From contig JAJDCD010000022.1 in the NCBI GenBank assembly GCA_029261035.1, forward strand, positions 23,242 through 87,241: a stretch of 64,000 nucleotides of DNA, in the 5' to 3' direction. Position numbers and translations under genes: made by a program. Source of the stretch: Candidatus Omnitrophota bacterium (lineage in GTDB: Bacteria; Omnitrophota; Omnitrophia; Omnitrophales; JACROU01). The notes under the pieces are model-generated. The model saw only the letters and a list, made by a program, of their open reading frames with translations, was not told where the DNA came from and made no database searches. Below, piece after piece: positions 1 to 64,000 of the stretch (position 1 is its first letter; each line of letters starts with the position of its first letter).

Positions 1-1
1 A

Positions 2-232
2 TCATGCGCGTCTATCATGACGACTCTTGTTAAAGGAAAGACCTTAGAAGAAGCTCAGGAGTTGGAGGAAAACTTTTCTTCTTTTATGACCGATAAAGAA
101 GTGAGTGAAATTACAAAAGAAAAAGTGGGGCGTTTAAAAATGTTTGAAGGAGTACGAGAGTTTCCTATTCGCATTAAATGCGCCACTTTAATTTGGCATG
201 CACTGAAGGATGCAATCAAAGATAGCAAATAG
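2..232 (+). CDS. sufU: SufU/NifU-type Fe-S scaffold protein, C-terminal part
   Basis: The reading frame is open to the left edge (codons from position 2), so this is the 3' end of a gene that starts outside the window. The visible residues (SCASIMTTLVKGKTLEEA, then FPIRIKCATLIWHALKDA) match the C-terminal part of SufU/IscU-like scaffolds: the serine/cysteine-rich turn followed by M-T-x-x-V-K-G-K-T, and the late conserved Cys in RxKCATLxWHAL. These proteins assemble Fe-S clusters in the cytoplasm. The following gene, sufT, is also an Fe-S assembly factor, which supports the call. An internal ATG at 17 exists but would delete the conserved upstream Cys, so I do not treat it as the start. Confidence 0.85.
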   Translation, partial: SCASIMTTLVKGKTLEEAQELEENFSSFMTDKEVSEITKEKVGRLKMFEGVREFPIRIKCATLIWHALKDAIKDSK

Positions 233-260
233 CTATTAGCCTTTAGCCACTAGCCATTGA

Positions 261-341
261 ATTGTCATCCCCGACCTGATCGGGGATCCAGTTTTTTAAT
301 TACCTGGATTCCCGACAAAAGATTTCTGGAATGACAGTTGT
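261..341. repeat. dispersed hairpin repeat (ATCCCCGA family)
   Basis: Contains the inverted pair ATCCCCGA (267-274) and TCGGGGAT (280-287), then a degenerate second half reading GATTCCCGACAAAAGATTT and ending GGAATGACA. Close relatives occur at 46224-46252 and 49850-49910 (GACAAAAGATTTCGGGGATGACA and GATAAAAGATTTCGGGAATGACA), always between genes. This looks like a small non-autonomous palindromic repeat. Spread by a REP-type transposase such as the one at 31100-31696 is possible but unproven. Confidence 0.6.
266..297 (+). terminator. possible Rho-independent terminator after sufU
   Basis: An 8-bp stem ATCCCCGA/TCGGGGAT with a 5-nt loop is followed by CCAG and then six T residues (292-297). 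It sits 34 nt past the sufU stop. The same hairpin is part of a dispersed repeat, so terminator activity would be a side use of the repeat. Confidence 0.4.
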
Positions 342-360
342 TCTGGTTAGGAGGTTTTTT

Positions 361-394
361 CTATCCGCTAAACGCTCTATGCTGAACGCTAATA
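361..394 (+). repeat. short GCTAAACGCTCT repeat just upstream of sufT
   Basis: The 34-nt stretch beginning CTATCCGCTAAACGCTCTA is nearly repeated at 44915-44948 upstream of lipA. In both places it is followed within about 10 nt by a purine-rich Shine-Dalgarno (AGAGGATAA, AAAGGATAA) and an ATG. A fragment with AGCGTTTAGCGT also occurs at 49761-49772. Confidence 0.5.
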
Positions 395-410
395 AACAGA
401 GGATAATAAC

Positions 411-956
411 ATGGAACCAGGAACAGTAATTGAATTAACTCGAGATTGTGAAGTGACCCTCATCCCTGAGGGTACCAAAGCAACCATTGCAAAAGGAACC
501 AGTGTGCGTGTTACACAGTCATTAGGAGGGACTCATACTGTGGTTACAGAGCAGGGGCCTATGGTAAGTATTTCTAGTGAAAATGCAGATGCTTTAGGGG
601 TTGAGGCAGCAGGTTCTGAGAATCAATATGATGAAAATATGGATAAAGATGAATTTGAAAAGTGCGTTTGGGAAAAATTGAAAACTTGTTATGACCCTGA
701 GATTCCTCATAATATTGTTGATTTGGGTTTGATTTATGGATGTAATATTATTGAGAAAGACGGGCTTAGAACCGTGGGTATTACGATGACTCTTACAGCT
801 CCTGGTTGTGGGATGGGCGACTGGCTCGCTCAAGATATTAGAACCAAAGTAAGTGTTCTTCCAAAAGTGGAGAAAGTCCATGTGGAAGTTGTTTTTGACC
901 CTCCTTGGGATAAAGAAAAAATGTCCCCAGCTTTACGTCGCCAAATGAACTTATAA
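411..956 (+). CDS. sufT: SufT family Fe-S cluster assembly protein (MIP18/DUF59)
   Basis: A 181-residue cytoplasmic protein. The N-terminal third (about residues 5-60) shows the SufT-specific segment VELTRDCEVTLIPEGTKA-like and GGTHTVVTEQGPMVSI. The rest (about 80-170) is a MIP18/DUF59 domain with DPEIPHNIVDLGLIY, LTAPGCGMGDWL and VVFDPPWDKEKMSPALRRQM. SufT proteins help mature Fe-S enzymes. The length and C-terminal PPW...S..RRQM motif are typical. The start ATG has AGAGGATAA upstream. It follows the sufU end by 178 nt of repeat-containing DNA. Fe-S demand in this window is high (NarG, NarH, Rieske proteins and several radical SAM enzymes). Confidence 0.9.
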   Translation: MEPGTVIELTRDCEVTLIPEGTKATIAKGTSVRVTQSLGGTHTVVTEQGPMVSISSENADALGVEAAGSENQYDENMDKDEFEKCVWEKLKTCYDPEIPHNIVDLGLIYGCNIIEKDGLRTVGITMTLTAPGCGMGDWLAQDIRTKVSVLPKVEKVHVEVVFDPPWDKEKMSPALRRQMNL

Positions 957-967
957 TTTATCTAACC

Positions 968-995
968 TTGATCCTTTTTATAGCTAAGGTATACT
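968..995 (+). promoter_or_regulatory. sigma70-like promoter before the ferritin-like gene pair
   Basis: TTGATC (968-973) and TATACT (990-995) are separated by 16 nt, and the ATG at 1030 lies 34 nt beyond the -10. A second overlapping TATAAT (995-1000) is also possible. Based only on consensus match. Confidence 0.45.
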
Positions 996-1029
996 ATAAT
1001 TATATTAACCTTTAACGGTAGTGGTGGAT

Positions 1030-1278
1030 ATGTCTTCAGAAAAAGAAAATATTAAAAATATAATAGACTTATTGTTAGTGGATATAGAAGAAGAGGAAGT
1101 GGGGATTAGTCTGCTTTCAACCTTTTATCAAAACGAAGAAGAGCTTACTCTTTTTTCCAACGGAAATAAAAAGACTGTAATGCGCATTTTGAAACGATTA
1201 GCGGATGACAGTATGCGCCACAAGCAAATAGTAGAAGAAATTATAGATCTTCTAAGTAAGGAATATCATGGAAAATGA
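1030..1278 (+). CDS. small acidic helical protein, ferritin-like half, copy 1
   Basis: An 82-residue protein with no signal peptide. It has two helices: an acidic helix with EEEEVGISLLSTFYQ and a second with DDSMRHKQIVEEIIDLL. The pattern E..(A/V)G...Y/F followed by E/D-x-x-x-x-H resembles half of a ferritin/rubrerythrin four-helix bundle, in which E and E..H residues bind iron. The next gene is a relative and overlaps this one by 11 nt, so the two are translationally coupled and could pair. I chose the ATG at 1030; in-frame GTG codons at 1021 and 1024 are alternatives, and no start has a strong Shine-Dalgarno. The family assignment is inference from motif spacing only. Confidence 0.6.
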   Translation: MSSEKENIKNIIDLLLVDIEEEEVGISLLSTFYQNEEELTLFSNGNKKTVMRILKRLADDSMRHKQIVEEIIDLLSKEYHGK

Positions 1279-1510
1279 GTTCTTAAAGAATTTGTGGCAG
1301 CTTCGTTTTGAGAAGATGAAAAAGAACGAAGAAGAAGCGGCTTGGGCTTATCAAGAAGTTCTAGATCTTTGTCTTGTTCTTTTTGGTGGAGCACACCCTG
1401 TTATTGAAAAACTTCAAACGCTTGTTAAAGAAGAAAGAATGCACGAAAAATTAGCAGAAGAATTGATCGAAATTGGTCGGATGACCCACCCCGAATGTGG
1501 TGGCCTTTAA
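1268..1510 (+). CDS. small helical protein, ferritin-like half, copy 2
   Basis: An 80-residue protein starting inside the previous gene (11-nt overlap). Helix one carries KKNEEEAAWAYQEVLDL and helix two KEERMHEKLAEELIEI. The EExA..Y and EExxH patterns are what one half of a rubrerythrin/ferritin-like fold shows, with the ligand histidine in ERMHEKL. It ends in HPECGGL. By analogy with encapsulated ferritins, which build a di-iron site from two half-size subunits, this protein and its upstream partner might form a mixed or homodimeric site. That role is inferred; there is no encapsulin gene in the window. Confidence 0.65.
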   Translation: MENEFLKNLWQLRFEKMKKNEEEAAWAYQEVLDLCLVLFGGAHPVIEKLQTLVKEERMHEKLAEELIEIGRMTHPECGGL

Positions 1511-1543
1511 CTTTCTGTTGCTCTCAACTTTAAAAAGGGAGAT

Positions 1544-3280
1544 ATGGAACAGCCTACTTTTTTTACGGAATTTCTACTTGTTATCGTTGTTGCTACCTGG
1601 GTAGCGGTTATCTTTGACCGCCTTCGCTTGCCCGCAGTTCTTGGGTTTCTCTTGGCTGGCCTTGTTATTGGTCCTCAAGGTTTTTCACTTCTTTCAAGCA
1701 CTGAAAATATTCATCATTTAGCAGAAATGGGTGTTGTTCTTTTGATGTTTACCATTGGGCTTGAGTTTTCTGTAGATCACCTTAGGGGTGTTAAAAACAT
1801 TGCTATTTGGGGCGGCTCTCTCCAAATTTTAATTTCAATTGGTTTGAGCTTATTGTTTACTTTGTGGTCTTCACTCACATTGTATCAAGGGTTTGTGTTG
1901 GGTTCTGTGATTGCGTTAAGTTCAACAGCCCTGGTTTTAAAATACTTAATCGATAGAGGAGAGGTCGGAACAGAGCATGGGCGTATTGCTATCTCTATTC
2001 TTATCTTTCAAGATTTGGCTATATTGCCCCTAATGATTTTTACTTCAGGGCTTAGTTTATCTACGGATCAGTTAGCTCAAAATTTGTTTTTTGCTTTTCT
2101 GAAAACTTCAGGATTAATTCTCTTTGTGATTGTCTTTTCTCGATATGTTCTTCCTCATTTATTAAGGCAAATTGCAATGAGTCGAAGTCGTGAGATTTTT
2201 TTCTTAACCTCTATTGTAATTTGTTTAGGGATGGCTTGGGTGAGTGGACAGTTAGGTCTTTCTTTTGCTGTAGGGGCTTTTATCGCGGGGTTTATGTTTG
2301 CTAATACGGATTATAAGAGTCAGATTATGGGAGATGTTATCCCTTTTAGACATGTTTTTGTCAGTATTTTCTTTGTATCCATTGGACTTTTATTTGATAT
2401 TCATTTTGCGATAGAACATATCCTTACTGTGGTTACTGTATTCAGTTTTGTTTTGTTTATTAACTTTGTGTTGATGAGTTTGTTGATTGTCGCTTTTGGT
2501 TACCCTCCGCGAGTAGCATTAGCCGCTGGAATTATGTTATCTCAAATTGGTGAGTTCTCTTTTCTTATCATTGAATCTGCAAGAAATGCGCAAGGAATAG
2601 ATGAATACTTGTATCAGTTATTATTATCTGTCGCTTTTATGACTCTTTTGATTACACCTTTTTTATTTTCTTTAGTTCCTGTGGTGCTGAGAATTTCAGA
2701 AAACATTCCGTTTTTTGGTTTACCACCCCGCAATTGGAAGAAAAGCAAATTAGAGAAAAACATTGCACTGAAAAATCATTATATTATTTGTGGTTTTGGA
2801 AAAGCGGGCGAAGATTTAGCGATGACCTTAAAAGAAGAAAAAGTACCTTTTTTGATTATTGAGATGAACCCTCAGAAAGTAAAGAAAGCAAAGAAGTTAA
2901 GAATGAAAGCTATTTATGGAGATGCTGCTAATGAAGAGGTGATTAAAAGGGCAGGGATTAAAAAGGCGAAGGCCCTTATTGTTAGCTATGTGGACCCCTT
3001 TGGTGTGGGGCAAATGATTCGAATTTCTCAGGGTTTAAATGAGGATGCGGAGATTGTTGTTAGAACACGCTATGAACGGGATGTGGCCAAACTCTATGAT
3101 TTAGGGGCAGATACCGTTATTATTGAAGAGTGGCAATCGAGTTATGAGCTGAATCGTATTATTTTGAGTCAGCTAGAAATTTCTGAGAAAAAAATTAATC
3201 ATCATTTAGATCGAATACAATCCCGTAAAGAACTGCTTGTAGAAGAAGCTATTTTGAAAAAAGATACGGAAGGCTTTTAG
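1544..3280 (+). CDS. KefB/KefC-type monovalent cation:proton antiporter (CPA2) with TrkA-N domain
   Basis: 578 residues. Residues about 5-385 hold roughly 12 hydrophobic segments of the Na+/H+ exchanger (CPA2) fold, including LGFLLAGLVIGP near the N-terminus and SFAVGAFIAGFMF in the middle. Residues about 410-530 form a cytoplasmic Rossmann RCK/TrkA-N domain with the nucleotide loop CGFGKAGEDLA and the acidic IEMNPQKVKKAK. KefB/C proteins exchange K+ (or Na+) for protons and are gated by ligand binding to the RCK domain. There is no C-terminal TrkA-C domain. An AAAAAGGGAGAT Shine-Dalgarno precedes the ATG. The substrate ion cannot be told from sequence. Confidence 0.9.
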   Translation: MEQPTFFTEFLLVIVVATWVAVIFDRLRLPAVLGFLLAGLVIGPQGFSLLSSTENIHHLAEMGVVLLMFTIGLEFSVDHLRGVKNIAIWGGSLQILISIGLSLLFTLWSSLTLYQGFVLGSVIALSSTALVLKYLIDRGEVGTEHGRIAISILIFQDLAILPLMIFTSGLSLSTDQLAQNLFFAFLKTSGLILFVIVFSRYVLPHLLRQIAMSRSREIFFLTSIVICLGMAWVSGQLGLSFAVGAFIAGFMFANTDYKSQIMGDVIPFRHVFVSIFFVSIGLLFDIHFAIEHILTVVTVFSFVLFINFVLMSLLIVAFGYPPRVALAAGIMLSQIGEFSFLIIESARNAQGIDEYLYQLLLSVAFMTLLITPFLFSLVPVVLRISENIPFFGLPPRNWKKSKLEKNIALKNHYIICGFGKAGEDLAMTLKEEKVPFLIIEMNPQKVKKAKKLRMKAIYGDAANEEVIKRAGIKKAKALIVSYVDPFGVGQMIRISQGLNEDAEIVVRTRYERDVAKLYDLGADTVIIEEWQSSYELNRIILSQLEISEKKINHHLDRIQSRKELLVEEAILKKDTEGF

Positions 3281-3333
3281 TTCTTCTCTCAAAGAATTCC
3301 TCCTTAGAAAAAATTCATCCAATAAAACTCTTT

Positions 3334-3349
3334 AGTGATCTAAGTCACT
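3334..3349 (+). promoter_or_regulatory. Crp/Fnr-type operator before the desaturase gene
   Basis: The perfect palindrome AGTGA-TCTAAG-TCACT lies 21 nt upstream of a -10-like CATTAT (3371-3376), placing its centre near -41.5 from the expected start at about 3383. It has the same half-site and spacing as the sites at 6069, 18853 and 21314. This promoter would start downstream of the alternative start codon at 3375, which supports translation from 3402. Confidence 0.75.
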
Positions 3350-3401
3350 GTAAGAACTGAATTTCAATGTCATTATGCTCCAAATTAAAAGGAGAATCAT
3401 A

Positions 3402-4574
3402 ATGAAGCCACCATCGCCGCCTATTCGTAAAATAATTTGGGTCAATGTTATTTTTTTTGCGATAACCACTTTTGTAGCACTCATAGGAGCTCCTACTTAT
3501 ATCTACAAATATGGGCTTTCTTTTTTTGATATTACTTTATTTGTATTTTTTATGATAGCAACGGGTTTGTCTGTAACTGCTGGATATCATCGTTTGTTTG
3601 CACATACGACTTATCAAACAAATCCGATTATTCGTTTTTTGTTCTTGTTTTTTGGAGCAGCTGCTTTTGAGCAACCTGTACTGGATTGGGCATCTCAACA
3701 TCGAGATCATCATCAATATGTTGATACGGATGAGGACCCTTATAATATTAATAAAGGATTCTTTTATGCACATATGGGGTGGTTGATGTTTTGGGAGCAT
3801 GATGTAGATCACTCTAATGTGAAAGATTTACAGAAAGATCCGATGGTAATGCATCAATCTAAATACTACATGTTGTGGGCTGCCGGTTCTGGGATTATTC
3901 TCCCTGTTCTTATTGGAGCCTTTGCAGGTCATGCTTTGGCAGCTTTTATTTTTGCTGTTTGCTTAAGGCTTACCTTGGTGTATCACGCAACTTTCTTTAT
4001 CAATTCCATTTGCCACATGTTTGGGAAATCCACATATGATATTCATCAAACAGCAAGGGACCATTGGTTTATAGCATTTTTAACCTATGGAGAAGGCTAT
4101 CATAATTTTCATCACGCCTTTCCAAATGACTACCGTAACGGAGTGCGTTGGTACCAATATGACCCATGTAAATGGTTGATTGCATCTATGAATTATATTG
4201 GGATGGCACGGGGTTTGAAGAGGGCTTCTCGTTTTCGTATTTTGGAAAAACGGTTAGCTGCTGAGAATCAACGAACAAACGAATTGTTGGAGTCTCTGAT
4301 AAAAGATCCTCGTCTGGCAAATGCACTTTCGGTTTTTCAAACGCATTATCAGAAGGTGAAAAATAGTTTGCTGGCTTGGGAGGAAACAGCCAAGGAATAT
4401 AAGCGTATTTTACGTAAACATGTGAGCCTAAATAACTTTAATTTGCGTTCAAAAGCATTTAAAGAGATGAAGTCGACACGATCCCTGTTTCAAAGAAAAT
4501 ATCAGAAGTGGAATCGTCTTACGAACAAAGACCCTATTCTTCTGACGCAGTTTCTCTTATCTAAAGCAGCTTAA
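3402..4574 (+). CDS. membrane fatty acyl desaturase (delta-9 / acyl-CoA desaturase family)
   Basis: 390 residues. The three histidine boxes of membrane di-iron desaturases are present: HRLFAH (63-68), HRDHH (100-104) and EGYHNFHH (231-238), with hydrophobic pairs between them. These enzymes introduce a cis double bond into fatty acyl chains and need O2 and electrons. The C-terminal ~120 residues are charged and helical, an extension beyond the usual core. AAAGGAG precedes ATG 3402; an ATG 27 nt upstream would lie before the predicted transcription start. An O2-using enzyme under the same operator type as nitrate reductase and anaerobic ribonucleotide reductase is unexpected. Confidence 0.9.
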   Translation: MKPPSPPIRKIIWVNVIFFAITTFVALIGAPTYIYKYGLSFFDITLFVFFMIATGLSVTAGYHRLFAHTTYQTNPIIRFLFLFFGAAAFEQPVLDWASQHRDHHQYVDTDEDPYNINKGFFYAHMGWLMFWEHDVDHSNVKDLQKDPMVMHQSKYYMLWAAGSGIILPVLIGAFAGHALAAFIFAVCLRLTLVYHATFFINSICHMFGKSTYDIHQTARDHWFIAFLTYGEGYHNFHHAFPNDYRNGVRWYQYDPCKWLIASMNYIGMARGLKRASRFRILEKRLAAENQRTNELLESLIKDPRLANALSVFQTHYQKVKNSLLAWEETAKEYKRILRKHVSLNNFNLRSKAFKEMKSTRSLFQRKYQKWNRLTNKDPILLTQFLLSKAA

Positions 4575-4602
4575 TTTATTTTGACCCCGATGAGGTGTTT
4601 GT

Positions 4603-4764
4603 ATGCACGAAAATGAAATAAATTTCGAAATTAATGAAATCGTTAATATTAAAGGTTTGATCTTTAAGATTGCACTTGTCGATGCTGGAACTCGAAAGAT
4701 GTGCCTTAAACAAATTTCCAAAGAAGAAGCAGCTGTCCTTAAAGAAGAAAGTGAAAAGGGCTAA
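4603..4764 (+). CDS. small hypothetical protein, 53 residues
   Basis: An ORF below the usual length cut-off, encoding a protein that begins MHENEINFEINEIVNIKG and ends KEEAAVLKEESEKG. A good GAGGTG Shine-Dalgarno lies 5 nt before the ATG. It fills the gap between the desaturase (28 nt upstream) and the next gene (23 nt downstream), so it is probably co-transcribed. Predicted: a short beta-rich part (VNIKGLIFKIALVDAG) followed by a charged helix. No family recognised. Confidence 0.6.
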   Translation: MHENEINFEINEIVNIKGLIFKIALVDAGTRKMCLKQISKEEAAVLKEESEKG

Positions 4765-4787
4765 GCTTTAAGCTGGAGGAGAATATT

Positions 4788-5240
4788 ATGGAAGAAATTC
4801 AAAAAGTTGTTTCTAAACATCCATTTTTTGAAGGTTTGGATGAATGGTATTTGGAACAACTGGCAAGGTATGGCACGTTCGCAGAATATGCTTCGAATGA
4901 ATTTTTGATTCGTGAGTGTGGAGAAGCGGACCAGTTCTTTTTGATTCTAGAAGGAAAAGTCGCTGTGGGTTTTGAGAGTGATGGAGGAAACTTTTCAGCA
5001 GTGCAGGAGTTAACAGAGAAGGACATTTTAGGGTGGTCTTGGCTGATTCCGCCTCACCGGTGGCACTTTGATGCTATGGCTAAGACAGAAGTTAAAGTTA
5101 TTGTCTTTGATGCGAAATACCTAAGAACTAAGTGCGAGGAAGATCCTAAATTAGGCTATGAAATGCTTAAGCGATTGACGCACTTCATTACCCAGAGGCT
5201 ATTAGCAACTCGACTTCAGCTAGCAACTCCTCCTGTATAG
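4788..5240 (+). CDS. stand-alone cyclic-nucleotide-binding-fold (cNMP/Crp-type) sensor protein
   Basis: 150 residues covering one cNMP-binding beta-roll (about 10-125) with the features NEFLIRECGEADQFFLILEGKVAV and a dimerisation-type helix at the end (LGYEMLKRLTHFITQRLLATRLQL). There is no helix-turn-helix, so it cannot be a classic DNA-binding Crp. The loop DILGWSWLIPPHRW replaces the canonical cAMP-phosphate cassette, so cAMP binding is doubtful. Such lone domains often act as redox or ligand sensors. It lies 66 nt before a full Crp/Fnr regulator. AGGAGAATATT precedes the ATG. Confidence 0.8.
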   Translation: MEEIQKVVSKHPFFEGLDEWYLEQLARYGTFAEYASNEFLIRECGEADQFFLILEGKVAVGFESDGGNFSAVQELTEKDILGWSWLIPPHRWHFDAMAKTEVKVIVFDAKYLRTKCEEDPKLGYEMLKRLTHFITQRLLATRLQLATPPV

Positions 5241-5290
5241 GATGAAAGAACATGATTTTAATTTCTTATATATAGAAATGGGGGGTTTTT

Positions 5291-5299
5291 TGCTATACT
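5291..5299 (+). promoter_or_regulatory. extended -10 promoter for the crp-type gene; transcript probably leaderless
   Basis: TGCTATACT is an extended -10 element whose TATACT (5294-5299) ends only 7 nt before the ATG at 5307. The transcript would therefore start at or next to the initiation codon. There is no Shine-Dalgarno between them. The miaB gene shows the same arrangement (31890-31907). Confidence 0.55.
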
Positions 5300-5306
5300 C
5301 CTACCT

Positions 5307-5969
5307 ATGCTTAAAGACATTCCATTATTCCAAGATTTAACAGCTGATGAAAGAAAGATTCTCGAGACTTGTTTGCATGAGAAGACCTACGAAAAAGGGG
5401 AGGTTCTCTTTTTGGCAGGAACTATGTGTAAGCGAGTTTTCTTTGTTGCATCTGGAAAAATTAAGCTTTACAGAACCTCTGCTTCTGGAAAAGAACAGGT
5501 TTTAGAAGTTCTGGGTGGAGGTGAAACATGTGCTTGTAATGCTGAAGCTCAAGCCTTTAGTTGTGCTTCTACGGGAGAGGCCCTTATGCCGACAACAGTC
5601 TGGTACTTGTCAAAACCAGATTATCTCCGCTTAGTACATGAAAATCCTAATATTGCCCGCAAATTGCTTCAAATCTTAACAGATAAGTTATTTAATATTG
5701 GGGGTTTAGTTGAAGAAATTTCTTTGATGAACGTCAAAGAGCGTCTTGTTAAGTTTCTATTAGATATGCTTAAAGATCAGACGAAGGGCGAAGGTAAAGA
5801 TGAAGTTTTGATATTACCTTTCACCCGAGAAGAAATAGCTCACCAACTAGGTTCTGCAAGGGAAACGGTAGCGAGAAACCTTCATCAACTGAAGCAAGAC
5901 AAGCTTATTGATATAAAACCTCATCAAATCGTTATTCTTGATAAAAATGGATTAGAAAGTCTCTTGTAA
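5307..5969 (+). CDS. Crp/Fnr family transcriptional regulator
   Basis: 220 residues. The N-terminal cNMP-type beta-roll spans about 1-125, the dimer helix about 105-150, and the Crp-type winged helix about 150-215. The recognition helix reads SARETVARNLHQL (R185, E186, R190), like CRP (RETVGRIL) and unlike FNR (VETISR), so it is expected to read TGTGA half-sites. Four matching palindromes occur in this window. Cysteines at 22, 41, 75, 77 and 86 could bind a cofactor, but the FNR N-terminal cysteine cluster is absent; a DNR-like heme or NO sensor is possible. The likely role is activation of nitrate respiration and anaerobic genes. The start is set by the promoter-proximal ATG. Confidence 0.9.
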   Translation: MLKDIPLFQDLTADERKILETCLHEKTYEKGEVLFLAGTMCKRVFFVASGKIKLYRTSASGKEQVLEVLGGGETCACNAEAQAFSCASTGEALMPTTVWYLSKPDYLRLVHENPNIARKLLQILTDKLFNIGGLVEEISLMNVKERLVKFLLDMLKDQTKGEGKDEVLILPFTREEIAHQLGSARETVARNLHQLKQDKLIDIKPHQIVILDKNGLESLL

Positions 5970-6068
5970 CTCTACTTATTTATCTTCTGTTTTTCATCTC
6001 ATTTCATTGAAAATCCTACAAATACGACAATTTCTGCCTAAAACTTAAAAATAGTTAATTTACCTGTG

Positions 6069-6084
6069 TGTGACCCATGTCACA
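6069..6084 (+). promoter_or_regulatory. Crp-type operator and promoter of the nar operon
   Basis: The perfect palindrome TGTGA-CCCATG-TCACA lies 21 nt upstream of the -10 TATACT (6106-6111), so its centre is near -41.5, the class II activator position. The first gene of the nar operon starts at 6166. Confidence 0.8.
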
Positions 6085-6165
6085 AACAGTTTTAAGTAAT
6101 GGAGCTATACTATTTTACGAGTTTGCACTATTCACCCAATTCTTTAGACTCTACGAAGGTGTGTA

Positions 6166-6957
6166 ATGAAGATAAATTTGTTGAGATTCTCAATTTCTCT
6201 ATTTGTTTTGCTGGTATGTTTTCATTCTGGTAAGGCATTTGCTATCGATGAAGATATGGTGGATATTGACACGTCGGTTCAACTTTATGTACAGAACTGT
6301 TCTGGCTGTCATACCGTTGGAGGAGGAGAGCTGACGGGCCCTGACTTAAAGGATGTTTCTACATGGTCCCAGAATGATCTATTTCCGGCAGTAAAGAGAA
6401 TGGAGAAAGAGGTAGGGCCTTTAACGGATGAAGAAATTCAGAGTTTGGTAGATTTCTTAAAGACTCCAGATGCGGGAGAACGTGTAAAAGCAGAAGAAGC
6501 AAAGGTTTCTATGAAGTTCCTGTCCCAGATGTCACCCGCAGATTCGGAGTTAGGAAAAGAATTATTTTTTGGCGAGAAAAGTTTTGAGAATAAAGGCTTA
6601 GCTTGCATTTCCTGCCACGGGATATCGGATTACCAAGGAGGCCATTTAGGTCCCGACTTAACAGGGATTTACAAGAAAATGGGTGAAACGGCTTTAGTTT
6701 CTGCTAATGAAAAAGCTAGCTTTAAGATTATGCGAGCGGCTTATAAAGATCACGCTATTACAAAACAAGAAGCGCTCCACTTAACCGAGTTTATGAAAAA
6801 AGTTTCTGAAGATCCAAAAACGGCATCGGAGTTTAATCCTGTTGTATGGATAGGCTCAGGGTTAGCCTTATTATTTTTTATTGTTCTTTTATTTATACGA
6901 CCTAAAAGAAAAAAAAGCACAAGACATAATTTAATTAAAAAAACGAAAAAAGGGTAA
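6166..6957 (+). CDS. membrane-anchored diheme cytochrome c (NarC-like)
   Basis: 263 residues: signal peptide (1-26, cleaved near GKAFA), heme site CSGCH at 45-49, second heme site CISCH at 147-151, one transmembrane helix (about 226-245) and a very basic cytoplasmic tail. Each heme domain has a downstream LTGPDL/LGPDLTG segment typical of class I cytochromes c. It is the first gene of the nar operon, as is the diheme NarC of Thermus-type nar operons, and should move electrons between the bc-type module and NarGHI on the outer face of the inner membrane. It ends 3 nt before narG. The exact electron partners are inferred. Confidence 0.85.
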   Translation: MKINLLRFSISLFVLLVCFHSGKAFAIDEDMVDIDTSVQLYVQNCSGCHTVGGGELTGPDLKDVSTWSQNDLFPAVKRMEKEVGPLTDEEIQSLVDFLKTPDAGERVKAEEAKVSMKFLSQMSPADSELGKELFFGEKSFENKGLACISCHGISDYQGGHLGPDLTGIYKKMGETALVSANEKASFKIMRAAYKDHAITKQEALHLTEFMKKVSEDPKTASEFNPVVWIGSGLALLFFIVLLFIRPKRKKSTRHNLIKKTKKG

Positions 6958-6960
6958 ATC

Positions 6961-9900
6961 ATGAGTTGGATAAAAGATATTTTTTCACCTAAAGAAAGAT
7001 CCTGGGAAGATTTTTATCGCAATCGTTGGGCTTATGACAAGATTGTTCGGAGTACTCATGGTGTAAACTGCACCGGATCTTGTAGTTGGAATATTCATGT
7101 AAAGCAGGGGATTGTTACGTGGGAAATGCAAGCTTTGGACTACCCTCAAATTGATAAACAAATTCCTCCTTACGAACCTCGAGGATGTCAGAGAGGGATT
7201 TCTTACTCTTGGTATATCTATAGCCCTTTAAGAATTAAGTATCCATTAGTGAGAGGGGTTCTTTTTGATTTGTGGAGAGAAGCTAAAAGAAAATATCCAA
7301 CGGATCCTGTCAAAGCCTGGGAATCCATTGTAACGAATGAAAAGTCTAGAAAAGAATACCAACAAGCTCGAGGCAAGGGAGGTTTTAGAAGAGTTTCTTG
7401 GGATGAAGTCAGTGAGATTATGGCTGCAGCTAATCTTTATACAGTGAAAAAATATGGGCCAGACCGATTGGTTGGATTTTCTCCAATTCCGGCGATGTCT
7501 ATGATTAGTTATGCCGCAGGAGCTCGTTTTATGCAGCTTATGGGTGGTGTGGCTATGTCTTTTTATGATTGGTATTGTGATTTACCCCCTGCTTCTCCAG
7601 AAGTTTGGGGTGAGCAGACCGACGTGGCTGAAAGTGCGGATTGGTATCAATCTAGAATGATCGCTGTTGTGGGATCTAATGTATTGATGACGCGTACGCC
7701 CGATGCGCATTACTTAGTCGAAGTGAGGCATCGTGGAAGTAAAGTTGTTGTTTTTTCTCCAGATTTTAGTCAAACCTCAAAAATTGCTGACGAATGGGTT
7801 CCAATTCACCAAGGACAAGATGGTGCTTTTTGGCTTGCTGTAGGGCATGTTATTTTGAAAGAGTATTTTGTTGATCAAAAAACGGATTTCTTTTTGGATT
7901 ATCAAAAGAAGTATACGGATGGACCTTTTCTTGTGGTTCTAAACAAGGGTGATGACGGAGTTTTTAAAGCGGGGTCTTTTTTAAGAGCTTCTGACTTTAA
8001 AGAAACACAAGATGAAGAAAATGGAGAATGGAAACTTTTTGTTTGGGATCAAAAAACAAATAAACCGGCTATGCCAACAGGAACTGTAGGACATCGTTGG
8101 CAGGAAAAGAAAGGGGAATGGAATCTTAAAATGGAAGATTCTAAAACAGGAGAAAAACTGGATCCTGTTTTGTTTTTTGAAGGAAAAAATGCGGAGCAGG
8201 TTTCTGTTCATATGGACGATTTCTCTCAAGGGTTTGAAACGCAAAGTTTAGAACGTTCTATGTGTGCTCGGAAAATCAAAACGAAAGATGGGGAAGTGTA
8301 TGTAACCACTTCTATGGAGCTGATGTTGGCTCAATATGGTGTTAAAAGATCAGAAAATGCTGAAGGGTTATGGCCAGATAGTTATGAGAATGATCTGGTG
8401 TATACGCCTGCTTGGCAAGAAAAGTTTACAGGCATCAAATCTTCAGTAGTGATTAATTTTGCAAGGGATTGGGCTCAGACGGCTATAGAAAGTGAAGGTC
8501 GTTGCAGTATTATTATTGGGGCTGGCGCAAATCACTGGTATCACAATAATCTGATTTATAGAGCGTGTATTAATGCACTCATCTTTTGTGGATGTGTTGG
8601 TAAGAACGGTGGTGGTTGGAACCATTATGTAGGGCAAGAAAAACTGGCCCCAATGGCTTCTTGGTCTCCTATTGCATTTGGTACGGATTGGGGCGGTCCT
8701 CCTCGGCTTCAAAACTCTCCTTCATTTCACTATATTCATTCGGATCAATGGCGTTATGAGAAAGCATTTGATGAGGTTTGTGCTGTGAGTGAAAAAGATC
8801 ATCCTATGACAACAGGACATACGGCAGATAAGCAGGCTTTGGCTGTTCGTAACGGTTGGCTTCCATGTTTTCCTCAATTTAATAAAAGTAATTTTGATTT
8901 AATTAAAGAAGCTCGAGAGGATGGAGCAGACGATCCTGGAAAAATAAAAAATTATGTAGTTAAACAATTAAAAGAGCGTAAGCTTTTATTTTCTATGGAA
9001 GATCCAGATAACCCCACGAGCTTTCCTCGTGTTTGGTACATTTGGCGTGGTAATGCTTTGATGTCTTCTGCTAAGGGGCATGAATATTTTTTAAAACATT
9101 ATTTAGGAACACATTCCAATGCGATTTCTGAAGAAGTGGCGAAAGAAGATATTAAAGAGGTTGTTTGGCATGACAAGGTAGAGCTTGGAAAAATGGATTT
9201 AGTTGTGGATTTAAATTATCGTATGGATTCCTCTGCACTTTACTCCGATATTGTATTGCCGGCAGCCACTTATTATGAAAAAGATGATTTAAACTCTACG
9301 GACATGCATTCTTTTATCCATCCTTTACAAGCGGCGGTTCAGCCTTGTTGGGAATCTAAAAGCGACTGGGCTATTTTTCGAGATTTAGCAAAAGCAACTT
9401 CTGAAATGTCGGAACAATATTTTTCAGAACCTGTTGAGGATATTGTTGTAACTCCTTTACTTCATGATACGCCACAGGAAATCACACAGCCCACCGTGAA
9501 AGATTGGGCTAAGGGAGAGTGTGAACCTATTCCGGGAAAAACAATGCCTAATATTCAAGTTGTTCAGCGGCATTATCCTGATGTGTATAAGAAATTTATT
9601 TCTTTAGGGCCTAACTATCGAAATAAGGGGTTGTCAGCTCATGGGTTGAGTTATATGGCAGATGATGAATATGATCGCTTTTGTGAAGAAGAGCCCGTAG
9701 AAAAGTGGGATGGAAAGGTCTACCCATCTCTTAAAGAAGATAGAGGTGTTTGTGAGATTATTTTAGCTTTTGCTCCAGAAACGAATGGAGAAATGGCTTG
9801 TCGCGCTTATGAGGCGGAATCTAAAAAAACAGGTTTGGATCTCACTCATCTAGCTGAAGACAGCCGTTCCATTAAATATAATTTTAACGATTTAATCGCT

Positions 9901-10596
9901 TCTCCTAAGAGGGTATTGACGACACCTTATTGGACAGGGGTAACACGAGACAATCGAACGTATAGTGCCTTTTGTCAGAATATAGAACAGTTGATTCCAT
10001 GGAGAACTTTGACAGGAAGGCAGCACTTTTATATGGATCATGAGGCGTATCGGGCTTTTGGGGAACATGTTCCTACCTTTAAAATTAGAATGGATGAAAA
10101 ACAAAGTCGTGATTTGGTTCAAACAAAAAAAGAACCAGACAGTCTAACTCTAAATTATTTAACTCCACATGGTAAATGGCATATCCATAGTACTTATGGA
10201 GACACGCTTCGTATGAAGACGTTGTCACGAGGAATTGAACCTATATGGTTGAATGATCGAGATGCTGGTTTAGTGGGTGTTTGTGATAATGATTGGGTCG
10301 AGGTGACGAATGATCACGGGTCTGTTGTTACGAGAGCGTGTGTGAGCGCTCGAATTCCAAGAGGTATTTGTTTTATTTATCATGCAGTGGAAAGAACGGT
10401 TGGAGTTCCTAAATCACCGTCGCGTAATTTTAAACGAGCAGGAGGACATAACAGTTTAACTCGAGCTCGATTGAAGCCTTTGTTTATGATTGGGGGATAT
10501 GCTCAATTTTCATACTTTTTTAACTATTGGGGTCCTCAAGGAGTTAATAGAGATACTTTTATAAAAATACGCAAACTAGGCAAATTGGTCTGGTAA
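6961..10596 (+). CDS. narG: respiratory nitrate reductase alpha subunit, Mo-bisMGD catalytic
   Basis: 1211 residues, the usual NarG length. The N-terminal FS0 site HGVNCTGSCSW has His33, Cys37 and Cys41, with the last cysteine in EPRGCQRG (Cys76). The molybdenum ligand is Asp203 in SFYDWYCDLPPASPEVWGEQ, essentially identical to the NarG active-site loop around Asp222 of E. coli. No twin-arginine signal is present, so the enzyme is cytoplasm-facing. It reduces nitrate to nitrite with electrons from NarH. The need for nitrate import fits the two NarK genes at the operon end, and the need for Mo-bisMGD fits the moa/moe/mob operon at 24500-29610. Confidence 0.97.
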   Translation: MSWIKDIFSPKERSWEDFYRNRWAYDKIVRSTHGVNCTGSCSWNIHVKQGIVTWEMQALDYPQIDKQIPPYEPRGCQRGISYSWYIYSPLRIKYPLVRGVLFDLWREAKRKYPTDPVKAWESIVTNEKSRKEYQQARGKGGFRRVSWDEVSEIMAAANLYTVKKYGPDRLVGFSPIPAMSMISYAAGARFMQLMGGVAMSFYDWYCDLPPASPEVWGEQTDVAESADWYQSRMIAVVGSNVLMTRTPDAHYLVEVRHRGSKVVVFSPDFSQTSKIADEWVPIHQGQDGAFWLAVGHVILKEYFVDQKTDFFLDYQKKYTDGPFLVVLNKGDDGVFKAGSFLRASDFKETQDEENGEWKLFVWDQKTNKPAMPTGTVGHRWQEKKGEWNLKMEDSKTGEKLDPVLFFEGKNAEQVSVHMDDFSQGFETQSLERSMCARKIKTKDGEVYVTTSMELMLAQYGVKRSENAEGLWPDSYENDLVYTPAWQEKFTGIKSSVVINFARDWAQTAIESEGRCSIIIGAGANHWYHNNLIYRACINALIFCGCVGKNGGGWNHYVGQEKLAPMASWSPIAFGTDWGGPPRLQNSPSFHYIHSDQWRYEKAFDEVCAVSEKDHPMTTGHTADKQALAVRNGWLPCFPQFNKSNFDLIKEAREDGADDPGKIKNYVVKQLKERKLLFSMEDPDNPTSFPRVWYIWRGNALMSSAKGHEYFLKHYLGTHSNAISEEVAKEDIKEVVWHDKVELGKMDLVVDLNYRMDSSALYSDIVLPAATYYEKDDLNSTDMHSFIHPLQAAVQPCWESKSDWAIFRDLAKATSEMSEQYFSEPVEDIVVTPLLHDTPQEITQPTVKDWAKGECEPIPGKTMPNIQVVQRHYPDVYKKFISLGPNYRNKGLSAHGLSYMADDEYDRFCEEEPVEKWDGKVYPSLKEDRGVCEIILAFAPETNGEMACRAYEAESKKTGLDLTHLAEDSRSIKYNFNDLIASPKRVLTTPYWTGVTRDNRTYSAFCQNIEQLIPWRTLTGRQHFYMDHEAYRAFGEHVPTFKIRMDEKQSRDLVQTKKEPDSLTLNYLTPHGKWHIHSTYGDTLRMKTLSRGIEPIWLNDRDAGLVGVCDNDWVEVTNDHGSVVTRACVSARIPRGICFIYHAVERTVGVPKSPSRNFKRAGGHNSLTRARLKPLFMIGGYAQFSYFFNYWGPQGVNRDTFIKIRKLGKLVW

Positions 10597-10634
10597 ATCG
10601 AAGAAATATTTTTACATAACAAAGGAAAAACATA

Positions 10635-12131
10635 ATGGATGTAAGAGCTCAAACAGCAATGGTATTTCATTTGGATAAATGTATTGGATGCCATACCTGT
10701 AGTGTGGCATGTAAGAACATTTGGACTGATCGCCCAGGTGCAGAATATATGTGGTGGAATAATGTAGAAACAAAACCTGGAACGGGTTACCCCACGCTTT
10801 GGGAAGATCAGGTTAATTATAAAGGTGGGTGGGAAGTTACAGACAAGAGAGAACTAAAACTTAAAAGTCAAAACAAGAAAAATTTTTGGCTGAAGATGTT
10901 CTATAACCCTAACCAACCTACATTGGATGATTATTACGAACCATGGACTTATGAATATAAGCATTTAACAGATGCTAAGCTAGGAGATGATCAGCCTACA
11001 GCTAGACCGATTTCTCAAATCACTGGGGAGCCTATTGATATTGAAGCGGGGCCCAACTGGGATGATGATTTATCCGGTTCTCCTATCTATGCCGAAAATG
11101 ATCCTAATTTAAGCCAATTGTCAGAAGATGAGAAAAGAATGCTTTTTGAAATCGAAAGTATTTCAATGATGTACTTACCCCGCATTTGTAATCACTGTGC
11201 AAACCCAAGTTGTGTAGCTGCTTGTCCTTCTGGGGCATTGTATAAGCGAGGGGAAGATGGGATTGTACTTGTGAATCAAGATGTTTGTCGTGGTTGGAGA
11301 AATTGTGTAGCCGCATGCCCATATAAGAAAATTTATTTTAATTGGAAAACAGGAAAATCTGAAAAATGTATTTTGTGTTACCCCCGAATAGAAACGGGGC
11401 AGCCTCCAGCATGTTTTCATAGTTGTGTTGGGAGAATCCGTTATATGGGTGTTTTGCTTTATGATGCAGATCGTGTTGAAGAAGCGATGAAAGCGCCTTT
11501 AAATTCTCTTGTGGAGTCGCAAAGAAGTGTTTTGTTAGATCCTTTTGACCCTGAAGTTATTAAAGGAGCTAAAGAAAACAATATTAGTCCTGAAATGATT
11601 GACTCTGCACAGAATTCACCTGTATGGAATTATGTGATGAAGTGGAAATTAGCCTTACCTCTTCACCCGGAGTTTCGCACACTTCCTATGTTGTACTACG
11701 TTCCACCGTTACTTCCTGTAATGGGGAAAATAGGGGACGGTATTTACGAGCATAAAACGGAAGACTTTTTTGCTTCAATAGAACAAGCGAGGCTTCCTAT
11801 GAAGTTTTTGGCTTCTCTTTTCAGTGCGGGGAACTTAAATGAAATTAGAAGTGTCATGAAAAAACTTTTAGCGATACGACATTTCAAAAGAGCGGAATCT
11901 AGAAAAGAATTGGGCTCTGACAAGATAAGAAAGATTCTTCATGAATCAAGAATGGACCCAGAAGAAGCAGAAGCAATCTATCAATTAACTTCTTGCCCTG
12001 GACCTTACGAGCGATTTGTTTTACCGCCTCTTCAAAGAGAAGAAGCGATGGAGGGTGGGGAAGAATGCCCTGAGTCTTGTAAAGGGAGTTGTGGCTTAGG
12101 AGATGTTCAAACACCAAAGCGAGGGTTATAA
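10635..12131 (+). CDS. narH: respiratory nitrate reductase beta subunit, Fe-S protein
   Basis: 498 residues with the four cysteine groups of NarH: CIGCHTCSVAC near the start, CNHCANPSCVAACP, CRGWRNCVAACP (Trp in place of one Cys, the classic 3Fe-4S site) and KCILCYPR followed by CFHSCVGR. It carries electrons from the NarI heme to NarG. The C-terminus ends with an extra cysteine-rich tail (CPESCKGSCGLG) not expected for the core fold, possibly another metal site or a chaperone handle. It is 38 nt downstream of narG with an AAAGGAAAAA Shine-Dalgarno, and 3 nt upstream of narJ. Confidence 0.97.
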   Translation: MDVRAQTAMVFHLDKCIGCHTCSVACKNIWTDRPGAEYMWWNNVETKPGTGYPTLWEDQVNYKGGWEVTDKRELKLKSQNKKNFWLKMFYNPNQPTLDDYYEPWTYEYKHLTDAKLGDDQPTARPISQITGEPIDIEAGPNWDDDLSGSPIYAENDPNLSQLSEDEKRMLFEIESISMMYLPRICNHCANPSCVAACPSGALYKRGEDGIVLVNQDVCRGWRNCVAACPYKKIYFNWKTGKSEKCILCYPRIETGQPPACFHSCVGRIRYMGVLLYDADRVEEAMKAPLNSLVESQRSVLLDPFDPEVIKGAKENNISPEMIDSAQNSPVWNYVMKWKLALPLHPEFRTLPMLYYVPPLLPVMGKIGDGIYEHKTEDFFASIEQARLPMKFLASLFSAGNLNEIRSVMKKLLAIRHFKRAESRKELGSDKIRKILHESRMDPEEAEAIYQLTSCPGPYERFVLPPLQREEAMEGGEECPESCKGSCGLGDVQTPKRGL

Positions 12132-12134
12132 GTC

Positions 12135-12662
12135 ATGAGCGAAAAAAATGATTATATACAACTAGCAAAGCTTTTGGATTATCCAGATAAAAATTATATC
12201 AGTCAGCTAAGAACCATCATTAATTACTTTCAAGAAAAAAGCCCCGCAACTTCTCGTTTCTTAGAGGACTTTTTATCTCAACTTCTAGATCTGTCTTTGG
12301 AGCAAATACAAGAGATACAGACAGCAACTTTTGATGTCAATCCTATCTGTGTGCCTTATGTGAGTGTGCATTTGTTTGGAGAAGAAAGTTTTAAGCGTTC
12401 TCAGCTTATGGCGGGTTTGGCGATGGCATATGCAGATGAGGAGTTTGATTCAGGTAAAGAATTAGCAGATCATTTAAGAAATATTCTTAATTTTGCACCT
12501 TACTTTAAAGCCGAAGAATGGGATGAGCTTGTTAGTTTTGTTTTGTTGGATTCAGTTGAAAAGATGCAAGGTAAACTAAAACAGCCGGATCATGTTTTCT
12601 TACCCTTATTGAATGCAATTTTAGAAAGACTGCGTCAAGATTCGCTTATAGGAGTTCTTTAA
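12135..12662 (+). CDS. narJ: nitrate reductase assembly chaperone
   Basis: 175 residues, all-helical, of the TorD/NarJ chaperone family (LAKLLDYPDKNY, then PYVSVHLFGEESFKRSQLMAGLAMAY). NarJ binds apo-NarG and holds it until Fe-S and Mo-bisMGD insertion, then allows membrane docking. It sits between narH and narI as usual; its stop overlaps the next start by one base (TAATG). It is not part of the final complex. Confidence 0.93.
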   Translation: MSEKNDYIQLAKLLDYPDKNYISQLRTIINYFQEKSPATSRFLEDFLSQLLDLSLEQIQEIQTATFDVNPICVPYVSVHLFGEESFKRSQLMAGLAMAYADEEFDSGKELADHLRNILNFAPYFKAEEWDELVSFVLLDSVEKMQGKLKQPDHVFLPLLNAILERLRQDSLIGVL

Positions 12663-13975
12663 TGATGAACCAAATGTTTTTTGTGGGATTGCCTTATTTA
12701 GCTTTATTTCTTTTAGTGGCAGGCTCTATCCTCCGATATGTGTGGAATCCTTTTAGTTATTCTGCGTTGTCGTCTCAGTTTTTAGAGAAAAATGCATTGT
12801 TGTGGGGGACGCTTTCTTGGCATATAGGAATTTTAATTATTTTGCTTGGTCATCTTCCAGCATTCTTAGTACCCGAACTATGGAAAAGTTTAACTTCCAA
12901 TTTTGTATTTCTTCTAACAGTAGAAACTGTGGGAGTGATGGCTTCCATTCTTTGTATTGCAGGACTTATTATTTTAATTGTTAGAAGAGTTGTTTCTGGA
13001 AAATTACAGCAAGTAACGACGGTTATTGATATTCTCTTACTCGTACTTATTTTGTTACAAGTGGTCATTGGTCTTTCGATGGCTCTGATGCATCGGTGGG
13101 GAGCTGTATGGTCTACAGGAACAACAACACCCTATCTTTGGAGTATTCTTACCTTTCGTCCTGACATTTCTTATATAGAAGAAATGCCTCTTTTAGTTCA
13201 AGCTCATATTGTGATGGCCTGGATTATATTAATGCTCGTTCCTTTCTCAAGATTGGTTCACATATTTTCATTCCCTTTCCAATATTTCTTTCGTCCTCCC
13301 CAAAAGGTGGTTTGGGTCAGCGAGAGGAGGAAAGAACATGATGATTCACTTGTGGTGGTTCAAGAGAGTCGTAGAGACTTTGTTAAAGGGGCTTTGGGAT
13401 TGTCTGTGGCTGGAGCTTTATTGTCCGTAGGGGTTTTGGATAAATTGGCAGGTTTCTTTTATAAACCAGAAGTTTCTGTTGAAGAAGAAAGTAAACTGTT
13501 AGAGCAAAAACTAAAACGATTAGAACAAACAGCAGAAGAACGCACTTATCAGTTAGAAAGAATGAAGAAAGAGTTTATTTACGTATCGCGTCTAAATCAA
13601 CTGGACATAGAAAAAGGGAAATATTTTATTGATTACTTAATGCGTCCTGCTTTAGCGTTTTTGGGTAAGGATGGGCTTCCTATTCTCATATCTGCAAAAT
13701 GCACCCATTTAGGATGTACCGTGGGGAGTGAGTTAGATAATCAAGGACGCATATTGTGCCCTTGCCATGTTTCTTATTTTAATATTAATACAGGGATGCC
13801 TAATCAAGGGGCTCCAGCTTTAGATCCTTTGCCTCATTTAGGCTGGGTGATCATGAATGCGAATAACGAGATTATTCTGGAGCAAGATCCATCCGGAAAG
13901 AGATATGGAAATGTGAATGTCAGTAGTATAGACAAAAGCAATCGTGTGTTTATAGCTAAGAAACATAAGGAGTAA
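12662..13975 (+). CDS. narI: fusion protein: NarI cytochrome b subunit + Rieske 2Fe-2S domain
   Basis: 437 residues in two parts. Residues 1-225 are NarI: five hydrophobic helices with the expected heme-b histidines H54, H64, H182 and H200. Residues 235-265 form a second membrane segment after ESRRDFVKGALG, resembling the twin-arginine-type anchor of Rieske proteins. A coiled coil (about 273-310) follows, then a Rieske domain with CTHLGC (347-352) and CPCH (366-369). NarI normally oxidises quinol and passes electrons to NarH; a Rieske domain belongs to bc/b6f complexes. The next gene is a bc-type cytochrome b, so this fusion physically ties the two modules. The frame is continuous and the sequence shows no sign of error. 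Confidence 0.92.
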   Translation: MMNQMFFVGLPYLALFLLVAGSILRYVWNPFSYSALSSQFLEKNALLWGTLSWHIGILIILLGHLPAFLVPELWKSLTSNFVFLLTVETVGVMASILCIAGLIILIVRRVVSGKLQQVTTVIDILLLVLILLQVVIGLSMALMHRWGAVWSTGTTTPYLWSILTFRPDISYIEEMPLLVQAHIVMAWIILMLVPFSRLVHIFSFPFQYFFRPPQKVVWVSERRKEHDDSLVVVQESRRDFVKGALGLSVAGALLSVGVLDKLAGFFYKPEVSVEEESKLLEQKLKRLEQTAEERTYQLERMKKEFIYVSRLNQLDIEKGKYFIDYLMRPALAFLGKDGLPILISAKCTHLGCTVGSELDNQGRILCPCHVSYFNINTGMPNQGAPALDPLPHLGWVIMNANNEIILEQDPSGKRYGNVNVSSIDKSNRVFIAKKHKE

Positions 13976-13978
13976 TCT

Positions 13979-15085
13979 GTGGCTAAGCAAAGTCGTTTAA
14001 AGTATGTAATTGATGCCTTGTCTGAAAGGCTGCCTATGGAGAAATTAAGCTTTGAATCTATGGTGCAGAAGAAAGAGGTTCCTCTGCATAAAATGAGCTG
14101 GGCTTACTATATGGGTGGGTTGGCGCTCTTTTTCTTTTTGACACAGTTGATTACAGGGGTGATGTTGTTGTTTTACTATGAACCTACGGTTAGTGATGCG
14201 CATGCTTCTGTAGAGTATATTACGCAACATGTGGTTTGGGGTGATTTGATTCGAAATTTACATACTTGGTCCTCTAGTCTTATGATTCTTTGTGTGATGG
14301 TCCATTTGTTAACAACATTTGCGATGAAGGCATTTGAAGCTCCTCGCGAGTTAACTTGGCTTACCGGTGTTGGCCTTTTAATTATTACTTTTATGTTTGG
14401 TTTCACTGGGTATTTACTTCCTTGGCATCAAATTGCAGTCAATGCGACTAAGGTGGGGTTGCAATCTATTGAATATTTAGGCAATTATCTACCCGGGTTT
14501 TTGGCAGAGTGGCCTACGATGATTAAAGAGATTATTCAGGGAGGCCCTACTGTAGGACAGGCTACTTTAAGCCGTTTTTATGCGCTTCATGTTGTGATTT
14601 TACCTTTATGTTTATTTGGTTTGTTGGGTCTTCATTTGCTTTCAGTTCAACTTCACGGAATGAGCCAGGGGATTGATAAGCCTTCAAAAAAACAAGAACG
14701 CTTTTTTCCATTTTTTGTACTCAAAGATTTTTCTCTTTGGGGGATTGTGTTTTTAATTACCTTTATTTTGGCTCTCTGTCTTCCGTTTGAATCATTTTTT
14801 TCTTTTCCTCTATTTGAACCTTATGACCCACTGGGATCAACGCCTGATGGAATTAAGCCAGAGTGGTATTTCTTATTTCTTTTTTATCCTCTAGAACTCC
14901 TTCCTTTTTGGGTTGTTCTTTTGGGGTTGATGATTGTGATGGGTGTCTTAACATTTACACCCTGGATTTTCAAAAGTACTTCCAGAAAGATATTAACAAT
15001 TATTTCACTGTTGTCAGCAGCATACCTCATTATTATGACTTTGTTTGGAGGCATAATTTATGAATGGGTTAAAGGGGGACACTGA
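13979..15085 (+). CDS. bc1/b6f-type cytochrome b
   Basis: 368 residues beginning with GTG and preceded by AAGGAG. The N-terminal four-helix domain has histidine pairs H95/H109 and H204/H219 (13 and 14 residues between), the second spacing being b6-like. The C-terminal domain carries the quinol-site PEWY motif (PEWYFLFLF) and three further helices, so both b6-like and subunit-IV-like parts are in one chain. Together with the Rieske domain of the upstream fusion and the c-type cytochromes on both sides, it forms a complete quinol:cytochrome c oxidoreductase inside the nar operon. Confidence 0.93.
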   Translation: MAKQSRLKYVIDALSERLPMEKLSFESMVQKKEVPLHKMSWAYYMGGLALFFFLTQLITGVMLLFYYEPTVSDAHASVEYITQHVVWGDLIRNLHTWSSSLMILCVMVHLLTTFAMKAFEAPRELTWLTGVGLLIITFMFGFTGYLLPWHQIAVNATKVGLQSIEYLGNYLPGFLAEWPTMIKEIIQGGPTVGQATLSRFYALHVVILPLCLFGLLGLHLLSVQLHGMSQGIDKPSKKQERFFPFFVLKDFSLWGIVFLITFILALCLPFESFFSFPLFEPYDPLGSTPDGIKPEWYFLFLFYPLELLPFWVVLLGLMIVMGVLTFTPWIFKSTSRKILTIISLLSAAYLIIMTLFGGIIYEWVKGGH

Positions 15086-15087
15086 TA

Positions 15088-15726
15088 ATGAGATGGATTA
15101 AGGTTTTATCATTAGTAAGTTTTCTATTAGGAATCTCTTTTTTATTCCAAGACAACCTTTGTGCTTACCCTGAGTTTCAAGAGTTCTCACAGAAAAATTC
15201 AGGACGTTATGTTAACTGTGCTCTTTGTCATGCCCATCCTGATGGTCCTGAGGGAATTAAGCCAGGGCAGGTAGGTAGTTTGGATGAGGAGGAAAGGCAG
15301 TTGTTGAATCAGGCACGAGCAGCCGTTCAGCCTGGATTTGAAGTTAATAGCCCCATTCTAAATGAGTTTGGCAATGACATTATGAAGCAATTAGGAAAGA
15401 AAGAATTTTTATTGTACCGCAAGTTTCCAGAACGTTTATCTGAAGTGTTAGATCCAAATAGCGATTTAGATAACGATGGAATTTCAGATAGGCAAGAATA
15501 TTTAGATGGAACTCATCCTTTAAATAATCAACACGGAAATCCATGGAAGTTATTTAACCATCGATTTTGGAATAATCGTTTTGATATTTTAATTATTGTT
15601 TTAGCCACTTTTTTTGGGCTTTATGGTTTTAAGCATTTGCTTCATTGGCTACATTTTAAGACATCCTCTTTTAATAAGGATGAGGATGAAAGCGAAGATG
15701 AGGACAAGGATTCTTATTCCATATAA
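15088..15726 (+). CDS. membrane-anchored monoheme cytochrome c with Ca-binding-type motif
   Basis: 212 residues: signal peptide (1-26), a single heme site CALCH (about 44-48), then DPNSDLDNDGISDRQEYLDG (about 129-148), a thrombospondin type 3-like DxDxDG calcium motif, a transmembrane helix near 165-190 and an acidic C-terminal tail (KDEDESEDEDKD). It starts 2 nt after cytochrome b and probably serves as the cytochrome c1/f-like acceptor of this bc module, though it is not a classic c1 or f sequence. Confidence 0.8.
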   Translation: MRWIKVLSLVSFLLGISFLFQDNLCAYPEFQEFSQKNSGRYVNCALCHAHPDGPEGIKPGQVGSLDEEERQLLNQARAAVQPGFEVNSPILNEFGNDIMKQLGKKEFLLYRKFPERLSEVLDPNSDLDNDGISDRQEYLDGTHPLNNQHGNPWKLFNHRFWNNRFDILIIVLATFFGLYGFKHLLHWLHFKTSSFNKDEDESEDEDKDSYSI

Positions 15727-15738
15727 GGAGTTATCGTC

Positions 15739-17226
15739 ATGCAAACACAAGCAACTTTTGATTCCCACAAGGCACTTTTTTTAAATACGTTTGCTTTTAC
15801 TGTGTGTTTTGCCGTTTGGATGTTAAACGGGGTGCTCGTAACCTTTTTAGTAGCAAATCAGGTCTTTGACTGGGGTCCTGTTGAAATAGGTTGGTTGTTG
15901 GGGATTCCTGTCTTAACGGGTTCTCTTTTTCGTTTGCCTGCAGGTATGCTTACGGATAAGTTTGGAGGCAAGCCCATTTATGGAGCTTTGCTTTTAATAT
16001 GCGCTGTACCTATGTACTTATTATCGTACGCTAATGATTTTACCAGTTTTGCTTTATGCAGTTTTGGATTTGGATTAGCAGGGGTTAGTTTTTCTATTGG
16101 AATTGCGTTTTCTTCTGTTTGGTATCCTAAAAATATTCAAGGAACAGTACTCGGCATTTTTGGTGCAGGAAATGCTGGAGCAGCGCTCACAACATTGTTT
16201 GCTCCTACCATCTTAAATAAATTAACACAAAATGGAATCAATATAGAAGGTTGGAGAATGTTACCAAAGTATTATGCTTTGGTATTGATTGCCACTGCTA
16301 TTGTGTTTTTTATCTTTTCTAAAAACAAAAAACCTGCTTCGAGTGGCTTGGGTTGGATTGAGATGTTGAAGCCATTAAAAAATATTCGAGTATGGCGATT
16401 TGGGCTTTATTACTTTTTGGTGTTTGGGTGTTTTGTGGCTTTTTCTCAATGGCTAGTACCTTATTTTGTAAATGTTTATTACTTACCTTTAGTTACAGCA
16501 GGAATCTTTGCTTCGCTATTTAGTTTGCCTTCAGGTGTTATTCGAGCTTTAGGAGGGTGGATGTCGGATAAGTTTGGAGCAAGGAAAGTGATGTATTGGA
16601 TCCTAGCATCTTCAACCATTATTTGCTTCTTGTTAATTGTTCCCAAAATGGATATTTACTCCCCAGGGCAGGGGATTATGGCTAAAAGAGCGGGAGAGGT
16701 TGTTGGGGTGACTGATGGTGCAATTAAAGTAGATACTAAGACTTACACCATGGTTAAAGCCCAGAATAAATTTGATGATTTGGATGATCAAGTTTTGGTA
16801 TTTCCTTCAAAAGAAGTGTGGCAAGAAGCAGTTGTTGAGGTGGGTCAAAAAGTAAAACGAAAAGAGTTGTTAGCAAAAGGAATAACCCGAATTCATTTTC
16901 AGGCGAATGTATGGATTTTTACCGTTCTGGTTATTGCATTAGGGGCTATCTGGGGGATTGGAAAAGCAGCCGTTTATAAACATATTCCTGATTATTTTCC
17001 TAACGAAGTGGGTGTTGTCGGAGGGATGGTCGGAGTTCTTGGCGGGTTAGGCGGGTTTTTCTGCCCGATTATTTTTGGTTATTTGCTAAAAGGAACAGGG
17101 CTTTGGACGAGTTGTTGGATTTTTATGTTCTTTTTATCTTTTCTCTGTCTGTGGTGGATGCATCATGTCATTAGTCATATGTTGAGAAAGAAACAACCCG
17201 AATTAGAACATCGAATTGACCATTAA
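15739..17226 (+). CDS. narK: NarK-type nitrate/nitrite transporter (MFS) with a soluble insertion
   Basis: 495 residues of the nitrate/nitrite porter branch of the major facilitator superfamily; the nitrate signature-like GFGLAGVSFSIGIAFSSVWY and the mid-protein GGWMSDKFGARKV are visible. An unusual hydrophilic insertion of about 80 residues (about 307-388) lies between helices in the second half; it contains GAIKVDTKTYTMVKAQ and VEVGQKVKRKELLAKG, which resembles a small barrel-sandwich (lipoyl/biotinyl-like) fold. Probably NarK1-type (nitrate/proton symport), paired with the next gene. Pairing of two NarK proteins is known in denitrifiers. Confidence 0.9.
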   Translation: MQTQATFDSHKALFLNTFAFTVCFAVWMLNGVLVTFLVANQVFDWGPVEIGWLLGIPVLTGSLFRLPAGMLTDKFGGKPIYGALLLICAVPMYLLSYANDFTSFALCSFGFGLAGVSFSIGIAFSSVWYPKNIQGTVLGIFGAGNAGAALTTLFAPTILNKLTQNGINIEGWRMLPKYYALVLIATAIVFFIFSKNKKPASSGLGWIEMLKPLKNIRVWRFGLYYFLVFGCFVAFSQWLVPYFVNVYYLPLVTAGIFASLFSLPSGVIRALGGWMSDKFGARKVMYWILASSTIICFLLIVPKMDIYSPGQGIMAKRAGEVVGVTDGAIKVDTKTYTMVKAQNKFDDLDDQVLVFPSKEVWQEAVVEVGQKVKRKELLAKGITRIHFQANVWIFTVLVIALGAIWGIGKAAVYKHIPDYFPNEVGVVGGMVGVLGGLGGFFCPIIFGYLLKGTGLWTSCWIFMFFLSFLCLWWMHHVISHMLRKKQPELEHRIDH

Positions 17227-17253
17227 CAACGAGTAAAGTTTAAGGAGTGGAAG

Positions 17254-18849
17254 ATGTCAAAAATTAATATTCCCGATTGGGATGTCGAAAATAATGAGTT
17301 TTGGAATAATAAGGGTAAAAAACTTGCTTCTAAGAACCTTTGGCTTTCTATTCCTGCATTGCTACTGGCTTTTTCTGTCTGGTTGATGTGGGGGATGGTT
17401 ATTGTTCAGATGAAAAAGCTGGGATTTAACTTAGGGCTTCCTGCGGAAACTCCGGAGCATTTAAGGCGAATTAACGAACTTTTATGGACGCTTCCTGCGA
17501 TTGCAGGTTTGTCTGGAGCAACATTGAGGATTCCCAATTCTTTTTTAATTGCTGTTGGGGGTGGACGTAATGTTATTTTCTTAACGACAGCACTTCTTCT
17601 AATTCCAACAGTGGCTGCAGGGGTAGCGTTACAGGATGTGAATACGCCTTTTTTCATTTTTGCTTTATTAGCGGCCTTATCCGGGTTTGGGGGAGGTAAC
17701 TTTGCTTCTTCCATGTCTAACATTAGTTTTTTCTTTCCTAAAAGAGTCCAGGGAACTTCATTGGGTTTGAATGCAGGTCTTGGTAATTTAGGTGTGAGTG
17801 TTATGCAGTTTGTGATTCCTATTGTTATTGCAGGAGGAGTCTTTGGAGCTGTGGCAGGTGGAGGTTTACCCTTAGTGGAGGTGGATGGCTCTAAAGCTGT
17901 GGGAACTTTGGTGTATATTCAGAACGCGGCATGGGTTTGGGTGCCTCTCTTAATCATTTCTGTTATCGCTGCTTTCTTCGGTATGAACAATTTGAAGTTT
18001 GCAACCCCTGCATTAGGTAATTATTTTTTAGAGTTTAGTAAAATTATATTATTGATTTTTTTCGGAGTAGTCGCTGCTGGTTTTGGAGGTTGGTTACTAA
18101 TTGGTTTAAAATTGAATATGTGGCTTGTGTTGCCCATTACAATTTTGATAACCGTTCTCTTGATGAAATTCTTATCTCCTGGGGAGTTGAAGGAAAATTT
18201 AAATAGGCAGTTTTCAATCTTTAAAAGTAAGCATAACTGGATTATGACGATTATCTATACGATGACTTTTGGCTCTTTTATTGGATACTCTGCTTCTTTC
18301 CCAAAATTAATTCAGGATGTGTTTGGATACCTACCCGATGGAGGGGTGAACCCAAATGCGCCAAACCCTATGACATGGGCTTTTTTAGGCCCCATGTTAG
18401 GCGCTTTAATTAGACCCTTAGGGGGATGGCTTTCTGATAAAGTCAATAGTGGGTCTAAAGTGACGACATGGAGTACGATTGCTCAGGTAGGTGCGGCGCT
18501 TGGAGTTGCTTACTTTATAGTTCAGGCAAAAGGGGTTGAAACTCCTGAAACTTATTGGTGGCCATTTTTTGTACTATTTATGATTTTATTCATTGCTACG
18601 GGCGTTGGAAATGGATCTACGTTTAGAAGTATTCCATATATTTTTAGTAAAGAGCAAGCGGGCCCTGTACTAGGATGGACCTCAGCCATTGCTGCTTATG
18701 GGGCATTTATTATTCCCAAAGTTTTTGGACAACAAATTAAAGCGGGCCATGCGGAATATGCGCTTTATGGATTTACGGCTTATTATTTGATTTGCTTGCT
18801 CCTGAATTGGTATTACTATGACCGAAAAAATTCGCTCATTAAATGTTAG
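17254..18849 (+). CDS. narK: NarK2-type nitrate/nitrite antiporter (MFS)
   Basis: 531 residues, 12 or more hydrophobic helices. It has GFGGGNFASSMSNISFFFPKR and GLNAGLGNLGVSVMQF, the two glycine/asparagine-rich nitrate signature motifs of NarK-type porters, and GGWLSDKVNSGSK. The longer N-terminus and charged start (PDWDVENNEFWNNKGKK) resemble NarK2/NarU-type nitrate-nitrite exchangers. It starts 27 nt after the first narK with an AAGGAG Shine-Dalgarno. It is the last gene of the operon: the next promoter (18853) begins right after its stop. Confidence 0.93.
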   Translation: MSKINIPDWDVENNEFWNNKGKKLASKNLWLSIPALLLAFSVWLMWGMVIVQMKKLGFNLGLPAETPEHLRRINELLWTLPAIAGLSGATLRIPNSFLIAVGGGRNVIFLTTALLLIPTVAAGVALQDVNTPFFIFALLAALSGFGGGNFASSMSNISFFFPKRVQGTSLGLNAGLGNLGVSVMQFVIPIVIAGGVFGAVAGGGLPLVEVDGSKAVGTLVYIQNAAWVWVPLLIISVIAAFFGMNNLKFATPALGNYFLEFSKIILLIFFGVVAAGFGGWLLIGLKLNMWLVLPITILITVLLMKFLSPGELKENLNRQFSIFKSKHNWIMTIIYTMTFGSFIGYSASFPKLIQDVFGYLPDGGVNPNAPNPMTWAFLGPMLGALIRPLGGWLSDKVNSGSKVTTWSTIAQVGAALGVAYFIVQAKGVETPETYWWPFFVLFMILFIATGVGNGSTFRSIPYIFSKEQAGPVLGWTSAIAAYGAFIIPKVFGQQIKAGHAEYALYGFTAYYLICLLLNWYYYDRKNSLIKC

Positions 18850-18852
18850 TTT

Positions 18853-18868
18853 TGTGATTTGAATCACT
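18853..18868 (+). promoter_or_regulatory. Crp-type operator before the radical SAM gene
   Basis: The palindrome TGTGA-TTTGAA-TCACT lies 19 nt upstream of GATAAT (18888-18893), again close to the -41.5 position. It starts 3 nt past the narK stop, which separates the next gene from the nar operon. Confidence 0.7.
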
Positions 18869-18957
18869 GTTTTATTGTACGGCACATGATAATTTAAACT
18901 CGTGATCGATTAATTTTTTATTAATAAACCAAAGTCTATTAGCGAGTTTAAATTATT

Positions 18958-19725
18958 ATGCCGATTCCACTACAACCCTCAGTCGTTTATGGCCCTATAT
19001 ACTCTCGACGGTTAAATACATCCCTAGGGATTAACATTCTGCCAACTGATAGAAAATACTGTTTTTCTAATTGCTTATATTGTCAATATGGCTTTACGGA
19101 CTTTCTCTCTTTGTCTCAGAGAAAGCTCAGTTCGATCGATTTTCTAATTAAAAGAATAGAACAAGGCTTTGAAGAACATAAGAAAAAAGGGCTGAAGCCT
19201 CATTCCATAACGTTTAGCGGGAATGGAGAACCTACGGTTCATCCAGAACTTTTCTTTATAGTAAAAGAAGTTAAGAATTTAAGAGATATTTATTTTCCAC
19301 AAACTCCCATTTCAATTCTCTCTGATTCTTCAAGGGTTCACTTTAAGAGTGTTCAAAAAGCTCTATCTCAATTTGATTTATGTTATATGAAGCTGGATTC
19401 AGGAGATGATGAAATGATGAAGGTTATTAATGATTCTCGATTTCAGGTTCCTTGGAATAAGAAACTAACGGGTTTGAAAGAAATTTCGAACCTAGCTATT
19501 CAAAGTATGTTTTTTTCTACTCCAGTTAATAATGCTTCTGAAGAGCAGGTAGAGCTTTGGCTTAACAAATTAGAGCAAGTAGCACCAAGCGAAGCTCATT
19601 TATACACGATTGACCGTTCTCCAGCGCATGAGAAAGCAACAGCTGTAAGCAAACAAACGCTTAACAAAATAGCTAAATCAGTAAAGAAAAGAATGGGTGG
19701 GGTAGATGTGAAGGTATTTAAATAG
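18958..19725 (+). CDS. radical SAM protein, function unknown
   Basis: 255 residues. The cluster motif is CFSNCLYC (Cys35, Cys39, Cys42), preceded by GPIYSRRLNTSLGINIL and followed by the SAM-binding SGNGEPTVHPE. The head GPxxSRRLxxSLGI is shared with the COG0731-like group of radical SAM proteins. There is no added Fe-S domain. Substrate is unknown. Its own Crp-type operator suggests an anaerobic or nitrosative-stress role; nothing in the neighbours defines the reaction. There is no clear Shine-Dalgarno before the ATG. Confidence 0.8.
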   Translation: MPIPLQPSVVYGPIYSRRLNTSLGINILPTDRKYCFSNCLYCQYGFTDFLSLSQRKLSSIDFLIKRIEQGFEEHKKKGLKPHSITFSGNGEPTVHPELFFIVKEVKNLRDIYFPQTPISILSDSSRVHFKSVQKALSQFDLCYMKLDSGDDEMMKVINDSRFQVPWNKKLTGLKEISNLAIQSMFFSTPVNNASEEQVELWLNKLEQVAPSEAHLYTIDRSPAHEKATAVSKQTLNKIAKSVKKRMGGVDVKVFK

Positions 19726-19770
19726 AGCATTAAAATCTTAGGGTTGTAATTTATATAAGGTGGTGATGGC

Positions 19771-21204
19771 ATGAAGATAATATATGTACTTTTAATTGTT
19801 GTTATGGGAGTGACAACAAATTTATATGCAGAGAATGTAAAAGAACAATTTGCTGTTGATTCTGGAGTTGCCCAACAAGAGAGCGTTGCAAGGTTGCTCG
19901 ATCGTTCTCTTCAATCGGTTGATGATTCTGTAGGAGTTTTGGCAAAACCTTTGGATGTTCTTTTTCAGCCCATTTCCATTTGGGATGAAAATATTACTTT
20001 TCAATTAAGTGGCCAATATCGGTATCGTTTGGAGTTGAGAGATGATTTTAATTTTAATGATGCTCGATTTGAAGATGATGATATTCATTTAATGAGGACT
20101 CGTTTAAATGGAAAACTTCAAATAGGCCCTTATTTGAAAATTTTTGCACAAGCTCAAGATGCAGAGAGTTTTGCAGGTCGCCAGGCTCATAAATCAAGAG
20201 CATTTGTAAACCGATTGGATTTGAGACAACTTTATGGAGAAGTCATTAGTCCATGGGAAGATATTCCTGTGAGTGTCAAAGTGGGACGTCAGGAGTTGTC
20301 TTATGGGGATCAGCGGTTTGTGGGAGCTTTTAATTGGTCTAATGTTGCAAGGGTATTTGATGCGGTTAAAGTGACAGTGACCCCTGTTTCTTGGTTTAAC
20401 TTTGATATTTTTCTAAGCCAAGTTGTTCAAGTTAATCGCAGTCAGCCGGACTCTTCAAATCATAATGATAATTTTTATGGTATTTATAGCACGTTAAAAC
20501 CATTCCAAGAACACCTGATCGACACATTCTTGTTTATACGCCACAATCAGAATCGTGGAATTGTGGGGGAAGTTCCGGGAAGGTTAGGACAGTTAAAAGA
20601 GTATACGTTTGGCAACCGTTTTAAGGGTAAAAAATGGAATTTTGATTATGGATTGGAGTGGGCGTTGCAATTAGGTTCTCGAGCACATGATGAGATTAAT
20701 GCGTGGGCTTTACACGTCGAAGCTGGATATACGTTTAAAGATTGCCCTTGGTCCCCGCGATTGTCTTTTGAGTATAACCATGGGTCCGGAGACAGCGATC
20801 CTACAGATGGAAAAAATGAGAATTTTGATAATTTATTTCCTACAAACCACATGCACTATGGTTATATGGACTTTGCTAGTTTGAGAAATATTGAAAATAT
20901 CAAACTAGCATTTGATTTAAAGCCACATAAAAAAATCAAACTAACAACAGCATATCATTGGTTTTTCTTGGATACGACAAACAGTGCTTGGTTTAATGCG
21001 GGGCAGGGAGTTATTCGACCTCGTTCTCCAGGGGCAAGTAACACGATTGGACAAGAGTTAGATCTGACACTTAAGTGGAATATGAACGAACATCTTAATT
21101 TATTTGTAGGTTACTCGCATTTTAATGCAGGCGCTTTTATTAAAGATACAGGAGCAAGTGATAATGCGAATTTCTTCTATGTGCAGTCGACTATTAATTT
21201 CTAA
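19771..21204 (+). CDS. outer-membrane beta-barrel porin, alginate-export (AlgE-like) family
   Basis: 477 residues: signal peptide (1-20, cleaved at LYA-EN), a short amphipathic segment, then alternating beta-strands from about residue 70 to the end (FQLSGQYRYRLELRDDFNF, HLMRTRLNGKLQI, VSVKVGRQELSYGDQRFVG) and a terminal strand ending in phenylalanine (YVQSTINF), the usual Bam recognition end. The GRQxLxYGDQRxVG motif is typical of alginate-export-type porins, which in many bacteria are general solute channels. Its place next to nar genes suggests nitrate or organic-anion uptake, but this is a guess. Confidence 0.85.
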   Translation: MKIIYVLLIVVMGVTTNLYAENVKEQFAVDSGVAQQESVARLLDRSLQSVDDSVGVLAKPLDVLFQPISIWDENITFQLSGQYRYRLELRDDFNFNDARFEDDDIHLMRTRLNGKLQIGPYLKIFAQAQDAESFAGRQAHKSRAFVNRLDLRQLYGEVISPWEDIPVSVKVGRQELSYGDQRFVGAFNWSNVARVFDAVKVTVTPVSWFNFDIFLSQVVQVNRSQPDSSNHNDNFYGIYSTLKPFQEHLIDTFLFIRHNQNRGIVGEVPGRLGQLKEYTFGNRFKGKKWNFDYGLEWALQLGSRAHDEINAWALHVEAGYTFKDCPWSPRLSFEYNHGSGDSDPTDGKNENFDNLFPTNHMHYGYMDFASLRNIENIKLAFDLKPHKKIKLTTAYHWFFLDTTNSAWFNAGQGVIRPRSPGASNTIGQELDLTLKWNMNEHLNLFVGYSHFNAGAFIKDTGASDNANFFYVQSTINF

Positions 21205-21246
21205 ATAAACAAGCAGCTAAACTTGGTTTTCTCTGCTTGTCCCGCC

Positions 21247-21280
21247 AAAAGGGCATGGTTTGGGTACTATGCCCTTTTTT
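21247..21280 (+). terminator. Rho-independent terminator after the porin gene
   Basis: A 10-bp stem AAAAGGGCAT (21247-21256) / ATGCCCTTTT (21269-21278) ends in a run of six T residues. A second inverted pair, ACAAGCAG/CTGCTTGT (21209-21240), lies just upstream. Confidence 0.85.
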
Positions 21281-21313
21281 ACCTTAATGAGGCTCTATAT
21301 CTAGGGGGATCAA

Positions 21314-21329
21314 TGTGATCTAGATCACA
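21314..21329 (+). promoter_or_regulatory. Crp-type operator and promoter of nrdD
   Basis: The perfect palindrome TGTGA-TCTAGA-TCACA lies 21 nt upstream of TACAAT (21351-21356), with its centre at about -41.5. nrdD begins at 21403 with an AAGGAGG Shine-Dalgarno. Confidence 0.8.
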
Positions 21330-21402
21330 TTTTTAACCTTAGATCTTGTATACAATATTTTCTACCTACGATATATAGACACTTTATTCCAAGGAGGGTT
21401 TT

Positions 21403-23433
21403 ATGGAGAAGATGTTTCCGGCTTGCCGAGTTGATGTTGTAAGAAAGAGAAGTGGAGAAACGGTTTCTTTTGATGCGGAAAGAATTAGAAATGCAATTTT
21501 AAAAGCAGGGCAAGCAGCCGGTGAATTTGAAGAGGATGATGCAAATCTCTTAACACTTCAAGTGATTAAAGTTTTAGAAAATAGGTATGATCGAGGAACG
21601 TTAGAGATTGAAGAAATTCAGGATATTGTAGAACAGGTTTTGATTTCAGCAAACTTTTTGAAGACAGCAAGAGCCTATATTGTTTATAGAGAACAACACA
21701 AAAATTTAAGAAGAGCAAAAAAGACAGTTGTGGATGTTGTTTCTTCTGTAAATGAATATTTAGATCGTTTGGATTGGCGTGTGAATGCAAATGCAAATCA
21801 AGGGTTTTCATTAGGAGGAATGATTCTTAATATTTCGGGGAAAGTCGTGGCGAATTATTGGTTAAGTCATGTCTACCCTCAAGAGGTAGGAGAGGCGCAT
21901 CGTCAAGCGGATATTCATATTCATGACTTGGATATGCTTTCGGGTTATTGTGCTGGATGGTCCTTGAGATTGTTGCTTGAAGAAGGTTTTAATGGAGTTC
22001 CAGGAAAAATTGAGTCTGGGCCACCAAAGCATCTTTCTTCTGTCGTTGGTCAGATGGTTAACTTTTTGGGGACATTGCAAAATGAATGGGCGGGAGCTCA
22101 GGCGTTTTCTTCGTTTGATACTTACTTAGCTCCATATGTGCGTCAGGACCTTTTGACATACCCCGAAGTGAAACAGTGTGTTCAGGAGTTTATTTATAAT
22201 TTAAATGTGCCTTCTCGTTGGGGGACTCAAACGCCTTTTACTAATGTTACTTTTGATTGGGTGTGTCCGGAAGATTTGAAAGACCAAGTGCCACAGATTG
22301 CAGGTGAGGAAATGCCGTTTACCTATGGGGAACTGCAACCTGAGATGGATATGATTAATCGAGCTTATATTGATGTGATGTTGCAGGGAGATGCGAAAGG
22401 AAGAGTGTTTACGTTTCCTATTCCTACATACAATATCACTAAAGATTTTGATTGGGATCATCCTAATTGCAATACTCTTTTTGAAATGACGGCCAAATAT
22501 GGGCTTCCTTATTTTCAGAATTTTTTAAATTCGGATATGCAGCCCAACCAAATTCGATCGATGTGTTGCCGTCTGCAATTGGATTTAAGAGAATTGTTGA
22601 AGCGTGGAAATGGTTTGTTTGGTTCTGCGGAACAAACAGGATCTATTGGAGTTGTAACGATTAATTGTGCTCGTCTTGGCTATTTGTATGCGGGTGATGA
22701 AAAAGCTTTGCTTAATAGAATTGATGAACTTGCTTTATTGGCTAAGGAGAGTTTGGAAATTAAGAGAAAGGTGATTCAGCGTTATATTGATGCTGGACTT
22801 TTTCCTTATACCAAGCGTTATTTAGGCACTTTGAGAAATCATTTTTCTACGATTGGGGTTAATGGAGTTAATGAATGTGTTCGGAATTTTACAGAAGGAA
22901 AACAAGATATCACGCACCCAGAAGGTCACGCTTTTTCAGTGAGGATATTAGAATCCATCAGAGAACGGCTGAAGCAGTTTCAAGAAGAGACGGGTAATTT
23001 ATATAACTTAGAAGCGACACCCGCAGAAGGAACTACTTATCGTTTTGCTAAAGAAGATAAGAAGCGTTTTCCTGAAATTTTGCAGGCAGGCACCAAAGAG
23101 AGACCTTATTACACGAACTCATCACAGCTGCCTGTTGGGTTTACAGATGATCCTTTTGAAGCCTTAGCGCAGCAAGATGAGCTTCAGACAAAATATACGG
23201 GTGGAACGGTACTTCATCTTTATATGGGGGAACGTATTTCAAGTTCAGATTCTTGTAAGAAGTTAGTAAAACGAGTTCTTGAGACACATAGGTTGCCTTA
23301 TATTACGATTTCGCCCACGTTTTCTGTATGTCCTAATCATGGATATTTGGAAGGGGAGCATAAGTATTGTCCTAAATGTGATATTGAAATTTTGAATCGT
23401 AAATCTCAATCGTCTGAACCGGTGACTGTATAA
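21403..23433 (+). CDS. nrdD: anaerobic (class III) ribonucleoside-triphosphate reductase, lacking the glycyl-radical tail
   Basis: 676 residues. The N-terminal ATP-cone (about 8-100: DVVRKRSGETVSFDAERIRNA) is the allosteric site. The catalytic barrel includes CCRLQLDLRELLKRGNGLFG and GSIGVVTINCARLGYL. Near the C-terminus is a zinc-type knuckle CPNHGYLEGEHKYCPKC. NrdD normally ends after this knuckle with a short segment bearing the radical glycine (RVxGY). Here a TAA stop follows DIEILNRKSQSSEPVTV and the glycyl segment is encoded by the next ORF in the same frame, so the working enzyme should need both chains plus NrdG. It makes dNTPs without oxygen. Controlled by the operator at 21314. Confidence 0.95.
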   Translation: MEKMFPACRVDVVRKRSGETVSFDAERIRNAILKAGQAAGEFEEDDANLLTLQVIKVLENRYDRGTLEIEEIQDIVEQVLISANFLKTARAYIVYREQHKNLRRAKKTVVDVVSSVNEYLDRLDWRVNANANQGFSLGGMILNISGKVVANYWLSHVYPQEVGEAHRQADIHIHDLDMLSGYCAGWSLRLLLEEGFNGVPGKIESGPPKHLSSVVGQMVNFLGTLQNEWAGAQAFSSFDTYLAPYVRQDLLTYPEVKQCVQEFIYNLNVPSRWGTQTPFTNVTFDWVCPEDLKDQVPQIAGEEMPFTYGELQPEMDMINRAYIDVMLQGDAKGRVFTFPIPTYNITKDFDWDHPNCNTLFEMTAKYGLPYFQNFLNSDMQPNQIRSMCCRLQLDLRELLKRGNGLFGSAEQTGSIGVVTINCARLGYLYAGDEKALLNRIDELALLAKESLEIKRKVIQRYIDAGLFPYTKRYLGTLRNHFSTIGVNGVNECVRNFTEGKQDITHPEGHAFSVRILESIRERLKQFQEETGNLYNLEATPAEGTTYRFAKEDKKRFPEILQAGTKERPYYTNSSQLPVGFTDDPFEALAQQDELQTKYTGGTVLHLYMGERISSSDSCKKLVKRVLETHRLPYITISPTFSVCPNHGYLEGEHKYCPKCDIEILNRKSQSSEPVTV

Positions 23434-23457
23434 AGGTTGCCTTAAAAAGGAGGGGCT

Positions 23458-23619
23458 ATGAGCAAGGAAGCTAATCTTAAAGATGAAGAACGACAAGAGT
23501 GTGAAGTTTGGACAAGAGTGATGGGGTACCATAGACCTGTTTCAGAGTATAACCTAGGAAAGAAAGGGGAGTACGATGAGAGGCAATGCTTTAGCGAACC
23601 TTGTGGAAAAAAGGAGTAG
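23458..23619 (+). CDS. glycyl-radical tail of NrdD as a separate 53-residue protein
   Basis: Starts 24 nt past the nrdD stop, in the same frame, with its own AAAAAGGAGG Shine-Dalgarno. The protein contains CEVWTRVMGYHRPVSEYN, which matches the C-terminal EVYSRVVGYYRPV-type segment of class III reductases; Gly23 is the expected radical site. Two TAA codons separate it from nrdD. It ends FSEPCGKKE and overlaps nrdG by 44 nt, so all three genes are translated together. The strong Shine-Dalgarno argues for a real two-chain enzyme, not a sequencing error. Confidence 0.85.
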   Translation: MSKEANLKDEERQECEVWTRVMGYHRPVSEYNLGKKGEYDERQCFSEPCGKKE

Positions 23620-24334
23620 TGTTTCTGTAGACAAAAATTGGTGTCGGCTTCCGGTGGGTGGGATTACCCCATTTACCACTATCGATTTCCCTAATCGTCT
23701 AGCAGCAGTAATTTATACCCATGGTTGTTCTTGGAGTTGTCGGTATTGCCATAATGCAGAGTTGAGAGGCTCTTCGGATCACCCTTTCGATTTTGAGAAA
23801 TTAATTCAATTTCTTGAAGACAGAAAAGGGAAGTTGGATGGAGTTGTTTTCTCTGGAGGAGAACCTAGTATTCATGATTCTTTATCCACTTGGATGCGTT
23901 ATGCAAAAACGCTTGGGTATGAAGTTGGGTTGCACACTAGCGGAATGTTTCCAGAGCGCTTAAAGAATTTGTTGCCTTTGTGTGATTGGGTGGGAATGGA
24001 TATTAAAGCGCCTTTTAACAATTATGATAAAGTTACGCTTGTTGAAGAAAGTGGCATTGAAGCGAAAAAAAGTGCGCGTTTACTTTTGGATAGTGGTGTA
24101 GATTATGAATTTAGAACAACAGTTCATCCAAATCTTCTTTCAGAGAATGATATTAAAAATATAGCTAGAGAGCTTGAGGAGATGGGTGCGAAACGTTTTG
24201 TAATTCAAGCTTTTCAGCCCGAAGGATGTGAGGATGAAGAGTTGAGCCAAGTGAAGATGCCGGTACCTATTATATCGGAAGAGCTTTATCATTTTTTAGA
24301 TTGTAAGTTTGATTTTGTGGATGTAAGGCAGTAG
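23576..24334 (+). CDS. nrdG: anaerobic ribonucleotide reductase activating enzyme (radical SAM)
   Basis: 252 residues. The radical SAM motif CSWSCRYC (Cys51, Cys55, Cys58) follows PVGGITPFTTIDFPNRLAAVIYTHG, the head typical of the NrdG2/PflA-like group, and FSGGEPSIH binds SAM. It makes the glycyl radical on the small tail encoded just upstream. GGGGAG lies 4 nt before the ATG, within the tail gene. Pyruvate formate-lyase activase is the main alternative family, but linkage to nrdD settles it. Confidence 0.93.
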   Translation: MRGNALANLVEKRSSVSVDKNWCRLPVGGITPFTTIDFPNRLAAVIYTHGCSWSCRYCHNAELRGSSDHPFDFEKLIQFLEDRKGKLDGVVFSGGEPSIHDSLSTWMRYAKTLGYEVGLHTSGMFPERLKNLLPLCDWVGMDIKAPFNNYDKVTLVEESGIEAKKSARLLLDSGVDYEFRTTVHPNLLSENDIKNIARELEEMGAKRFVIQAFQPEGCEDEELSQVKMPVPIISEELYHFLDCKFDFVDVRQ

Positions 24335-24357
24335 TTTTTAATTTTAAAAATAAAAAT

Positions 24358-24490
24358 CTCCGATTTTAGTGACCTAAGACCCCTCAGGGTTATGGAAGCT
24401 AAAGCGTTTAGGGTTATTTGAGAAATCATTTAGCCTTCCGAAGATTTAAAGATCAGCCCAGTTAGGGATGATTTCTAAATCCGAATTGAG
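24358..24490 (+). promoter_or_regulatory. structured 5' leader of the Mo-cofactor operon, Moco-riboswitch candidate
   Basis: The gap between nrdG and moaA folds well. A closing stem pairs GATTTTAG (24362-24369) with CTAAATC (24475-24481, one bulged T). An internal stem pairs GGAAGCTAAA (24394-24403) with TTTAGCCTTCC (24429-24439, one bulged C). A small ACCC/GGGT hairpin is near 24379-24390. The closing stem ends just before the AAGGAGAAGG Shine-Dalgarno, suiting translational control. Moco riboswitches are known before moaA. I cannot confirm a consensus match by eye. Confidence 0.45.
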
Positions 24491-24502
24491 AAGGAGAAGG
24501 AA

Positions 24503-25519
24503 ATGAACCATCAAGACTATCTTGTTGACTCATACGGTCGACGACTATCTTATCTTAGACTTTCATTAACCGAATTGTGTAATTTTCGTTGCATCTATTG
24601 CATGCCTGAAGAAGGTGTGCCTGTGGTGCCTCCCTCAAAATATCTAACCCGAGATGAAATCTTACGTTTTACTAAAATTATAGGCCGCTTAGGTGTTCAC
24701 CGTATTCGATTAACCGGTGGAGAGCCTTTGTTGCGGGAAGATATTCTGGATATTGTCCGAGCTCTTAAAAGTATTGAGACCGTAAAAGAGCTTTCTTTAA
24801 CAACCAACGCGAGCCGTTTGGGACCTCTCGTAAATTCTCTTAAAGAGGCGGGACTAGACCGGATTAATATTAGTTTGGATAGTCTAGACCCAGAGAGGTT
24901 TAAAGAAATCACCTTAAAGGATGTTTATTATGAAGTGTTAGATGCTACTTTTTCTGCGCTTCGAGCAGGATTTCCAGTAAAACTCAACATGGTTGTTTTG
25001 AAAGGAATTAGCGATGAGGAGATTCTAGAGTTTGCCAAGATGGCTTATGACTTTCCATTGGATGTTCGTTTCTTAGAGTTTATGCCTTTGTGTGGAACAG
25101 GTTGGAAACCAGAGTGGGTTCTTCCTATTGAACATGTTCGTCAAGTGATTCATCAGCATTTTGAGCTGACAGAGGAAAAGAATCGAAAGGACGATGTTGC
25201 TCAGAATTATATGATTCACGGAGGAAAGGGCAAGATTGGTTTAATTGCTTCTCTAACAGAATCTTTTTGTGACCAATGTTCTCGAATCCGTTTGAGTGCA
25301 GATGGAAGTCTTTACCCGTGCCTTTTTTCAGACAAAGAGGTGTCTGTTAAAGATTTGCTTCGCAGTCATGCATCCGATGAAGCAATTATTGAAGCGATTC
25401 GTTATGCGGCTTCGATTAAACCTAAGGGCAATTGGTTTTATGAAAACAAATTTAATGAAAAAGAGTCTCCTATTGAACAATTACAGTCTCATCCAATGAT
25501 TCGTTCTATAGGCGGATAA
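24503..25519 (+). CDS. moaA: GTP 3',8-cyclase, molybdopterin synthesis step 1
   Basis: 338 residues. The first Fe-S cluster is at CNFRCIYC (Cys26, Cys30, Cys33), and the second, substrate-binding cluster at FCDQCSRIRLSADGSLYPC near residues 255-273. LTGGEPLLR binds SAM. MoaA is a radical SAM enzyme that, with MoaC, turns GTP into cPMP. It opens a tight operon for Mo cofactor needed by NarG. The C-terminus ends without the usual GG pair (MIRSIGG does end in GG, so the catalytic tail is present). Confidence 0.96.
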   Translation: MNHQDYLVDSYGRRLSYLRLSLTELCNFRCIYCMPEEGVPVVPPSKYLTRDEILRFTKIIGRLGVHRIRLTGGEPLLREDILDIVRALKSIETVKELSLTTNASRLGPLVNSLKEAGLDRINISLDSLDPERFKEITLKDVYYEVLDATFSALRAGFPVKLNMVVLKGISDEEILEFAKMAYDFPLDVRFLEFMPLCGTGWKPEWVLPIEHVRQVIHQHFELTEEKNRKDDVAQNYMIHGGKGKIGLIASLTESFCDQCSRIRLSADGSLYPCLFSDKEVSVKDLLRSHASDEAIIEAIRYAASIKPKGNWFYENKFNEKESPIEQLQSHPMIRSIGG

Positions 25520-25532
25520 AAGGAGAGTATCA

Positions 25533-26435
25533 ATGAAGTCTGTTACAGAAAAAATAAATACGTTACGTATTGCAACAGCGACAAGTACTTTGGTAGCAAA
25601 ACCAGAAACAATTGTGCGAATGAAAGAGAATGATTTGCCAAAGAAAGATGTGTTGATTGTCGCTAGGGTTGCTGCTGTAAATGCGGTGAAGAAAACGCCA
25701 GATTTAATTCCTTACTGTCATCCATTGCCAGTAGATTCAGTGAAGGTAGAGTTTGAAGTTAAAAGGGATAGCGTGATTGCAACAGTAACCGTTGAAGCGA
25801 TTTGGAAGACAGGGGTAGAGATAGAAGCTTTGGCCGGAGCTCAAATGGCAACGTTGACGATCTATGATATGTTGAAGCCTGTAGATAAAGAGATGGAAAT
25901 AACGACGACTAAACTACTCAGTAAAAAAGGTGGAAAAACATCTTTTAATGAAAAATTGCCGGCTGGTTTTAAAGCAGCTGTAATCGTTAGTTCGGATGGT
26001 ACTGCAAGTGGAAAGCGAGAGGATAAGTCAGGTAAAATAATCAAAGAACGTTTAGAGAGTTTTGGGATAGAACCTGCTTATGAGATTCTTCCAGATGAAA
26101 AAGAGTTGATACAGGCAAAGATTAAAGAGCTTTGTGATGAGGGAGTTCTTCTTATTTTAACAACTGGAGGCACTGGATTGGGGCCTCGAGATGTAACTGT
26201 TGAAGCAACTCAAGAAATGATTGATCGAGAAATTCCAGGAATCGTAGAAGCGGCACGGAGTTATGGTCAACAGAGAACGCCCTATGCGATGCTTTCCAGA
26301 GGATTGGCAGGACAAAGAGGGAATACGATTATCATTAATTTACCGGGTTCTTCAAATGGTGTTCGGGAAAGCTTGAATGCCATTTTTCCAGCGATTTTAC
26401 ATTCTTATAAAATGATGAAAGGCTTAGGTCATTAA
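25533..26435 (+). CDS. moaC: fusion: MoaC cyclic pyranopterin monophosphate synthase + MoaB/MogA
   Basis: 300 residues. Residues 1-155 are MoaC (ARVAAVNAVKKTPDLIPYCHPLP and the AGAQMATLTIYDMLK helix). Residues 156-300 are a MoaB/MogA molybdopterin adenylyltransferase domain (LILTTGGTGLGPRDVTVEATQ, then NLPGSSNGVRESLNAIFPAILH). The first makes cPMP; the second adenylates molybdopterin before MoeA inserts molybdenum. MoaC-MoaB fusions are known in other bacteria. It is separated from moaA by 13 nt, and its stop overlaps the next start. Confidence 0.95.
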   Translation: MKSVTEKINTLRIATATSTLVAKPETIVRMKENDLPKKDVLIVARVAAVNAVKKTPDLIPYCHPLPVDSVKVEFEVKRDSVIATVTVEAIWKTGVEIEALAGAQMATLTIYDMLKPVDKEMEITTTKLLSKKGGKTSFNEKLPAGFKAAVIVSSDGTASGKREDKSGKIIKERLESFGIEPAYEILPDEKELIQAKIKELCDEGVLLILTTGGTGLGPRDVTVEATQEMIDREIPGIVEAARSYGQQRTPYAMLSRGLAGQRGNTIIINLPGSSNGVRESLNAIFPAILHSYKMMKGLGH

Positions 26436-27166
26436 TGTTACCGGTTTATTTTTTTCTTATTGCTTTGTTTTATTCCATGGTTGGGTTTGGAGGAGGGTCT
26501 TCTTATATTGCGCTTCTCGCGTTGATGGGAATGCCTTACCAAACGATACCGCCTATTGCTTTAGTTTGTAATCTGATTGTAGTCGTGGGTGGCTGTTGGC
26601 ATTTTTATCGAGCGGGTTATTTAAAATTAAAATTAATATTACCCTTTGTTTTACTCTCTATTCCGATGGCTTATTTAGGGGGTAGGATTCCAATTTCAAA
26701 TACAGCTTTTTGTTTTGTTTTAGGGTTTTCTCTTTTGTGTGTTGCTATTCGGATGTTTGTGCCAGATAAATGGTTTGAAAATCCAAAAGAAATTTCATGG
26801 AAAGCAGCTTGGTTTCTAGGGGTTCCCATGGGAGGGTTTTTAGGTTTTTTGGCTGGATTGGTCGGTATTGGCGGGGGAATTTTATTGAGCCCACTTCTTT
26901 TGTTTTTGCGTTGGGGGCATGTTAAAGAGGTTGCTGCTACAGCCAGCTTTTTTATTTTAGTCAACTCTGCTTCAGGGTTGCTTGGGCAAATGCAAAAAGG
27001 GGGAGCTGATTTTAGTTTGCTTCTGCCTTTAGCTGTTGCTGTATTTTTAGGTGGGCAAATAGGTTCTCGTTTAGGGGCTTATCAACTGCCAAAATTACGT
27101 TTACAACAACTATTAGCTCTACTGGTACTTTATATTTCAGTTCGATTGATAGGAATAGCCATATGA
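26435..27166 (+). CDS. TauE/SafE family membrane transporter in the Mo-cofactor operon
   Basis: 243 residues with 7-8 hydrophobic helices and two glycine-rich repeats, GFGGGSSYIALLALMG and GLVGIGGGILLSPLLLF, the inverted-repeat signature of TauE/SafE (sulfite exporter-like) proteins. These move sulfur-containing anions or other small anions across the inner membrane. The start overlaps the moaC stop by 1 nt and the stop overlaps the moeA start by 4 nt, so it is truly part of the operon. Transport of molybdate, tungstate or a sulfur compound for dithiolene formation is a reasonable but unproven idea. Confidence 0.88.
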   Translation: MLPVYFFLIALFYSMVGFGGGSSYIALLALMGMPYQTIPPIALVCNLIVVVGGCWHFYRAGYLKLKLILPFVLLSIPMAYLGGRIPISNTAFCFVLGFSLLCVAIRMFVPDKWFENPKEISWKAAWFLGVPMGGFLGFLAGLVGIGGGILLSPLLLFLRWGHVKEVAATASFFILVNSASGLLGQMQKGGADFSLLLPLAVAVFLGGQIGSRLGAYQLPKLRLQQLLALLVLYISVRLIGIAI

Positions 27167-28383
27167 TTACTGTTAAACAAGCAAAACAATTAATACAAAA
27201 GAATGTACCTCAACCTTTGAGAAAAATAGTTTCACTGAAGGAAGCGTTAGGTTTGGTATTAGCAAAGGACATAAGCTCTCCATTTCCATTACCTTTATAT
27301 GATAATTCTGCAATGGATGGTTTTGTTCTAAATAGTAAAAACACATTAACAGCGACGAAGTTAGCGCCTATTAAATTAAAGCTCGGATTACCTATTAAGG
27401 CAGGGGATACTAAAAGAAGAATGCTAGATAAGTTTTCTGCGACACCTATTATGACAGGCGCTGTTATCCCGGGTGGAGCAGATACCGTGTTGATGAAAGA
27501 ATATGCTGAAATAAAAGAGGGTTACTTAATTTTTAAAGCTCCTTATAAAAATAACAGACATATTCGTTATCGTGGAGAAGAGGTTGAAAAAGGAGAGGTA
27601 CTTCTTAGTAAGAATGAAGTTATTCATTCAGGAACCATGGGTGTGTTAGCTTCTATAGGGAAGGGGCAAGTTCCTATTTTTAAAGCGCCACAAATTTCGT
27701 TGATGGCAACAGGCACAGAGCTTGTATCTCCAGGGAAACCGCTACGTTTTGGTAAAATTTATGACAGTAATTCAACGATGATTCGGTCTGCCTTAAATCA
27801 AATGGGCATTCACTCTGTTGATGTTACTCGAAGCAGTGACCGATTGGAGTTGTTAAATCAGCGGGTTAAACAAGCGCTTAATCAATCGGATATGTTAATT
27901 TTGATGGGGGGCGTTTCTGTAGGAGACTACGACTTTGTTAAAGATGTTTTAAATCATTTGGGAGTTAAGACGATTTTTTGGAAAGTGAGTCAAAAACCAG
28001 GAAAGCCTATTTATTTTGGAAAAAAGGGAAAGAAACTTATTTTTGGACTTCCGGGTAACCCAGCAAGTGTTTTTACCTGCTTTTATGAGTATGTGTATCC
28101 AGCAATTCGACAATGGATGGGATTCTCTAAAACAGAATTACCCAAGAAAAAACTTTCATTAGGAACAGAAGTTAAAGGAGATCCATTTAAGACGATCTTT
28201 CTAAAAGGAAGGATTGTTGAAAATAAGGTTCAGCTCTTGTCGAAGCAAGGTTCTCATATGTTATCTTCTTTGGCTGATGCGCACTGTTTTATTGTGTTGC
28301 CTCCAAGGCAAAGAGTTTATAAAAAAAATGAGATTGTGGAAGTACATCAATTTTTTTCTGACGAGAGAGGAGTGTTACTATGA
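27163..28383 (+). CDS. moeA: molybdopterin molybdenumtransferase
   Basis: 406 residues with the MoeA domains: the N-terminal LPLYDNSAMDGFVL segment, the MoCF-binding central domain (SLMATGTELVSPGKPL, MGGVSVGDYDFVKDVL, FGLPGNPASVFTCFYEYV) and a C-terminal beta barrel. MoeA hydrolyses adenylated molybdopterin and inserts molybdate. It starts by ATGA overlap with the upstream transporter and ends by overlap with moaD. Confidence 0.96.
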   Translation: MITVKQAKQLIQKNVPQPLRKIVSLKEALGLVLAKDISSPFPLPLYDNSAMDGFVLNSKNTLTATKLAPIKLKLGLPIKAGDTKRRMLDKFSATPIMTGAVIPGGADTVLMKEYAEIKEGYLIFKAPYKNNRHIRYRGEEVEKGEVLLSKNEVIHSGTMGVLASIGKGQVPIFKAPQISLMATGTELVSPGKPLRFGKIYDSNSTMIRSALNQMGIHSVDVTRSSDRLELLNQRVKQALNQSDMLILMGGVSVGDYDFVKDVLNHLGVKTIFWKVSQKPGKPIYFGKKGKKLIFGLPGNPASVFTCFYEYVYPAIRQWMGFSKTELPKKKLSLGTEVKGDPFKTIFLKGRIVENKVQLLSKQGSHMLSSLADAHCFIVLPPRQRVYKKNEIVEVHQFFSDERGVLL

Positions 28384-28616
28384 CGGTTAAAGTTTTGTTT
28401 TTTGCAGGCCTCAAAGATTATTTTGGAGAGTCCGAAAAGCAAGTGGAGATTAAGGAAAGCGTTACGGTAATTGATTTATGGAAGCGGCTATCTTCTTCGA
28501 TAAACTCTGTTTCTGTTCCTCTTTTATTTGCTGTAAACGAAAATTACGTGAAGGGGAGTTATGTTTTAAAAGATAAAGATACCGTGGCTTTTATGACTCC
28601 GGTTGCGGGAGGATAG
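28380..28616 (+). CDS. moaD: molybdopterin synthase sulfur carrier subunit
   Basis: 78 residues, ubiquitin-like fold, ending in PVAGG; the C-terminal Gly-Gly is the site that carries the thiocarboxylate used to build the dithiolene. The 4-nt overlap with moeA and 2-nt gap to moaE mean tight coupling with its enzyme partner. Confidence 0.93.
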   Translation: MTVKVLFFAGLKDYFGESEKQVEIKESVTVIDLWKRLSSSINSVSVPLLFAVNENYVKGSYVLKDKDTVAFMTPVAGG

Positions 28617-28618
28617 AA

Positions 28619-29047
28619 ATGATTACAGAACAGAGTATTGATTTAAATACATTTTTAGCTCATCAACCTGACACCTCTTGCGGTGGGGTGGCAACATTTA
28701 CGGGCATTGTTCGAAACCATCATAAGGGACGATCTGTTGAAAAGCTATACTATGAATGTTATACCTCGATGGCAGAGAAAGAGATGGGTCGGATTACTCA
28801 AGAAGTGAAGTTGGAATTTGGGGTTCATGAACTGAGGGTTCTTCACCGAGTTGGATGGCTGGATGTTGGTGAAGCGGCTATTGCTATTTGGGTGAGTGCG
28901 GCACATCGCAAAGAAGCTTTTAGTGCTTGCAGGGCAACGATTGATCGAATTAAAGCACGTGTACCTATTTGGAAGAAAGAAATTTATGTCGACGGAACAA
29001 GTGATTGGGTTCTGTGCACCCATCAAGAGGTGGAAGTTTTATCATGA
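28619..29047 (+). CDS. moaE: molybdopterin synthase catalytic subunit
   Basis: 142 residues with the MoaE core: CGGVATFTGIVRNHHKGR, LYYECYTSMAEKEM, and RVGWLDVGEAAIAIWVSAAHRKEAF, plus the catalytic lysine region KARVPIWKKE. With MoaD it converts cPMP to molybdopterin. It overlaps mobA by ATGA. Confidence 0.95.
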   Translation: MITEQSIDLNTFLAHQPDTSCGGVATFTGIVRNHHKGRSVEKLYYECYTSMAEKEMGRITQEVKLEFGVHELRVLHRVGWLDVGEAAIAIWVSAAHRKEAFSACRATIDRIKARVPIWKKEIYVDGTSDWVLCTHQEVEVLS

Positions 29048-29610
29048 AGATCCAAGGGGTTGTTTTGGCGGGGGGGAGAAGTACTCGATTTGGTTCTGAT
29101 AAGGCCCATGCAAAAATTGGAAGTATATCTTTAGCTCAAAAAGCGATAAACTTACTTAAAGATATAAATTTAAATCCTTTACTGGTTTCTAATAACGATC
29201 AAGACTTTTCGTATTTATCTTGTCCTGTGGTTGTGGATCAAATACCGAACCAAGGACCTTTGGGTGGGTTGCAAACCGCGTTAACCTTAACAGATGCAGA
29301 TGCTGTTCTCGTTTTGGTTTGTGATATGCCCGGAGTTACAAACGAACTGTTGAACCACTTGTTAGAGGAGCATCATTTCTCTCAATTATTGACACACTTT
29401 GCTTTTGGGAGAGAGATGGAACAGCCTTTTCCGGGTATCTATGATAAAAAACTATTGGATTTAGTTAATCAACAATTGAATCAAGGGAGGCGTTCTATGA
29501 AAGCGCTTTCAGAACAAGTGCAAAGTAAAAAAATAGTTCAGTTAGATCAAAATTTTGATTGTTTTGTTAATGTGAATACTCAGGAAGATTGGAATAAGAA
29601 AAATGAGTAA
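29044..29610 (+). CDS. mobA: molybdenum cofactor guanylyltransferase
   Basis: 188 residues. The nucleotide-binding head VVLAGGRSTRFGSDKAHAK is diagnostic, with PLGGLQTAL and LVCDMPG further on. MobA attaches GMP to make MGD, the form NarG needs. The start at 29044 uses the ATGA overlap with moaE; an upstream in-frame start (29005) would only add moaE-coding residues. It overlaps the next gene by 8 nt. Confidence 0.93.
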   Translation: MKIQGVVLAGGRSTRFGSDKAHAKIGSISLAQKAINLLKDINLNPLLVSNNDQDFSYLSCPVVVDQIPNQGPLGGLQTALTLTDADAVLVLVCDMPGVTNELLNHLLEEHHFSQLLTHFAFGREMEQPFPGIYDKKLLDLVNQQLNQGRRSMKALSEQVQSKKIVQLDQNFDCFVNVNTQEDWNKKNE

Positions 29611-31036
29611 GCCATTTCGTATTACGATTGTAGGCAGCGGTGTTTCGGGTCTTGCGGCAGCTTACCGTTTAAAGGAGTTATCTCAAGAGAGAGGGATAGA
29701 TATTCAAATCCAAGTTTTGGAGGCTTCTCCTGAGGTGGGTCCGGCAATTATGACCACACATCGCGAAGGTTTTTTGTTGGAGTCTGGACCAGACTCTTTT
29801 ATTACAGAGAAACCATGGGCAATGGACTTATGCAAACGTTTGGGTATCGAGACTGAGGTGATTAGTACTCAGAATCAATTCAGAAAAAGCTATGTTGTAC
29901 GAAACAAGGCTCTACTGCCTGTTCCGGAAGGTTTTTATCTAATGGCTCCGGTGAAAATCAGTTCTTTTCTATCCTCTAAAATCTTTAGTTTGATGGGAAA
30001 AACACGAATGGTTTTGGAGTATTTGATTCCAAAAAAGAAAAGTGATAAGGAAGAAAGTTTAACGCAATTTATTCATCGAAGGTTTGGAAAAGAAGCCTTA
30101 GAGCGTATTGTGCAACCTATGATTTCTGGGGTTTATGCGGCAGATCCGGACCAGTTAAGTTTAAGAGCTACATTTCCTAAGTTCTTAGAAATGGAAAAAA
30201 AGTATGGAAGTGTGATTAGAGGGTTGAGAAAGAAAAGAAGAGAAGAAAGTAGCGAAAAAGCAAGCGGCGCCCGATATAGTTTATTCGCTTCTTTTAAAGG
30301 TGGAATGAGAACCTTGGTGGATGCTCTAGTTAAAGCGTTGGGTTCAATGATGATTCGTACAGAGTGCTGCGTTGAAAAAATTGAAAAGAAAACAGGCTCC
30401 ACATCTTGGCAGGTGTATCTAAAAGGTGGAGAAGTTTTAGATACAGATTATGTTGTTTTAGCTTTACCGGCAAATCGATGTTCGGAGATTTTAAAAAGTG
30501 TCGATCTTTCATTGGTGGATGAACTATCTGAATTTTCGTTTGGTTCTGTGGCGACTGTTAACCTGGCTTATGCACGAGAAGATATTAAACATTCTTTAGA
30601 TGGTTTTGGGTTTGTGGTTCCCGCGGCAGAAAATATTCCTCTGGTTGGATGTACTTTTTCAAACGTCAAATATGAGGGAAGAGCTCCAAAAGGATTTGCG
30701 TTATTGAGAGCTTTTGTGGGAGGTGTTCAGAAACCAGATTGTCTTAATATGAGTGATGAGGCCTTAGAATCTCTAGCCCATGAAGAACTGTCTAAGCTTT
30801 TAGGAATTAAAAAGAAACCCCATTTATCACAAATAGGACGTTATGATAAGGTAATGCCTCATTACTACTTAGGACATTTGGAGAGGGTGGAAAGAATAGA
30901 AAAGAGGGTTAGCCGCCACGAAGGATTAAGTCTAGTAGGCAACAGCTATCGAGGCGTTGGAATTCCAGATGCCATCCACAGCGGAGAACAAGCCGCAGAA
31001 GAAATTATAAAAAAATTAGCAATAAGCATCCAATAA
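29603..31036 (+). CDS. hemY: protoporphyrinogen / coproporphyrinogen oxidase, FAD type
   Basis: 477 residues. The FAD-binding head is ITIVGSGVSGLAAAYRL; the family segments LLESGPDSF, RRFGKEALERIVQPMISGVYAADPDQLSLRATFP and the C-terminal GNSYRGVGIPDAIHSGEQAA are all present. This HemY/PPOX type aromatises the porphyrin ring late in heme synthesis and normally uses O2. It is translationally coupled to mobA (8-nt overlap), which ties heme supply to the Mo cofactor for the same respiratory chain. How it works under anoxia, if at all, is open; some members accept other electron acceptors. Confidence 0.9.
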   Translation: MSKPFRITIVGSGVSGLAAAYRLKELSQERGIDIQIQVLEASPEVGPAIMTTHREGFLLESGPDSFITEKPWAMDLCKRLGIETEVISTQNQFRKSYVVRNKALLPVPEGFYLMAPVKISSFLSSKIFSLMGKTRMVLEYLIPKKKSDKEESLTQFIHRRFGKEALERIVQPMISGVYAADPDQLSLRATFPKFLEMEKKYGSVIRGLRKKRREESSEKASGARYSLFASFKGGMRTLVDALVKALGSMMIRTECCVEKIEKKTGSTSWQVYLKGGEVLDTDYVVLALPANRCSEILKSVDLSLVDELSEFSFGSVATVNLAYAREDIKHSLDGFGFVVPAAENIPLVGCTFSNVKYEGRAPKGFALLRAFVGGVQKPDCLNMSDEALESLAHEELSKLLGIKKKPHLSQIGRYDKVMPHYYLGHLERVERIEKRVSRHEGLSLVGNSYRGVGIPDAIHSGEQAAEEIIKKLAISIQ

Positions 31037-31044
31037 ACCATAGC

Positions 31045-31100
31045 TTTTTATTTACAGCCTAAATTCTCTCATTTGGGCCCGGGCCTAAATGGAAGTTTTT
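31045..31100. repeat. left ~56-bp direct repeat with GGCCCGGGCC palindrome
   Basis: Differs from the copy at 31780-31836 at only a few positions. The shared core is CATTTGGGCCCGGGCCT, in which GGCCCGGGCC is a perfect 10-bp palindrome. It runs up to the stop codon of the transposase gene. The palindrome may also terminate hemY transcription. Confidence 0.75.
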
Positions 31101-31696
31101 TAAAATAAAGAACGTTTTATGTCGGAAAGATGTTCTTGCTCTTCTTTGTGAATAGGTTGTTCATGAAACTCTTTTATGTCGGATAAGGCATATGACATGT
31201 TTTCATTAAACATTGAAAGTCCTCCTGTTGTATCTAAGTAGTTCCATTCAGGTAAAGTTTTAACGTAACTTCCGTAACTGGACCATCTATAATTTTCTGG
31301 AGATGTAACAATATTTGCTTTTACTGGATTGTTATGGATATATCGAAGTAAAACTTTTCCATAGAGGTTTTCATTTACTAATCTATATTTGTATCTTCCC
31401 TGAAATAATGGTCCTATACGCTTATATTTCGTATTAAAAAAACGTGAGTACGTTGATGTAATATGCCAGATAGCCTCACTTAAATTAGGAGATACTGTTT
31501 GGATGAACAGGTGAAAGTGATTATCCATAAGGCAGAACGCAAATAGGTTTACGTTATACTTTTTTACACTTTCCGAGGTTGCTTTGAGAAACATTTTTCT
31601 ATCATAGTCGTCAAAAAATATTTCATGCTTATTTACACCTCTATTGTATATATGATAATAAGCCCCTGGGTATTTGATTCTAGCAAAATGAGTCAT
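31100..31696 (-). CDS. REP-associated tyrosine (Y1/HUH) transposase
   Basis: 198 residues. The HUH motif is in FCLMDNHFHLFIQT, the start HFARIKYPGAYYHIYNRGVNK is the usual head, GPLFQGRYKYRLV and RYIHNNPVKANIV are the family's conserved blocks, and the nucleophile tyrosine is probably in TSTYSRFFNTKY. These single-strand DNA transposases (TnpA-REP, RAYT) process short palindromic repeats. It is on the opposite strand to all neighbours, and no passenger gene is present. It appears intact. Confidence 0.93.
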   Translation of the reverse strand: MTHFARIKYPGAYYHIYNRGVNKHEIFFDDYDRKMFLKATSESVKKYNVNLFAFCLMDNHFHLFIQTVSPNLSEAIWHITSTYSRFFNTKYKRIGPLFQGRYKYRLVNENLYGKVLLRYIHNNPVKANIVTSPENYRWSSYGSYVKTLPEWNYLDTTGGLSMFNENMSYALSDIKEFHEQPIHKEEQEHLSDIKRSLF

Positions 31697-31779
31697 AACG
31701 TATATTATTATAAATAATATATAAATTTCAAATAATAAAATAAAAAATTGATAAAATATTCAAACAAGAGACCGATAAG

Positions 31780-31836
31780 TTTTTATTTTACAGTCTAAAT
31801 TCTTGCATTTGGGCCCGGGCCTGTTTGGAAGGTTTT
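31780..31836. repeat. right ~56-bp direct repeat with GGCCCGGGCC palindrome
   Basis: Partner of 31045-31100 in direct orientation: TTTTTATTTTACAG followed by CTAAATTCTTGCATTT and the palindrome, then TGTTTGGAAGG. It lies 84 nt upstream of the transposase start codon, across an AT-rich spacer. Confidence 0.75.
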
Positions 31837-31889
31837 GGGTGGTTTGGGTGTTTTAATTGAGGGGATAAGTAGCTAGTATGAAGGTTTTT

Positions 31890-31898
31890 TGCTAGAAT
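31890..31898 (+). promoter_or_regulatory. extended -10 promoter of miaB; transcript probably leaderless
   Basis: TGCTAGAAT is an extended -10 element that ends 8 nt before the ATG at 31907, with no Shine-Dalgarno between. It is preceded by TTTTT, exactly as in front of the Crp-type gene (5286-5307). Confidence 0.5.
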
Positions 31899-31906
31899 GT
31901 GCGGCT

Positions 31907-33241
31907 ATGGATATAGTAAAAGAGAAAAATATAAAGGTTTCGATTAAGACTTTTGGTTGTCAGATGAATGAGTATGATACGGAGCTTGCTTCTGGTTTGT
32001 TGATGAAGCAGGGGTATCAGATGACTTCCGATGAGACTGAGGCGGATGTTGCTATCCTGAATACGTGCAGTGTACGGGAGCATGCGGAGACGCGTGTTTT
32101 TGGGCGTTTGAGTCGTTTATGCTTTGAGAAGTCTAAATTTGGTCGTAATGTTGTTGTGGGTGTTATGGGTTGTATGTCTGAGAATTATAAAGGAGAGCTA
32201 TTTGAGCGCTATCCTCAGCTTGATTTTATTGTGGGAACTCGTAATGTTAAAGATGTTCCTCGTATCGTAAAACAAGTGATTTCAGATAAAAAACGAGTGA
32301 TGCTTTTGGAAGAAGAGGGTTTGGGTATTGAGTTTTCTGAATTCACCCAGCGCAAACACGCTTATCATGCATGGGTTCCTATCATGACAGGTTGTGATAA
32401 AGTTTGTACTTTTTGTATTGTGCCCAAAACTCGAGGTGCTGAAATTTCAAAGCCATCAAAGGATGTGATTGAAGAAGTTACGCGTCTTCGAGATCGAGGT
32501 TATAAATCGATTACGCTTCTTGGACAAAATGTAAATTCTTATGGTAAAGAGTTTGCTGATGGGGTTGGATTTCCTCAGTTGTTAGAACGGTTAGCTCAAA
32601 TTGATGGAATCGAAATGGTTTCGTTTACAACAAGTCATCCCAGTGATGCTATTCCAGAACTTTTTGAAGTTATTCGAGATAATCCGGCTATTACGCGTCG
32701 TTTTCATTTACCTTTACAATCAGGCTCAGACCCTATTCTTAAAAAAATGAAACGACATCATAATATGGATCAGTATTTAGAAAAAGTGGAGCAACTTCGG
32801 AGTACGGTTCCGGGTGTGGATATCACCACAGATATCATTGTTGGTTTTCCGGGCGAGACGGAAGAGGATTATCAGGCGACAAAAGAAGCTCTACAGAAAA
32901 TAGAGTTTGATGGGGCTTATATTTATAAATATTCTGCACGTCCTGGGACGCCTGCTGCTGAAAACTTTGAAGATGATGTTGCTCTTTCTGACAAAAAAAG
33001 AAGAAATAGCGAGCTTCTAGATATTCAAGATTGGATTTCTCAAAAGAAAAATCAAAATAGAATAGGCTCAACTCATAAAGTACTCGTGGAGAGAAAAAAC
33101 TCTCGTGGGGAAGGTGAGGTTGTTGGGAGAACGTGGATTGATAAAAAGATCGTGTTTCCAGGAACAGAGGCTGTTGGAGATATTTGCGAAGTGAAAATTC
33201 AAAAGCTAGTGAATGACACCTTTTTCGGGGTGAAAGTATGA
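31907..33241 (+). CDS. miaB: tRNA-2-methylthio-N6-dimethylallyladenosine synthase
   Basis: 444 residues. The N-terminal methylthiotransferase domain has the three auxiliary-cluster cysteines in TFGCQMNEYDTE, NTCSVREHAE and VMGCMSE. The radical SAM motif is CDKVCTFC. A C-terminal TRAM domain follows (KVLVERKNSRGEGEVVGRTW). MiaB adds methylthio to i6A37 in tRNAs reading U-starting codons. I start at ATG 31907; the TTG at 31889 lies within the predicted promoter. The stop overlaps the next gene by 4 nt. Confidence 0.95.
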   Translation: MDIVKEKNIKVSIKTFGCQMNEYDTELASGLLMKQGYQMTSDETEADVAILNTCSVREHAETRVFGRLSRLCFEKSKFGRNVVVGVMGCMSENYKGELFERYPQLDFIVGTRNVKDVPRIVKQVISDKKRVMLLEEEGLGIEFSEFTQRKHAYHAWVPIMTGCDKVCTFCIVPKTRGAEISKPSKDVIEEVTRLRDRGYKSITLLGQNVNSYGKEFADGVGFPQLLERLAQIDGIEMVSFTTSHPSDAIPELFEVIRDNPAITRRFHLPLQSGSDPILKKMKRHHNMDQYLEKVEQLRSTVPGVDITTDIIVGFPGETEEDYQATKEALQKIEFDGAYIYKYSARPGTPAAENFEDDVALSDKKRRNSELLDIQDWISQKKNQNRIGSTHKVLVERKNSRGEGEVVGRTWIDKKIVFPGTEAVGDICEVKIQKLVNDTFFGVKV

Positions 33242-33921
33242 GCGATCCTTCTTTCCCTATTGTGACCCCGGCGCAGATGAAAGTGTTAGAACGACGATGC
33301 GTGGAAGATTATGGTATCCCCAGCTTGATATTGATGGAAAACGCGGGGCGGAGTGTTTTTGAAGTGACTTGTGAGATGCTTAAAGATTCAGGATCTGAAA
33401 GCCATGTTAGTATTTTTGTAGGATCTGGAAATAATGGAGGAGATGGGCTTGTTGCGGGTCGTCATTTATTGAACTTTAATCTTGAGGTTGATTTTTTTGT
33501 ATTTGCTGAGGAAGAGTCTATTAAAGGAGATGCTTTAACAAATCTTCAAATTTTAAAGAAAATGAAAGCACCCATCCATTTTGTAAAAGATGTTGAAAGT
33601 GTAAAAGAAAAAGTTGCTGATTCCCATTTAATTATGGACGCGCTGTTTGGGACGGGGCTTTCGAGAATAATTGAAGAGCCTTATTTTTCAGTTATCCAAT
33701 TTATGAATCATTCGAATAAACCTATTTTATCTGTTGATATTCCTTCAGGTCTTCATGGGGAGTTTGGAGAGGTTATGGGCTGTGCGGTAAAGGCAACTCG
33801 AACAGCGACACTCGGTCTTCCAAAAAAAGGTTTGTTTGAAAATGAAGGCCCTAAACATGTTGGAGACGTGATCTTGGGAGAGATTTCAATGCCCCGCGAG
33901 CTTTTTACGGGGTTTGAATAA
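33238..33921 (+). CDS. nnrE: NAD(P)H-hydrate epimerase, YjeF N-terminal type
   Basis: 227 residues: LMENAGRSVFEV, the nucleotide loop VGSGNNGGDGLVAGRHL, LIMDALFGTGLSR and the C-terminal VDIPSGLHGE. It interconverts the R and S forms of damaged hydrated NAD(P)H for repair. The usual fused C-terminal dehydratase (NnrD) is absent, so this is an epimerase-only form; the partner must be elsewhere. It overlaps miaB by 4 nt (ATGA). Confidence 0.9.
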   Translation: MSDPSFPIVTPAQMKVLERRCVEDYGIPSLILMENAGRSVFEVTCEMLKDSGSESHVSIFVGSGNNGGDGLVAGRHLLNFNLEVDFFVFAEEESIKGDALTNLQILKKMKAPIHFVKDVESVKEKVADSHLIMDALFGTGLSRIIEEPYFSVIQFMNHSNKPILSVDIPSGLHGEFGEVMGCAVKATRTATLGLPKKGLFENEGPKHVGDVILGEISMPRELFTGFE

Positions 33922-33960
33922 TGAAAGCAACTTTTAGCTTTTAAAAAAACGAAAAAAACA

Positions 33961-34046
33961 GATCCTTCGCTTCGCTCAAGGGTGACAATTTGTCTGTTCT
34001 CTTTGTCGTTAGATTGCCGCAGTTATTTTTTTTCCTCGCAATGACA
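33961..34046. repeat. dispersed repeat (CTCGCAATGACA family)
   Basis: Holds GATCCTTCGCTTCGCTCAAG, then AGATTGCCGCAG and CTCGCAATGACA. The last two pieces match the right arm of the element at 51348-51452 and part of 49803-49840. Only one arm of the longer inverted repeat is present here. It fills the gap between two convergent genes. Confidence 0.6.
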
Positions 34047-34053
34047 CATGCGG

Positions 34054-34365
34054 TCATAATTCCAAATATATTTTATCTTTCTCTATTTTCAGTTTATAAG
34101 TTTCGATGGGTGGGGCTGGCATGTTGAGACATTCGCCTGACTCTAAATTGAAGAGCCATCCATGAAGAGGGCAGCGGACAGCAGGGCCATTTTCGGTTTC
34201 TCCACGATATAAAGGGCCTCCACGGTGAGGACAAAAGTTATTAATGGCATAGGCTTTTTCTTTGTGCCAAATAAGAGCAATTTCCTTATCCTCTAATTCA
34301 ATACAAAGACCTTTGTTTGTTTTTAGTTCACTTAAATCAGCAATATATTGCCGCTCTTGGGACAT
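34054..34365 (-). CDS. Rieske-type 2Fe-2S ferredoxin
   Basis: 103 residues, a stand-alone Rieske domain with CPHRGG (Cys45, His47) and CPLHGW (Cys65, His68), with no signal peptide or membrane anchor and no second-cysteine disulfide pair. It resembles the NirD/BphF-type soluble Rieske ferredoxins that feed electrons to oxygenases or nitrite reductases. No nirB-like partner is nearby. It is divergent from the giant gene at 34542. Possible donor to the desaturase or a nitrite reductase elsewhere. Confidence 0.88.
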   Translation of the reverse strand: MSQERQYIADLSELKTNKGLCIELEDKEIALIWHKEKAYAINNFCPHRGGPLYRGETENGPAVRCPLHGWLFNLESGECLNMPAPPIETYKLKIEKDKIYLEL

Positions 34366-34541
34366 TCTGAAATTCCTTATATTTTAAGTTCTTTAAGCAT
34401 AAAGAGTTACATTTCTTCAATATACTAGGGTTTGATTTTTAGCTCTTTTTATGGTTTACTTGTCGTCAATATTTGTCTGTAATCCCTTATTTTCGGACGT
34501 TTTACGGCAAATATTAATTACTTTCTTGCTTGGAGACTCAA

Positions 34542-37500
34542 TTGAATTCAGACTCAAAATTAATAAAAGTTTTAGCATTTTTCATCTCTTTTTATTTTAC
34601 ACTTTTTTCAACCTTTTCTTATGCTAAGGCAATCCCTGTAGCTCAAGTGGGTTCTTATGGGGATAATCCTTTAAGCATTTCTATTCCTTCTGAATTAGGA
34701 ATACTCCGTAATAGTACCCCTATTTTTCAAAAGAAGGGTATTATTTTTCATATTCAAGACGCGCATGGGCAATTAGAAGCTCAAGAGAATATTGAGAAAT
34801 TACTCCACTACTTAAATTCTGAGCACAATGTAAATCTAATTTTTATGGAAGGAGCTCTTCAGGGAAGTGTTTCAAAAGACTTACTTCGTTTTTACTCCGA
34901 GCCAAAAGCGAATGAAAATGTTGTGGAGCAATTACTTGAAAAAGGGTTGATTGGTGGTGCTGAAAAATTCTTAGTTAATTCGGATAAAGAAACAAAAGGT
35001 TTTGGGGTAGAAAATAGTTCTCTTTATAGAGAAAATTTAGAATTATTTAGAGATGTATATAAATATCGAAAGATCACAGATATTTTCTTAAGCCAGTTTA
35101 GAAGTCGAATTGATTTGCTCTCCACTCATTATTTCAATTCGGACTTAAGAAAGTTTGTTATGGAGTGGTTGAAATTTTCTCGGAAAGAAAATCTTCAATA
35201 CCGTTTTATTCAATTTTTAAATAAATCATCAAAAAAATATCTAAACCTTGATTTAAATAACCCTCGAACCCAACTCCGTTACCCCCAATTAACGCGCTTC
35301 TTCACACTAAAGAAACTTGAAGAAGAGTTGAAGGGTGAGGATGCTCAAAAAGATTTAAAGGTTGAGAAAGTAAAATTTAATAATTGGCTTACTAACAAAG
35401 ATATTTCTTCTGAGACTCAAAATTTATTTAAACTGTTATTAGATTTTCATTCCTTATCTTCTGTTTCGAATATTAAATTTGATATTCGAAAAACTCTCGA
35501 AATCTTTTATACTCAAGCTTCTAAGAAAGGCTTTCAATTTCAAGATTATCCTCAGTTAACACGTGTTATAGGCAGTCTAATGTTATCTCAAGAACTTCAA
35601 GCGACGCAGTTGTTTTTAGAAGTAGAAGGTGTGTCTGAAGCTATTCTGGGAAAGTTAACGCAATCTGAGATAGAGAAAGATTTAGTCGGTTTAATCAAAA
35701 AATACTTATCCTTAAAAAAACTTTTTGCTTTGGAATTAACGCGTGAAGATTGGAGAAAGATAAATTTATATGGAATTCATTTAATTGCACCTGAAGAATT
35801 AGTCTCTTCTATTCATGGAACGGTTGAGTCTAAACGTATTGAAGAGTTGAAAGTAGATTTTGAAATTAAAGAAGCTTTTGAGAAAGCGACGCAATTTTAT
35901 GCAGTAGCTGAAAAGAGAGAGTCTGTGATTGTTGAGAGTGTTCTCATCAATACAAAAGAGAATCAAAATGCTGTTCTGGTTACCGGAGGTTTTCACTCTG
36001 GAGGTTTGAGAGACTTGGTGGAGAAGGGAAGAAAGACTTTTATTGAGATAACGCCTAAAGTCACTCATTTAAATTCGGATCATACCTATTTAAATCAGAT
36101 GTTGCTCTCTGATGTGTCTACAGTTCCGTCCCTTTCTTTGGGGAAGCTATCATTACCTCAAATTGACCGTAATTTTGGGAGTGAGTCAGGACGATATGTG
36201 TTATCACAGCTTATGCCTATTCTTTCTCGTACAGATGGGAGATCAGGAATAGCCTTTGATGTTCATGGTATTAAACCGACGCATCGGTTGGAGCAACCTC
36301 AATTACAGACTGTAAGTGTTGCAGCCTCTTTAGGGAATAACTATCTAGAAAATGCTTTCTTTAAGTCTGCTCGTTTTGTTTCTCGAATACTGCCAACAAC
36401 TTGGAAAGAAGATATTAAGAGTGTAATTTTTAGAAGGTTAGCTAAAAACCTTAAGAAGGCTATAGTGGAGTTTGCGATTCAATATGAAGATTTACATCCA
36501 GGAGCTCAAATTGATAAACCAACGAAAGAGATGCAAGAAGCTTTCTTGAAAATTGCGAGACCCTTAGTGGAGAAGTGGTCTTCTAAACTTAAAAATAAAC
36601 TTCGTTATCGTTTTCTTTTACCTCTTGTTTTGAATTACCCTGAAGGGGATGAGGAGTACCGTAGAAATTCTATTTTTATAGATAAGGATACGGGATTTGG
36701 AATTTTTACTCATGTTTGGAAAAAGGACGGAAAAACTTTAATTCATAATCATGATGGAACTATGGCGCTGTTGATGCCTTTTACCAATGAGATGAAAGAG
36801 GAAGTGTATCAATTGGTAGAAAAACCCAAGTCTCCGGAGTGGGATAAACAAATACATGACTTAGAGATGATTGAAGAAAGAAAATTAGGATTGGGTACCG
36901 TTGCAAGTTTTACAAGAGGTCAACGGTCGATTCATCGAGTGAAGAACTCTTCTCCTTCGAGAGAAGGGCTTGTGATGGAGATTTACGTTTGGATGGAAAG
37001 TAATCCTCCAAAACAAGTGAATGTTCCTATTCCTGTTTGGGGAGAAGAAAAAGCACATTTTATTTTGAGAGAAGAAGCCGGTAAATTAGCAGTTCCGTTA
37101 CACCAGACTTTAAAACCGCACTCGGGACAGTTGATAAGACCGGAAATGGTAGGAGTTTTTGTTGATCATTTGAAGCTGCAAATGGAAGAGTATGCGCAGA
37201 AGGGGAAGGTGTACCCCATATTTATATTTGATGGAAAACAAATTTATGTTTTTGAAGATGTAGAGAAAGCTTTTGAGTGGTATTACGAATTAGATCCCGC
37301 AAACAGACCTGATGTTTATATTAAGCTTACAGAAGAACAAGAGTATGCTTTTCTGGATGCCTCAAATGTGAATTTCCATCAAGAATCATTAGGCTCGAGT
37401 TTGGGGTTATCTGTTACAGAAGAAGTGCAAGAGAAGGCGGAGCTCTTTCGTACTTTGAAAGGTGTTGGAGATGTTGAATTCATTGATGCTTTTATACAGA

Positions 37501-40500
37501 ATGTTTACTATTCTTTACTGGACTCACCTCCAAGTGAAATAGTTGTAGACCCCGAAAATTATCAAGAGGGCCCTTCTTTGTTTGTTGACTATCGTGAGAA
37601 ATGGTTAAAACACTTTGAAGGTTATTTTGATATAGCGACTCTTCTACAAGACGCTACTCCTGAATTTATCGACTACATGAAAGCTATTTTATTAAAGATG
37701 TTTTTTGAAAGATTTCCCGAGGTGGATAATCTGCCTGTTAGAGCTATTGAAGAGTTGGTGTATGAGTTCATTCGTTTGATTACTGGAATGCCAGAAGTAA
37801 TGTCTTTCTTTAAAATGCGCGCACTTAGAGTCGGGGTGCACGAATTGCCTTTGCTTCATTTGAATAGTTCTGCTACGAGTAACGCGAGAGAGATGGGACA
37901 CTATCTGATGGGTTTTGCCGCTCAAGCAAACATAGCGACCTCAGATGATTTTCGAGCTGCTGGAATAGATATGTATGAAACAGAGCAAAGAATGAAAAGA
38001 AATACTACTTTTGATGAAGATCAAAAACAGGATTTAATTGAAGAGCCCTTTGCGAAATATGCCATGAGAATTAGAGAGGTTCAACCTAAGTTTTCGATTG
38101 ATGCTCGGAATCCTCTGTTAAACCGTTTGTTAGAAAGAAATGAGGAGGATGAGATTAAATCAAAACAAATTCTCTACTTCTTAGATAATACCATGGAATC
38201 CATTTTTGATTTAGGTCTGATCCGTTGGATGATACAAATGGGTCATCAGGTTACTTTAGTAGCAAAAGAAAAAGAAGCTGATAATGATATGACTGTTGAT
38301 GATGTTAATTTGCTATTAAGTTTAGAGCAAGTAAAAGACTTTTTCAAAGACATTGATATTCAGGAAAAGATAAAAGTAATTTCAAGCGGTTCTGCAACTA
38401 GAGGAACAAACCTCAGAAGAGCAACTCCAGTCTTGGTAGAAGCATGGCAACAAGCAGAGATTATTATTTCAAAGGGAGAGGGGAATAGAGGAACTCTTCA
38501 AGGTGTTAATAAGGATGTGTATCACTTCGTGATGGCAAAACAAGGACATGAAACTCCTGGGATCCATCAAGGAACCATAGCTGTTGAGCATGTTTTGGCA
38601 GCAAAGAAAACAGAAGCTTCAAGCTTAGGGGTTGAGAATGTTGATGACTCGATGCAGGAATTTATCCTCCGCTATTTAGAGCCTAAATTACCATCGCCTC
38701 AAATTGTTGCAAAGCCTAAACAGTACCGAATGACATCAAATGTGTTTTCATCTACCCATCCAGAGATTAAGGAAAAAAGAATCGCAAATACTTTTCTCTA
38801 TTTAGAGATGATGATGCAAGGGCTGTCGGCAGAAACACAAGAGAAGAACAGATTGCTACTAAAACGTTTCATGGATAGACCGGAATTGGAAGGGGTTAAT
38901 TTAAGGCTCTTTTCTTTAATTGTTTATGATTTTATAAAAATTTTGACTGAAAGAAAAGAAGGTTTAAGTAATGCAAAAAAAGAAGCTTATTCTATTGTCC
39001 TAGACATTTTGCATATATCGAAACATGAGTTTGAAGGTTTGGAAAGCGCACGCGAACAAGGGGCTTTAGCTATTGATTTTGCTACGCGCGGAAATCAAAC
39101 AACTTACCGTACTTTTTTAGAAATATCTCAAGGATCTATTCCAACGATAGGTTATCGTGCTCACATGATGGCGCTTACGAATGAACCTTTGGCTTGGTCT
39201 GTGGATGATCGTTCTGAATTGTTAGACCTCTTGTTAGAATCAGAAAAAGGAAAGGTGAAGTCGAAGCATGTACTTTATCTTCTGGATAATGTCATAGAAG
39301 ATGTTTTTGATTTAATATTAGTTCAGTGGCTCCTTGAACAAGGCCACACAGTTACTCTTGTTGTTAAAGAATTAGAAGCTGGAAATGATACGACCTTTGA
39401 GGATATAAACTATTTAATTCAACAAGAAAAGGTTTTGGAGTATTTAAAACAGAGTGGAAACGTTTTTAATATTAATATCGTTTCTAGTAAGTCTGCAACG
39501 CATGCAACAGATTTGCGTTTTGTGACAGAAGAAGATAATCTGGGGCTATATCATTCTTGGCTTGCTGCAGATGTGATTATAGCTAAGGGAGAAGGTAATC
39601 GTGGAGCTTTGCAGGGAATCCATAAAGATTTTTTTAGTTTAGTAAATTCAAAAGCAGGTTACGAAACTCCTGGAATCAAAAAAGGGACACGTGCTGTTGA
39701 AAGAAATTTAGGATACCAATCTAGAACAGCTCTCCGTTCTACTGTATTTCAACACATAAACGGAATTGTTTTAGCTCCCGTGATGAACTCTTTAGCGAAG
39801 AGGGGTGTTTTTAATTTGTTCAGACCTTCAGAAGGTGGATATGAAGAGGTTTCGGAAATGGGTGAAACTCGAGCTGAAACCATGGATGAAGATGAAGCGT
39901 TAGACGATGCAGGTCTTTCTAGAGTTTTAACTTTAAAACAAATCGCGGAAAGTCGATTTGCAAATCGTGCTATTGTTGAGGGTAACCCTGAGGATAATAT
40001 GGGTAATCTTTATGGAGCTCTTCGGATGTTGGCTCTTCAAGGTTGGCTCACGATGGAAGGGGTCGATGAGGAGACAAAGTTTGCGTTAACAGAGCAAGGT
40101 TGGAAAGCTGTTGGCTTAGCTGAAAAAGGGACGTATATACCTTCAGTAGAAGCTGTGTCTAACTTAAATCAATTATATCGTTTAATCCGAGGTCCTCCCG
40201 CCGGCTTAGGAATGTTGTTTAGACAAAAATCTGAAAATGATGAGCAATTAAAAAGCTATAAAAAATTAATCCAATTGAGTAAAAAGAATTGGGGTATAAG
40301 AGGTGCGAAGTACTCTATTGAAGAACGTGTTTACCAGCAAGTGGTTAAGCAGATGGACGGGATGTTGTTGGGGCCAACCTTTGTTGCTTTGGCTATGCCT
40401 TTATATGAAGAACGAGGCGAAAAAATAGAAAAAACGGGGCCCTCCTTTTTTGAGCACTTTGATCCAGAAACACACACGCTTGATTTAACAACGTTAAAGG

Positions 40501-43500
40501 GATCCTTTCACCCTGAGTTTTTAAATGAAGCATTAGGACTTTTGGAAAATAAAGGTTTTATCGTTTTTGAAGGCACCGATAAAAAAGTTGTTCGTTTGAC
40601 TGCTACGGGTCGAGTGATGGGAACGCGTCCTAGAAAAGGGAAGTCGGAGCTAGCTACAGCTTATGGTGTTACTAATTCTTATCTCGTCGGTTATCAATAT
40701 GTGGATGAATGGTTGTTTGGTAATGGAGCTATTCTGGATTCAATTGAAGGGGATCGATTAGATCGTGTGATGGATGTTTGGGGTTCTGGAGGAAGTCATA
40801 AGGCTTACTTGGGGGGTGTATTGTCTTATATGGAAGAAGTGTTTAATAAACCCCTAGAAGATCAGCCTGAAGGCTATGCGGATATGGGCAGTGGTAGTGG
40901 AGAGATGGCTGAAGAAATTACAGATTTTATTCTTAATAAAACAGCGCGCGGTAACGTTCTGGAAGAGAAGGCTTTAACTGTGGTTACCTCGGACTATGAT
41001 CGAGCATCTCAAAGACGTTCTCGAGCTACGATGGAAACAGCTTTTGGAAATAGAAAGGACATTCATTTAGAAACACTTTATGGTGATATTACAAAACCGG
41101 GTGAATATGATGCTGCAATTCGAAATTCATCCGATCTCAATGGAGCAACTGCTCGTAATTTGGTGCATTCTCAATTTTTTATACCTCACGAACGTTTTCT
41201 TCAATTAAAGTATGATGAAAAAAATAATGCGTTAGATATTATTCGTGAGAGTTTAAGTGCCGTTGATCGAGTTCAGCTAAAAAAAGCCTTAGAGCTTTTA
41301 GGAGAAACAAGAGAATTGCCAACAGGTGAGAACGAGTTATTTGAGTTTGTTATTCGTCAATTCACAACCTCTTATTCGGATCGAGGTCGCTTGATTCCAG
41401 CTGTAGTTCAGGCTGCGGATTTAATGCAGTTTATGAGAAAGTGGGCGCCTTATACCCAACATGGATTAATTGTTTTAGATTTACATACACCTAGAGTTAA
41501 CAGTCTGCTATTTCAGGATATCCCAAAGGATTTAAATCAACCCATGACCGTGGAATTAACTCCAGCGGTTGCTTATTGGGGAACCCATTGGATTCCGAGA
41601 AAGAACGCGCCATCCCAATTGATTATGCCTTATGAAGAATATAACCTTGTGATGGTTTTAGCCGGGATGACGCCAATTAGTCCAAAGCAATACCCTCCTA
41701 AAAAGACATTGCCAACCAACGTAAGTTTGACGCTTTACCGTGAGTCTAGTGCCGCAAACTCATTGGGTAAGGAGAATGATTTTCCTTTAACTCAGAAAGA
41801 GGCTCTTCAGATGATTTCGAAGAGAACTTTTAAAACGAAAGACTTAGATCGTATTCAAGGTGTTCCAGTTTCTAAAAGTAATATTTCATACAAACACCCC
41901 TATGTAACAGAAACGCAGATGAAATTATTAGCGAAAGTTTCTGAACAGAAGTATACGGATGAAGAACTTGATGTTGTTATTCAAGGAGGTTTTTTTAAGC
42001 CATTAACTCCAAAAGAAAGAGAAGAAGCTAATAAATTAGAAGATGCTCGAGGCTTTTATCTTTTTGATGAGCGTGATGTTTTGTTTCGTAGAGTAGATGT
42101 GGAACGATTATTAAATGGAATGATTAGAGAAAAATATGCGCGTCGTCTTATGCGCACAGATCGTATTCGGATTGTTAGGTTATTAAATATTAAAGGAAAC
42201 AAAGAGCATTGGGAAGTTCAGACTTATGGAAAGATTCAATTAATCCCTGTTGCAGTAGTCAGAGAATGGTTAGAAGAAAAAGAACGTTTAGTTCATAGAG
42301 CAGTGGCTAAAAAAGTTTTAGAAGGGTTGGGTATTCGAATTGGTTCTTTTTACAGTTTTCTTAAGAAGCCTAAGAGTCATCTGAAAGGAGTTCAATTACC
42401 TGAACATAATAAAGAAAGAGGTGATTTGCTAAGTGTTAATTTGTATGGTTCTCCTGAATATCTAGATATACGAACTCTATGGTGGATTGTTGAACATCAC
42501 ACTAAAAAACAAGTGGTGAGTCAGCCTGGAAGTTCGGGGAGTGGAAGAGATGTGTCCAATGCTTCAAGTTTAGGCAATCCAGATAAAAGCGAAAAGTCAG
42601 AACGAATACAAAAGGCCATAAAAAAGACAGGGTATTCGGTGAAAAAATTTACTTCAAAAATGAGAGGGGAAATGTCGGCCTCTACCTTAGCTAGTTGGGC
42701 TAGTGGATATTACGAACCGACCCTAGAGCAGGTTCAGTGGGTGGAATTAGAATCGGAGCGTTTAATGAAAAAGGTGAGAAAGCAAATTGTTAAACGTGTT
42801 CTTTATTTAAAAAATCTTTTAGATTTATCTCCCAATAAATTTCTTCAATTATTAAAAACAGAATTAAATTGGAAACGTTTTCCAACAGTACTTCAAATAA
42901 CAGAAGGTGACTTTGACTTAACCCCTTCTCAGCTAGAAGAAATTGAGTTGGTAGCAAAAAAAACTATTGCCGAGGAGTTTCGTTATTTGAGAAGAGAGAT
43001 CTTGAACGAGGGGCAAATTACTTTTTCAGATTATCTGGAAACTCATCAAGTGACATTGTCTCGTTACGAGAGAGGTGTTTTGCCGATTACAGTGGATTTA
43101 GCTAAAGCTTTAAGAAAAGCGCGAAGGATTGTTTATGAAAAAGCTCCTGAGAAACTAAAACGAACTCGACTTCAGTTAGATGTATCTCAAGTAAAAATGG
43201 GGGAATTGTTAGGTTTTAAGGTCCAACATGTAAGAAAAAAGACAGAAAACTTAGAGTCAGGTCATACGTTGATGCCTCCTGGGTTATTGCAAAAGGCTCA
43301 AAAGCTTTTGGGTACTTTAAAGAAACAGACAGGTCTTAAACTTCGTTTTTATAGAGAGCGAGCAGGATTGACCCAAGAAGAGCTGGTTGAAGCGATTGAC
43401 GTTGAAGGCGTTGATAAAGCGCGAAACATTAGTTTGTTTGAAAAGGGAACGTTGGTGACGCCTTATGAAGTGATGGTGCGAACTAAAGAAATAGCTCGAG

Positions 43501-44504
43501 AAACAGTTACAGATGAAAATCTAAAAAGAGGATTGGAATTAAAATTTTATCGACTTCAAACAGGAATGACTCAACCTGAGTTTGTTGAAGCGCTTAATTT
43601 GGATAGTATCAATGAAGGCCGTCAAGAACTTGGAAGAATGGAAAGAGGGCTGTATCACGTACCTCAAGAAGTTCTCGATGCTGCTCGATTTATAGCTCAG
43701 AGACGCTCTGATTTTTCATTGTTCGAAACTTCAGCTGCTAGTTTAGGTTTAGAGAAATCTGTTATTGAAGTTGCGCGTTTCCCTGGTCAACGATTGTTTC
43801 GTGTTTCGGAATTGAGTGGGGAGCGTATTGGAGAGTTCTTTGAACAATTGGGTTTAGCGGATTCTACTTCTGTTGATAAGGATGTTCAATTATTTAATAA
43901 GGATTTAACTATCTTACTTTCAAATTTAGGTTTTGCTGATAGGCGTCAGCAAGAGAGAAGGTCTCTGCCTTTGATTTTAAACCAAGAAGTTTTGAATATG
44001 TATCAGAAGGAATCTGAAAAAGTTGTTCATAAAATATTAGGGGCAGTAAAACGAGGGGATGAGCTTTTAATTTTAAAGACAGAAAGAAAGGCATCTCGTT
44101 TGATTGATCAGTTGAAAACTAAGGCTCATGGAAAAGTGAAAATTCAAGTTTTGCCCGAAGCGCTTTTCAACTCTCAAAGAGTTGGGGTCTTAACTGAAAA
44201 ATATCAAACAAAGCCAATTCTCGTAGAGTCTCTGTCTTCTGGAAAAAGAGATCAAGTTTCTGTGGACGAAATTCGGTTGGACTTAGATGCATTTACCCAA
44301 AGAGGAATTGATCCCATTCAGGTATTAGCCTTAATTAGGAGAATGGCGGATGATCCGAATAAAAGGGCTCAGTTGTTCTTTGAGGCTGGATTTGACTTTA
44401 ACCAGGACCGTCAATATTGGGTTGTGGGACAACGCTTTGTACAGATTATGACCCAAATCTACTCCGAATACCTCCAATCGCGTCAGATAGCCCAGGCGGC
44501 CTAA
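34542..44504 (+). CDS. giant exported mosaic protein with (A/S)SLG-punctuated domains
   Basis: 3320 residues. I use the TTG at 34542, 6 nt after GGAG; the TTG at 34530 overlaps that site. A signal peptide (1-29, cut near FSYA) opens it. In order: a TraB/ChaN-like part (HIQDAHGQ near 68, VTGGFHSGG near 483); a cupin/cysteine-dioxygenase-like part (IHNHDG near 733); two tandem DUF89/ARMT1-like domains (LDNTMESIFD near 1212 with KGEGN near 1310; LDNVIEDVFD near 1578 with KGEGN near 1682); a winged-helix-like stretch; a SAM methyltransferase (ADMGSGSGE near 2112); a long helical part; several XRE-like helix-turn-helix repeats (about 2680-3060); and a 250-residue end. The motif (A/S)(A/S/N)SLG recurs at 594, 952, 1359, 2404, 2674 and 3065, at domain borders. 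Function unknown; a polyprotein is possible. Confidence 0.85.
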   Translation: MNSDSKLIKVLAFFISFYFTLFSTFSYAKAIPVAQVGSYGDNPLSISIPSELGILRNSTPIFQKKGIIFHIQDAHGQLEAQENIEKLLHYLNSEHNVNLIFMEGALQGSVSKDLLRFYSEPKANENVVEQLLEKGLIGGAEKFLVNSDKETKGFGVENSSLYRENLELFRDVYKYRKITDIFLSQFRSRIDLLSTHYFNSDLRKFVMEWLKFSRKENLQYRFIQFLNKSSKKYLNLDLNNPRTQLRYPQLTRFFTLKKLEEELKGEDAQKDLKVEKVKFNNWLTNKDISSETQNLFKLLLDFHSLSSVSNIKFDIRKTLEIFYTQASKKGFQFQDYPQLTRVIGSLMLSQELQATQLFLEVEGVSEAILGKLTQSEIEKDLVGLIKKYLSLKKLFALELTREDWRKINLYGIHLIAPEELVSSIHGTVESKRIEELKVDFEIKEAFEKATQFYAVAEKRESVIVESVLINTKENQNAVLVTGGFHSGGLRDLVEKGRKTFIEITPKVTHLNSDHTYLNQMLLSDVSTVPSLSLGKLSLPQIDRNFGSESGRYVLSQLMPILSRTDGRSGIAFDVHGIKPTHRLEQPQLQTVSVAASLGNNYLENAFFKSARFVSRILPTTWKEDIKSVIFRRLAKNLKKAIVEFAIQYEDLHPGAQIDKPTKEMQEAFLKIARPLVEKWSSKLKNKLRYRFLLPLVLNYPEGDEEYRRNSIFIDKDTGFGIFTHVWKKDGKTLIHNHDGTMALLMPFTNEMKEEVYQLVEKPKSPEWDKQIHDLEMIEERKLGLGTVASFTRGQRSIHRVKNSSPSREGLVMEIYVWMESNPPKQVNVPIPVWGEEKAHFILREEAGKLAVPLHQTLKPHSGQLIRPEMVGVFVDHLKLQMEEYAQKGKVYPIFIFDGKQIYVFEDVEKAFEWYYELDPANRPDVYIKLTEEQEYAFLDASNVNFHQESLGSSLGLSVTEEVQEKAELFRTLKGVGDVEFIDAFIQNVYYSLLDSPPSEIVVDPENYQEGPSLFVDYREKWLKHFEGYFDIATLLQDATPEFIDYMKAILLKMFFERFPEVDNLPVRAIEELVYEFIRLITGMPEVMSFFKMRALRVGVHELPLLHLNSSATSNAREMGHYLMGFAAQANIATSDDFRAAGIDMYETEQRMKRNTTFDEDQKQDLIEEPFAKYAMRIREVQPKFSIDARNPLLNRLLERNEEDEIKSKQILYFLDNTMESIFDLGLIRWMIQMGHQVTLVAKEKEADNDMTVDDVNLLLSLEQVKDFFKDIDIQEKIKVISSGSATRGTNLRRATPVLVEAWQQAEIIISKGEGNRGTLQGVNKDVYHFVMAKQGHETPGIHQGTIAVEHVLAAKKTEASSLGVENVDDSMQEFILRYLEPKLPSPQIVAKPKQYRMTSNVFSSTHPEIKEKRIANTFLYLEMMMQGLSAETQEKNRLLLKRFMDRPELEGVNLRLFSLIVYDFIKILTERKEGLSNAKKEAYSIVLDILHISKHEFEGLESAREQGALAIDFATRGNQTTYRTFLEISQGSIPTIGYRAHMMALTNEPLAWSVDDRSELLDLLLESEKGKVKSKHVLYLLDNVIEDVFDLILVQWLLEQGHTVTLVVKELEAGNDTTFEDINYLIQQEKVLEYLKQSGNVFNINIVSSKSATHATDLRFVTEEDNLGLYHSWLAADVIIAKGEGNRGALQGIHKDFFSLVNSKAGYETPGIKKGTRAVERNLGYQSRTALRSTVFQHINGIVLAPVMNSLAKRGVFNLFRPSEGGYEEVSEMGETRAETMDEDEALDDAGLSRVLTLKQIAESRFANRAIVEGNPEDNMGNLYGALRMLALQGWLTMEGVDEETKFALTEQGWKAVGLAEKGTYIPSVEAVSNLNQLYRLIRGPPAGLGMLFRQKSENDEQLKSYKKLIQLSKKNWGIRGAKYSIEERVYQQVVKQMDGMLLGPTFVALAMPLYEERGEKIEKTGPSFFEHFDPETHTLDLTTLKGSFHPEFLNEALGLLENKGFIVFEGTDKKVVRLTATGRVMGTRPRKGKSELATAYGVTNSYLVGYQYVDEWLFGNGAILDSIEGDRLDRVMDVWGSGGSHKAYLGGVLSYMEEVFNKPLEDQPEGYADMGSGSGEMAEEITDFILNKTARGNVLEEKALTVVTSDYDRASQRRSRATMETAFGNRKDIHLETLYGDITKPGEYDAAIRNSSDLNGATARNLVHSQFFIPHERFLQLKYDEKNNALDIIRESLSAVDRVQLKKALELLGETRELPTGENELFEFVIRQFTTSYSDRGRLIPAVVQAADLMQFMRKWAPYTQHGLIVLDLHTPRVNSLLFQDIPKDLNQPMTVELTPAVAYWGTHWIPRKNAPSQLIMPYEEYNLVMVLAGMTPISPKQYPPKKTLPTNVSLTLYRESSAANSLGKENDFPLTQKEALQMISKRTFKTKDLDRIQGVPVSKSNISYKHPYVTETQMKLLAKVSEQKYTDEELDVVIQGGFFKPLTPKEREEANKLEDARGFYLFDERDVLFRRVDVERLLNGMIREKYARRLMRTDRIRIVRLLNIKGNKEHWEVQTYGKIQLIPVAVVREWLEEKERLVHRAVAKKVLEGLGIRIGSFYSFLKKPKSHLKGVQLPEHNKERGDLLSVNLYGSPEYLDIRTLWWIVEHHTKKQVVSQPGSSGSGRDVSNASSLGNPDKSEKSERIQKAIKKTGYSVKKFTSKMRGEMSASTLASWASGYYEPTLEQVQWVELESERLMKKVRKQIVKRVLYLKNLLDLSPNKFLQLLKTELNWKRFPTVLQITEGDFDLTPSQLEEIELVAKKTIAEEFRYLRREILNEGQITFSDYLETHQVTLSRYERGVLPITVDLAKALRKARRIVYEKAPEKLKRTRLQLDVSQVKMGELLGFKVQHVRKKTENLESGHTLMPPGLLQKAQKLLGTLKKQTGLKLRFYRERAGLTQEELVEAIDVEGVDKARNISLFEKGTLVTPYEVMVRTKEIARETVTDENLKRGLELKFYRLQTGMTQPEFVEALNLDSINEGRQELGRMERGLYHVPQEVLDAARFIAQRRSDFSLFETSAASLGLEKSVIEVARFPGQRLFRVSELSGERIGEFFEQLGLADSTSVDKDVQLFNKDLTILLSNLGFADRRQQERRSLPLILNQEVLNMYQKESEKVVHKILGAVKRGDELLILKTERKASRLIDQLKTKAHGKVKIQVLPEALFNSQRVGVLTEKYQTKPILVESLSSGKRDQVSVDEIRLDLDAFTQRGIDPIQVLALIRRMADDPNKRAQLFFEAGFDFNQDRQYWVVGQRFVQIMTQIYSEYLQSRQIAQAA

Positions 44505-44532
44505 TTTTACCTAATTCAGTCCCTGTCCCAAA

Positions 44533-44560
44533 GGTGACTGTCACTAAAGTGACAGTCACC
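44533..44560. repeat. perfect 13-bp inverted repeat (REP-like hairpin)
   Basis: GGTGACTGTCACT and AGTGACAGTCACC flank a 2-nt spacer, 28 nt past the giant gene. There is no T-run directly after it (TTTTTTT comes about 15 nt later), so it is a weak terminator candidate and more likely a REP-type palindrome. Confidence 0.6.
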
Positions 44561-44674
44561 GGTATCAAAGCGGCATTTTTTTAAAATAATACTGGAATTT
44601 TAGGCTAAAAGTGATATAACGACTTCTTGCGATGTGGAGAATTACCTATGTTTTTATAGGGTCTTGGAGGACGC

Positions 44675-44869
44675 ATGTTTAAAGGTACATATATTGTGTT
44701 ATTTCTGTCATTTAGTTTATTTGCGATTTCGGGTTGCGAATATATGAATGTGGGAATGAATGATTCTGAAAGTGTGAATAGTGGGAACCAGTTTAAGCTT
44801 CAATTTAAGGAACGCCCTCAAGCCGATCCTGACGATGTCCCAGAAGAATTATTAGAAAACGATTACTAG
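44675..44869 (+). CDS. small predicted lipoprotein
   Basis: 64 residues. The signal has a lipobox FAISGC with the lipidated Cys21, so the mature protein would be a 44-residue acidic peptide (ends DPDDVPEELLENDY) anchored in a membrane. Asp is not at +2 (it is Glu), so outer-membrane sorting is possible. CTTGGAGGACGC precedes the ATG. No homolog recognised. Confidence 0.75.
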   Translation: MFKGTYIVLFLSFSLFAISGCEYMNVGMNDSESVNSGNQFKLQFKERPQADPDDVPEELLENDY

Positions 44870-44914
44870 TTTGACCAGAGGGCAGAAGTCAGAAAAAGCT
44901 TTTTACAAATGACC

Positions 44915-44948
44915 CTATCCGCTATGCGCTAAACGCTCTACGCTGATA
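44915..44948 (+). repeat. short GCTAAACGCTCT repeat just upstream of lipA
   Basis: Partner of 361-394 (CTATCCGCTATGCGCTAAAC, then GCTCTACGCTGATA). Followed by AAAGGATAA and the lipA ATG. Confidence 0.5.
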
Positions 44949-44963
44949 GACAAAGGATAAAAG

Positions 44964-45833
44964 ATGCAAACATTAGAAAGAAGACGGTTTCCAAGTTGGT
45001 TGAAAAGAGAATTGCCTACTCAATCTACTTTGAAAACGCATGATATTTTAGAGAAACATAAATTGAGTACCATTTGCGAATCGGCAAAATGCCCTAATCG
45101 AAGTGAATGTTATTCTAAAAACACCGCAACTTTTTTAATTTTAGGGGAAGTTTGTACTCGGAGTTGTTCTTTTTGTTCTGTGAAGCCAGGAAAGCCAGGT
45201 GAGTTAGAATTAGATGAGCCGGAACGTGTTGCGAAGGCAGCTGTTGAGTTGGGCTTAAAGCATATCGTAGTAACATCCGTGAATCGGGATGATTTAGAAT
45301 CGGGTGGCGCGGAAATTTTTGTAGAGACCATTAGAGAGTTAAGGGAGCGTATTCCGGAATGCACGATTGAAGTTTTGACTCCAGATTTTTGTGGAAATTG
45401 GGACTCTGTAAGAGCGATCACAGATGCTGCGCCCGATGTTTATAATCATAATATGGAAACTGCGAAAGAATTGTACTCTAAGGTAAGGCCTCGAGGGATT
45501 TATACTCGGTCATTAGAATTATTGGATTTGATCAAAAAGAGAAACCCAGACGTAATTACAAAAAGTGGATTTATGTTGGGTTGCGGGGAAACAAAACAAC
45601 AAATTGATGTTTTGTTAGAAGATTTAAGAAAAGTAGATTGTGACATTGTGACTGTGGGGCAGTATTTGCAGCCCATTGATTCTAAAATGAAAGTAGAAGA
45701 ATTTGTTCACCCATCTGTTTTTGAAGATATAGAGAAACAAGCAAAACAAATGGGTTTTAAAGAAGCTTATTGTGCTCCTTTTGTACGAAGCTCGTATCAT
45801 GCGGGTGAGGTTATGGAAACGGTTAGAAAATAA
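44964..45833 (+). CDS. lipA: lipoyl synthase
   Basis: 289 residues. The auxiliary cluster cysteines are in CESAKCPNRSEC (38, 43, 49); the radical SAM motif is CTRSCSFC (64, 68, 71). RPRGIYTRSLELL and the C-terminal RSSYHAGE fit the family. LipA inserts two sulfurs into octanoyl-protein to make lipoate on lipoyl domains. No lipB is nearby. The next gene encodes a lipoyl-like domain that lacks the acceptor lysine. Confidence 0.96.
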   Translation: MQTLERRRFPSWLKRELPTQSTLKTHDILEKHKLSTICESAKCPNRSECYSKNTATFLILGEVCTRSCSFCSVKPGKPGELELDEPERVAKAAVELGLKHIVVTSVNRDDLESGGAEIFVETIRELRERIPECTIEVLTPDFCGNWDSVRAITDAAPDVYNHNMETAKELYSKVRPRGIYTRSLELLDLIKKRNPDVITKSGFMLGCGETKQQIDVLLEDLRKVDCDIVTVGQYLQPIDSKMKVEEFVHPSVFEDIEKQAKQMGFKEAYCAPFVRSSYHAGEVMETVRK

Positions 45834-45837
45834 ATGA

Positions 45838-45924
45838 GCACGCAACTTAGGCGCACAGAGTAAGGCTCAAGTTGCCCGTGCGAATTTATCCCAGAAAGCT
45901 GCGACCCAGCAGCTTATCAGGGAT
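45838..45924 (+). promoter_or_regulatory. two-hairpin structured element between lipA and the lipoyl-like gene
   Basis: Hairpin 1 pairs GCACG-CAACTT (45838-45848) with AAGTTG-CC-CGTGC (45869-45881), an 11-bp stem with a CC bulge. Hairpin 2 pairs ATCCC (45888-45892) with GGGAT (45920-45924) around a 7-bp stem AAGCTGC (45896-45902)/GCAGCTT (45909-45915). It ends 28 nt before the next start and is much more GC-rich than its surroundings. I do not recognise a known riboswitch. It could be a leader RNA or a palindromic repeat. Confidence 0.5.
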
Positions 45925-45951
45925 CCAAATTAGAAGAAGAGGGAAAAGACA

Positions 45952-46185
45952 ATGGAAGTTAAATTAAAAACAGTATCTCCTGATGTAAGTGAAGCTACAA
46001 TTAGTTATTGGCATTATGAAGAAGGAGATTATGTGGAAAAAGGGCAAGAGCTTGTTGAGATTAGTTTGAGTGGATCAAATTATAATATGCTATCACCTGC
46101 GACAGGGACGCTTTCAGAGGTTCTTTATGATGTTGGAGAAGTTGTTGAAGTTGGTGAAACGATAGCAGAGATAGAAGAAAATTAG
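45952..46185 (+). CDS. stand-alone lipoyl/biotinyl-like domain without acceptor lysine
   Basis: 77 residues, the full length of one barrel-sandwich domain (ISYWHYEEGDYVEKGQELVE, then LSPATGTLSEVLYDVGEVVEVG). In lipoyl domains the hairpin turn reads ETDK(A/V); here the matching turn is EISLSGSNYNM, with glycine or serine where lysine should be (about residue 41). The fold seems whole but cannot carry lipoate or biotin at the usual place. It follows lipA by 118 nt that hold two hairpins. Confidence 0.8.
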   Translation: MEVKLKTVSPDVSEATISYWHYEEGDYVEKGQELVEISLSGSNYNMLSPATGTLSEVLYDVGEVVEVGETIAEIEEN

Positions 46186-46223
46186 AGGTTGTGGTTTGAT
46201 GAGGGTCGATATCTAAATACTGG

Positions 46224-46252
46224 ATCCCCGACAAAAGATTTCGGGGATGACA
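46224..46252. repeat. dispersed hairpin repeat (ATCCCCGA family)
   Basis: ATCCCCGA (46224-46231) and TCGGGGAT (46241-46248) flank CAAAAGATT, then GACA. Matches 267-287 and 49870-49910. Confidence 0.6.
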
Positions 46253-46287
46253 TATTTTTAAGCTGAAAGCGGATAAAGGAGTTTGTT

Positions 46288-47466
46288 GTGGACGAAGCAA
46301 GAAGAATGAAGCGGTTACCACCGTACATTTTTACTATTGTAGATGCGTTAAAAAGAGAGATTAGAGAGCAGGGAGTTGATGTTATCGATTTTAGTATGGG
46401 TAACCCTGATTTACCACCACCCTCTAACGTGATTGAGCGTGTTACGGATGCTTTAAAAGAGCCTGCAATTCACAGATATTCTAAAAATGATGGTGTGATT
46501 GAAAAGAAACTTAGAAAAGTAATTGCTGATTGGTATGAAAATAAATTTGGCGTTCGTTTAGACCCTGATACCGAAGTGCTTCCTTTGATTGGTTCAAAAG
46601 AAGGAATAGCGCATTTGTCTTTGGCTTACTTGAATAATGATGATTTAGCTCTTGTTCCGTCTCCTGCATACCCAGTACATTTTAATGGAGTGATTATGGC
46701 TGGTGGCATTCTTTATAATCTGCCACTGAAGGAAGAAGAGGGGTATTTGCCTGACTTTTTTTCACTTCCGAAACAGACAACAGATTTAACAAAGTTAACC
46801 ATTATTGGTTATCCGCATAATCCAACTACAGCAACATGTGATTTGGAATTTTTTAATAAAGTGGTGGCATGGGCAAAGGGAAAAAATATGATCGTGGCGC
46901 ATGATCTTGCTTATTCCGATTTTGTTTACAACGGTGCTAAAGCTCATTCTATTTTGGAATCCAAGGGTGCTAAAGAACAATGTATTGAGTTTCATACTTT
47001 GTCTAAGTCTTATAGTATGCCTGGGTGGCGTATTGGTTTTGCTGTAGGAAATAAAAAAATTCTTGCAGGTCTTGCAAAGACGAAAAGTTATTGTGATTTT
47101 GGTATCTTTAGAGCGGTTCAAGAAGCAGCAATCGAAGCGATGTCAGGGCCGCAGGATTATGTAAAAAAGATATCAGAAATTTACAGAAAGAGAATTGACT
47201 TGTTTGTAGATGGGTTGAATGCAATTGGTTGGGAAACAAAGAAACCTAATTCTACATTTTATGTATGGACTCGTATTCCTCAAAAATTCACCTTCCATAC
47301 CTCTTTAGAATTTTCCGAGTTACTTTTGAGAGAGGTGGGTGTTGCCGTTTCTCCAGGAAGTGGGTTTGGAGAATATGGAGAAGGGTATATTCGTTTTGCT
47401 TTGGTAGAACCGGATGAGCGAATGAAAGAAGCTTTAACTCGTATCAAAAAAGTGCTTAGCCTGTAA
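46288..47466 (+). CDS. PLP-dependent aminotransferase, AlaC / LL-DAP aminotransferase-like
   Basis: 392 residues, starting at GTG after AAAGGAG. Fold type I aminotransferase: SMGNPDLPPP at the start, GYPHNPTT, the PLP lysine K240 in HTLSKSYSMPGWRIGF. It resembles the AlaC/DapL group: glutamate-pyruvate or LL-diaminopimelate transamination. The SKSYSMPGWR form is closer to AlaC-like enzymes, and LL-DAP aminotransferase for peptidoglycan is the alternative (murI follows). Substrate is uncertain. Confidence 0.88.
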   Translation: MDEARRMKRLPPYIFTIVDALKREIREQGVDVIDFSMGNPDLPPPSNVIERVTDALKEPAIHRYSKNDGVIEKKLRKVIADWYENKFGVRLDPDTEVLPLIGSKEGIAHLSLAYLNNDDLALVPSPAYPVHFNGVIMAGGILYNLPLKEEEGYLPDFFSLPKQTTDLTKLTIIGYPHNPTTATCDLEFFNKVVAWAKGKNMIVAHDLAYSDFVYNGAKAHSILESKGAKEQCIEFHTLSKSYSMPGWRIGFAVGNKKILAGLAKTKSYCDFGIFRAVQEAAIEAMSGPQDYVKKISEIYRKRIDLFVDGLNAIGWETKKPNSTFYVWTRIPQKFTFHTSLEFSELLLREVGVAVSPGSGFGEYGEGYIRFALVEPDERMKEALTRIKKVLSL

Positions 47467-47502
47467 CAACTCTCGCGTATTAAAGTTAGGAACATCATTT
47501 TT

Positions 47503-48363
47503 ATGTCTTCACAAAACAAAAAAAACGTAGCGCGTCCGATTGGTGTTTTTGATTCTGGATTAGGCGGTTTAACCGTTGTTAAAGAATTGAGAAGAAAACT
47601 TCCTAATGAAAAAATAATTTACTTTGGTGATATTGCACGTCTACCTTATGGTATTAAATCTAAGAAACAAATCATAGAATGCTCAAAAGAAAATACTCAA
47701 TTTTTGAAGAGCAAGAATGTTAAAGCTCTTGTTGTGGCTTGTAATTCATCCGCGAGTGTTTCTATCCCCACTTTGAAGAAGATATTCAAACTTCCAATTA
47801 TCGATGTGATCCAACCTGCTGTTGAGGCGGCTGTGAGGACGACTCAAGCAGGGAGGATTGCCGTTTTAGGAACTCAAGCAACCATTGATAGTGGGGCTTA
47901 TCAAAAAGCAATTAAAAAAAAAGACGAAAAGATAAAAGTATTTTCAATCGCTTGCCCTTTGTTTGTTCCTCTTGTTGAAGAAGGTTGGGCGAATAATGAT
48001 ATTGCAAAAAAAACGATAGAAACCTATTTGTCCTCATTGAAGAGTAAGAAAATTGATGTGTTGATTTTAGGATGCACACATTATCCTTTGTTAAAAACAA
48101 GTATTCAGAAATTTATGGGGGATAAAGTTGTTCTTATTGATTCGGCAGGGCCTACCGTTAAGACTTTAGCTGAAAAGGTTTTACTGAATCAAAAAAGTAT
48201 TGGAAGTAATAAGGCTTTAGAAATTTGTGTTACTGATTTTCCTAGAAACTTTGTAAAAATAGGTGAGCGGTTTTTGGGGCATAAGATGGAAAAGGTGCAA
48301 GTGATTCAATTAAGTAAAGGGCTTCTTCGGGGTAAAGAATCAATGGTGTTATCGAGTGAGTAA
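47503..48363 (+). CDS. murI: glutamate racemase
   Basis: 286 residues. IGVFDSGLGGLTVVKEL opens it; the two catalytic cysteines are in VACNSSAS and LGCTHYPLL. It makes D-glutamate for peptidoglycan, showing that the cell builds a murein wall. The C-terminus is about 20 residues longer than usual and carries basic residues. It overlaps queC by 8 nt. Confidence 0.95.
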   Translation: MSSQNKKNVARPIGVFDSGLGGLTVVKELRRKLPNEKIIYFGDIARLPYGIKSKKQIIECSKENTQFLKSKNVKALVVACNSSASVSIPTLKKIFKLPIIDVIQPAVEAAVRTTQAGRIAVLGTQATIDSGAYQKAIKKKDEKIKVFSIACPLFVPLVEEGWANNDIAKKTIETYLSSLKSKKIDVLILGCTHYPLLKTSIQKFMGDKVVLIDSAGPTVKTLAEKVLLNQKSIGSNKALEICVTDFPRNFVKIGERFLGHKMEKVQVIQLSKGLLRGKESMVLSSE

Positions 48364-49030
48364 AAAAGCAATTGTATTATTTTCTGGAGGTTTGGATTCA
48401 ACGACTGTATTGTTCCAAGCTTTAAAAGAAGGCTATACAGTTCATGCCCTAACAATCCAATATGGCCAACTTCATTTTAAGGAAATTGATTCCGCAAAGA
48501 GAATTGCTGGAGATTTAGGGGTGCCCCATGAGGTGGTGCATTTGTCTTTACCTTGGAAAGGGAGTTCTTTAGTTGATTCGGAATTGAAGCTTCCCAAAAA
48601 CAGAAGTGCTAATGAGATGGAAACAGGAATTCCTTCAACCTATGTTCCCGCGCGTAATACCTTATTTTTAAGTTATGCACTCTCTTGGGCTGAGGCGTCT
48701 CAGGCTGATTCAGTTTGGATTGGGGCAAATGCGATTGATTATAGTGGTTACCCTGATTGTCGTCCTGATTTTCTTGCGGCTATGGAAAATGTGTATTGTT
48801 TAGGCACCAAACTAGGAAGAGAAGGAAATCCAATTAAGATAAAAGCGCCTTTAGTAGAAAAAACAAAATCAGATATAGTAAAATTAGCCTTATCATTGAA
48901 AGTTCCCTTAGAACAGACTTGGTCTTGTTATCAAGGAGATGATCAGCCTTGTGAGAAGTGTGATTCTTGCCAATTAAGAGCTAAAGGCTTTCAAGAAGCC
49001 GGAGAAAAGGATCCTATTTTATCATGTTAA
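48356..49030 (+). CDS. queC: 7-cyano-7-deazaguanine synthase
   Basis: 224 residues, starting at GTG inside murI. The ATP-pyrophosphatase loop is LFSGGLDSTT; the zinc cysteines are CYQGDDQPCEKCDSC near the C-terminus. It turns 7-carboxy-7-deazaguanine into preQ0 for queuosine. Overlaps queE by 7 nt. Confidence 0.95.
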   Translation: MSKKAIVLFSGGLDSTTVLFQALKEGYTVHALTIQYGQLHFKEIDSAKRIAGDLGVPHEVVHLSLPWKGSSLVDSELKLPKNRSANEMETGIPSTYVPARNTLFLSYALSWAEASQADSVWIGANAIDYSGYPDCRPDFLAAMENVYCLGTKLGREGNPIKIKAPLVEKTKSDIVKLALSLKVPLEQTWSCYQGDDQPCEKCDSCQLRAKGFQEAGEKDPILSC

Positions 49031-49755
49031 AAATTAAGAGTCCTTTTAAGCCCAAATCTGACCTTGCCCAAATTTCAGAAGTGTTTTCTTCTATTCAAGG
49101 CGAAGGGCTTTGTGTCGGAGAAAAGCATTTATTCGTTCGTTTTCGTTCTTGCAATATCGCTTGTTCTTATTGTGATGAATATGACAAAGTGTACTTTGAA
49201 GATCTTTCAGTTATTCAACTCATGACTTCCATTCAATCTTTAGATAAAGAAAAAGGGCCGCATGATTATGTGAGCCTGACAGGTGGAGAGCCTTTGCTTT
49301 ACACGTCTTATCTTAAAAATCTAATCCCGGAGCTTAAAAGAGAAGGGCATTCCATTTATCTTGAGACAGGGGGTATTCTTTATCATCAGTTAGAAGAGGT
49401 TGTCGCTTTTTGTGATTTTATTTCAATGGATATGAAGCTACCCAGTGTTACGGGAGAAAAAGATTTTTTTAAAGAACACGAAGCTTTTCTTAAAATTGCT
49501 AAACAAAAACAAGTATTTGTTAAAATTGTTTTGTCCAAGCAAACAAAGTTAGAAGAGTTTCTAAAAGCCCTGGATGTTATTTCTAGAATTGATAAAACAA
49601 TCCCTCTTGTATTGCAGCCTGTTACAGATATAAAAACACAGGAGTTGGAACCTGGAATTGGAGAGTATTTATCAAGCTTGGTTTCAGTAGCTAAACGATA
49701 TTTAGTTACAGTAAAAGCAATTCCGCAAACGCATAAGTGGATGAATATACAATAG
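49024..49755 (+). CDS. queE: 7-carboxy-7-deazaguanine synthase (radical SAM)
   Basis: 243 residues. EVFSSIQGEGLCVG opens the active site; the cluster cysteines are CNIACSYC (43, 47, 50), and TGGEPLLY binds SAM. It makes the QueC substrate from the QueD product; queD is not in this window. Two further conserved blocks, SMDMKLPS and LQPVTD, fit the family. Confidence 0.93.
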   Translation: MLKIKSPFKPKSDLAQISEVFSSIQGEGLCVGEKHLFVRFRSCNIACSYCDEYDKVYFEDLSVIQLMTSIQSLDKEKGPHDYVSLTGGEPLLYTSYLKNLIPELKREGHSIYLETGGILYHQLEEVVAFCDFISMDMKLPSVTGEKDFFKEHEAFLKIAKQKQVFVKIVLSKQTKLEEFLKALDVISRIDKTIPLVLQPVTDIKTQELEPGIGEYLSSLVSVAKRYLVTVKAIPQTHKWMNIQ

Positions 49756-49910
49756 CGTGGAGCGTTTAGCGTGACTGAAGGATCTCGGAAGTGAGAAGCC
49801 TGAGATTGCCACAGCTCGGCTGTTGTTGCTTCACAATGACAAAAAGCATTATGGATTCCCCCGCCCAACAAACTGGTGGACAGGCGATAAAAGATTTCGG
49901 GAATGACACT
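49755..49910. repeat. composite of dispersed repeats between queE and rph
   Basis: Three repeat pieces lie in a row: GCGTGGAGCGTTTAGCGTGA (matches the GCTAAACGCT family on the other strand), GAGATTGCCACAGCTC with TTCACAATGAC (matches 51413-51452), and GATAAAAGATTTCGGGAATGACA (matches the ATCCCCGA family). Insertions next to each other suggest a preferred target or repeated visits. Confidence 0.65.
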
Positions 49911-49956
49911 TTTTCTAATTATTATGTCACCTAGTTTAATCAACAAAGGAGAGAAA

Positions 49957-50667
49957 ATGAAGAGGATGGATGGCCGTAAGCCTGATGAAATGAGAAAAGT
50001 AAAAGTAAAAATGGGTTATTTAAAATATGCTCTTGGATCTTGTTTGATAGAGTTCGGGAATACTCGTGTATTGTGTAGCGCTTCGATTGACGATGGTGTT
50101 CCGCGATTTTTAAAAGGACAGGGAAAAGGTTGGCTGACCTCTGAGTATGGAATGTTGCCAGCATCTTGTAATTCTCGTATCTCACGGGAGTCGAGTAAAG
50201 GAAAGATTAGTGGTCGAACTTCAGAAATTCAACGACTTATTGGACGTTCTTTGAGAGCGGTTGTTGATTTAGAAAAATTAGGGGAAAGAACCATTTGGAT
50301 TGATGCCGATGTGATTCAAGGCGATGGGGGGACTCGAACAGCAAGTATTACTGGAGCTTATTTGGCGCTAAAGCAAGCAGTTGGAAAGCTTATTAAACAG
50401 AAGGTTCTTACAGAAGACCCAATTATTGATAATATTTCAGCGATCAGTGTTGGAGTTATCGGAGGAGTTCCTTTTTTAGATTTATGTTACGTTGAAGACT
50501 CTAGTGCAGATACCGATATGAATGTAGTGATGACCGGTAAGGGTAAGTTTATTGAAGTTCAAGGTACTGCAGAAGGAGCTCCCTTTACTGAGAAGGAACT
50601 GAGTCAGTTGTTAGTTCTTGCTAAAAAAGGGAATAAAGAACTAACAAAATTACAAGATAAGTATTAG
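49957..50667 (+). CDS. rph: ribonuclease PH
   Basis: 236 residues: the head [60 protein letters not shown], and [21 protein letters not shown]. It trims tRNA 3' ends with phosphate. I use ATG 49957 after AAAGGAGAG; an ATG at 49903 would add residues encoded by repeat DNA. Confidence 0.95.
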
Positions 50668-50752
50668 CGTATAGTTGTAGAAAGCTCTCACTACCCCCCC
50701 CCTGTCAGGGAGAGGGGATTTTGTTTTGTTATTGCTAATAGAAAGTGATCTG

Positions 50753-51346
50753 TTGAAGAAGACTATTGTTGTTGCCACAAAAAATGAGCATAAGGTAAGA
50801 GAATTTAAATCTATTTGCACAGGAATGGATTTTAAATTTGTTTCTTTAACTGCTTTTCCTGAAATTAAATCCGTACGAGAAGATGGAAAAACGTTTGAAG
50901 AGAATGCGATAAAAAAAGCAGTTTATGTTGCAAAGAAAACAGGTTGTTTTGCTATAGCGGATGATTCAGGTATTTGTATTGATGCGTTAGGGGGGAAGCC
51001 TGGAATTCGATCGGCGCGATTTGCCGGGTATAAAGGGGATGAGGCTAATAACTCTAAAGTATTTCGATCTTTAAAAGGTGTTTCAGATAAAGATCGAAAA
51101 GCTCATTACCATTGTTCTATTGCTATAGCAAGCCCAGACAAAGTGATTGGATGTTGTGAGGGTAAAGTCTATGGCCGTATCACTCATGAACGAATAGGTG
51201 AAAAGGGTTTTGGCTATGATCCTTTATTTTATTTTCCACCCTTTAAAAAAACATTTGCACAAGTTAGCTTAAAACAAAAAAACAGGGTATCTCACCGTGC
51301 AAAAGCCTTAAAAAAAGCGGTTAGAATACTAAAAAAATTAAAATAA
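50753..51346 (+). CDS. rdgB: XTP/dITP diphosphatase (non-canonical purine NTP pyrophosphatase)
   Basis: 197 residues from the TTG at 50753, which gives the typical head KKTIVVATKNEHKVREF; a TTG at 50726 is also open but adds non-conserved residues. The catalytic block ADDSGICIDALGGKPGIRSARFAG and the terminal FGYDPLFYFPPFKKTFAQ are present. It removes deaminated purine nucleotides (ITP, XTP). The link with rph, 85 nt upstream, is common in bacteria. Confidence 0.93.
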   Translation: MKKTIVVATKNEHKVREFKSICTGMDFKFVSLTAFPEIKSVREDGKTFEENAIKKAVYVAKKTGCFAIADDSGICIDALGGKPGIRSARFAGYKGDEANNSKVFRSLKGVSDKDRKAHYHCSIAIASPDKVIGCCEGKVYGRITHERIGEKGFGYDPLFYFPPFKKTFAQVSLKQKNRVSHRAKALKKAVRILKKLK

Positions 51347-51347
51347 A

Positions 51348-51452
51348 GTCATTGCGAGCTTCAGCAAGGATGCGCGGCAGTCTCAGAATTTAGTATTTTT
51401 TCCCTTTAATCCGAGATTGCCACGGCTCTTTTTTTCGTTGCCTCGCAATGAC
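51348..51452. repeat. 105-bp MITE-like element with 11-bp terminal inverted repeats
   Basis: GTCATTGCGAG (51348-51358) and CTCGCAATGAC (51442-51452) are exact inverted ends. Inside are GCGCGGCAGTCTC and GAGATTGCCACGGCTC, which pair in part. No coding capacity. Half-copies occur at 33961-34046 and 49801-49840. Confidence 0.75.
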
Positions 51453-51520
51453 GTATCTGAGGGTGCTTAGCTGTCCGCCGCAAAAAACGGAGGATCTGTC
51501 TTTGACGGAAAAGCGAAGGG

Positions 51521-51549
51521 CTGACAGCTACAGGCTATAATGATATAAT
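51521..51549 (+). promoter_or_regulatory. promoter of the DUF2203 gene
   Basis: CTGACA (51521-51526) and TATAAT (51544-51549) have a 17-nt spacer. Transcription would start near 51556, downstream of the ATG at 51548, which supports the start at 51575. Confidence 0.5.
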
Positions 51550-51574
51550 GACACCTCAACTTAAAGAGGCTTCC

Positions 51575-51985
51575 ATGGATAAAATTAAACAACCTAAGCT
51601 ATTGACTCTTGAAGAAGCAAATGCAATTCTTCCTGAAATAACTGTGCTTCTCAAACAAATTTCTGACAAAAAAGACCAGATAGAAAAGAAGCAAGTCGAA
51701 ATCGATTCTCTAGAGCTTATCTTGGATGAAGATACCCCTAAACTACAGCAAGACTTAATCGACCGTTCTAGTGAATTTAATGAGCTAGTTTCTCAGGTTA
51801 AGAAAACGCTTCAGCGCATTGAAGACAAGGGTGGTTATCTAAAAGATCTAGATTATGGTCTTGTTGATTTTTTTGGAATGCATGAAAATAAAGTTGTTTA
51901 CTATTGCTGGAAGCTAGGAGAATCTAAAATTACTCACTGGCATGAAGTGGGTGAAGGGTTTGCTTCTAGGAAGCCTATTCATTAG
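51575..51985 (+). CDS. DUF2203 family protein
   Basis: 136 residues. LLTLEEANAILPEITVLLKQI at the start, a coiled coil in the middle (about 25-80) and GYLKDLDYGLVDFFG...VYYCWKLGESKITHWHEVGEGFASRKPI at the end are the conserved DUF2203 features. Function unknown in the family. I use ATG 51575 (AGAGG 5 nt before); the ATG at 51548 lies in the promoter. Its stop overlaps that of the giant minus-strand gene by 4 nt with no room for a terminator. Confidence 0.85.
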   Translation: MDKIKQPKLLTLEEANAILPEITVLLKQISDKKDQIEKKQVEIDSLELILDEDTPKLQQDLIDRSSEFNELVSQVKKTLQRIEDKGGYLKDLDYGLVDFFGMHENKVVYYCWKLGESKITHWHEVGEGFASRKPIH

Positions 51986-54900
51986 TTCTGATTGTTCATT
52001 TCTTCTATGGTTGCTCTATAACCAATCCCGTGAGTTGTTAAGATTTTAAGCGTTTCATCTGATTCTGCTATTGTTCTCTTCTTTTTCTTTTGTCGATCAG
52101 AATAACCTGGAATTTCAATTTCCGCATCATTTTCTAATCTCTTTTGTTTAATTAAGAGTATGAGGTTTTCTATAAAATCTTTTCTTGATTGTCTATTTTG
52201 AAAATAAATTTGAGCTAATAGAGCTTGGTTTAAATTAAGTATGATTAGTGGCCCTTGAGGTGATGTTGATCCAATTGGACCTCCAATTGAGAATAACCAA
52301 TTAATATTGTTTCCACTATTAATGATGCCAGGGAGAGTGGCGTTAATTGGAGTGGCGTTGATGTTAACACTATCTTGAACATCTAAGAAGCCTAGCGTAG
52401 TGCCGCCTTGAGCGTCGATGTTCCACTGTGTTCCAGGTGTGCTGGATCTTAAGAAGAGTATATTGCCGGCAGCACCTTGTAATGTAAGATTACCAGCTAC
52501 CGTTAATGTAGAGCTTGCTTGGAAGGTGAGTGTTGGGTCAACGACATTTACTTTGCTGAAATTATTCACTGTAAAAGAACCTGTAATTGATTGATCTAGA
52601 CCGTCTAAGACAAAGGTTCCTCCATTGCCATTAAATGTAGCGGCAGGCGCAACGGTAATATTGTTTTTAACTCTAAAGGTAGTGCTAGGAGCGGTTAATG
52701 TTCCACCCGTTAGATTTAAGTTACCATTTACATCTATAATTCCTGTGTTACCATTCACATTTCCATTGGAGATATTTAAGTTTCCTTCGATTTGCTGGGT
52801 GTTTGTTCCTGTGTTAAAGGTTCCGCCATTAACAGTGACATTGCCTTGGGTTGTGGTTTGTCTTCCGTTGGAGTTTAAGGTACCGCTGGTGATTTGGACG
52901 TCATTAGCGACGGTAATATCGTTTGTTAAAACAAAAGTGGATTTAGCAATATTTTGATCATTGATGGTAAGGTTGAAGAAATTATTGATCCCGTTAATAT
53001 TTAAAATACCTCCAACTCCATCTCCGATATAGCCTACTGTTCCAATCGTATTGTTAAAGGTTCCAATGGTTGGAGTTTCATTTCCTGCAAGTCTGAGAAG
53101 TCCGTTGTTATCGACGGTACCGGCTGTAAAATTATTTTGATTTGCATTTAAAATATCATCGACTCCGATGGTAAGAGTATCTACGGTAACGGAATCTCCT
53201 AAAAGAATTGTTTTTGCCGTACCATCAACGGTTACATCACCTAAGTCTTGGTTGTTGGCGGATAGAGTAGAGGTGCCATTGCCATCAAAAACCCATCCGC
53301 CATTTCCTTTCGTTACTGTTCCATTGACGGTAATGGTAACGTCACCAGATGCGTTCACCGTAGGGTCATTGGTGAGATCAAAATTTCCGTCTGTAATTGT
53401 GACGTTACCATTAATATCAAGATTATTGGTTAAAACGACATTGTCTGTAACAGGAGTTGATTTATTAATTGTTAAACCAGCGATTGTTTTTCCTGCAAAG
53501 TCAACATTTTGATTGTTGTTTCCGTTGAGTGTGAATGAAGCAGTAGAAGAAACATTTGAGCTTGTTCCCATCGTAACATTACCTCCAACAGATATGGTGT
53601 TGGTAGTAGTGATGCCAGCATTAGTGCTATCAGCTACTGTGAGATTTCCTCCCACGGTGATAGGGTTGGCACTTGTGTCGAGTTGGCCTAGGTTTAGAAC
53701 GGCGTTTCCAACCATGTTAAGAGCTGAGGAGAAGACATTTTTACTGAGTGCATTTGTTAAATTTAGATTTAAATTATTAATTGTTTCACCAGACCAATCG
53801 ACTGTTTGGCTACTGCTACCGTTAAGGTTGATCGTTCCGTTGTTATGAGTTAATGTTGTTATTCCAGATAAATCAATATTGCCACTAACATTACTTGTTC
53901 CAGAGGTTGCTGTGTAATTTCCACCACTAACAGTTAAACCACCTAAGGTGATATCTGCGGTACCTCCAACAAAGTTTCCTCCTGTTTGTGTATAGTTAGC
54001 AGCTGTAATGGTATTTGCCCCATTCTGATTAAGGAAACCTTGGGTGAGTGTTATGTTTTGTTGTACATCCAAATTAGAAAGTAAAATAAGAGAGCCCGCA
54101 ATTTTGCTAATAGTTAGATTAGGAATTGTAGAGTTTGCTGAAGTAGCTGTGAAAGTTTGATTTCCACCACCTGAAAAAGTAAGAGAAGCATTAAAAGAGG
54201 TTTCGTTGTCTAAAAGAGCAAAAGAGCTTGTGTTTCCAGACAGATTAAAGGTTAAATTAATGTCATTTACTGTTACAGCACCGTTTCCTGCCGTAACAGG
54301 GAAGCTTAAGTCTCCGCCAACAGTAACTGTTGGTGTTCCATTACGAGTAATGGCTAGCGTGGTTCCTGCAGCAGAATTTTGAATGGTGATATTTCCTGCT
54401 GTTGAGAAGTTATTACCATCAATAAAGGTGCTTCCTGTGCCTGTGCCGGCCGTTCGTTCAAGAGTTAATGTATTTAGGACGGCATTATTAAATCTAAGTG
54501 TCATTGGAGCAGCAGTATTGTTTCTGTGGATTAAACTTCCATTATTGTGAGTAAAAGTCACTGTGCCTGTAAAATCGACATTACCTAATACAGTTAAGTT
54601 ACCAGAAGTAGACGTGAAAGCTCCTGCATCTAGATCTAAACTGCCAACTGTAATATCTCCAGAGCCTCCTATCCAGTTACCTGTTGTTTGAGTAAAGGCT
54701 TGTGTCACAGTAACGGTGTTTCCACCATTTTGATCAACGGTTCCCTGTGTTAATGTGAGTCCTAAACTAATGTTTAAGTCGGAGAGTAAGGTTAATATTC
54801 CTGAAGTTTTGTTGACTGTAAAGGAACCAAGGGTCGAGTTCTCAGGAGCGTCATTAAAACTTTGAACCCCTGTTCCTGTAAATTGAACGCTGGCATTAAA

Positions 54901-57900
54901 TGTGGCTTCAGTATCTAAGATATTTAGAGAACTTGTTGCTCCTGAAAGAATGTAAGTAATATTTACATCATTAACCGTTACAATTCCGTTACCTACGGTT
55001 ACAGGGATATTAATATTTCCACCCACAGTAACTACAGGGAAGCCATTGCGAGTAATGAGTAATGTAGTACCTGCAACAGAGTTTTGAATGGTGATATCCC
55101 CAAGAGTAGAGAAGCTGTCATTGTCAAAAAAGATACTTCCAGTTCCGGTGCCTGCAGTTCTGTCTAATGTTAATGTGTTAAATACAGCATTGTTTAAGAA
55201 CATACTACTAGTTGTAGAAGAGTTGTTTCGAAGGGTAACATTTCCTCCGTTGTGGTTAAAAGTACCTGCTCCTCTTAAATCTACATTACCCATAACCGTT
55301 AAAACCCCTGAAGTGGAGGTCAAAGTGCCTGCATTAAGGTCAATGCCTAAAGTAATGGATATGGTTCCGGATCCCCCAAGAAAAGCACCACCATCCATGA
55401 CGAGTTGACCGGTAAGAGTTAAATTGTTTCCATTAACGTCATAAGTTGGTGTGCTAATACCTAAGGTTCCTGTTAATGCAATTGTTCCTGTTTGAGTGGT
55501 GTTAGCTGAGAATTCAATGTTGTCATTTGTGGTTATGATGTCTCCAGCAATATTTACAGATCCTGAACCATTTTGTGTGAAGCTTCCATCTAAATTTAAA
55601 TCTCCAGCTGCAGTGATGGTGAGGAGTCCTGTGTTCGTCAGCGTTAGTGTTCCACCACTTGTCGTTGTTATTGTATTGTTAATATTCATTGTTGTGCCTG
55701 AAACGATCGTAGTTGTTCCAACGGATTGAAGGGCAGCATCTAAAGACAAACTAGTTCCAGCATTCAAACTGACATTTCCTACAGTGTTTACGATGAGCTC
55801 ATTAATATTAATCGAAGTTGTCGAAGTGATATTAATAGTAGCACCTGTAGCGGATACACCGACGGTTACTCCGATGCCTCCAATCGTAAGGGCGCCAGTG
55901 TTGTTAATAAAAACACCACCGGTTCCACCGCTAGCTTCAAGGTTAGAAAGGGTTGTTTCTAATGGGTCTAGGGCAGTAGCAATGCCTGCGCCAGCAATCA
56001 ATACTGCGTTTGCGGCAGTAATGTTGTTAGTAGCACCATTTCCATCAATGATAGCGCTTGCTGCACCTCCAGCATTGAGTGTTACGGTATTTGTTCCTGC
56101 GCTGATAGGTCCTGTTGCTGTAATATTACCATTTGTTGTGATGACTGTGATGCCGCCATTATTGGTGGTAATTCCATTAACGCCATCAACAAAACCAATA
56201 ATAAGTGCGGTTGTATTCGTGAAACTTGCTGAGTTGCCTGCAGTGAAGATAACAGCAGATAAAGTTCCAACATTATTGGCTTCATTTAATGTAGTGCTTC
56301 CACCATTAGAAAATCTTAGGTTAGGCACGGTGATTGTGGAACCAGCTGTTTGTGTTAATGTGCCAACAGTGCCGCCAGCAAATAAGGTGAGTGTGGAAAT
56401 GTTACTAGGAGCAATTGCTGTCGTAACGGTTATTCCTCCTGCGGTAGAGCCGCCAATTCTTAATATATTTGCTGTTATTGTATTTAATTCAGTATTAGTT
56501 AATCCTAGAAGACCAACAGCATCAGCTGCACCTAAATTAATTGCCGTACCATTCGTTCTGTGGGTCAGAGAAACGATTGAACCTGTGTTTGTTGTTGTTC
56601 CAACTAAATTAATATTATCTGCATTATAATTGATATTGTCATTACCGTTACCGACAACGTCTCCAAGAATAGATAGGAGTTGATTGGCTCCTGCTAGGCT
56701 GAGTAAAATTTGCTCCCCAAAAATATCTTGAGCAGCAGGTGTATTGTTAACTGTCAAATTACCTGTGCTAACAGAAATTATGATATCTCCGTTATTGGTA
56801 CTAATACCATTAACCCCATCTACACTACCAATGATTAAAGTGTTGGCTTCTGTGAAGTTAAAAGCAGCTCCATTACCTGTGATAGAACCTGCTAATGTAG
56901 TTATGTTATTTGATAAAGTAAGGCTGACGGTGTTTCCAGCAGAAAGAGCAAGGTTTGTAGTCGTGACATTTCCATTTGTTTGATCAATGATGCCGCTTGT
57001 AATCAAACTGAGAGTAGACACATTTGCAGGATTAATACTTTGTGATAAAGTCATGTTGCCTGCTGTTGTGTTTCCAATTCTTAAAGTCGATGCTGTGATT
57101 GTGTCGAGCTCCGAGTCTGTTAATCCAAGTACTGTTGCAGCATCCGCGCCACCTAGATTGATGTTAACATTGTTGTTAGTAGGTTGGAGGAGAACTACCC
57201 CAAGAGTAGATGTGGTTGCGCCAGTCAACGTCATATTATCAGCAGTATAGGTTGCTCCTCCTGTAGCATTGATTGTTCCTGTCACTGTTAATAATCGATC
57301 TGTTCCTCCAGCGGTTAAGCTGACTGTTGAAGTACCTGCATTTACATCTTGAGTGGATGCTGTATTGCTAATTGTAAGAGGGCCGTCATTCGTGCTTAAG
57401 CTGATGGAGCCGTTGTTTGTACTAACCCCATTAATTCCATCAACGCTGCCGACGGTTAATCCATCGGTGTCGGTGTAGCTAAAACTATTACCATTACCTG
57501 TGACGCTAGCTGCAACAGTATTAACTGCGTTTGTGGTAGAGGAGAGAGTAACGTTGCCCGCAGATCTTATTGCTAGTTGATTGGCGGAAAGATTTCCACC
57601 TGTTTGAGTGATAAGTCCTGCTCCGCCGCCAGCACCATTATCAGAAGTAATTCGTATTAGTCCAGAAGTACTTACAACAGCTGATTGTAGCAATACGTCA
57701 TCTCCAGCAAGAAGTGTTACTGTACCTCCTGCTGTACTGGAAACAGTAATGGCACCTACCGTTAAATTGTCATCACTTCCTCCATTACCCAATGCTGTAA
57801 TCGTAATGTCATTGCCACCAGTGATGTTTTCAATAACAGAAATAGGACTAGACGCTGAAACATCTATGACTCCTGTGGCTGAGATGCCGACAGTAGCTCC

Positions 57901-60900
57901 AATGCCACCAATGGTAAGGCCTCCTGTATTAGCAATGAATACGCCTCCGGTACCTCCAGCAGCTTCTAAATTGTTCACAGCTGTTTCAATAAAATCTCCT
58001 GCTGTTCCAACACCAGCACCTGAGGTGAGCACAGCACTAGTTCCAGTAATGTTATTGGTTGCTCCGTTAATGTCAGTGATTGTTCCTGAGGTTGCAGTAA
58101 CACTGATAGCACCACTGCCAGTTGAGTTTAATTGGCTTAGAACGACATTGGTAGCTGCAGAGTAGTTAATAGATCCTGTGTTAGATGTAGTTGTAACTCC
58201 GTTTGCCATGGTAATTGTTAGTCCTGATGTTAATGTGACAGAACCACTACCAGCAGCACTAATAGTTCCAGCGGCATTTTGGTTGATGTCTCCGCCAGTC
58301 GTATTTAGCGTAATAGTTCCATTACCACCTGATGCAGAAACAGCAGCATTTAAAATAAGATCATCTGTTGCTGCACCACCTGTAGTGGATAAAACAATGC
58401 TTCCTCCGCCTGTGTTTGTGATTGTTTCATTAATAGCAAAAGCATTTGGAGTAGAGATAGTAATGTTACCTCCTGTAGCAGATACTCCAACCATAGCACT
58501 AATGCCACCAATATTTAAAGTGCCTGTATCTAATACATCAATACCTCCAGTTCCACCATCTGCTTCTAAATTAGTTACATCAATTTCTAAGGTTCCACCA
58601 ACGCCAGTAACACCGATGCCACCATTACCGGTTAGTATGGCAGAGGTGGCAACAATATCTGCTGTACCATCACTCCCAAGTTCAAAAATAGAGCCACCGC
58701 CTGAAGTCGTTGTGCTCAAAGTTACTTGATCGGGTGCGCTTACAAGTCCAACTACAATATTAAGCCCGTTACCTGTTGTAGATAAATTAACATCAGATCC
58801 AGCGCCACTAGCAACTACATTGGTTGCAGATATGAAAGAAGAGGTGACCAAAGTAATGTTTCCATTGTTAGTGGTGGCATTCGTAATATTGCTGTCGTTT
58901 GCATTGTTAATATCAATGTCTCCAGTTCCAGTAACAGATAAACTTAAACTGGTAACGTTGGTTTCAATCGTTCCTGTGCTTCCAATTCCTGTTTGTGCTG
59001 TAGCTGTTAAAGTATCTCCGCTGATATCTATGCTGCCGTCACTGCCTATCTCATTAATATTTCCATTGGTTGATGTTAAATTTACATCGCCTGTCGCAAT
59101 AAGAGAATTGATTTGAACTGCTTGTCCTGCACTAATAGTAATGTTTGAATTTAAACCAGTTGTCTGTATAAGAAAAATAGCTCCTTGAGACACAATTCCT
59201 GTTCCATTGGAATTGAAATCCCCATCTATATTAACTTCTCCTACGGCTATTATATTTGCATTGAGATTAACACTGATTCCTGAATTCAAAGTAAGGGATT
59301 CATTAGCATTAATAGTTCCACTGATATTGATAAATCCAGATTCACCAGGAGCACGAAAGGTGTATGAATCATTTAACGTAATTGCAAAAATAGTAATGGA
59401 GCCGTTTCCATCTGTGCGTCCAATAGTTATAGAGTTGAATCCATCTGCGAGTGCTGCAATATCTGCGCTTGAAAGTTGCAATGTTCCACCACCACCATCT
59501 CCAACTCGAATCAGATCATTTGCGTTTTCTGCTTGAAGTATGACGTTTCCTGTGCCAGTCACAGAACCAGAGAAGTCTATATTATTAGAGGTAACAGTTA
59601 GTGTGTTTGCTCCCATGCTAAGTGTTCCGCGAACATCAATGCCACCATCGCCAACAGTAAGGTCGGTTCCTGGTGTGAAAGTGCTTCCGCCAAGAACAAG
59701 AAGCTCTTTTCCAGAAGCCATTGTGAAAACACCTGCAGGAGTGGTGTAAATAGCGTCGATATCTGTATCCCCATTGTTTGCAGTGATTAAATTAGCAACG
59801 CTAATAGGACCGGCGTTGTTATGACGCACAATTAAATGATCTTCGAAGATGTTAATAACGCTCAATTGATCAGCGTCTGAGATGGTGACGGTCACTCCTT
59901 GAGGAGCTCCATTATTATCTAGGTAAACAGTGACAACGTCTGTAGCTGCTATAGGAAGGCTTACAAAAACAAAAAGGCCTTCTAATCCGGCAGATGCAAA
60001 AGTAGTCGATGTTGCAGATGCAGCACCTCCGTTAAAAGCAACAGAAACGTTTGTTCCTGTGAGTGGTGTTGTCTCATCTGATTGAAAAACAGTTCCGGTA
60101 ACAGAACCTGGGAAGCTCCAATTGATATTATTTCCAAGACCTGCACTTGCTGTAGTTACAATTGTGGTTGCATTAATATTGTTACTATCTCGGACAAGAA
60201 GACGGTTAACGGTTCTAGTTCCTTGAGGGTCGATGCTCCATTGAGTTCCATTGATGGAGCTTTGTAGTGTTAGGAACTGTCCAGCTGCCCCAGAAAGGTT
60301 GAGTGCATTGGTGATTGTTGTGGTTGTACCAGCTTGAAAGGTGAGTGTATCAGCAACAGCAACGACTTTGGTTAAATTAAAGAAATCTGTGCTTCCAGAA
60401 AGGGACTGTACGGTTCCATCTAAAATGACGGTTCCACCATTTGGATCAAATGTTGTTTCGTTGAGTCCATTACGATTAAAATTACCAGAGACATTTGTGT
60501 TTCCGCTCGTGAGAATAACATTTCCTCCTGTTTGAATATAATCACCATCGACATCAATAGCATGAGCTGCACTGGAGCCATTGAATGTACCTCCATTAAT
60601 TTCCATGTTACCTAACACGGTTAGAACTTCTGTTTGGTTATAAACTCCGTTGTTTAATATGAAAGTATTGTTTCCTCTAACTAATACAGAGAAGGTGATT
60701 TGGCTGAATGTTCCAGAATTAATTGTCATTGTGTTTTTAACAACCAAAGTCGATGCAAGTTGAAATGTTTCTGTGGCTGTATCACCACCAATAGTTAAAT
60801 TGAAATAATCAAGAGTTTCAGCCCCAAGATCATAATTTTTAACCGTAAATAAAGTTGTTCCGAGAGCACCATCGCCGACATATTCCCAAGTTCCAGAATC

Positions 60901-63900
60901 CACATCTTGGATGGCAGTTCCAGCAAAGGTTACGGTTTCGGATCCTTGTAATTTTAAAGTGCCTGAATTTTCAAATAGAGGAGCCGTTCCACTAAAAGAT
61001 AAATTGTTTCCGTTAAGGAAAAGGGTCCCTGCTGTGATGGTTAAATCTCTATTAGTATTTATCGCAAGAGTAGAGAGCAATTGGAGTTCGCCACCCGTTT
61101 TATTAACAAATACATCAACATTAATTATTCCTGCCGTTCTAGTGTAGGTCTGAGTATTTGTTCCAGTAAACTCTAGTTCTAATCGCGCATCTCCAAAGGT
61201 TGAACCAGCCCCTGTTTGAGAATAATTACCACTAACTGTTATTCTTTTATTAGCCCCAGCAGAGGTGAAAACATTACTATTGGTACCAGAGTAGCTTAAA
61301 TTCCCACCTACATTGAAGCCTCCTGTAAGCGTTTTTGTTCCTGAAGTATGGCTGAAGCGAACGGAATTGAAATTTACTCCAGAAGCTGAGATTGTAGCCG
61401 TCGAAAAGTCAAAACGAACTTCTCCTGTTGTACCATCAAAAGTTCCACCAGAAACAGTGAATGTGGTAGCAAAGGAACTAATGCCTGTGGGCGCTTCGAA
61501 GGTTCCAGCGGAAAGAGTAAAAGTTCCATTAAAATCTAAAGTACCTGTTGCTCCTTGAAAAACACCATCAGCTTGATTGTAGACACCATCGTTTGTTAAA
61601 GTGAAAGTGGAAGCATTGAAAATAGTGGTGGCATCAGCAGCTGCTAAGAACCTAAAAGAACCTGTAGATGTAATTGTTAAGTTACTAGCTAAAGTAACTG
61701 TTTCAGCGGGGTCGTCTAAAGTGAGTTGTGCAGAGAAGAGACCAGCAGTAACGCTAATTGTATGGGTAATGCTATTACCCCCAAAACCTAACTCTAATAA
61801 GCTATTTCCAAAAGTTGAGCCAGAACCTGTTTGACTATAATTTCCGTTAACAGTAATTCTTCGTGTTAAAGCTTGTCCGCTAATACCACTATTTGTATTA
61901 GCGATAGTAAGATTTCCTCCAACGGTAAAATCAGAAGCGATATTTTTTACTCCACTTATATGGCTAAAGCGGACATTGTTAAATGTAACACCTGTTGCCG
62001 TGATCGTAGCAGTAGAGAAATCAAAACGAACTTCTCCAGTTTTTCCATCAAAAGTACCCCCTGAAACAGTGAAGGTAGTAGCAAAGGAAGTAGTCCCTGT
62101 GGTAGCTTCGAAGGTGCCTGCGGATAGGGTGAATGTTCCATTAAAATCTAAAGCACCATCCGCTCCTTGAAAAATACCATTTGCTTGATTGTAGATACCA
62201 TCATTTATTAAAGTGAAAGTAGAAGCATTGAAAATTGTTGTCGCATCGGCAGTTGCTAAGAAGCGGAAAGAACCCGTTGAAGAAATAGTTAAATTGCTGG
62301 TAAGAGTAACCGTTTCAGCAGGATCATCTAAGGTTAATTGAGCAGAGAACGTACCAGCAGTAACGCTAAGTGTGTGGGTGATGCTGTTTCCACCAAAACC
62401 TAATTCTAATAAGCTGTTTCCAAAAGTTGAACCGCTTCCTGATTGACTATAATTTCCATTAACAGTGATTCTTCGTGTTGAAGTTAGTCCGTGAATATTA
62501 CTATTAGTGTTAGATACAATAAGATTTCCTCCGACAGTAAAATCAGAAGCTATGTTTTTTGTTCCACCCGTATGACTAAATCTTACATTATTAAAAGTGA
62601 CTCCTGCAGCAGTGATTGTAGCAGTAGAAACATCAAACTGAACCTCACCCGTTTTGCCATCAAAAGTACCTCCTGAAACAGTAAAGGTAGTAGCTACGGT
62701 CATAATGCCCGTTGTTGCCTCAAAAGTTCCGGCAGAGAGAGTGAAGGTGTTATTAAAATCTAAAGTACCATCGGCTCCTTGAAAGACACCGTCTGCTTGA
62801 TTGTAAACACCATCAACTCTCAGAGTAAATGTTGCTGCATTAAAAATAGTTGTACCATCCGCCGCAGCTAAAAACCGAAGAGAACCCGTGGATGAAATAG
62901 TTAAATTAGTAGCTAATGTAATAGTTTCTCCAGGATCATCTAAGGTGAGTTGTGCGGAAAAAAGCCCAGCGCTATGAATAATGGTATGAGTCAAACTGTT
63001 ATTGCTAAAACCTAATTCAAGAGTTCCATTTCCAAAAGTGGAGTTAGCAGCTATCTGAGAAAAGTTTCCATGGACTGTGATTCTTTTTGCAGCGCCTCCA
63101 GAAGCCGTTATCGCGTTATTAATGCCTGCAATAACTAAATTACCTCCAACAATAAAACTAGAAGCAATCGTTTTTGTTCCGCTGGTATGAGAGAAGCGAA
63201 CATTATTGAATGTGACTCCAGTAGCTGTGATTGTTGCTCCGGCAGCATCAAATTGAACTTCACCTGTTGTACCATCAAAGGATCCGCCTGTAACAGTGAA
63301 GGCAGTGGCAACAGTCATAGTTCCAGTGGTTGCTTCAAAGGTACCTGCGGATAGGGTGAATGTCCCGTTGAAATCTAAAGTACCTGTTGCACCTTGAAAG
63401 ATACCGTTTGCCTGATTGTAGATACCATTGTTTGTTAAAGTGAAAGTAGAGGCATTAAAAATAGTAGTGGCATCGGCTCCTGCTAAAAATCGGAAGGAAC
63501 CTGTAGATGTAATAGATAAACTACTAGCTAAAGTAATAGTTTCTCCAGGGTTATCTAAAGTAAGTTGAGCAGAAAATAACCCCGTTGTGTGAGTGATTGT
63601 GTGTGTAATGCTGTCGCCGCCAAAACCCAATTCGAGTGTTCCATTTCCAAACGTTGAGCCTGAACCTGTTTGGCTGTAGTTTCCGTTAAGCGTGATTCTT
63701 CGAGTGCCTCCAGTAGCGCTAATACCACTATTGGTATTGGCAATAATAAGGTTGCCACCGACAGTAAAATCAGAAGCGATACTTTTTACCCCTCCCGTAT
63801 GGCTAAAACTAACATTGTTAAAAGTAACGCCTGTTGCAGTAATGGTAGCCGTAGAAACATCAAAGCGTACTTCTCCGGTCTTAGGATCAAAAGACCCTCC

Positions 63901-64000
63901 AGAAACAGTGAAGGTAGAAGCGGCTGTCATAAGACCTGTGGTTGCCTCAAAGGTGCCAGCAGAGAGAGTAAAGGTGCTGTTGAAATCTAAAGTGCCCGTT
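51982..64000 (-). CDS. giant repetitive surface protein, filamentous-hemagglutinin/beta-helix type, N-terminus outside the window
   Basis: Open frame across at least 4000 residues and past the right edge (codons beyond the ATG at 63930 stay open and match the repeat). It is rich in G, T, N, S and A with almost no Cys. Three zones: about four 204-residue tandem repeats (64000-61310; GTLDFNGTFTLSAGTFEATTG-type units); a middle with FHA-like repeats (SVDGINGVSTNNGSISLS, about 59700-55400); and two ~237-residue units (about 55300-53880; NTLTLxRTAGTGTGS). Beta-helical surface adhesin or filament is likely. The C-terminus is not a barrel: the last ~90 residues are charged and end in KILTTHGIGYRATIEEM. 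The secretion signal lies outside the window. Confidence 0.85.
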   Translation of the reverse strand, partial: TGTLDFNSTFTLSAGTFEATTGLMTAASTFTVSGGSFDPKTGEVRFDVSTATITATGVTFNNVSFSHTGGVKSIASDFTVGGNLIIANTNSGISATGGTRRITLNGNYSQTGSGSTFGNGTLELGFGGDSITHTITHTTGLFSAQLTLDNPGETITLASSLSITSTGSFRFLAGADATTIFNASTFTLTNNGIYNQANGIFQGATGTLDFNGTFTLSAGTFEATTGTMTVATAFTVTGGSFDGTTGEVQFDAAGATITATGVTFNNVRFSHTSGTKTIASSFIVGGNLVIAGINNAITASGGAAKRITVHGNFSQIAANSTFGNGTLELGFSNNSLTHTIIHSAGLFSAQLTLDDPGETITLATNLTISSTGSLRFLAAADGTTIFNAATFTLRVDGVYNQADGVFQGADGTLDFNNTFTLSAGTFEATTGIMTVATTFTVSGGTFDGKTGEVQFDVSTATITAAGVTFNNVRFSHTGGTKNIASDFTVGGNLIVSNTNSNIHGLTSTRRITVNGNYSQSGSGSTFGNSLLELGFGGNSITHTLSVTAGTFSAQLTLDDPAETVTLTSNLTISSTGSFRFLATADATTIFNASTFTLINDGIYNQANGIFQGADGALDFNGTFTLSAGTFEATTGTTSFATTFTVSGGTFDGKTGEVRFDFSTATITATGVTFNNVRFSHISGVKNIASDFTVGGNLTIANTNSGISGQALTRRITVNGNYSQTGSGSTFGNSLLELGFGGNSITHTISVTAGLFSAQLTLDDPAETVTLASNLTITSTGSFRFLAAADATTIFNASTFTLTNDGVYNQADGVFQGATGTLDFNGTFTLSAGTFEAPTGISSFATTFTVSGGTFDGTTGEVRFDFSTATISASGVNFNSVRFSHTSGTKTLTGGFNVGGNLSYSGTNSNVFTSAGANKRITVSGNYSQTGAGSTFGDARLELEFTGTNTQTYTRTAGIINVDVFVNKTGGELQLLSTLAINTNRDLTITAGTLFLNGNNLSFSGTAPLFENSGTLKLQGSETVTFAGTAIQDVDSGTWEYVGDGALGTTLFTVKNYDLGAETLDYFNLTIGGDTATETFQLASTLVVKNTMTINSGTFSQITFSVLVRGNNTFILNNGVYNQTEVLTVLGNMEINGGTFNGSSAAHAIDVDGDYIQTGGNVILTSGNTNVSGNFNRNGLNETTFDPNGGTVILDGTVQSLSGSTDFFNLTKVVAVADTLTFQAGTTTTITNALNLSGAAGQFLTLQSSINGTQWSIDPQGTRTVNRLLVRDSNNINATTIVTTASAGLGNNINWSFPGSVTGTVFQSDETTPLTGTNVSVAFNGGAASATSTTFASAGLEGLFVFVSLPIAATDVVTVYLDNNGAPQGVTVTISDADQLSVINIFEDHLIVRHNNAGPISVANLITANNGDTDIDAIYTTPAGVFTMASGKELLVLGGSTFTPGTDLTVGDGGIDVRGTLSMGANTLTVTSNNIDFSGSVTGTGNVILQAENANDLIRVGDGGGGTLQLSSADIAALADGFNSITIGRTDGNGSITIFAITLNDSYTFRAPGESGFINISGTINANESLTLNSGISVNLNANIIAVGEVNIDGDFNSNGTGIVSQGAIFLIQTTGLNSNITISAGQAVQINSLIATGDVNLTSTNGNINEIGSDGSIDISGDTLTATAQTGIGSTGTIETNVTSLSLSVTGTGDIDINNANDSNITNATTNNGNITLVTSSFISATNVVASGAGSDVNLSTTGNGLNIVVGLVSAPDQVTLSTTTSGGGSIFELGSDGTADIVATSAILTGNGGIGVTGVGGTLEIDVTNLEADGGTGGIDVLDTGTLNIGGISAMVGVSATGGNITISTPNAFAINETITNTGGGSIVLSTTGGAATDDLILNAAVSASGGNGTITLNTTGGDINQNAAGTISAAGSGSVTLTSGLTITMANGVTTTSNTGSINYSAATNVVLSQLNSTGSGAISVTATSGTITDINGATNNITGTSAVLTSGAGVGTAGDFIETAVNNLEAAGGTGGVFIANTGGLTIGGIGATVGISATGVIDVSASSPISVIENITGGNDITITALGNGGSDDNLTVGAITVSSTAGGTVTLLAGDDVLLQSAVVSTSGLIRITSDNGAGGGAGLITQTGGNLSANQLAIRSAGNVTLSSTTNAVNTVAASVTGNGNSFSYTDTDGLTVGSVDGINGVSTNNGSISLSTNDGPLTISNTASTQDVNAGTSTVSLTAGGTDRLLTVTGTINATGGATYTADNMTLTGATTSTLGVVLLQPTNNNVNINLGGADAATVLGLTDSELDTITASTLRIGNTTAGNMTLSQSINPANVSTLSLITSGIIDQTNGNVTTTNLALSAGNTVSLTLSNNITTLAGSITGNGAAFNFTEANTLIIGSVDGVNGISTNNGDIIISVSTGNLTVNNTPAAQDIFGEQILLSLAGANQLLSILGDVVGNGNDNINYNADNINLVGTTTNTGSIVSLTHRTNGTAINLGAADAVGLLGLTNTELNTITANILRIGGSTAGGITVTTAIAPSNISTLTLFAGGTVGTLTQTAGSTITVPNLRFSNGGSTTLNEANNVGTLSAVIFTAGNSASFTNTTALIIGFVDGVNGITTNNGGITVITTNGNITATGPISAGTNTVTLNAGGAASAIIDGNGATNNITAANAVLIAGAGIATALDPLETTLSNLEASGGTGGVFINNTGALTIGGIGVTVGVSATGATINITSTTSININELIVNTVGNVSLNAGTSLSLDAALQSVGTTTIVSGTTMNINNTITTTSGGTLTLTNTGLLTITAAGDLNLDGSFTQNGSGSVNIAGDIITTNDNIEFSANTTQTGTIALTGTLGISTPTYDVNGNNLTLTGQLVMDGGAFLGGSGTISITLGIDLNAGTLTSTSGVLTVMGNVDLRGAGTFNHNGGNVTLRNNSSTTSSMFLNNAVFNTLTLDRTAGTGTGSIFFDNDSFSTLGDITIQNSVAGTTLLITRNGFPVVTVGGNINIPVTVGNGIVTVNDVNITYILSGATSSLNILDTEATFNASVQFTGTGVQSFNDAPENSTLGSFTVNKTSGILTLLSDLNISLGLTLTQGTVDQNGGNTVTVTQAFTQTTGNWIGGSGDITVGSLDLDAGAFTSTSGNLTVLGNVDFTGTVTFTHNNGSLIHRNNTAAPMTLRFNNAVLNTLTLERTAGTGTGSTFIDGNNFSTAGNITIQNSAAGTTLAITRNGTPTVTVGGDLSFPVTAGNGAVTVNDINLTFNLSGNTSSFALLDNETSFNASLTFSGGGNQTFTATSANSTIPNLTISKIAGSLILLSNLDVQQNITLTQGFLNQNGANTITAANYTQTGGNFVGGTADITLGGLTVSGGNYTATSGTSNVSGNIDLSGITTLTHNNGTINLNGSSSQTVDWSGETINNLNLNLTNALSKNVFSSALNMVGNAVLNLGQLDTSANPITVGGNLTVADSTNAGITTTNTISVGGNVTMGTSSNVSSTASFTLNGNNNQNVDFAGKTIAGLTINKSTPVTDNVVLTNNLDINGNVTITDGNFDLTNDPTVNASGDVTITVNGTVTKGNGGWVFDGNGTSTLSANNQDLGDVTVDGTAKTILLGDSVTVDTLTIGVDDILNANQNNFTAGTVDNNGLLRLAGNETPTIGTFNNTIGTVGYIGDGVGGILNINGINNFFNLTINDQNIAKSTFVLTNDITVANDVQITSGTLNSNGRQTTTQGNVTVNGGTFNTGTNTQQIEGNLNISNGNVNGNTGIIDVNGNLNLTGGTLTAPSTTFRVKNNITVAPAATFNGNGGTFVLDGLDQSITGSFTVNNFSKVNVVDPTLTFQASSTLTVAGNLTLQGAAGNILFLRSSTPGTQWNIDAQGGTTLGFLDVQDSVNINATPINATLPGIINSGNNINWLFSIGGPIGSTSPQGPLIILNLNQALLAQIYFQNRQSRKDFIENLILLIKQKRLENDAEIEIPGYSDRQKKKKRTIAESDETLKILTTHGIGYRATIEEMNNQN
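61313..64000 (-). repeat. tandem 612-bp (204-residue) repeats within the giant adhesin gene
   Basis: A marker (gctccttgaaa or gcaccttgaaa) recurs at 61550, 62162, 62774 and 63389, spacings 612, 612 and 615 bp, and the next copy begins at the right edge. The units differ by scattered substitutions, so they are old enough to have diverged yet stay in frame. A more degenerate unit lies just below 61310. Confidence 0.9.

Follow-up and report, generated by a model that had tools for sequence, protein, structure and literature searches.

A giant exported multidomain protein of an Omnitrophota bacterium carries a short recurrent tag at its domain borders, a candidate site of polyprotein processing

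The tagged gene and its modules

The gene for the putative polyprotein occupies 34542..44504 (+ strand) of a 64,000-nucleotide stretch of DNA, hereafter the window, from an Omnitrophota genome of 2.70 Mb in 26 contigs. Its open reading frame extends stop-to-stop from 34518 to 44501 and contains TTG codons at 34530 and 34542, from which cysteine-free proteins of 3324 and 3320 residues, respectively, would be translated. GGAG is found 7 bases 5′ of TTG 34542, which appears from the sequence to be the best start; residue numbers in our analysis count from TTG 34530 and equal those of the original prediction plus 4. The predicted features of the gene are as follows.

34542..34631, + strand: signal peptide KLIKVLAFFISFYFTLFSTFSYAKA, a hydrophobic segment
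34662..36137, + strand: N-terminal domain of predicted Tiki/EreA/ChaN fold with a large helical insertion (AlphaFold2 model, VIA-align, conserved residues)
36321..36335, + strand: tag 1, AASLG (sequence read-out)
36336..37379, + strand: module 2, weak cupin/cysteine-dioxygenase-like match (PF05995, E 0.027, under the Pfam cut-off)
37392..37406, + strand: tag 2, GSSLG (sequence read-out)
37407..38609, + strand: module 3, DUF89/ARMT1-like damage-control phosphatase, copy 1 (PF01937, E 1e-42, in two stretches; PDB 2g8l, E 1e-6)
38616..38630, + strand: tag 3, ASSLG (same border as IAASLG of the G001 relative in the alignment)
38631..39734, + strand: module 4a, DUF89/ARMT1-like, copy 2 (Pfam), followed by the decayed border ERNLG
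39735..41729, + strand: module 4b, AprA-like methyltransferase, AprA_N plus winged helix (PF23525, E 5e-33; PF23526, E 1e-8; PDB 7ucl, E 8e-17, and 6b39, E 3e-9)
41754..41768, + strand: tag 4, ANSLG (aligned with AASLG of the G001 relative)
41769..42545, + strand: module 5, no family match
42561..42575, + strand: tag 5, ASSLG (sequence read-out)
42576..43709, + strand: module 6, XRE-type helix-turn-helix repeats (PF01381, E 1.5e-7; PF13560, E 6e-7)
43734..43748, + strand: tag 6, AASLG (sequence read-out)
43872..44501, + strand: C-terminal module with an Ala-Ala end (208-position profile matching at ORF ends)

The original prediction of a giant exported chain with one recurrent tag at the borders of unrelated domain families is supported. 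All six tags that it reported are present, starting at 36321, 37392, 38616, 41754, 42561, and 43734, and four are spelled as given; the second, given as SSLG, is GSSLG, and the fourth, given as AANSLG, has the core ANSLG. None of these six [AG]xSLG tags lies in a recognised domain. A degenerate SLSLG is found at 36129, and ERNLG near residue 1727 is the decayed border between modules 4a and 4b, which has lost its tag and faces AASLG in the G001 relative; tags are absent from some other borders as well. The DUF89-like, methyltransferase, and XRE repeat assignments of the prediction agree with Pfam matches, its TraB/ChaN-like first domain is right at the level of fold, as judged by VIA-align of the AlphaFold2 model, and its cupin-like module remains a weak match. 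The C-terminal module is common to the ends of 12 other putative polyproteins (13 members after iteration), and a single-sequence AlphaFold2 model of it, with a pLDDT of only 44.6, was uninformative about its fold.

A relative of 1761 residues from genome G001 consists of the Tiki-fold domain, one DUF89 unit, and the AprA unit, with tags at the same borders as the window protein despite 37% identity. The cupin-like module 2 and most of the later modules are absent from it, which indicates that modules come and go between tags, and the tags are retained where the flanking linker changes. No [ASN]SLG was found in the other window ORFs of at least 120 residues. These include a second giant ORF at 51982-63930 (− strand), a cysteine-free protein of 3982 residues whose repeats resemble adhesin or filamentous units, which has neither the Tiki-fold domain nor tags.

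A family of giant chains in Omnitrophota

The N-terminal domain of the window protein, here called the head domain, is found at about 45 loci of the window genome. In the stretches of the genome that were read, we recovered 38 ORFs with this head, amounting to 125.6 kaa and ~375 kb, or about 14% of the genome, together with six tagged giant ORFs in which no head was recognised; the longest chain has 16,199 residues. In relatives of the same order, giant ORFs start with the same domain and reach 13,402 residues among those read. Homologs of the head domain were detected in 55 of the 58 genomes searched, mostly at the starts of giant ORFs, with 55 matches in G002 and 41 in G048; the relatives compared are metagenome-assembled genomes (MAGs). 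A taxon-labelled scan placed the head family in Omnitrophota, with a few matches labelled Elusimicrobia (L196, L210, L219) or Theseobacter (L207, L217); L193 likewise carries a label outside Omnitrophota.

The chains share a frame consisting of a signal peptide, a Tiki head with His-Glu-His, tagged modules, and a C-terminal unit with Ala as its last residue, and carry from a few to more than 20 modules, which are largely independent enzymes or binding units. A signal-like N-terminal segment was found in 68 of the 70 family N-termini tested. In many relatives the signal peptides resemble FTxTT(I/V)AWSAP, with a Pro immediately following what may be an AxA cleavage site; a Pro in that position normally blocks signal peptidase I.

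All 39 complete chains of the window genome end in Ala, 31 of them in Ala-Ala. In the first set of other genomes, 20 of 22 complete chains end in Ala (G013C32, an exception, is interrupted by N), as do 21 of 30 chains of the taxon-labelled set, many in Ser-Ala, and in 144 control ORFs Ala is outside the six commonest last residues. The last tag lies 97-403 residues from the chain end in 38 of the 39 window-genome chains (median 264), which means that the chains usually finish in a module of modest size.

The chains of the window genome are almost devoid of cysteine, with 33 in 131,977 residues (0.02%) compared with 568 in 47,294 (1.2%) for ordinary ORFs, while the other residues shift by at most about 1.5-fold. 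Ordinary ORFs with a signal-like start contain 0.75% Cys, and less after by-eye removal of obvious cytosolic entries. The near-absence of Cys is consistent with export; G007 and G048 are exceptions to the depletion. VKOR, considered as a reason for the loss of Cys, was absent everywhere searched.

Enzymes within the chains

Many of the modules resemble whole, soluble enzymes. An 8448-residue chain of G025 (L094 815-15814) contains both PGK and GAPDH, well conserved, and its only two Cys belong to the active-site sequence SNASCTTNCL of GAPDH, which suggests that some modules, at least, remain active as enzymes outside the cytoplasm. The idea that modules are the sole copies of essential genes was rejected because stand-alone genes usually exist for cytidylate kinase, starch synthase, and PGK; the copies within the chains are diverged. 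The only PGK match in G008 (C43 136000-136539) lies within a 24,209-residue ORF, and that in G004 (C8 42855-44234) within a 14,650-residue ORF, both MAGs being incomplete.

The tag is enriched far above background

In 138.6 kaa of putative polyproteins from the window genome (44 ORFs), [AG].SLG occurs 218 times, against 10 occurrences of the reversed motif and 14 and 9 of two permutations in the same sequence. Local shuffling of the chains in 30-residue windows left 8.1 occurrences on average and at most 18. Ordinary ORFs (62.7 kaa) contain the motif 8 times and its reverse 11 times, which is background with no excess. Because the tag pattern came from the original prediction, an unsupervised k-mer count was also run, and ASSLG, AASLG, and AQSLG were three of the four most over-represented 5-mers. 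The tag logo of the window genome is [VSAI]-E-[AG]-x-S-L-G. The original prediction proposed testing whether tags recur in related proteomes and sit at domain borders more often than chance, and they clearly do, although we note that several of the tests drew on the same sequences.

The DNA encoding the 218 tags comprises 205 distinct 15-mers and uses both Ser codon families, and it is therefore the protein sequence that is kept; a translated mobile DNA repeat of the RPE type was rejected on the same count of distinct 15-mers. The Ser of the SLG tags in the window-genome chains is encoded by AGT/AGC in 77% of cases versus 33% overall, and this over-use of AGY codons raises the possibility that the copying of modules has spread many tags from a single ancestor.

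Tags lie between domains, in disordered linkers

Across six chains, none of 125 tags falls within a Pfam domain, where 10.3 would be expected. Since Pfam covers just 2-14% of these chains, a Pfam-free test was added, in which homology blocks were defined by all-against-all BLASTP with the N-domain excluded. Only 26 tags lie strictly within such blocks, compared with 83 ± 7 at random placement, and many of the 26 belong to tandem repeats with a tag between units. A tag is found within 40 residues of 40% of homology-block ends, compared with 16%. The opposite outcome, tags common inside domains or randomly placed in homologs, was looked for and not seen.

The ±10 residues around the tags are the most hydrophilic and most disorder-prone stretch, and in places a linker has a tag on both sides. 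Single enzymes can fill one tag-to-tag interval: in G007, cytidylate kinase (1139-1389) lies between tags at 1108 and 1399, and malic enzyme (8976-9361) between tags at 8933 and 9402.

Other lineages carry candidate equivalents of the tag

Unsupervised counts were also made in other families. In family f6, G.SLG occurs 60 times in 18.5 kaa (0.7 expected). Families f3, f5, and f8 yielded RSEVR, RSELR, RSEMR, RSEAR, and RAEVR, and f7 yielded RSELR and eight R[SA]ExR matches, so that four related families (f3, f5, f7, and f8) carry R[SA]ExR. Over 16 chains R[SA]E.R occurs 245 times versus 46 for the reversed motif, some of the 46 being symmetric (RSEAR, for example). In family f2, a weaker AGFG, with 9 occurrences in 18.5 kaa where 0.39 would be expected, may represent a third spelling; in giant ORFs of G003, AGFG stands in linker-like contexts. 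Families f9, f10, and f14 possess giant ORFs of the same kind with neither of the main tags (SLG and RSExR) enriched, and the architecture therefore does not need the tag.

The tag logos all begin with a small or basic residue and, after a variable position, continue with S or E, an aliphatic residue, and a final G or R, and we infer that the tags of different lineages are equivalent. The best individual example is a HAD-like module with 38% identity between G014 (SLG lineage) and G021 (RSE lineage), where KWQQAASLGSE aligns with KWQRSEPRADE and AASLG and RSEPR share one alignment column. Together with the conservation of tag positions between the window protein and its G001 relative (37% identity), this swap at the same column favours a functional site over a scar.

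The head domain is predicted to have the Tiki/EreA/ChaN fold

An AlphaFold2 model of the head domain built with 50 homologs has a pLDDT of 92.8. VIA-align matched it to EreC (Z 10.0, 153 residues, 3.5 Å), ChaN (9.2), BcR135 (8.8), and HopBA1 (8.6), so that four of its top seven rows are proteins of a single superfamily, with middling Z values. Foldseek with the model returned no E below 0.001, a PDB profile search with the N-domain gave no real match, and Pfam matches on head domains were marginal (PF04187 in 2 of 30, best E 0.005). On the VIA-align matches, the model has the core parallel β-sheet fold of the Tiki/EreA/ChaN superfamily.

Invariant head residues in alignments A1 and A2, numbered with residue 1 at window position 34731, are H12, Q18, E40, Y99, R396, and GGFH (H422). 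E40, R396, and Q18 are kept in all aligned copies; the invariance of H422/GGFH (G419-G420-H422) in A2 is partly circular in that the scan used GGFH, and A1 was not pattern-selected. The spacing of 28 between His12 and Glu40 is that of the catalytic His-Glu pairs of BcR135 (85/113) and VvRRSP (3902/3930) (PMC6254334). The first motif, E-x-H in the superfamily, is mostly D-x-H in the heads, with N, E, or T in some. As the superfamily holds esterases, haem binders, and endopeptidases, the modelled head domain is likely a hydrolase and possibly a protease.

Neither S41 nor trypsin-like proteases track the tag

The original prediction suggested looking for a co-occurring protease, and none that tracks the tag was found among the S41 and trypsin-like candidates, neither of which is universal. 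S41 was considered because of the Ala-Ala chain end, and CtpA/Prc would fit the chemistry of such an end; as the processor, however, it was rejected, with PF03572 in 7 of 15 genomes, missing in 8, tagged and well-sequenced ones among them, and absent from G006, G007, G009, and G013, all more than 90% complete. A trypsin-like secreted protease was also rejected, being missing from the strongly tagged G007 and G030 and others, and its residue 189 is not consistently acidic. Its serine motif is GDSGS in RSExR genomes and GSSGG in f1, within one family (alignment A3). At L248, a stand-alone head domain of 497 residues (5716-7209), which lacks the Ala end, is the tail-to-tail neighbour of a trypsin-like gene (7230-8045), which encodes the single trypsin-like secreted protease of that genome.

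The only universal protease candidate would thus be the Tiki domain in cis. Its active-site neighbourhood shows no residue difference between SLG and RSExR lineages, unlike what would be expected if the head domain reads the tag.

Interpretation of the tag

We judge it an even call that the window protein is an exported polyprotein, one of about 45, that is cut at its tags by an envelope protease with release of its modules. The signal peptide would send the chain through Sec, the tags in disordered linkers most likely would mark where the envelope protease cuts, probably after the last tag residue (G or R), and the modules would be freed outside the cytoplasm, where the envelope, a partner, or prey might be their target. 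Although we infer cleavage at the tag, the cut position, the identity of the protease, and the action of free modules, a cut site is the best fit because the tags lie at borders and in disordered linkers, are kept while the linker changes, are swapped at the same column, and sometimes flank both sides of one linker. Reading the tag as a domain-shuffling joint does not exclude cleavage, the two being compatible.

A real rival to the cut site, unlikely in our estimate and still to be taken seriously, is that the tag is a binding motif through which an uncut chain, working as a single giant multi-enzyme or as a fibre at the surface, docks to a scaffold, chaperone, envelope receptor, or secretion component. 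Short degenerate linker motifs spelled differently by lineage also look like docking peptides, the lack of a protease tracking the tag favours this explanation, and giant proteins of Omnitrophota have been proposed as surface structures (PMC10066038). Docking, however, does not require a motif that is strictly interdomain and at times on both sides of a linker, and the many modules resembling complete soluble enzymes also stand against it.

Within the cleavage reading, a special case is that the N-terminal Tiki-fold domain is itself the processing protease, acting in cis, which we consider doubtful. Its universal presence at giant-ORF starts, its predicted fold with the His-Glu-His of a superfamily that includes endopeptidases, and its fully conserved E40, R396, and Q18 would fit this role, but the same domain heads untagged families, the surroundings of its active site are alike in the SLG and RSExR lineages, its first acidic residue varies (D/N/E/T), and esterases and haem binders belong to the superfamily too. 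A fuller and rather improbable version holds that ~15% of the genome would encode nearly Cys-free exported chains of captured cellular enzymes, cut outside the cytoplasm by their own Tiki head at a lineage-specific five-residue site whose spelling was switched between families (SLG, RSExR, perhaps AGFG), and released as a cocktail onto a partner or prey.

That the tags are recombination scars or seeds, spread by module copying and without later function, is quite improbable. Module gain and loss between tags and the AGY bias of the tag Ser codons, suggestive of shared descent, are what such copying would leave, but the diversity of the tag DNA and its use of both Ser codon families, the different tags of two lineages at the same border, and the persistence of tags where the flanking linker is not kept argue against it. 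Chance, low-complexity composition, or assembly artefact has almost no probability in spite of S, L, G, and A being common residues and the genomes being MAGs, given that reversed and permuted motifs stay at background and the same architecture recurs in independent genomes.

The common plan of signal peptide, Tiki head, tagged modules, and Ala-Ala end would apply to a large class of Omnitrophota giant ORFs. If the preferred cleavage reading is true, this would be, within the literature searched (preprints aside), the first large-scale polyprotein strategy of such kind in bacteria, and natural variation of the cut site could be used to find the protease. Even an uncut chain would represent a new organising rule for building and exporting many enzymes at once.

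Comparison with known systems

Polyproteins are familiar mainly from viruses, in which one ORF encodes many unrelated proteins with a short repeated motif at their borders. The chains described here likewise combine unrelated units in one ORF, a recurrent border motif, and a possible cis protease, but they are bacterial and exported, number tens per genome, and contain diverged copies of cellular enzymes, with a putative processing step. A literature search for bacterial polyproteins, preprints aside, found only a synthetic intein vector.

MARTX toxins are giant exported chains of several effectors with autoprocessing at Leu in unstructured inter-effector segments (PMC2900308), and one of their effectors, RRSP, belongs to the Tiki superfamily as an endopeptidase (PMC6254334). 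The Omnitrophota chains resemble them in having several modules with motifs in disorder-prone linkers, at which cleavage is proposed. In contrast to MARTX, Pfam detects neither RTX repeats nor a cysteine protease domain in the window protein, and the Omnitrophota chains have dozens of paralogs per genome, a signal peptide for Sec rather than type I secretion, and a fixed lineage-specific tag. The head resembles the Tiki/EreA/ChaN/TraB superfamily in fold and catalytic His-Glu spacing and differs in its large helical insertion and in opening the giant chains of tagged families.

Giant ORFs of more than 20 kb with few annotated domains and a puzzling role are common in Omnitrophota such as Velamenicoccus archaeovorus and relatives, organisms reported to be host-dependent and possibly predatory or parasitic (PMC10066038). 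Those giants come from the same phylum as ours but are described as adhesin-like or poorly annotated, and a term search of that study found no polyprotein or protease.

The tags also recall rickettsial palindromic elements in that a short sequence recurs in many proteins of one genome. Those elements are DNA repeats, present as short inserts in many unrelated proteins, whereas the tag DNA differs from tag to tag. Linkers of G007 (L112-L113) contain repeated stretches that resemble translated intergenic repeats, e.g., FIVHSSQFIV and RVGAPVSEFASERVGPITVQPA; viewed at the protein level, these repeats suggest that linkers tolerate insertions except at the tag.
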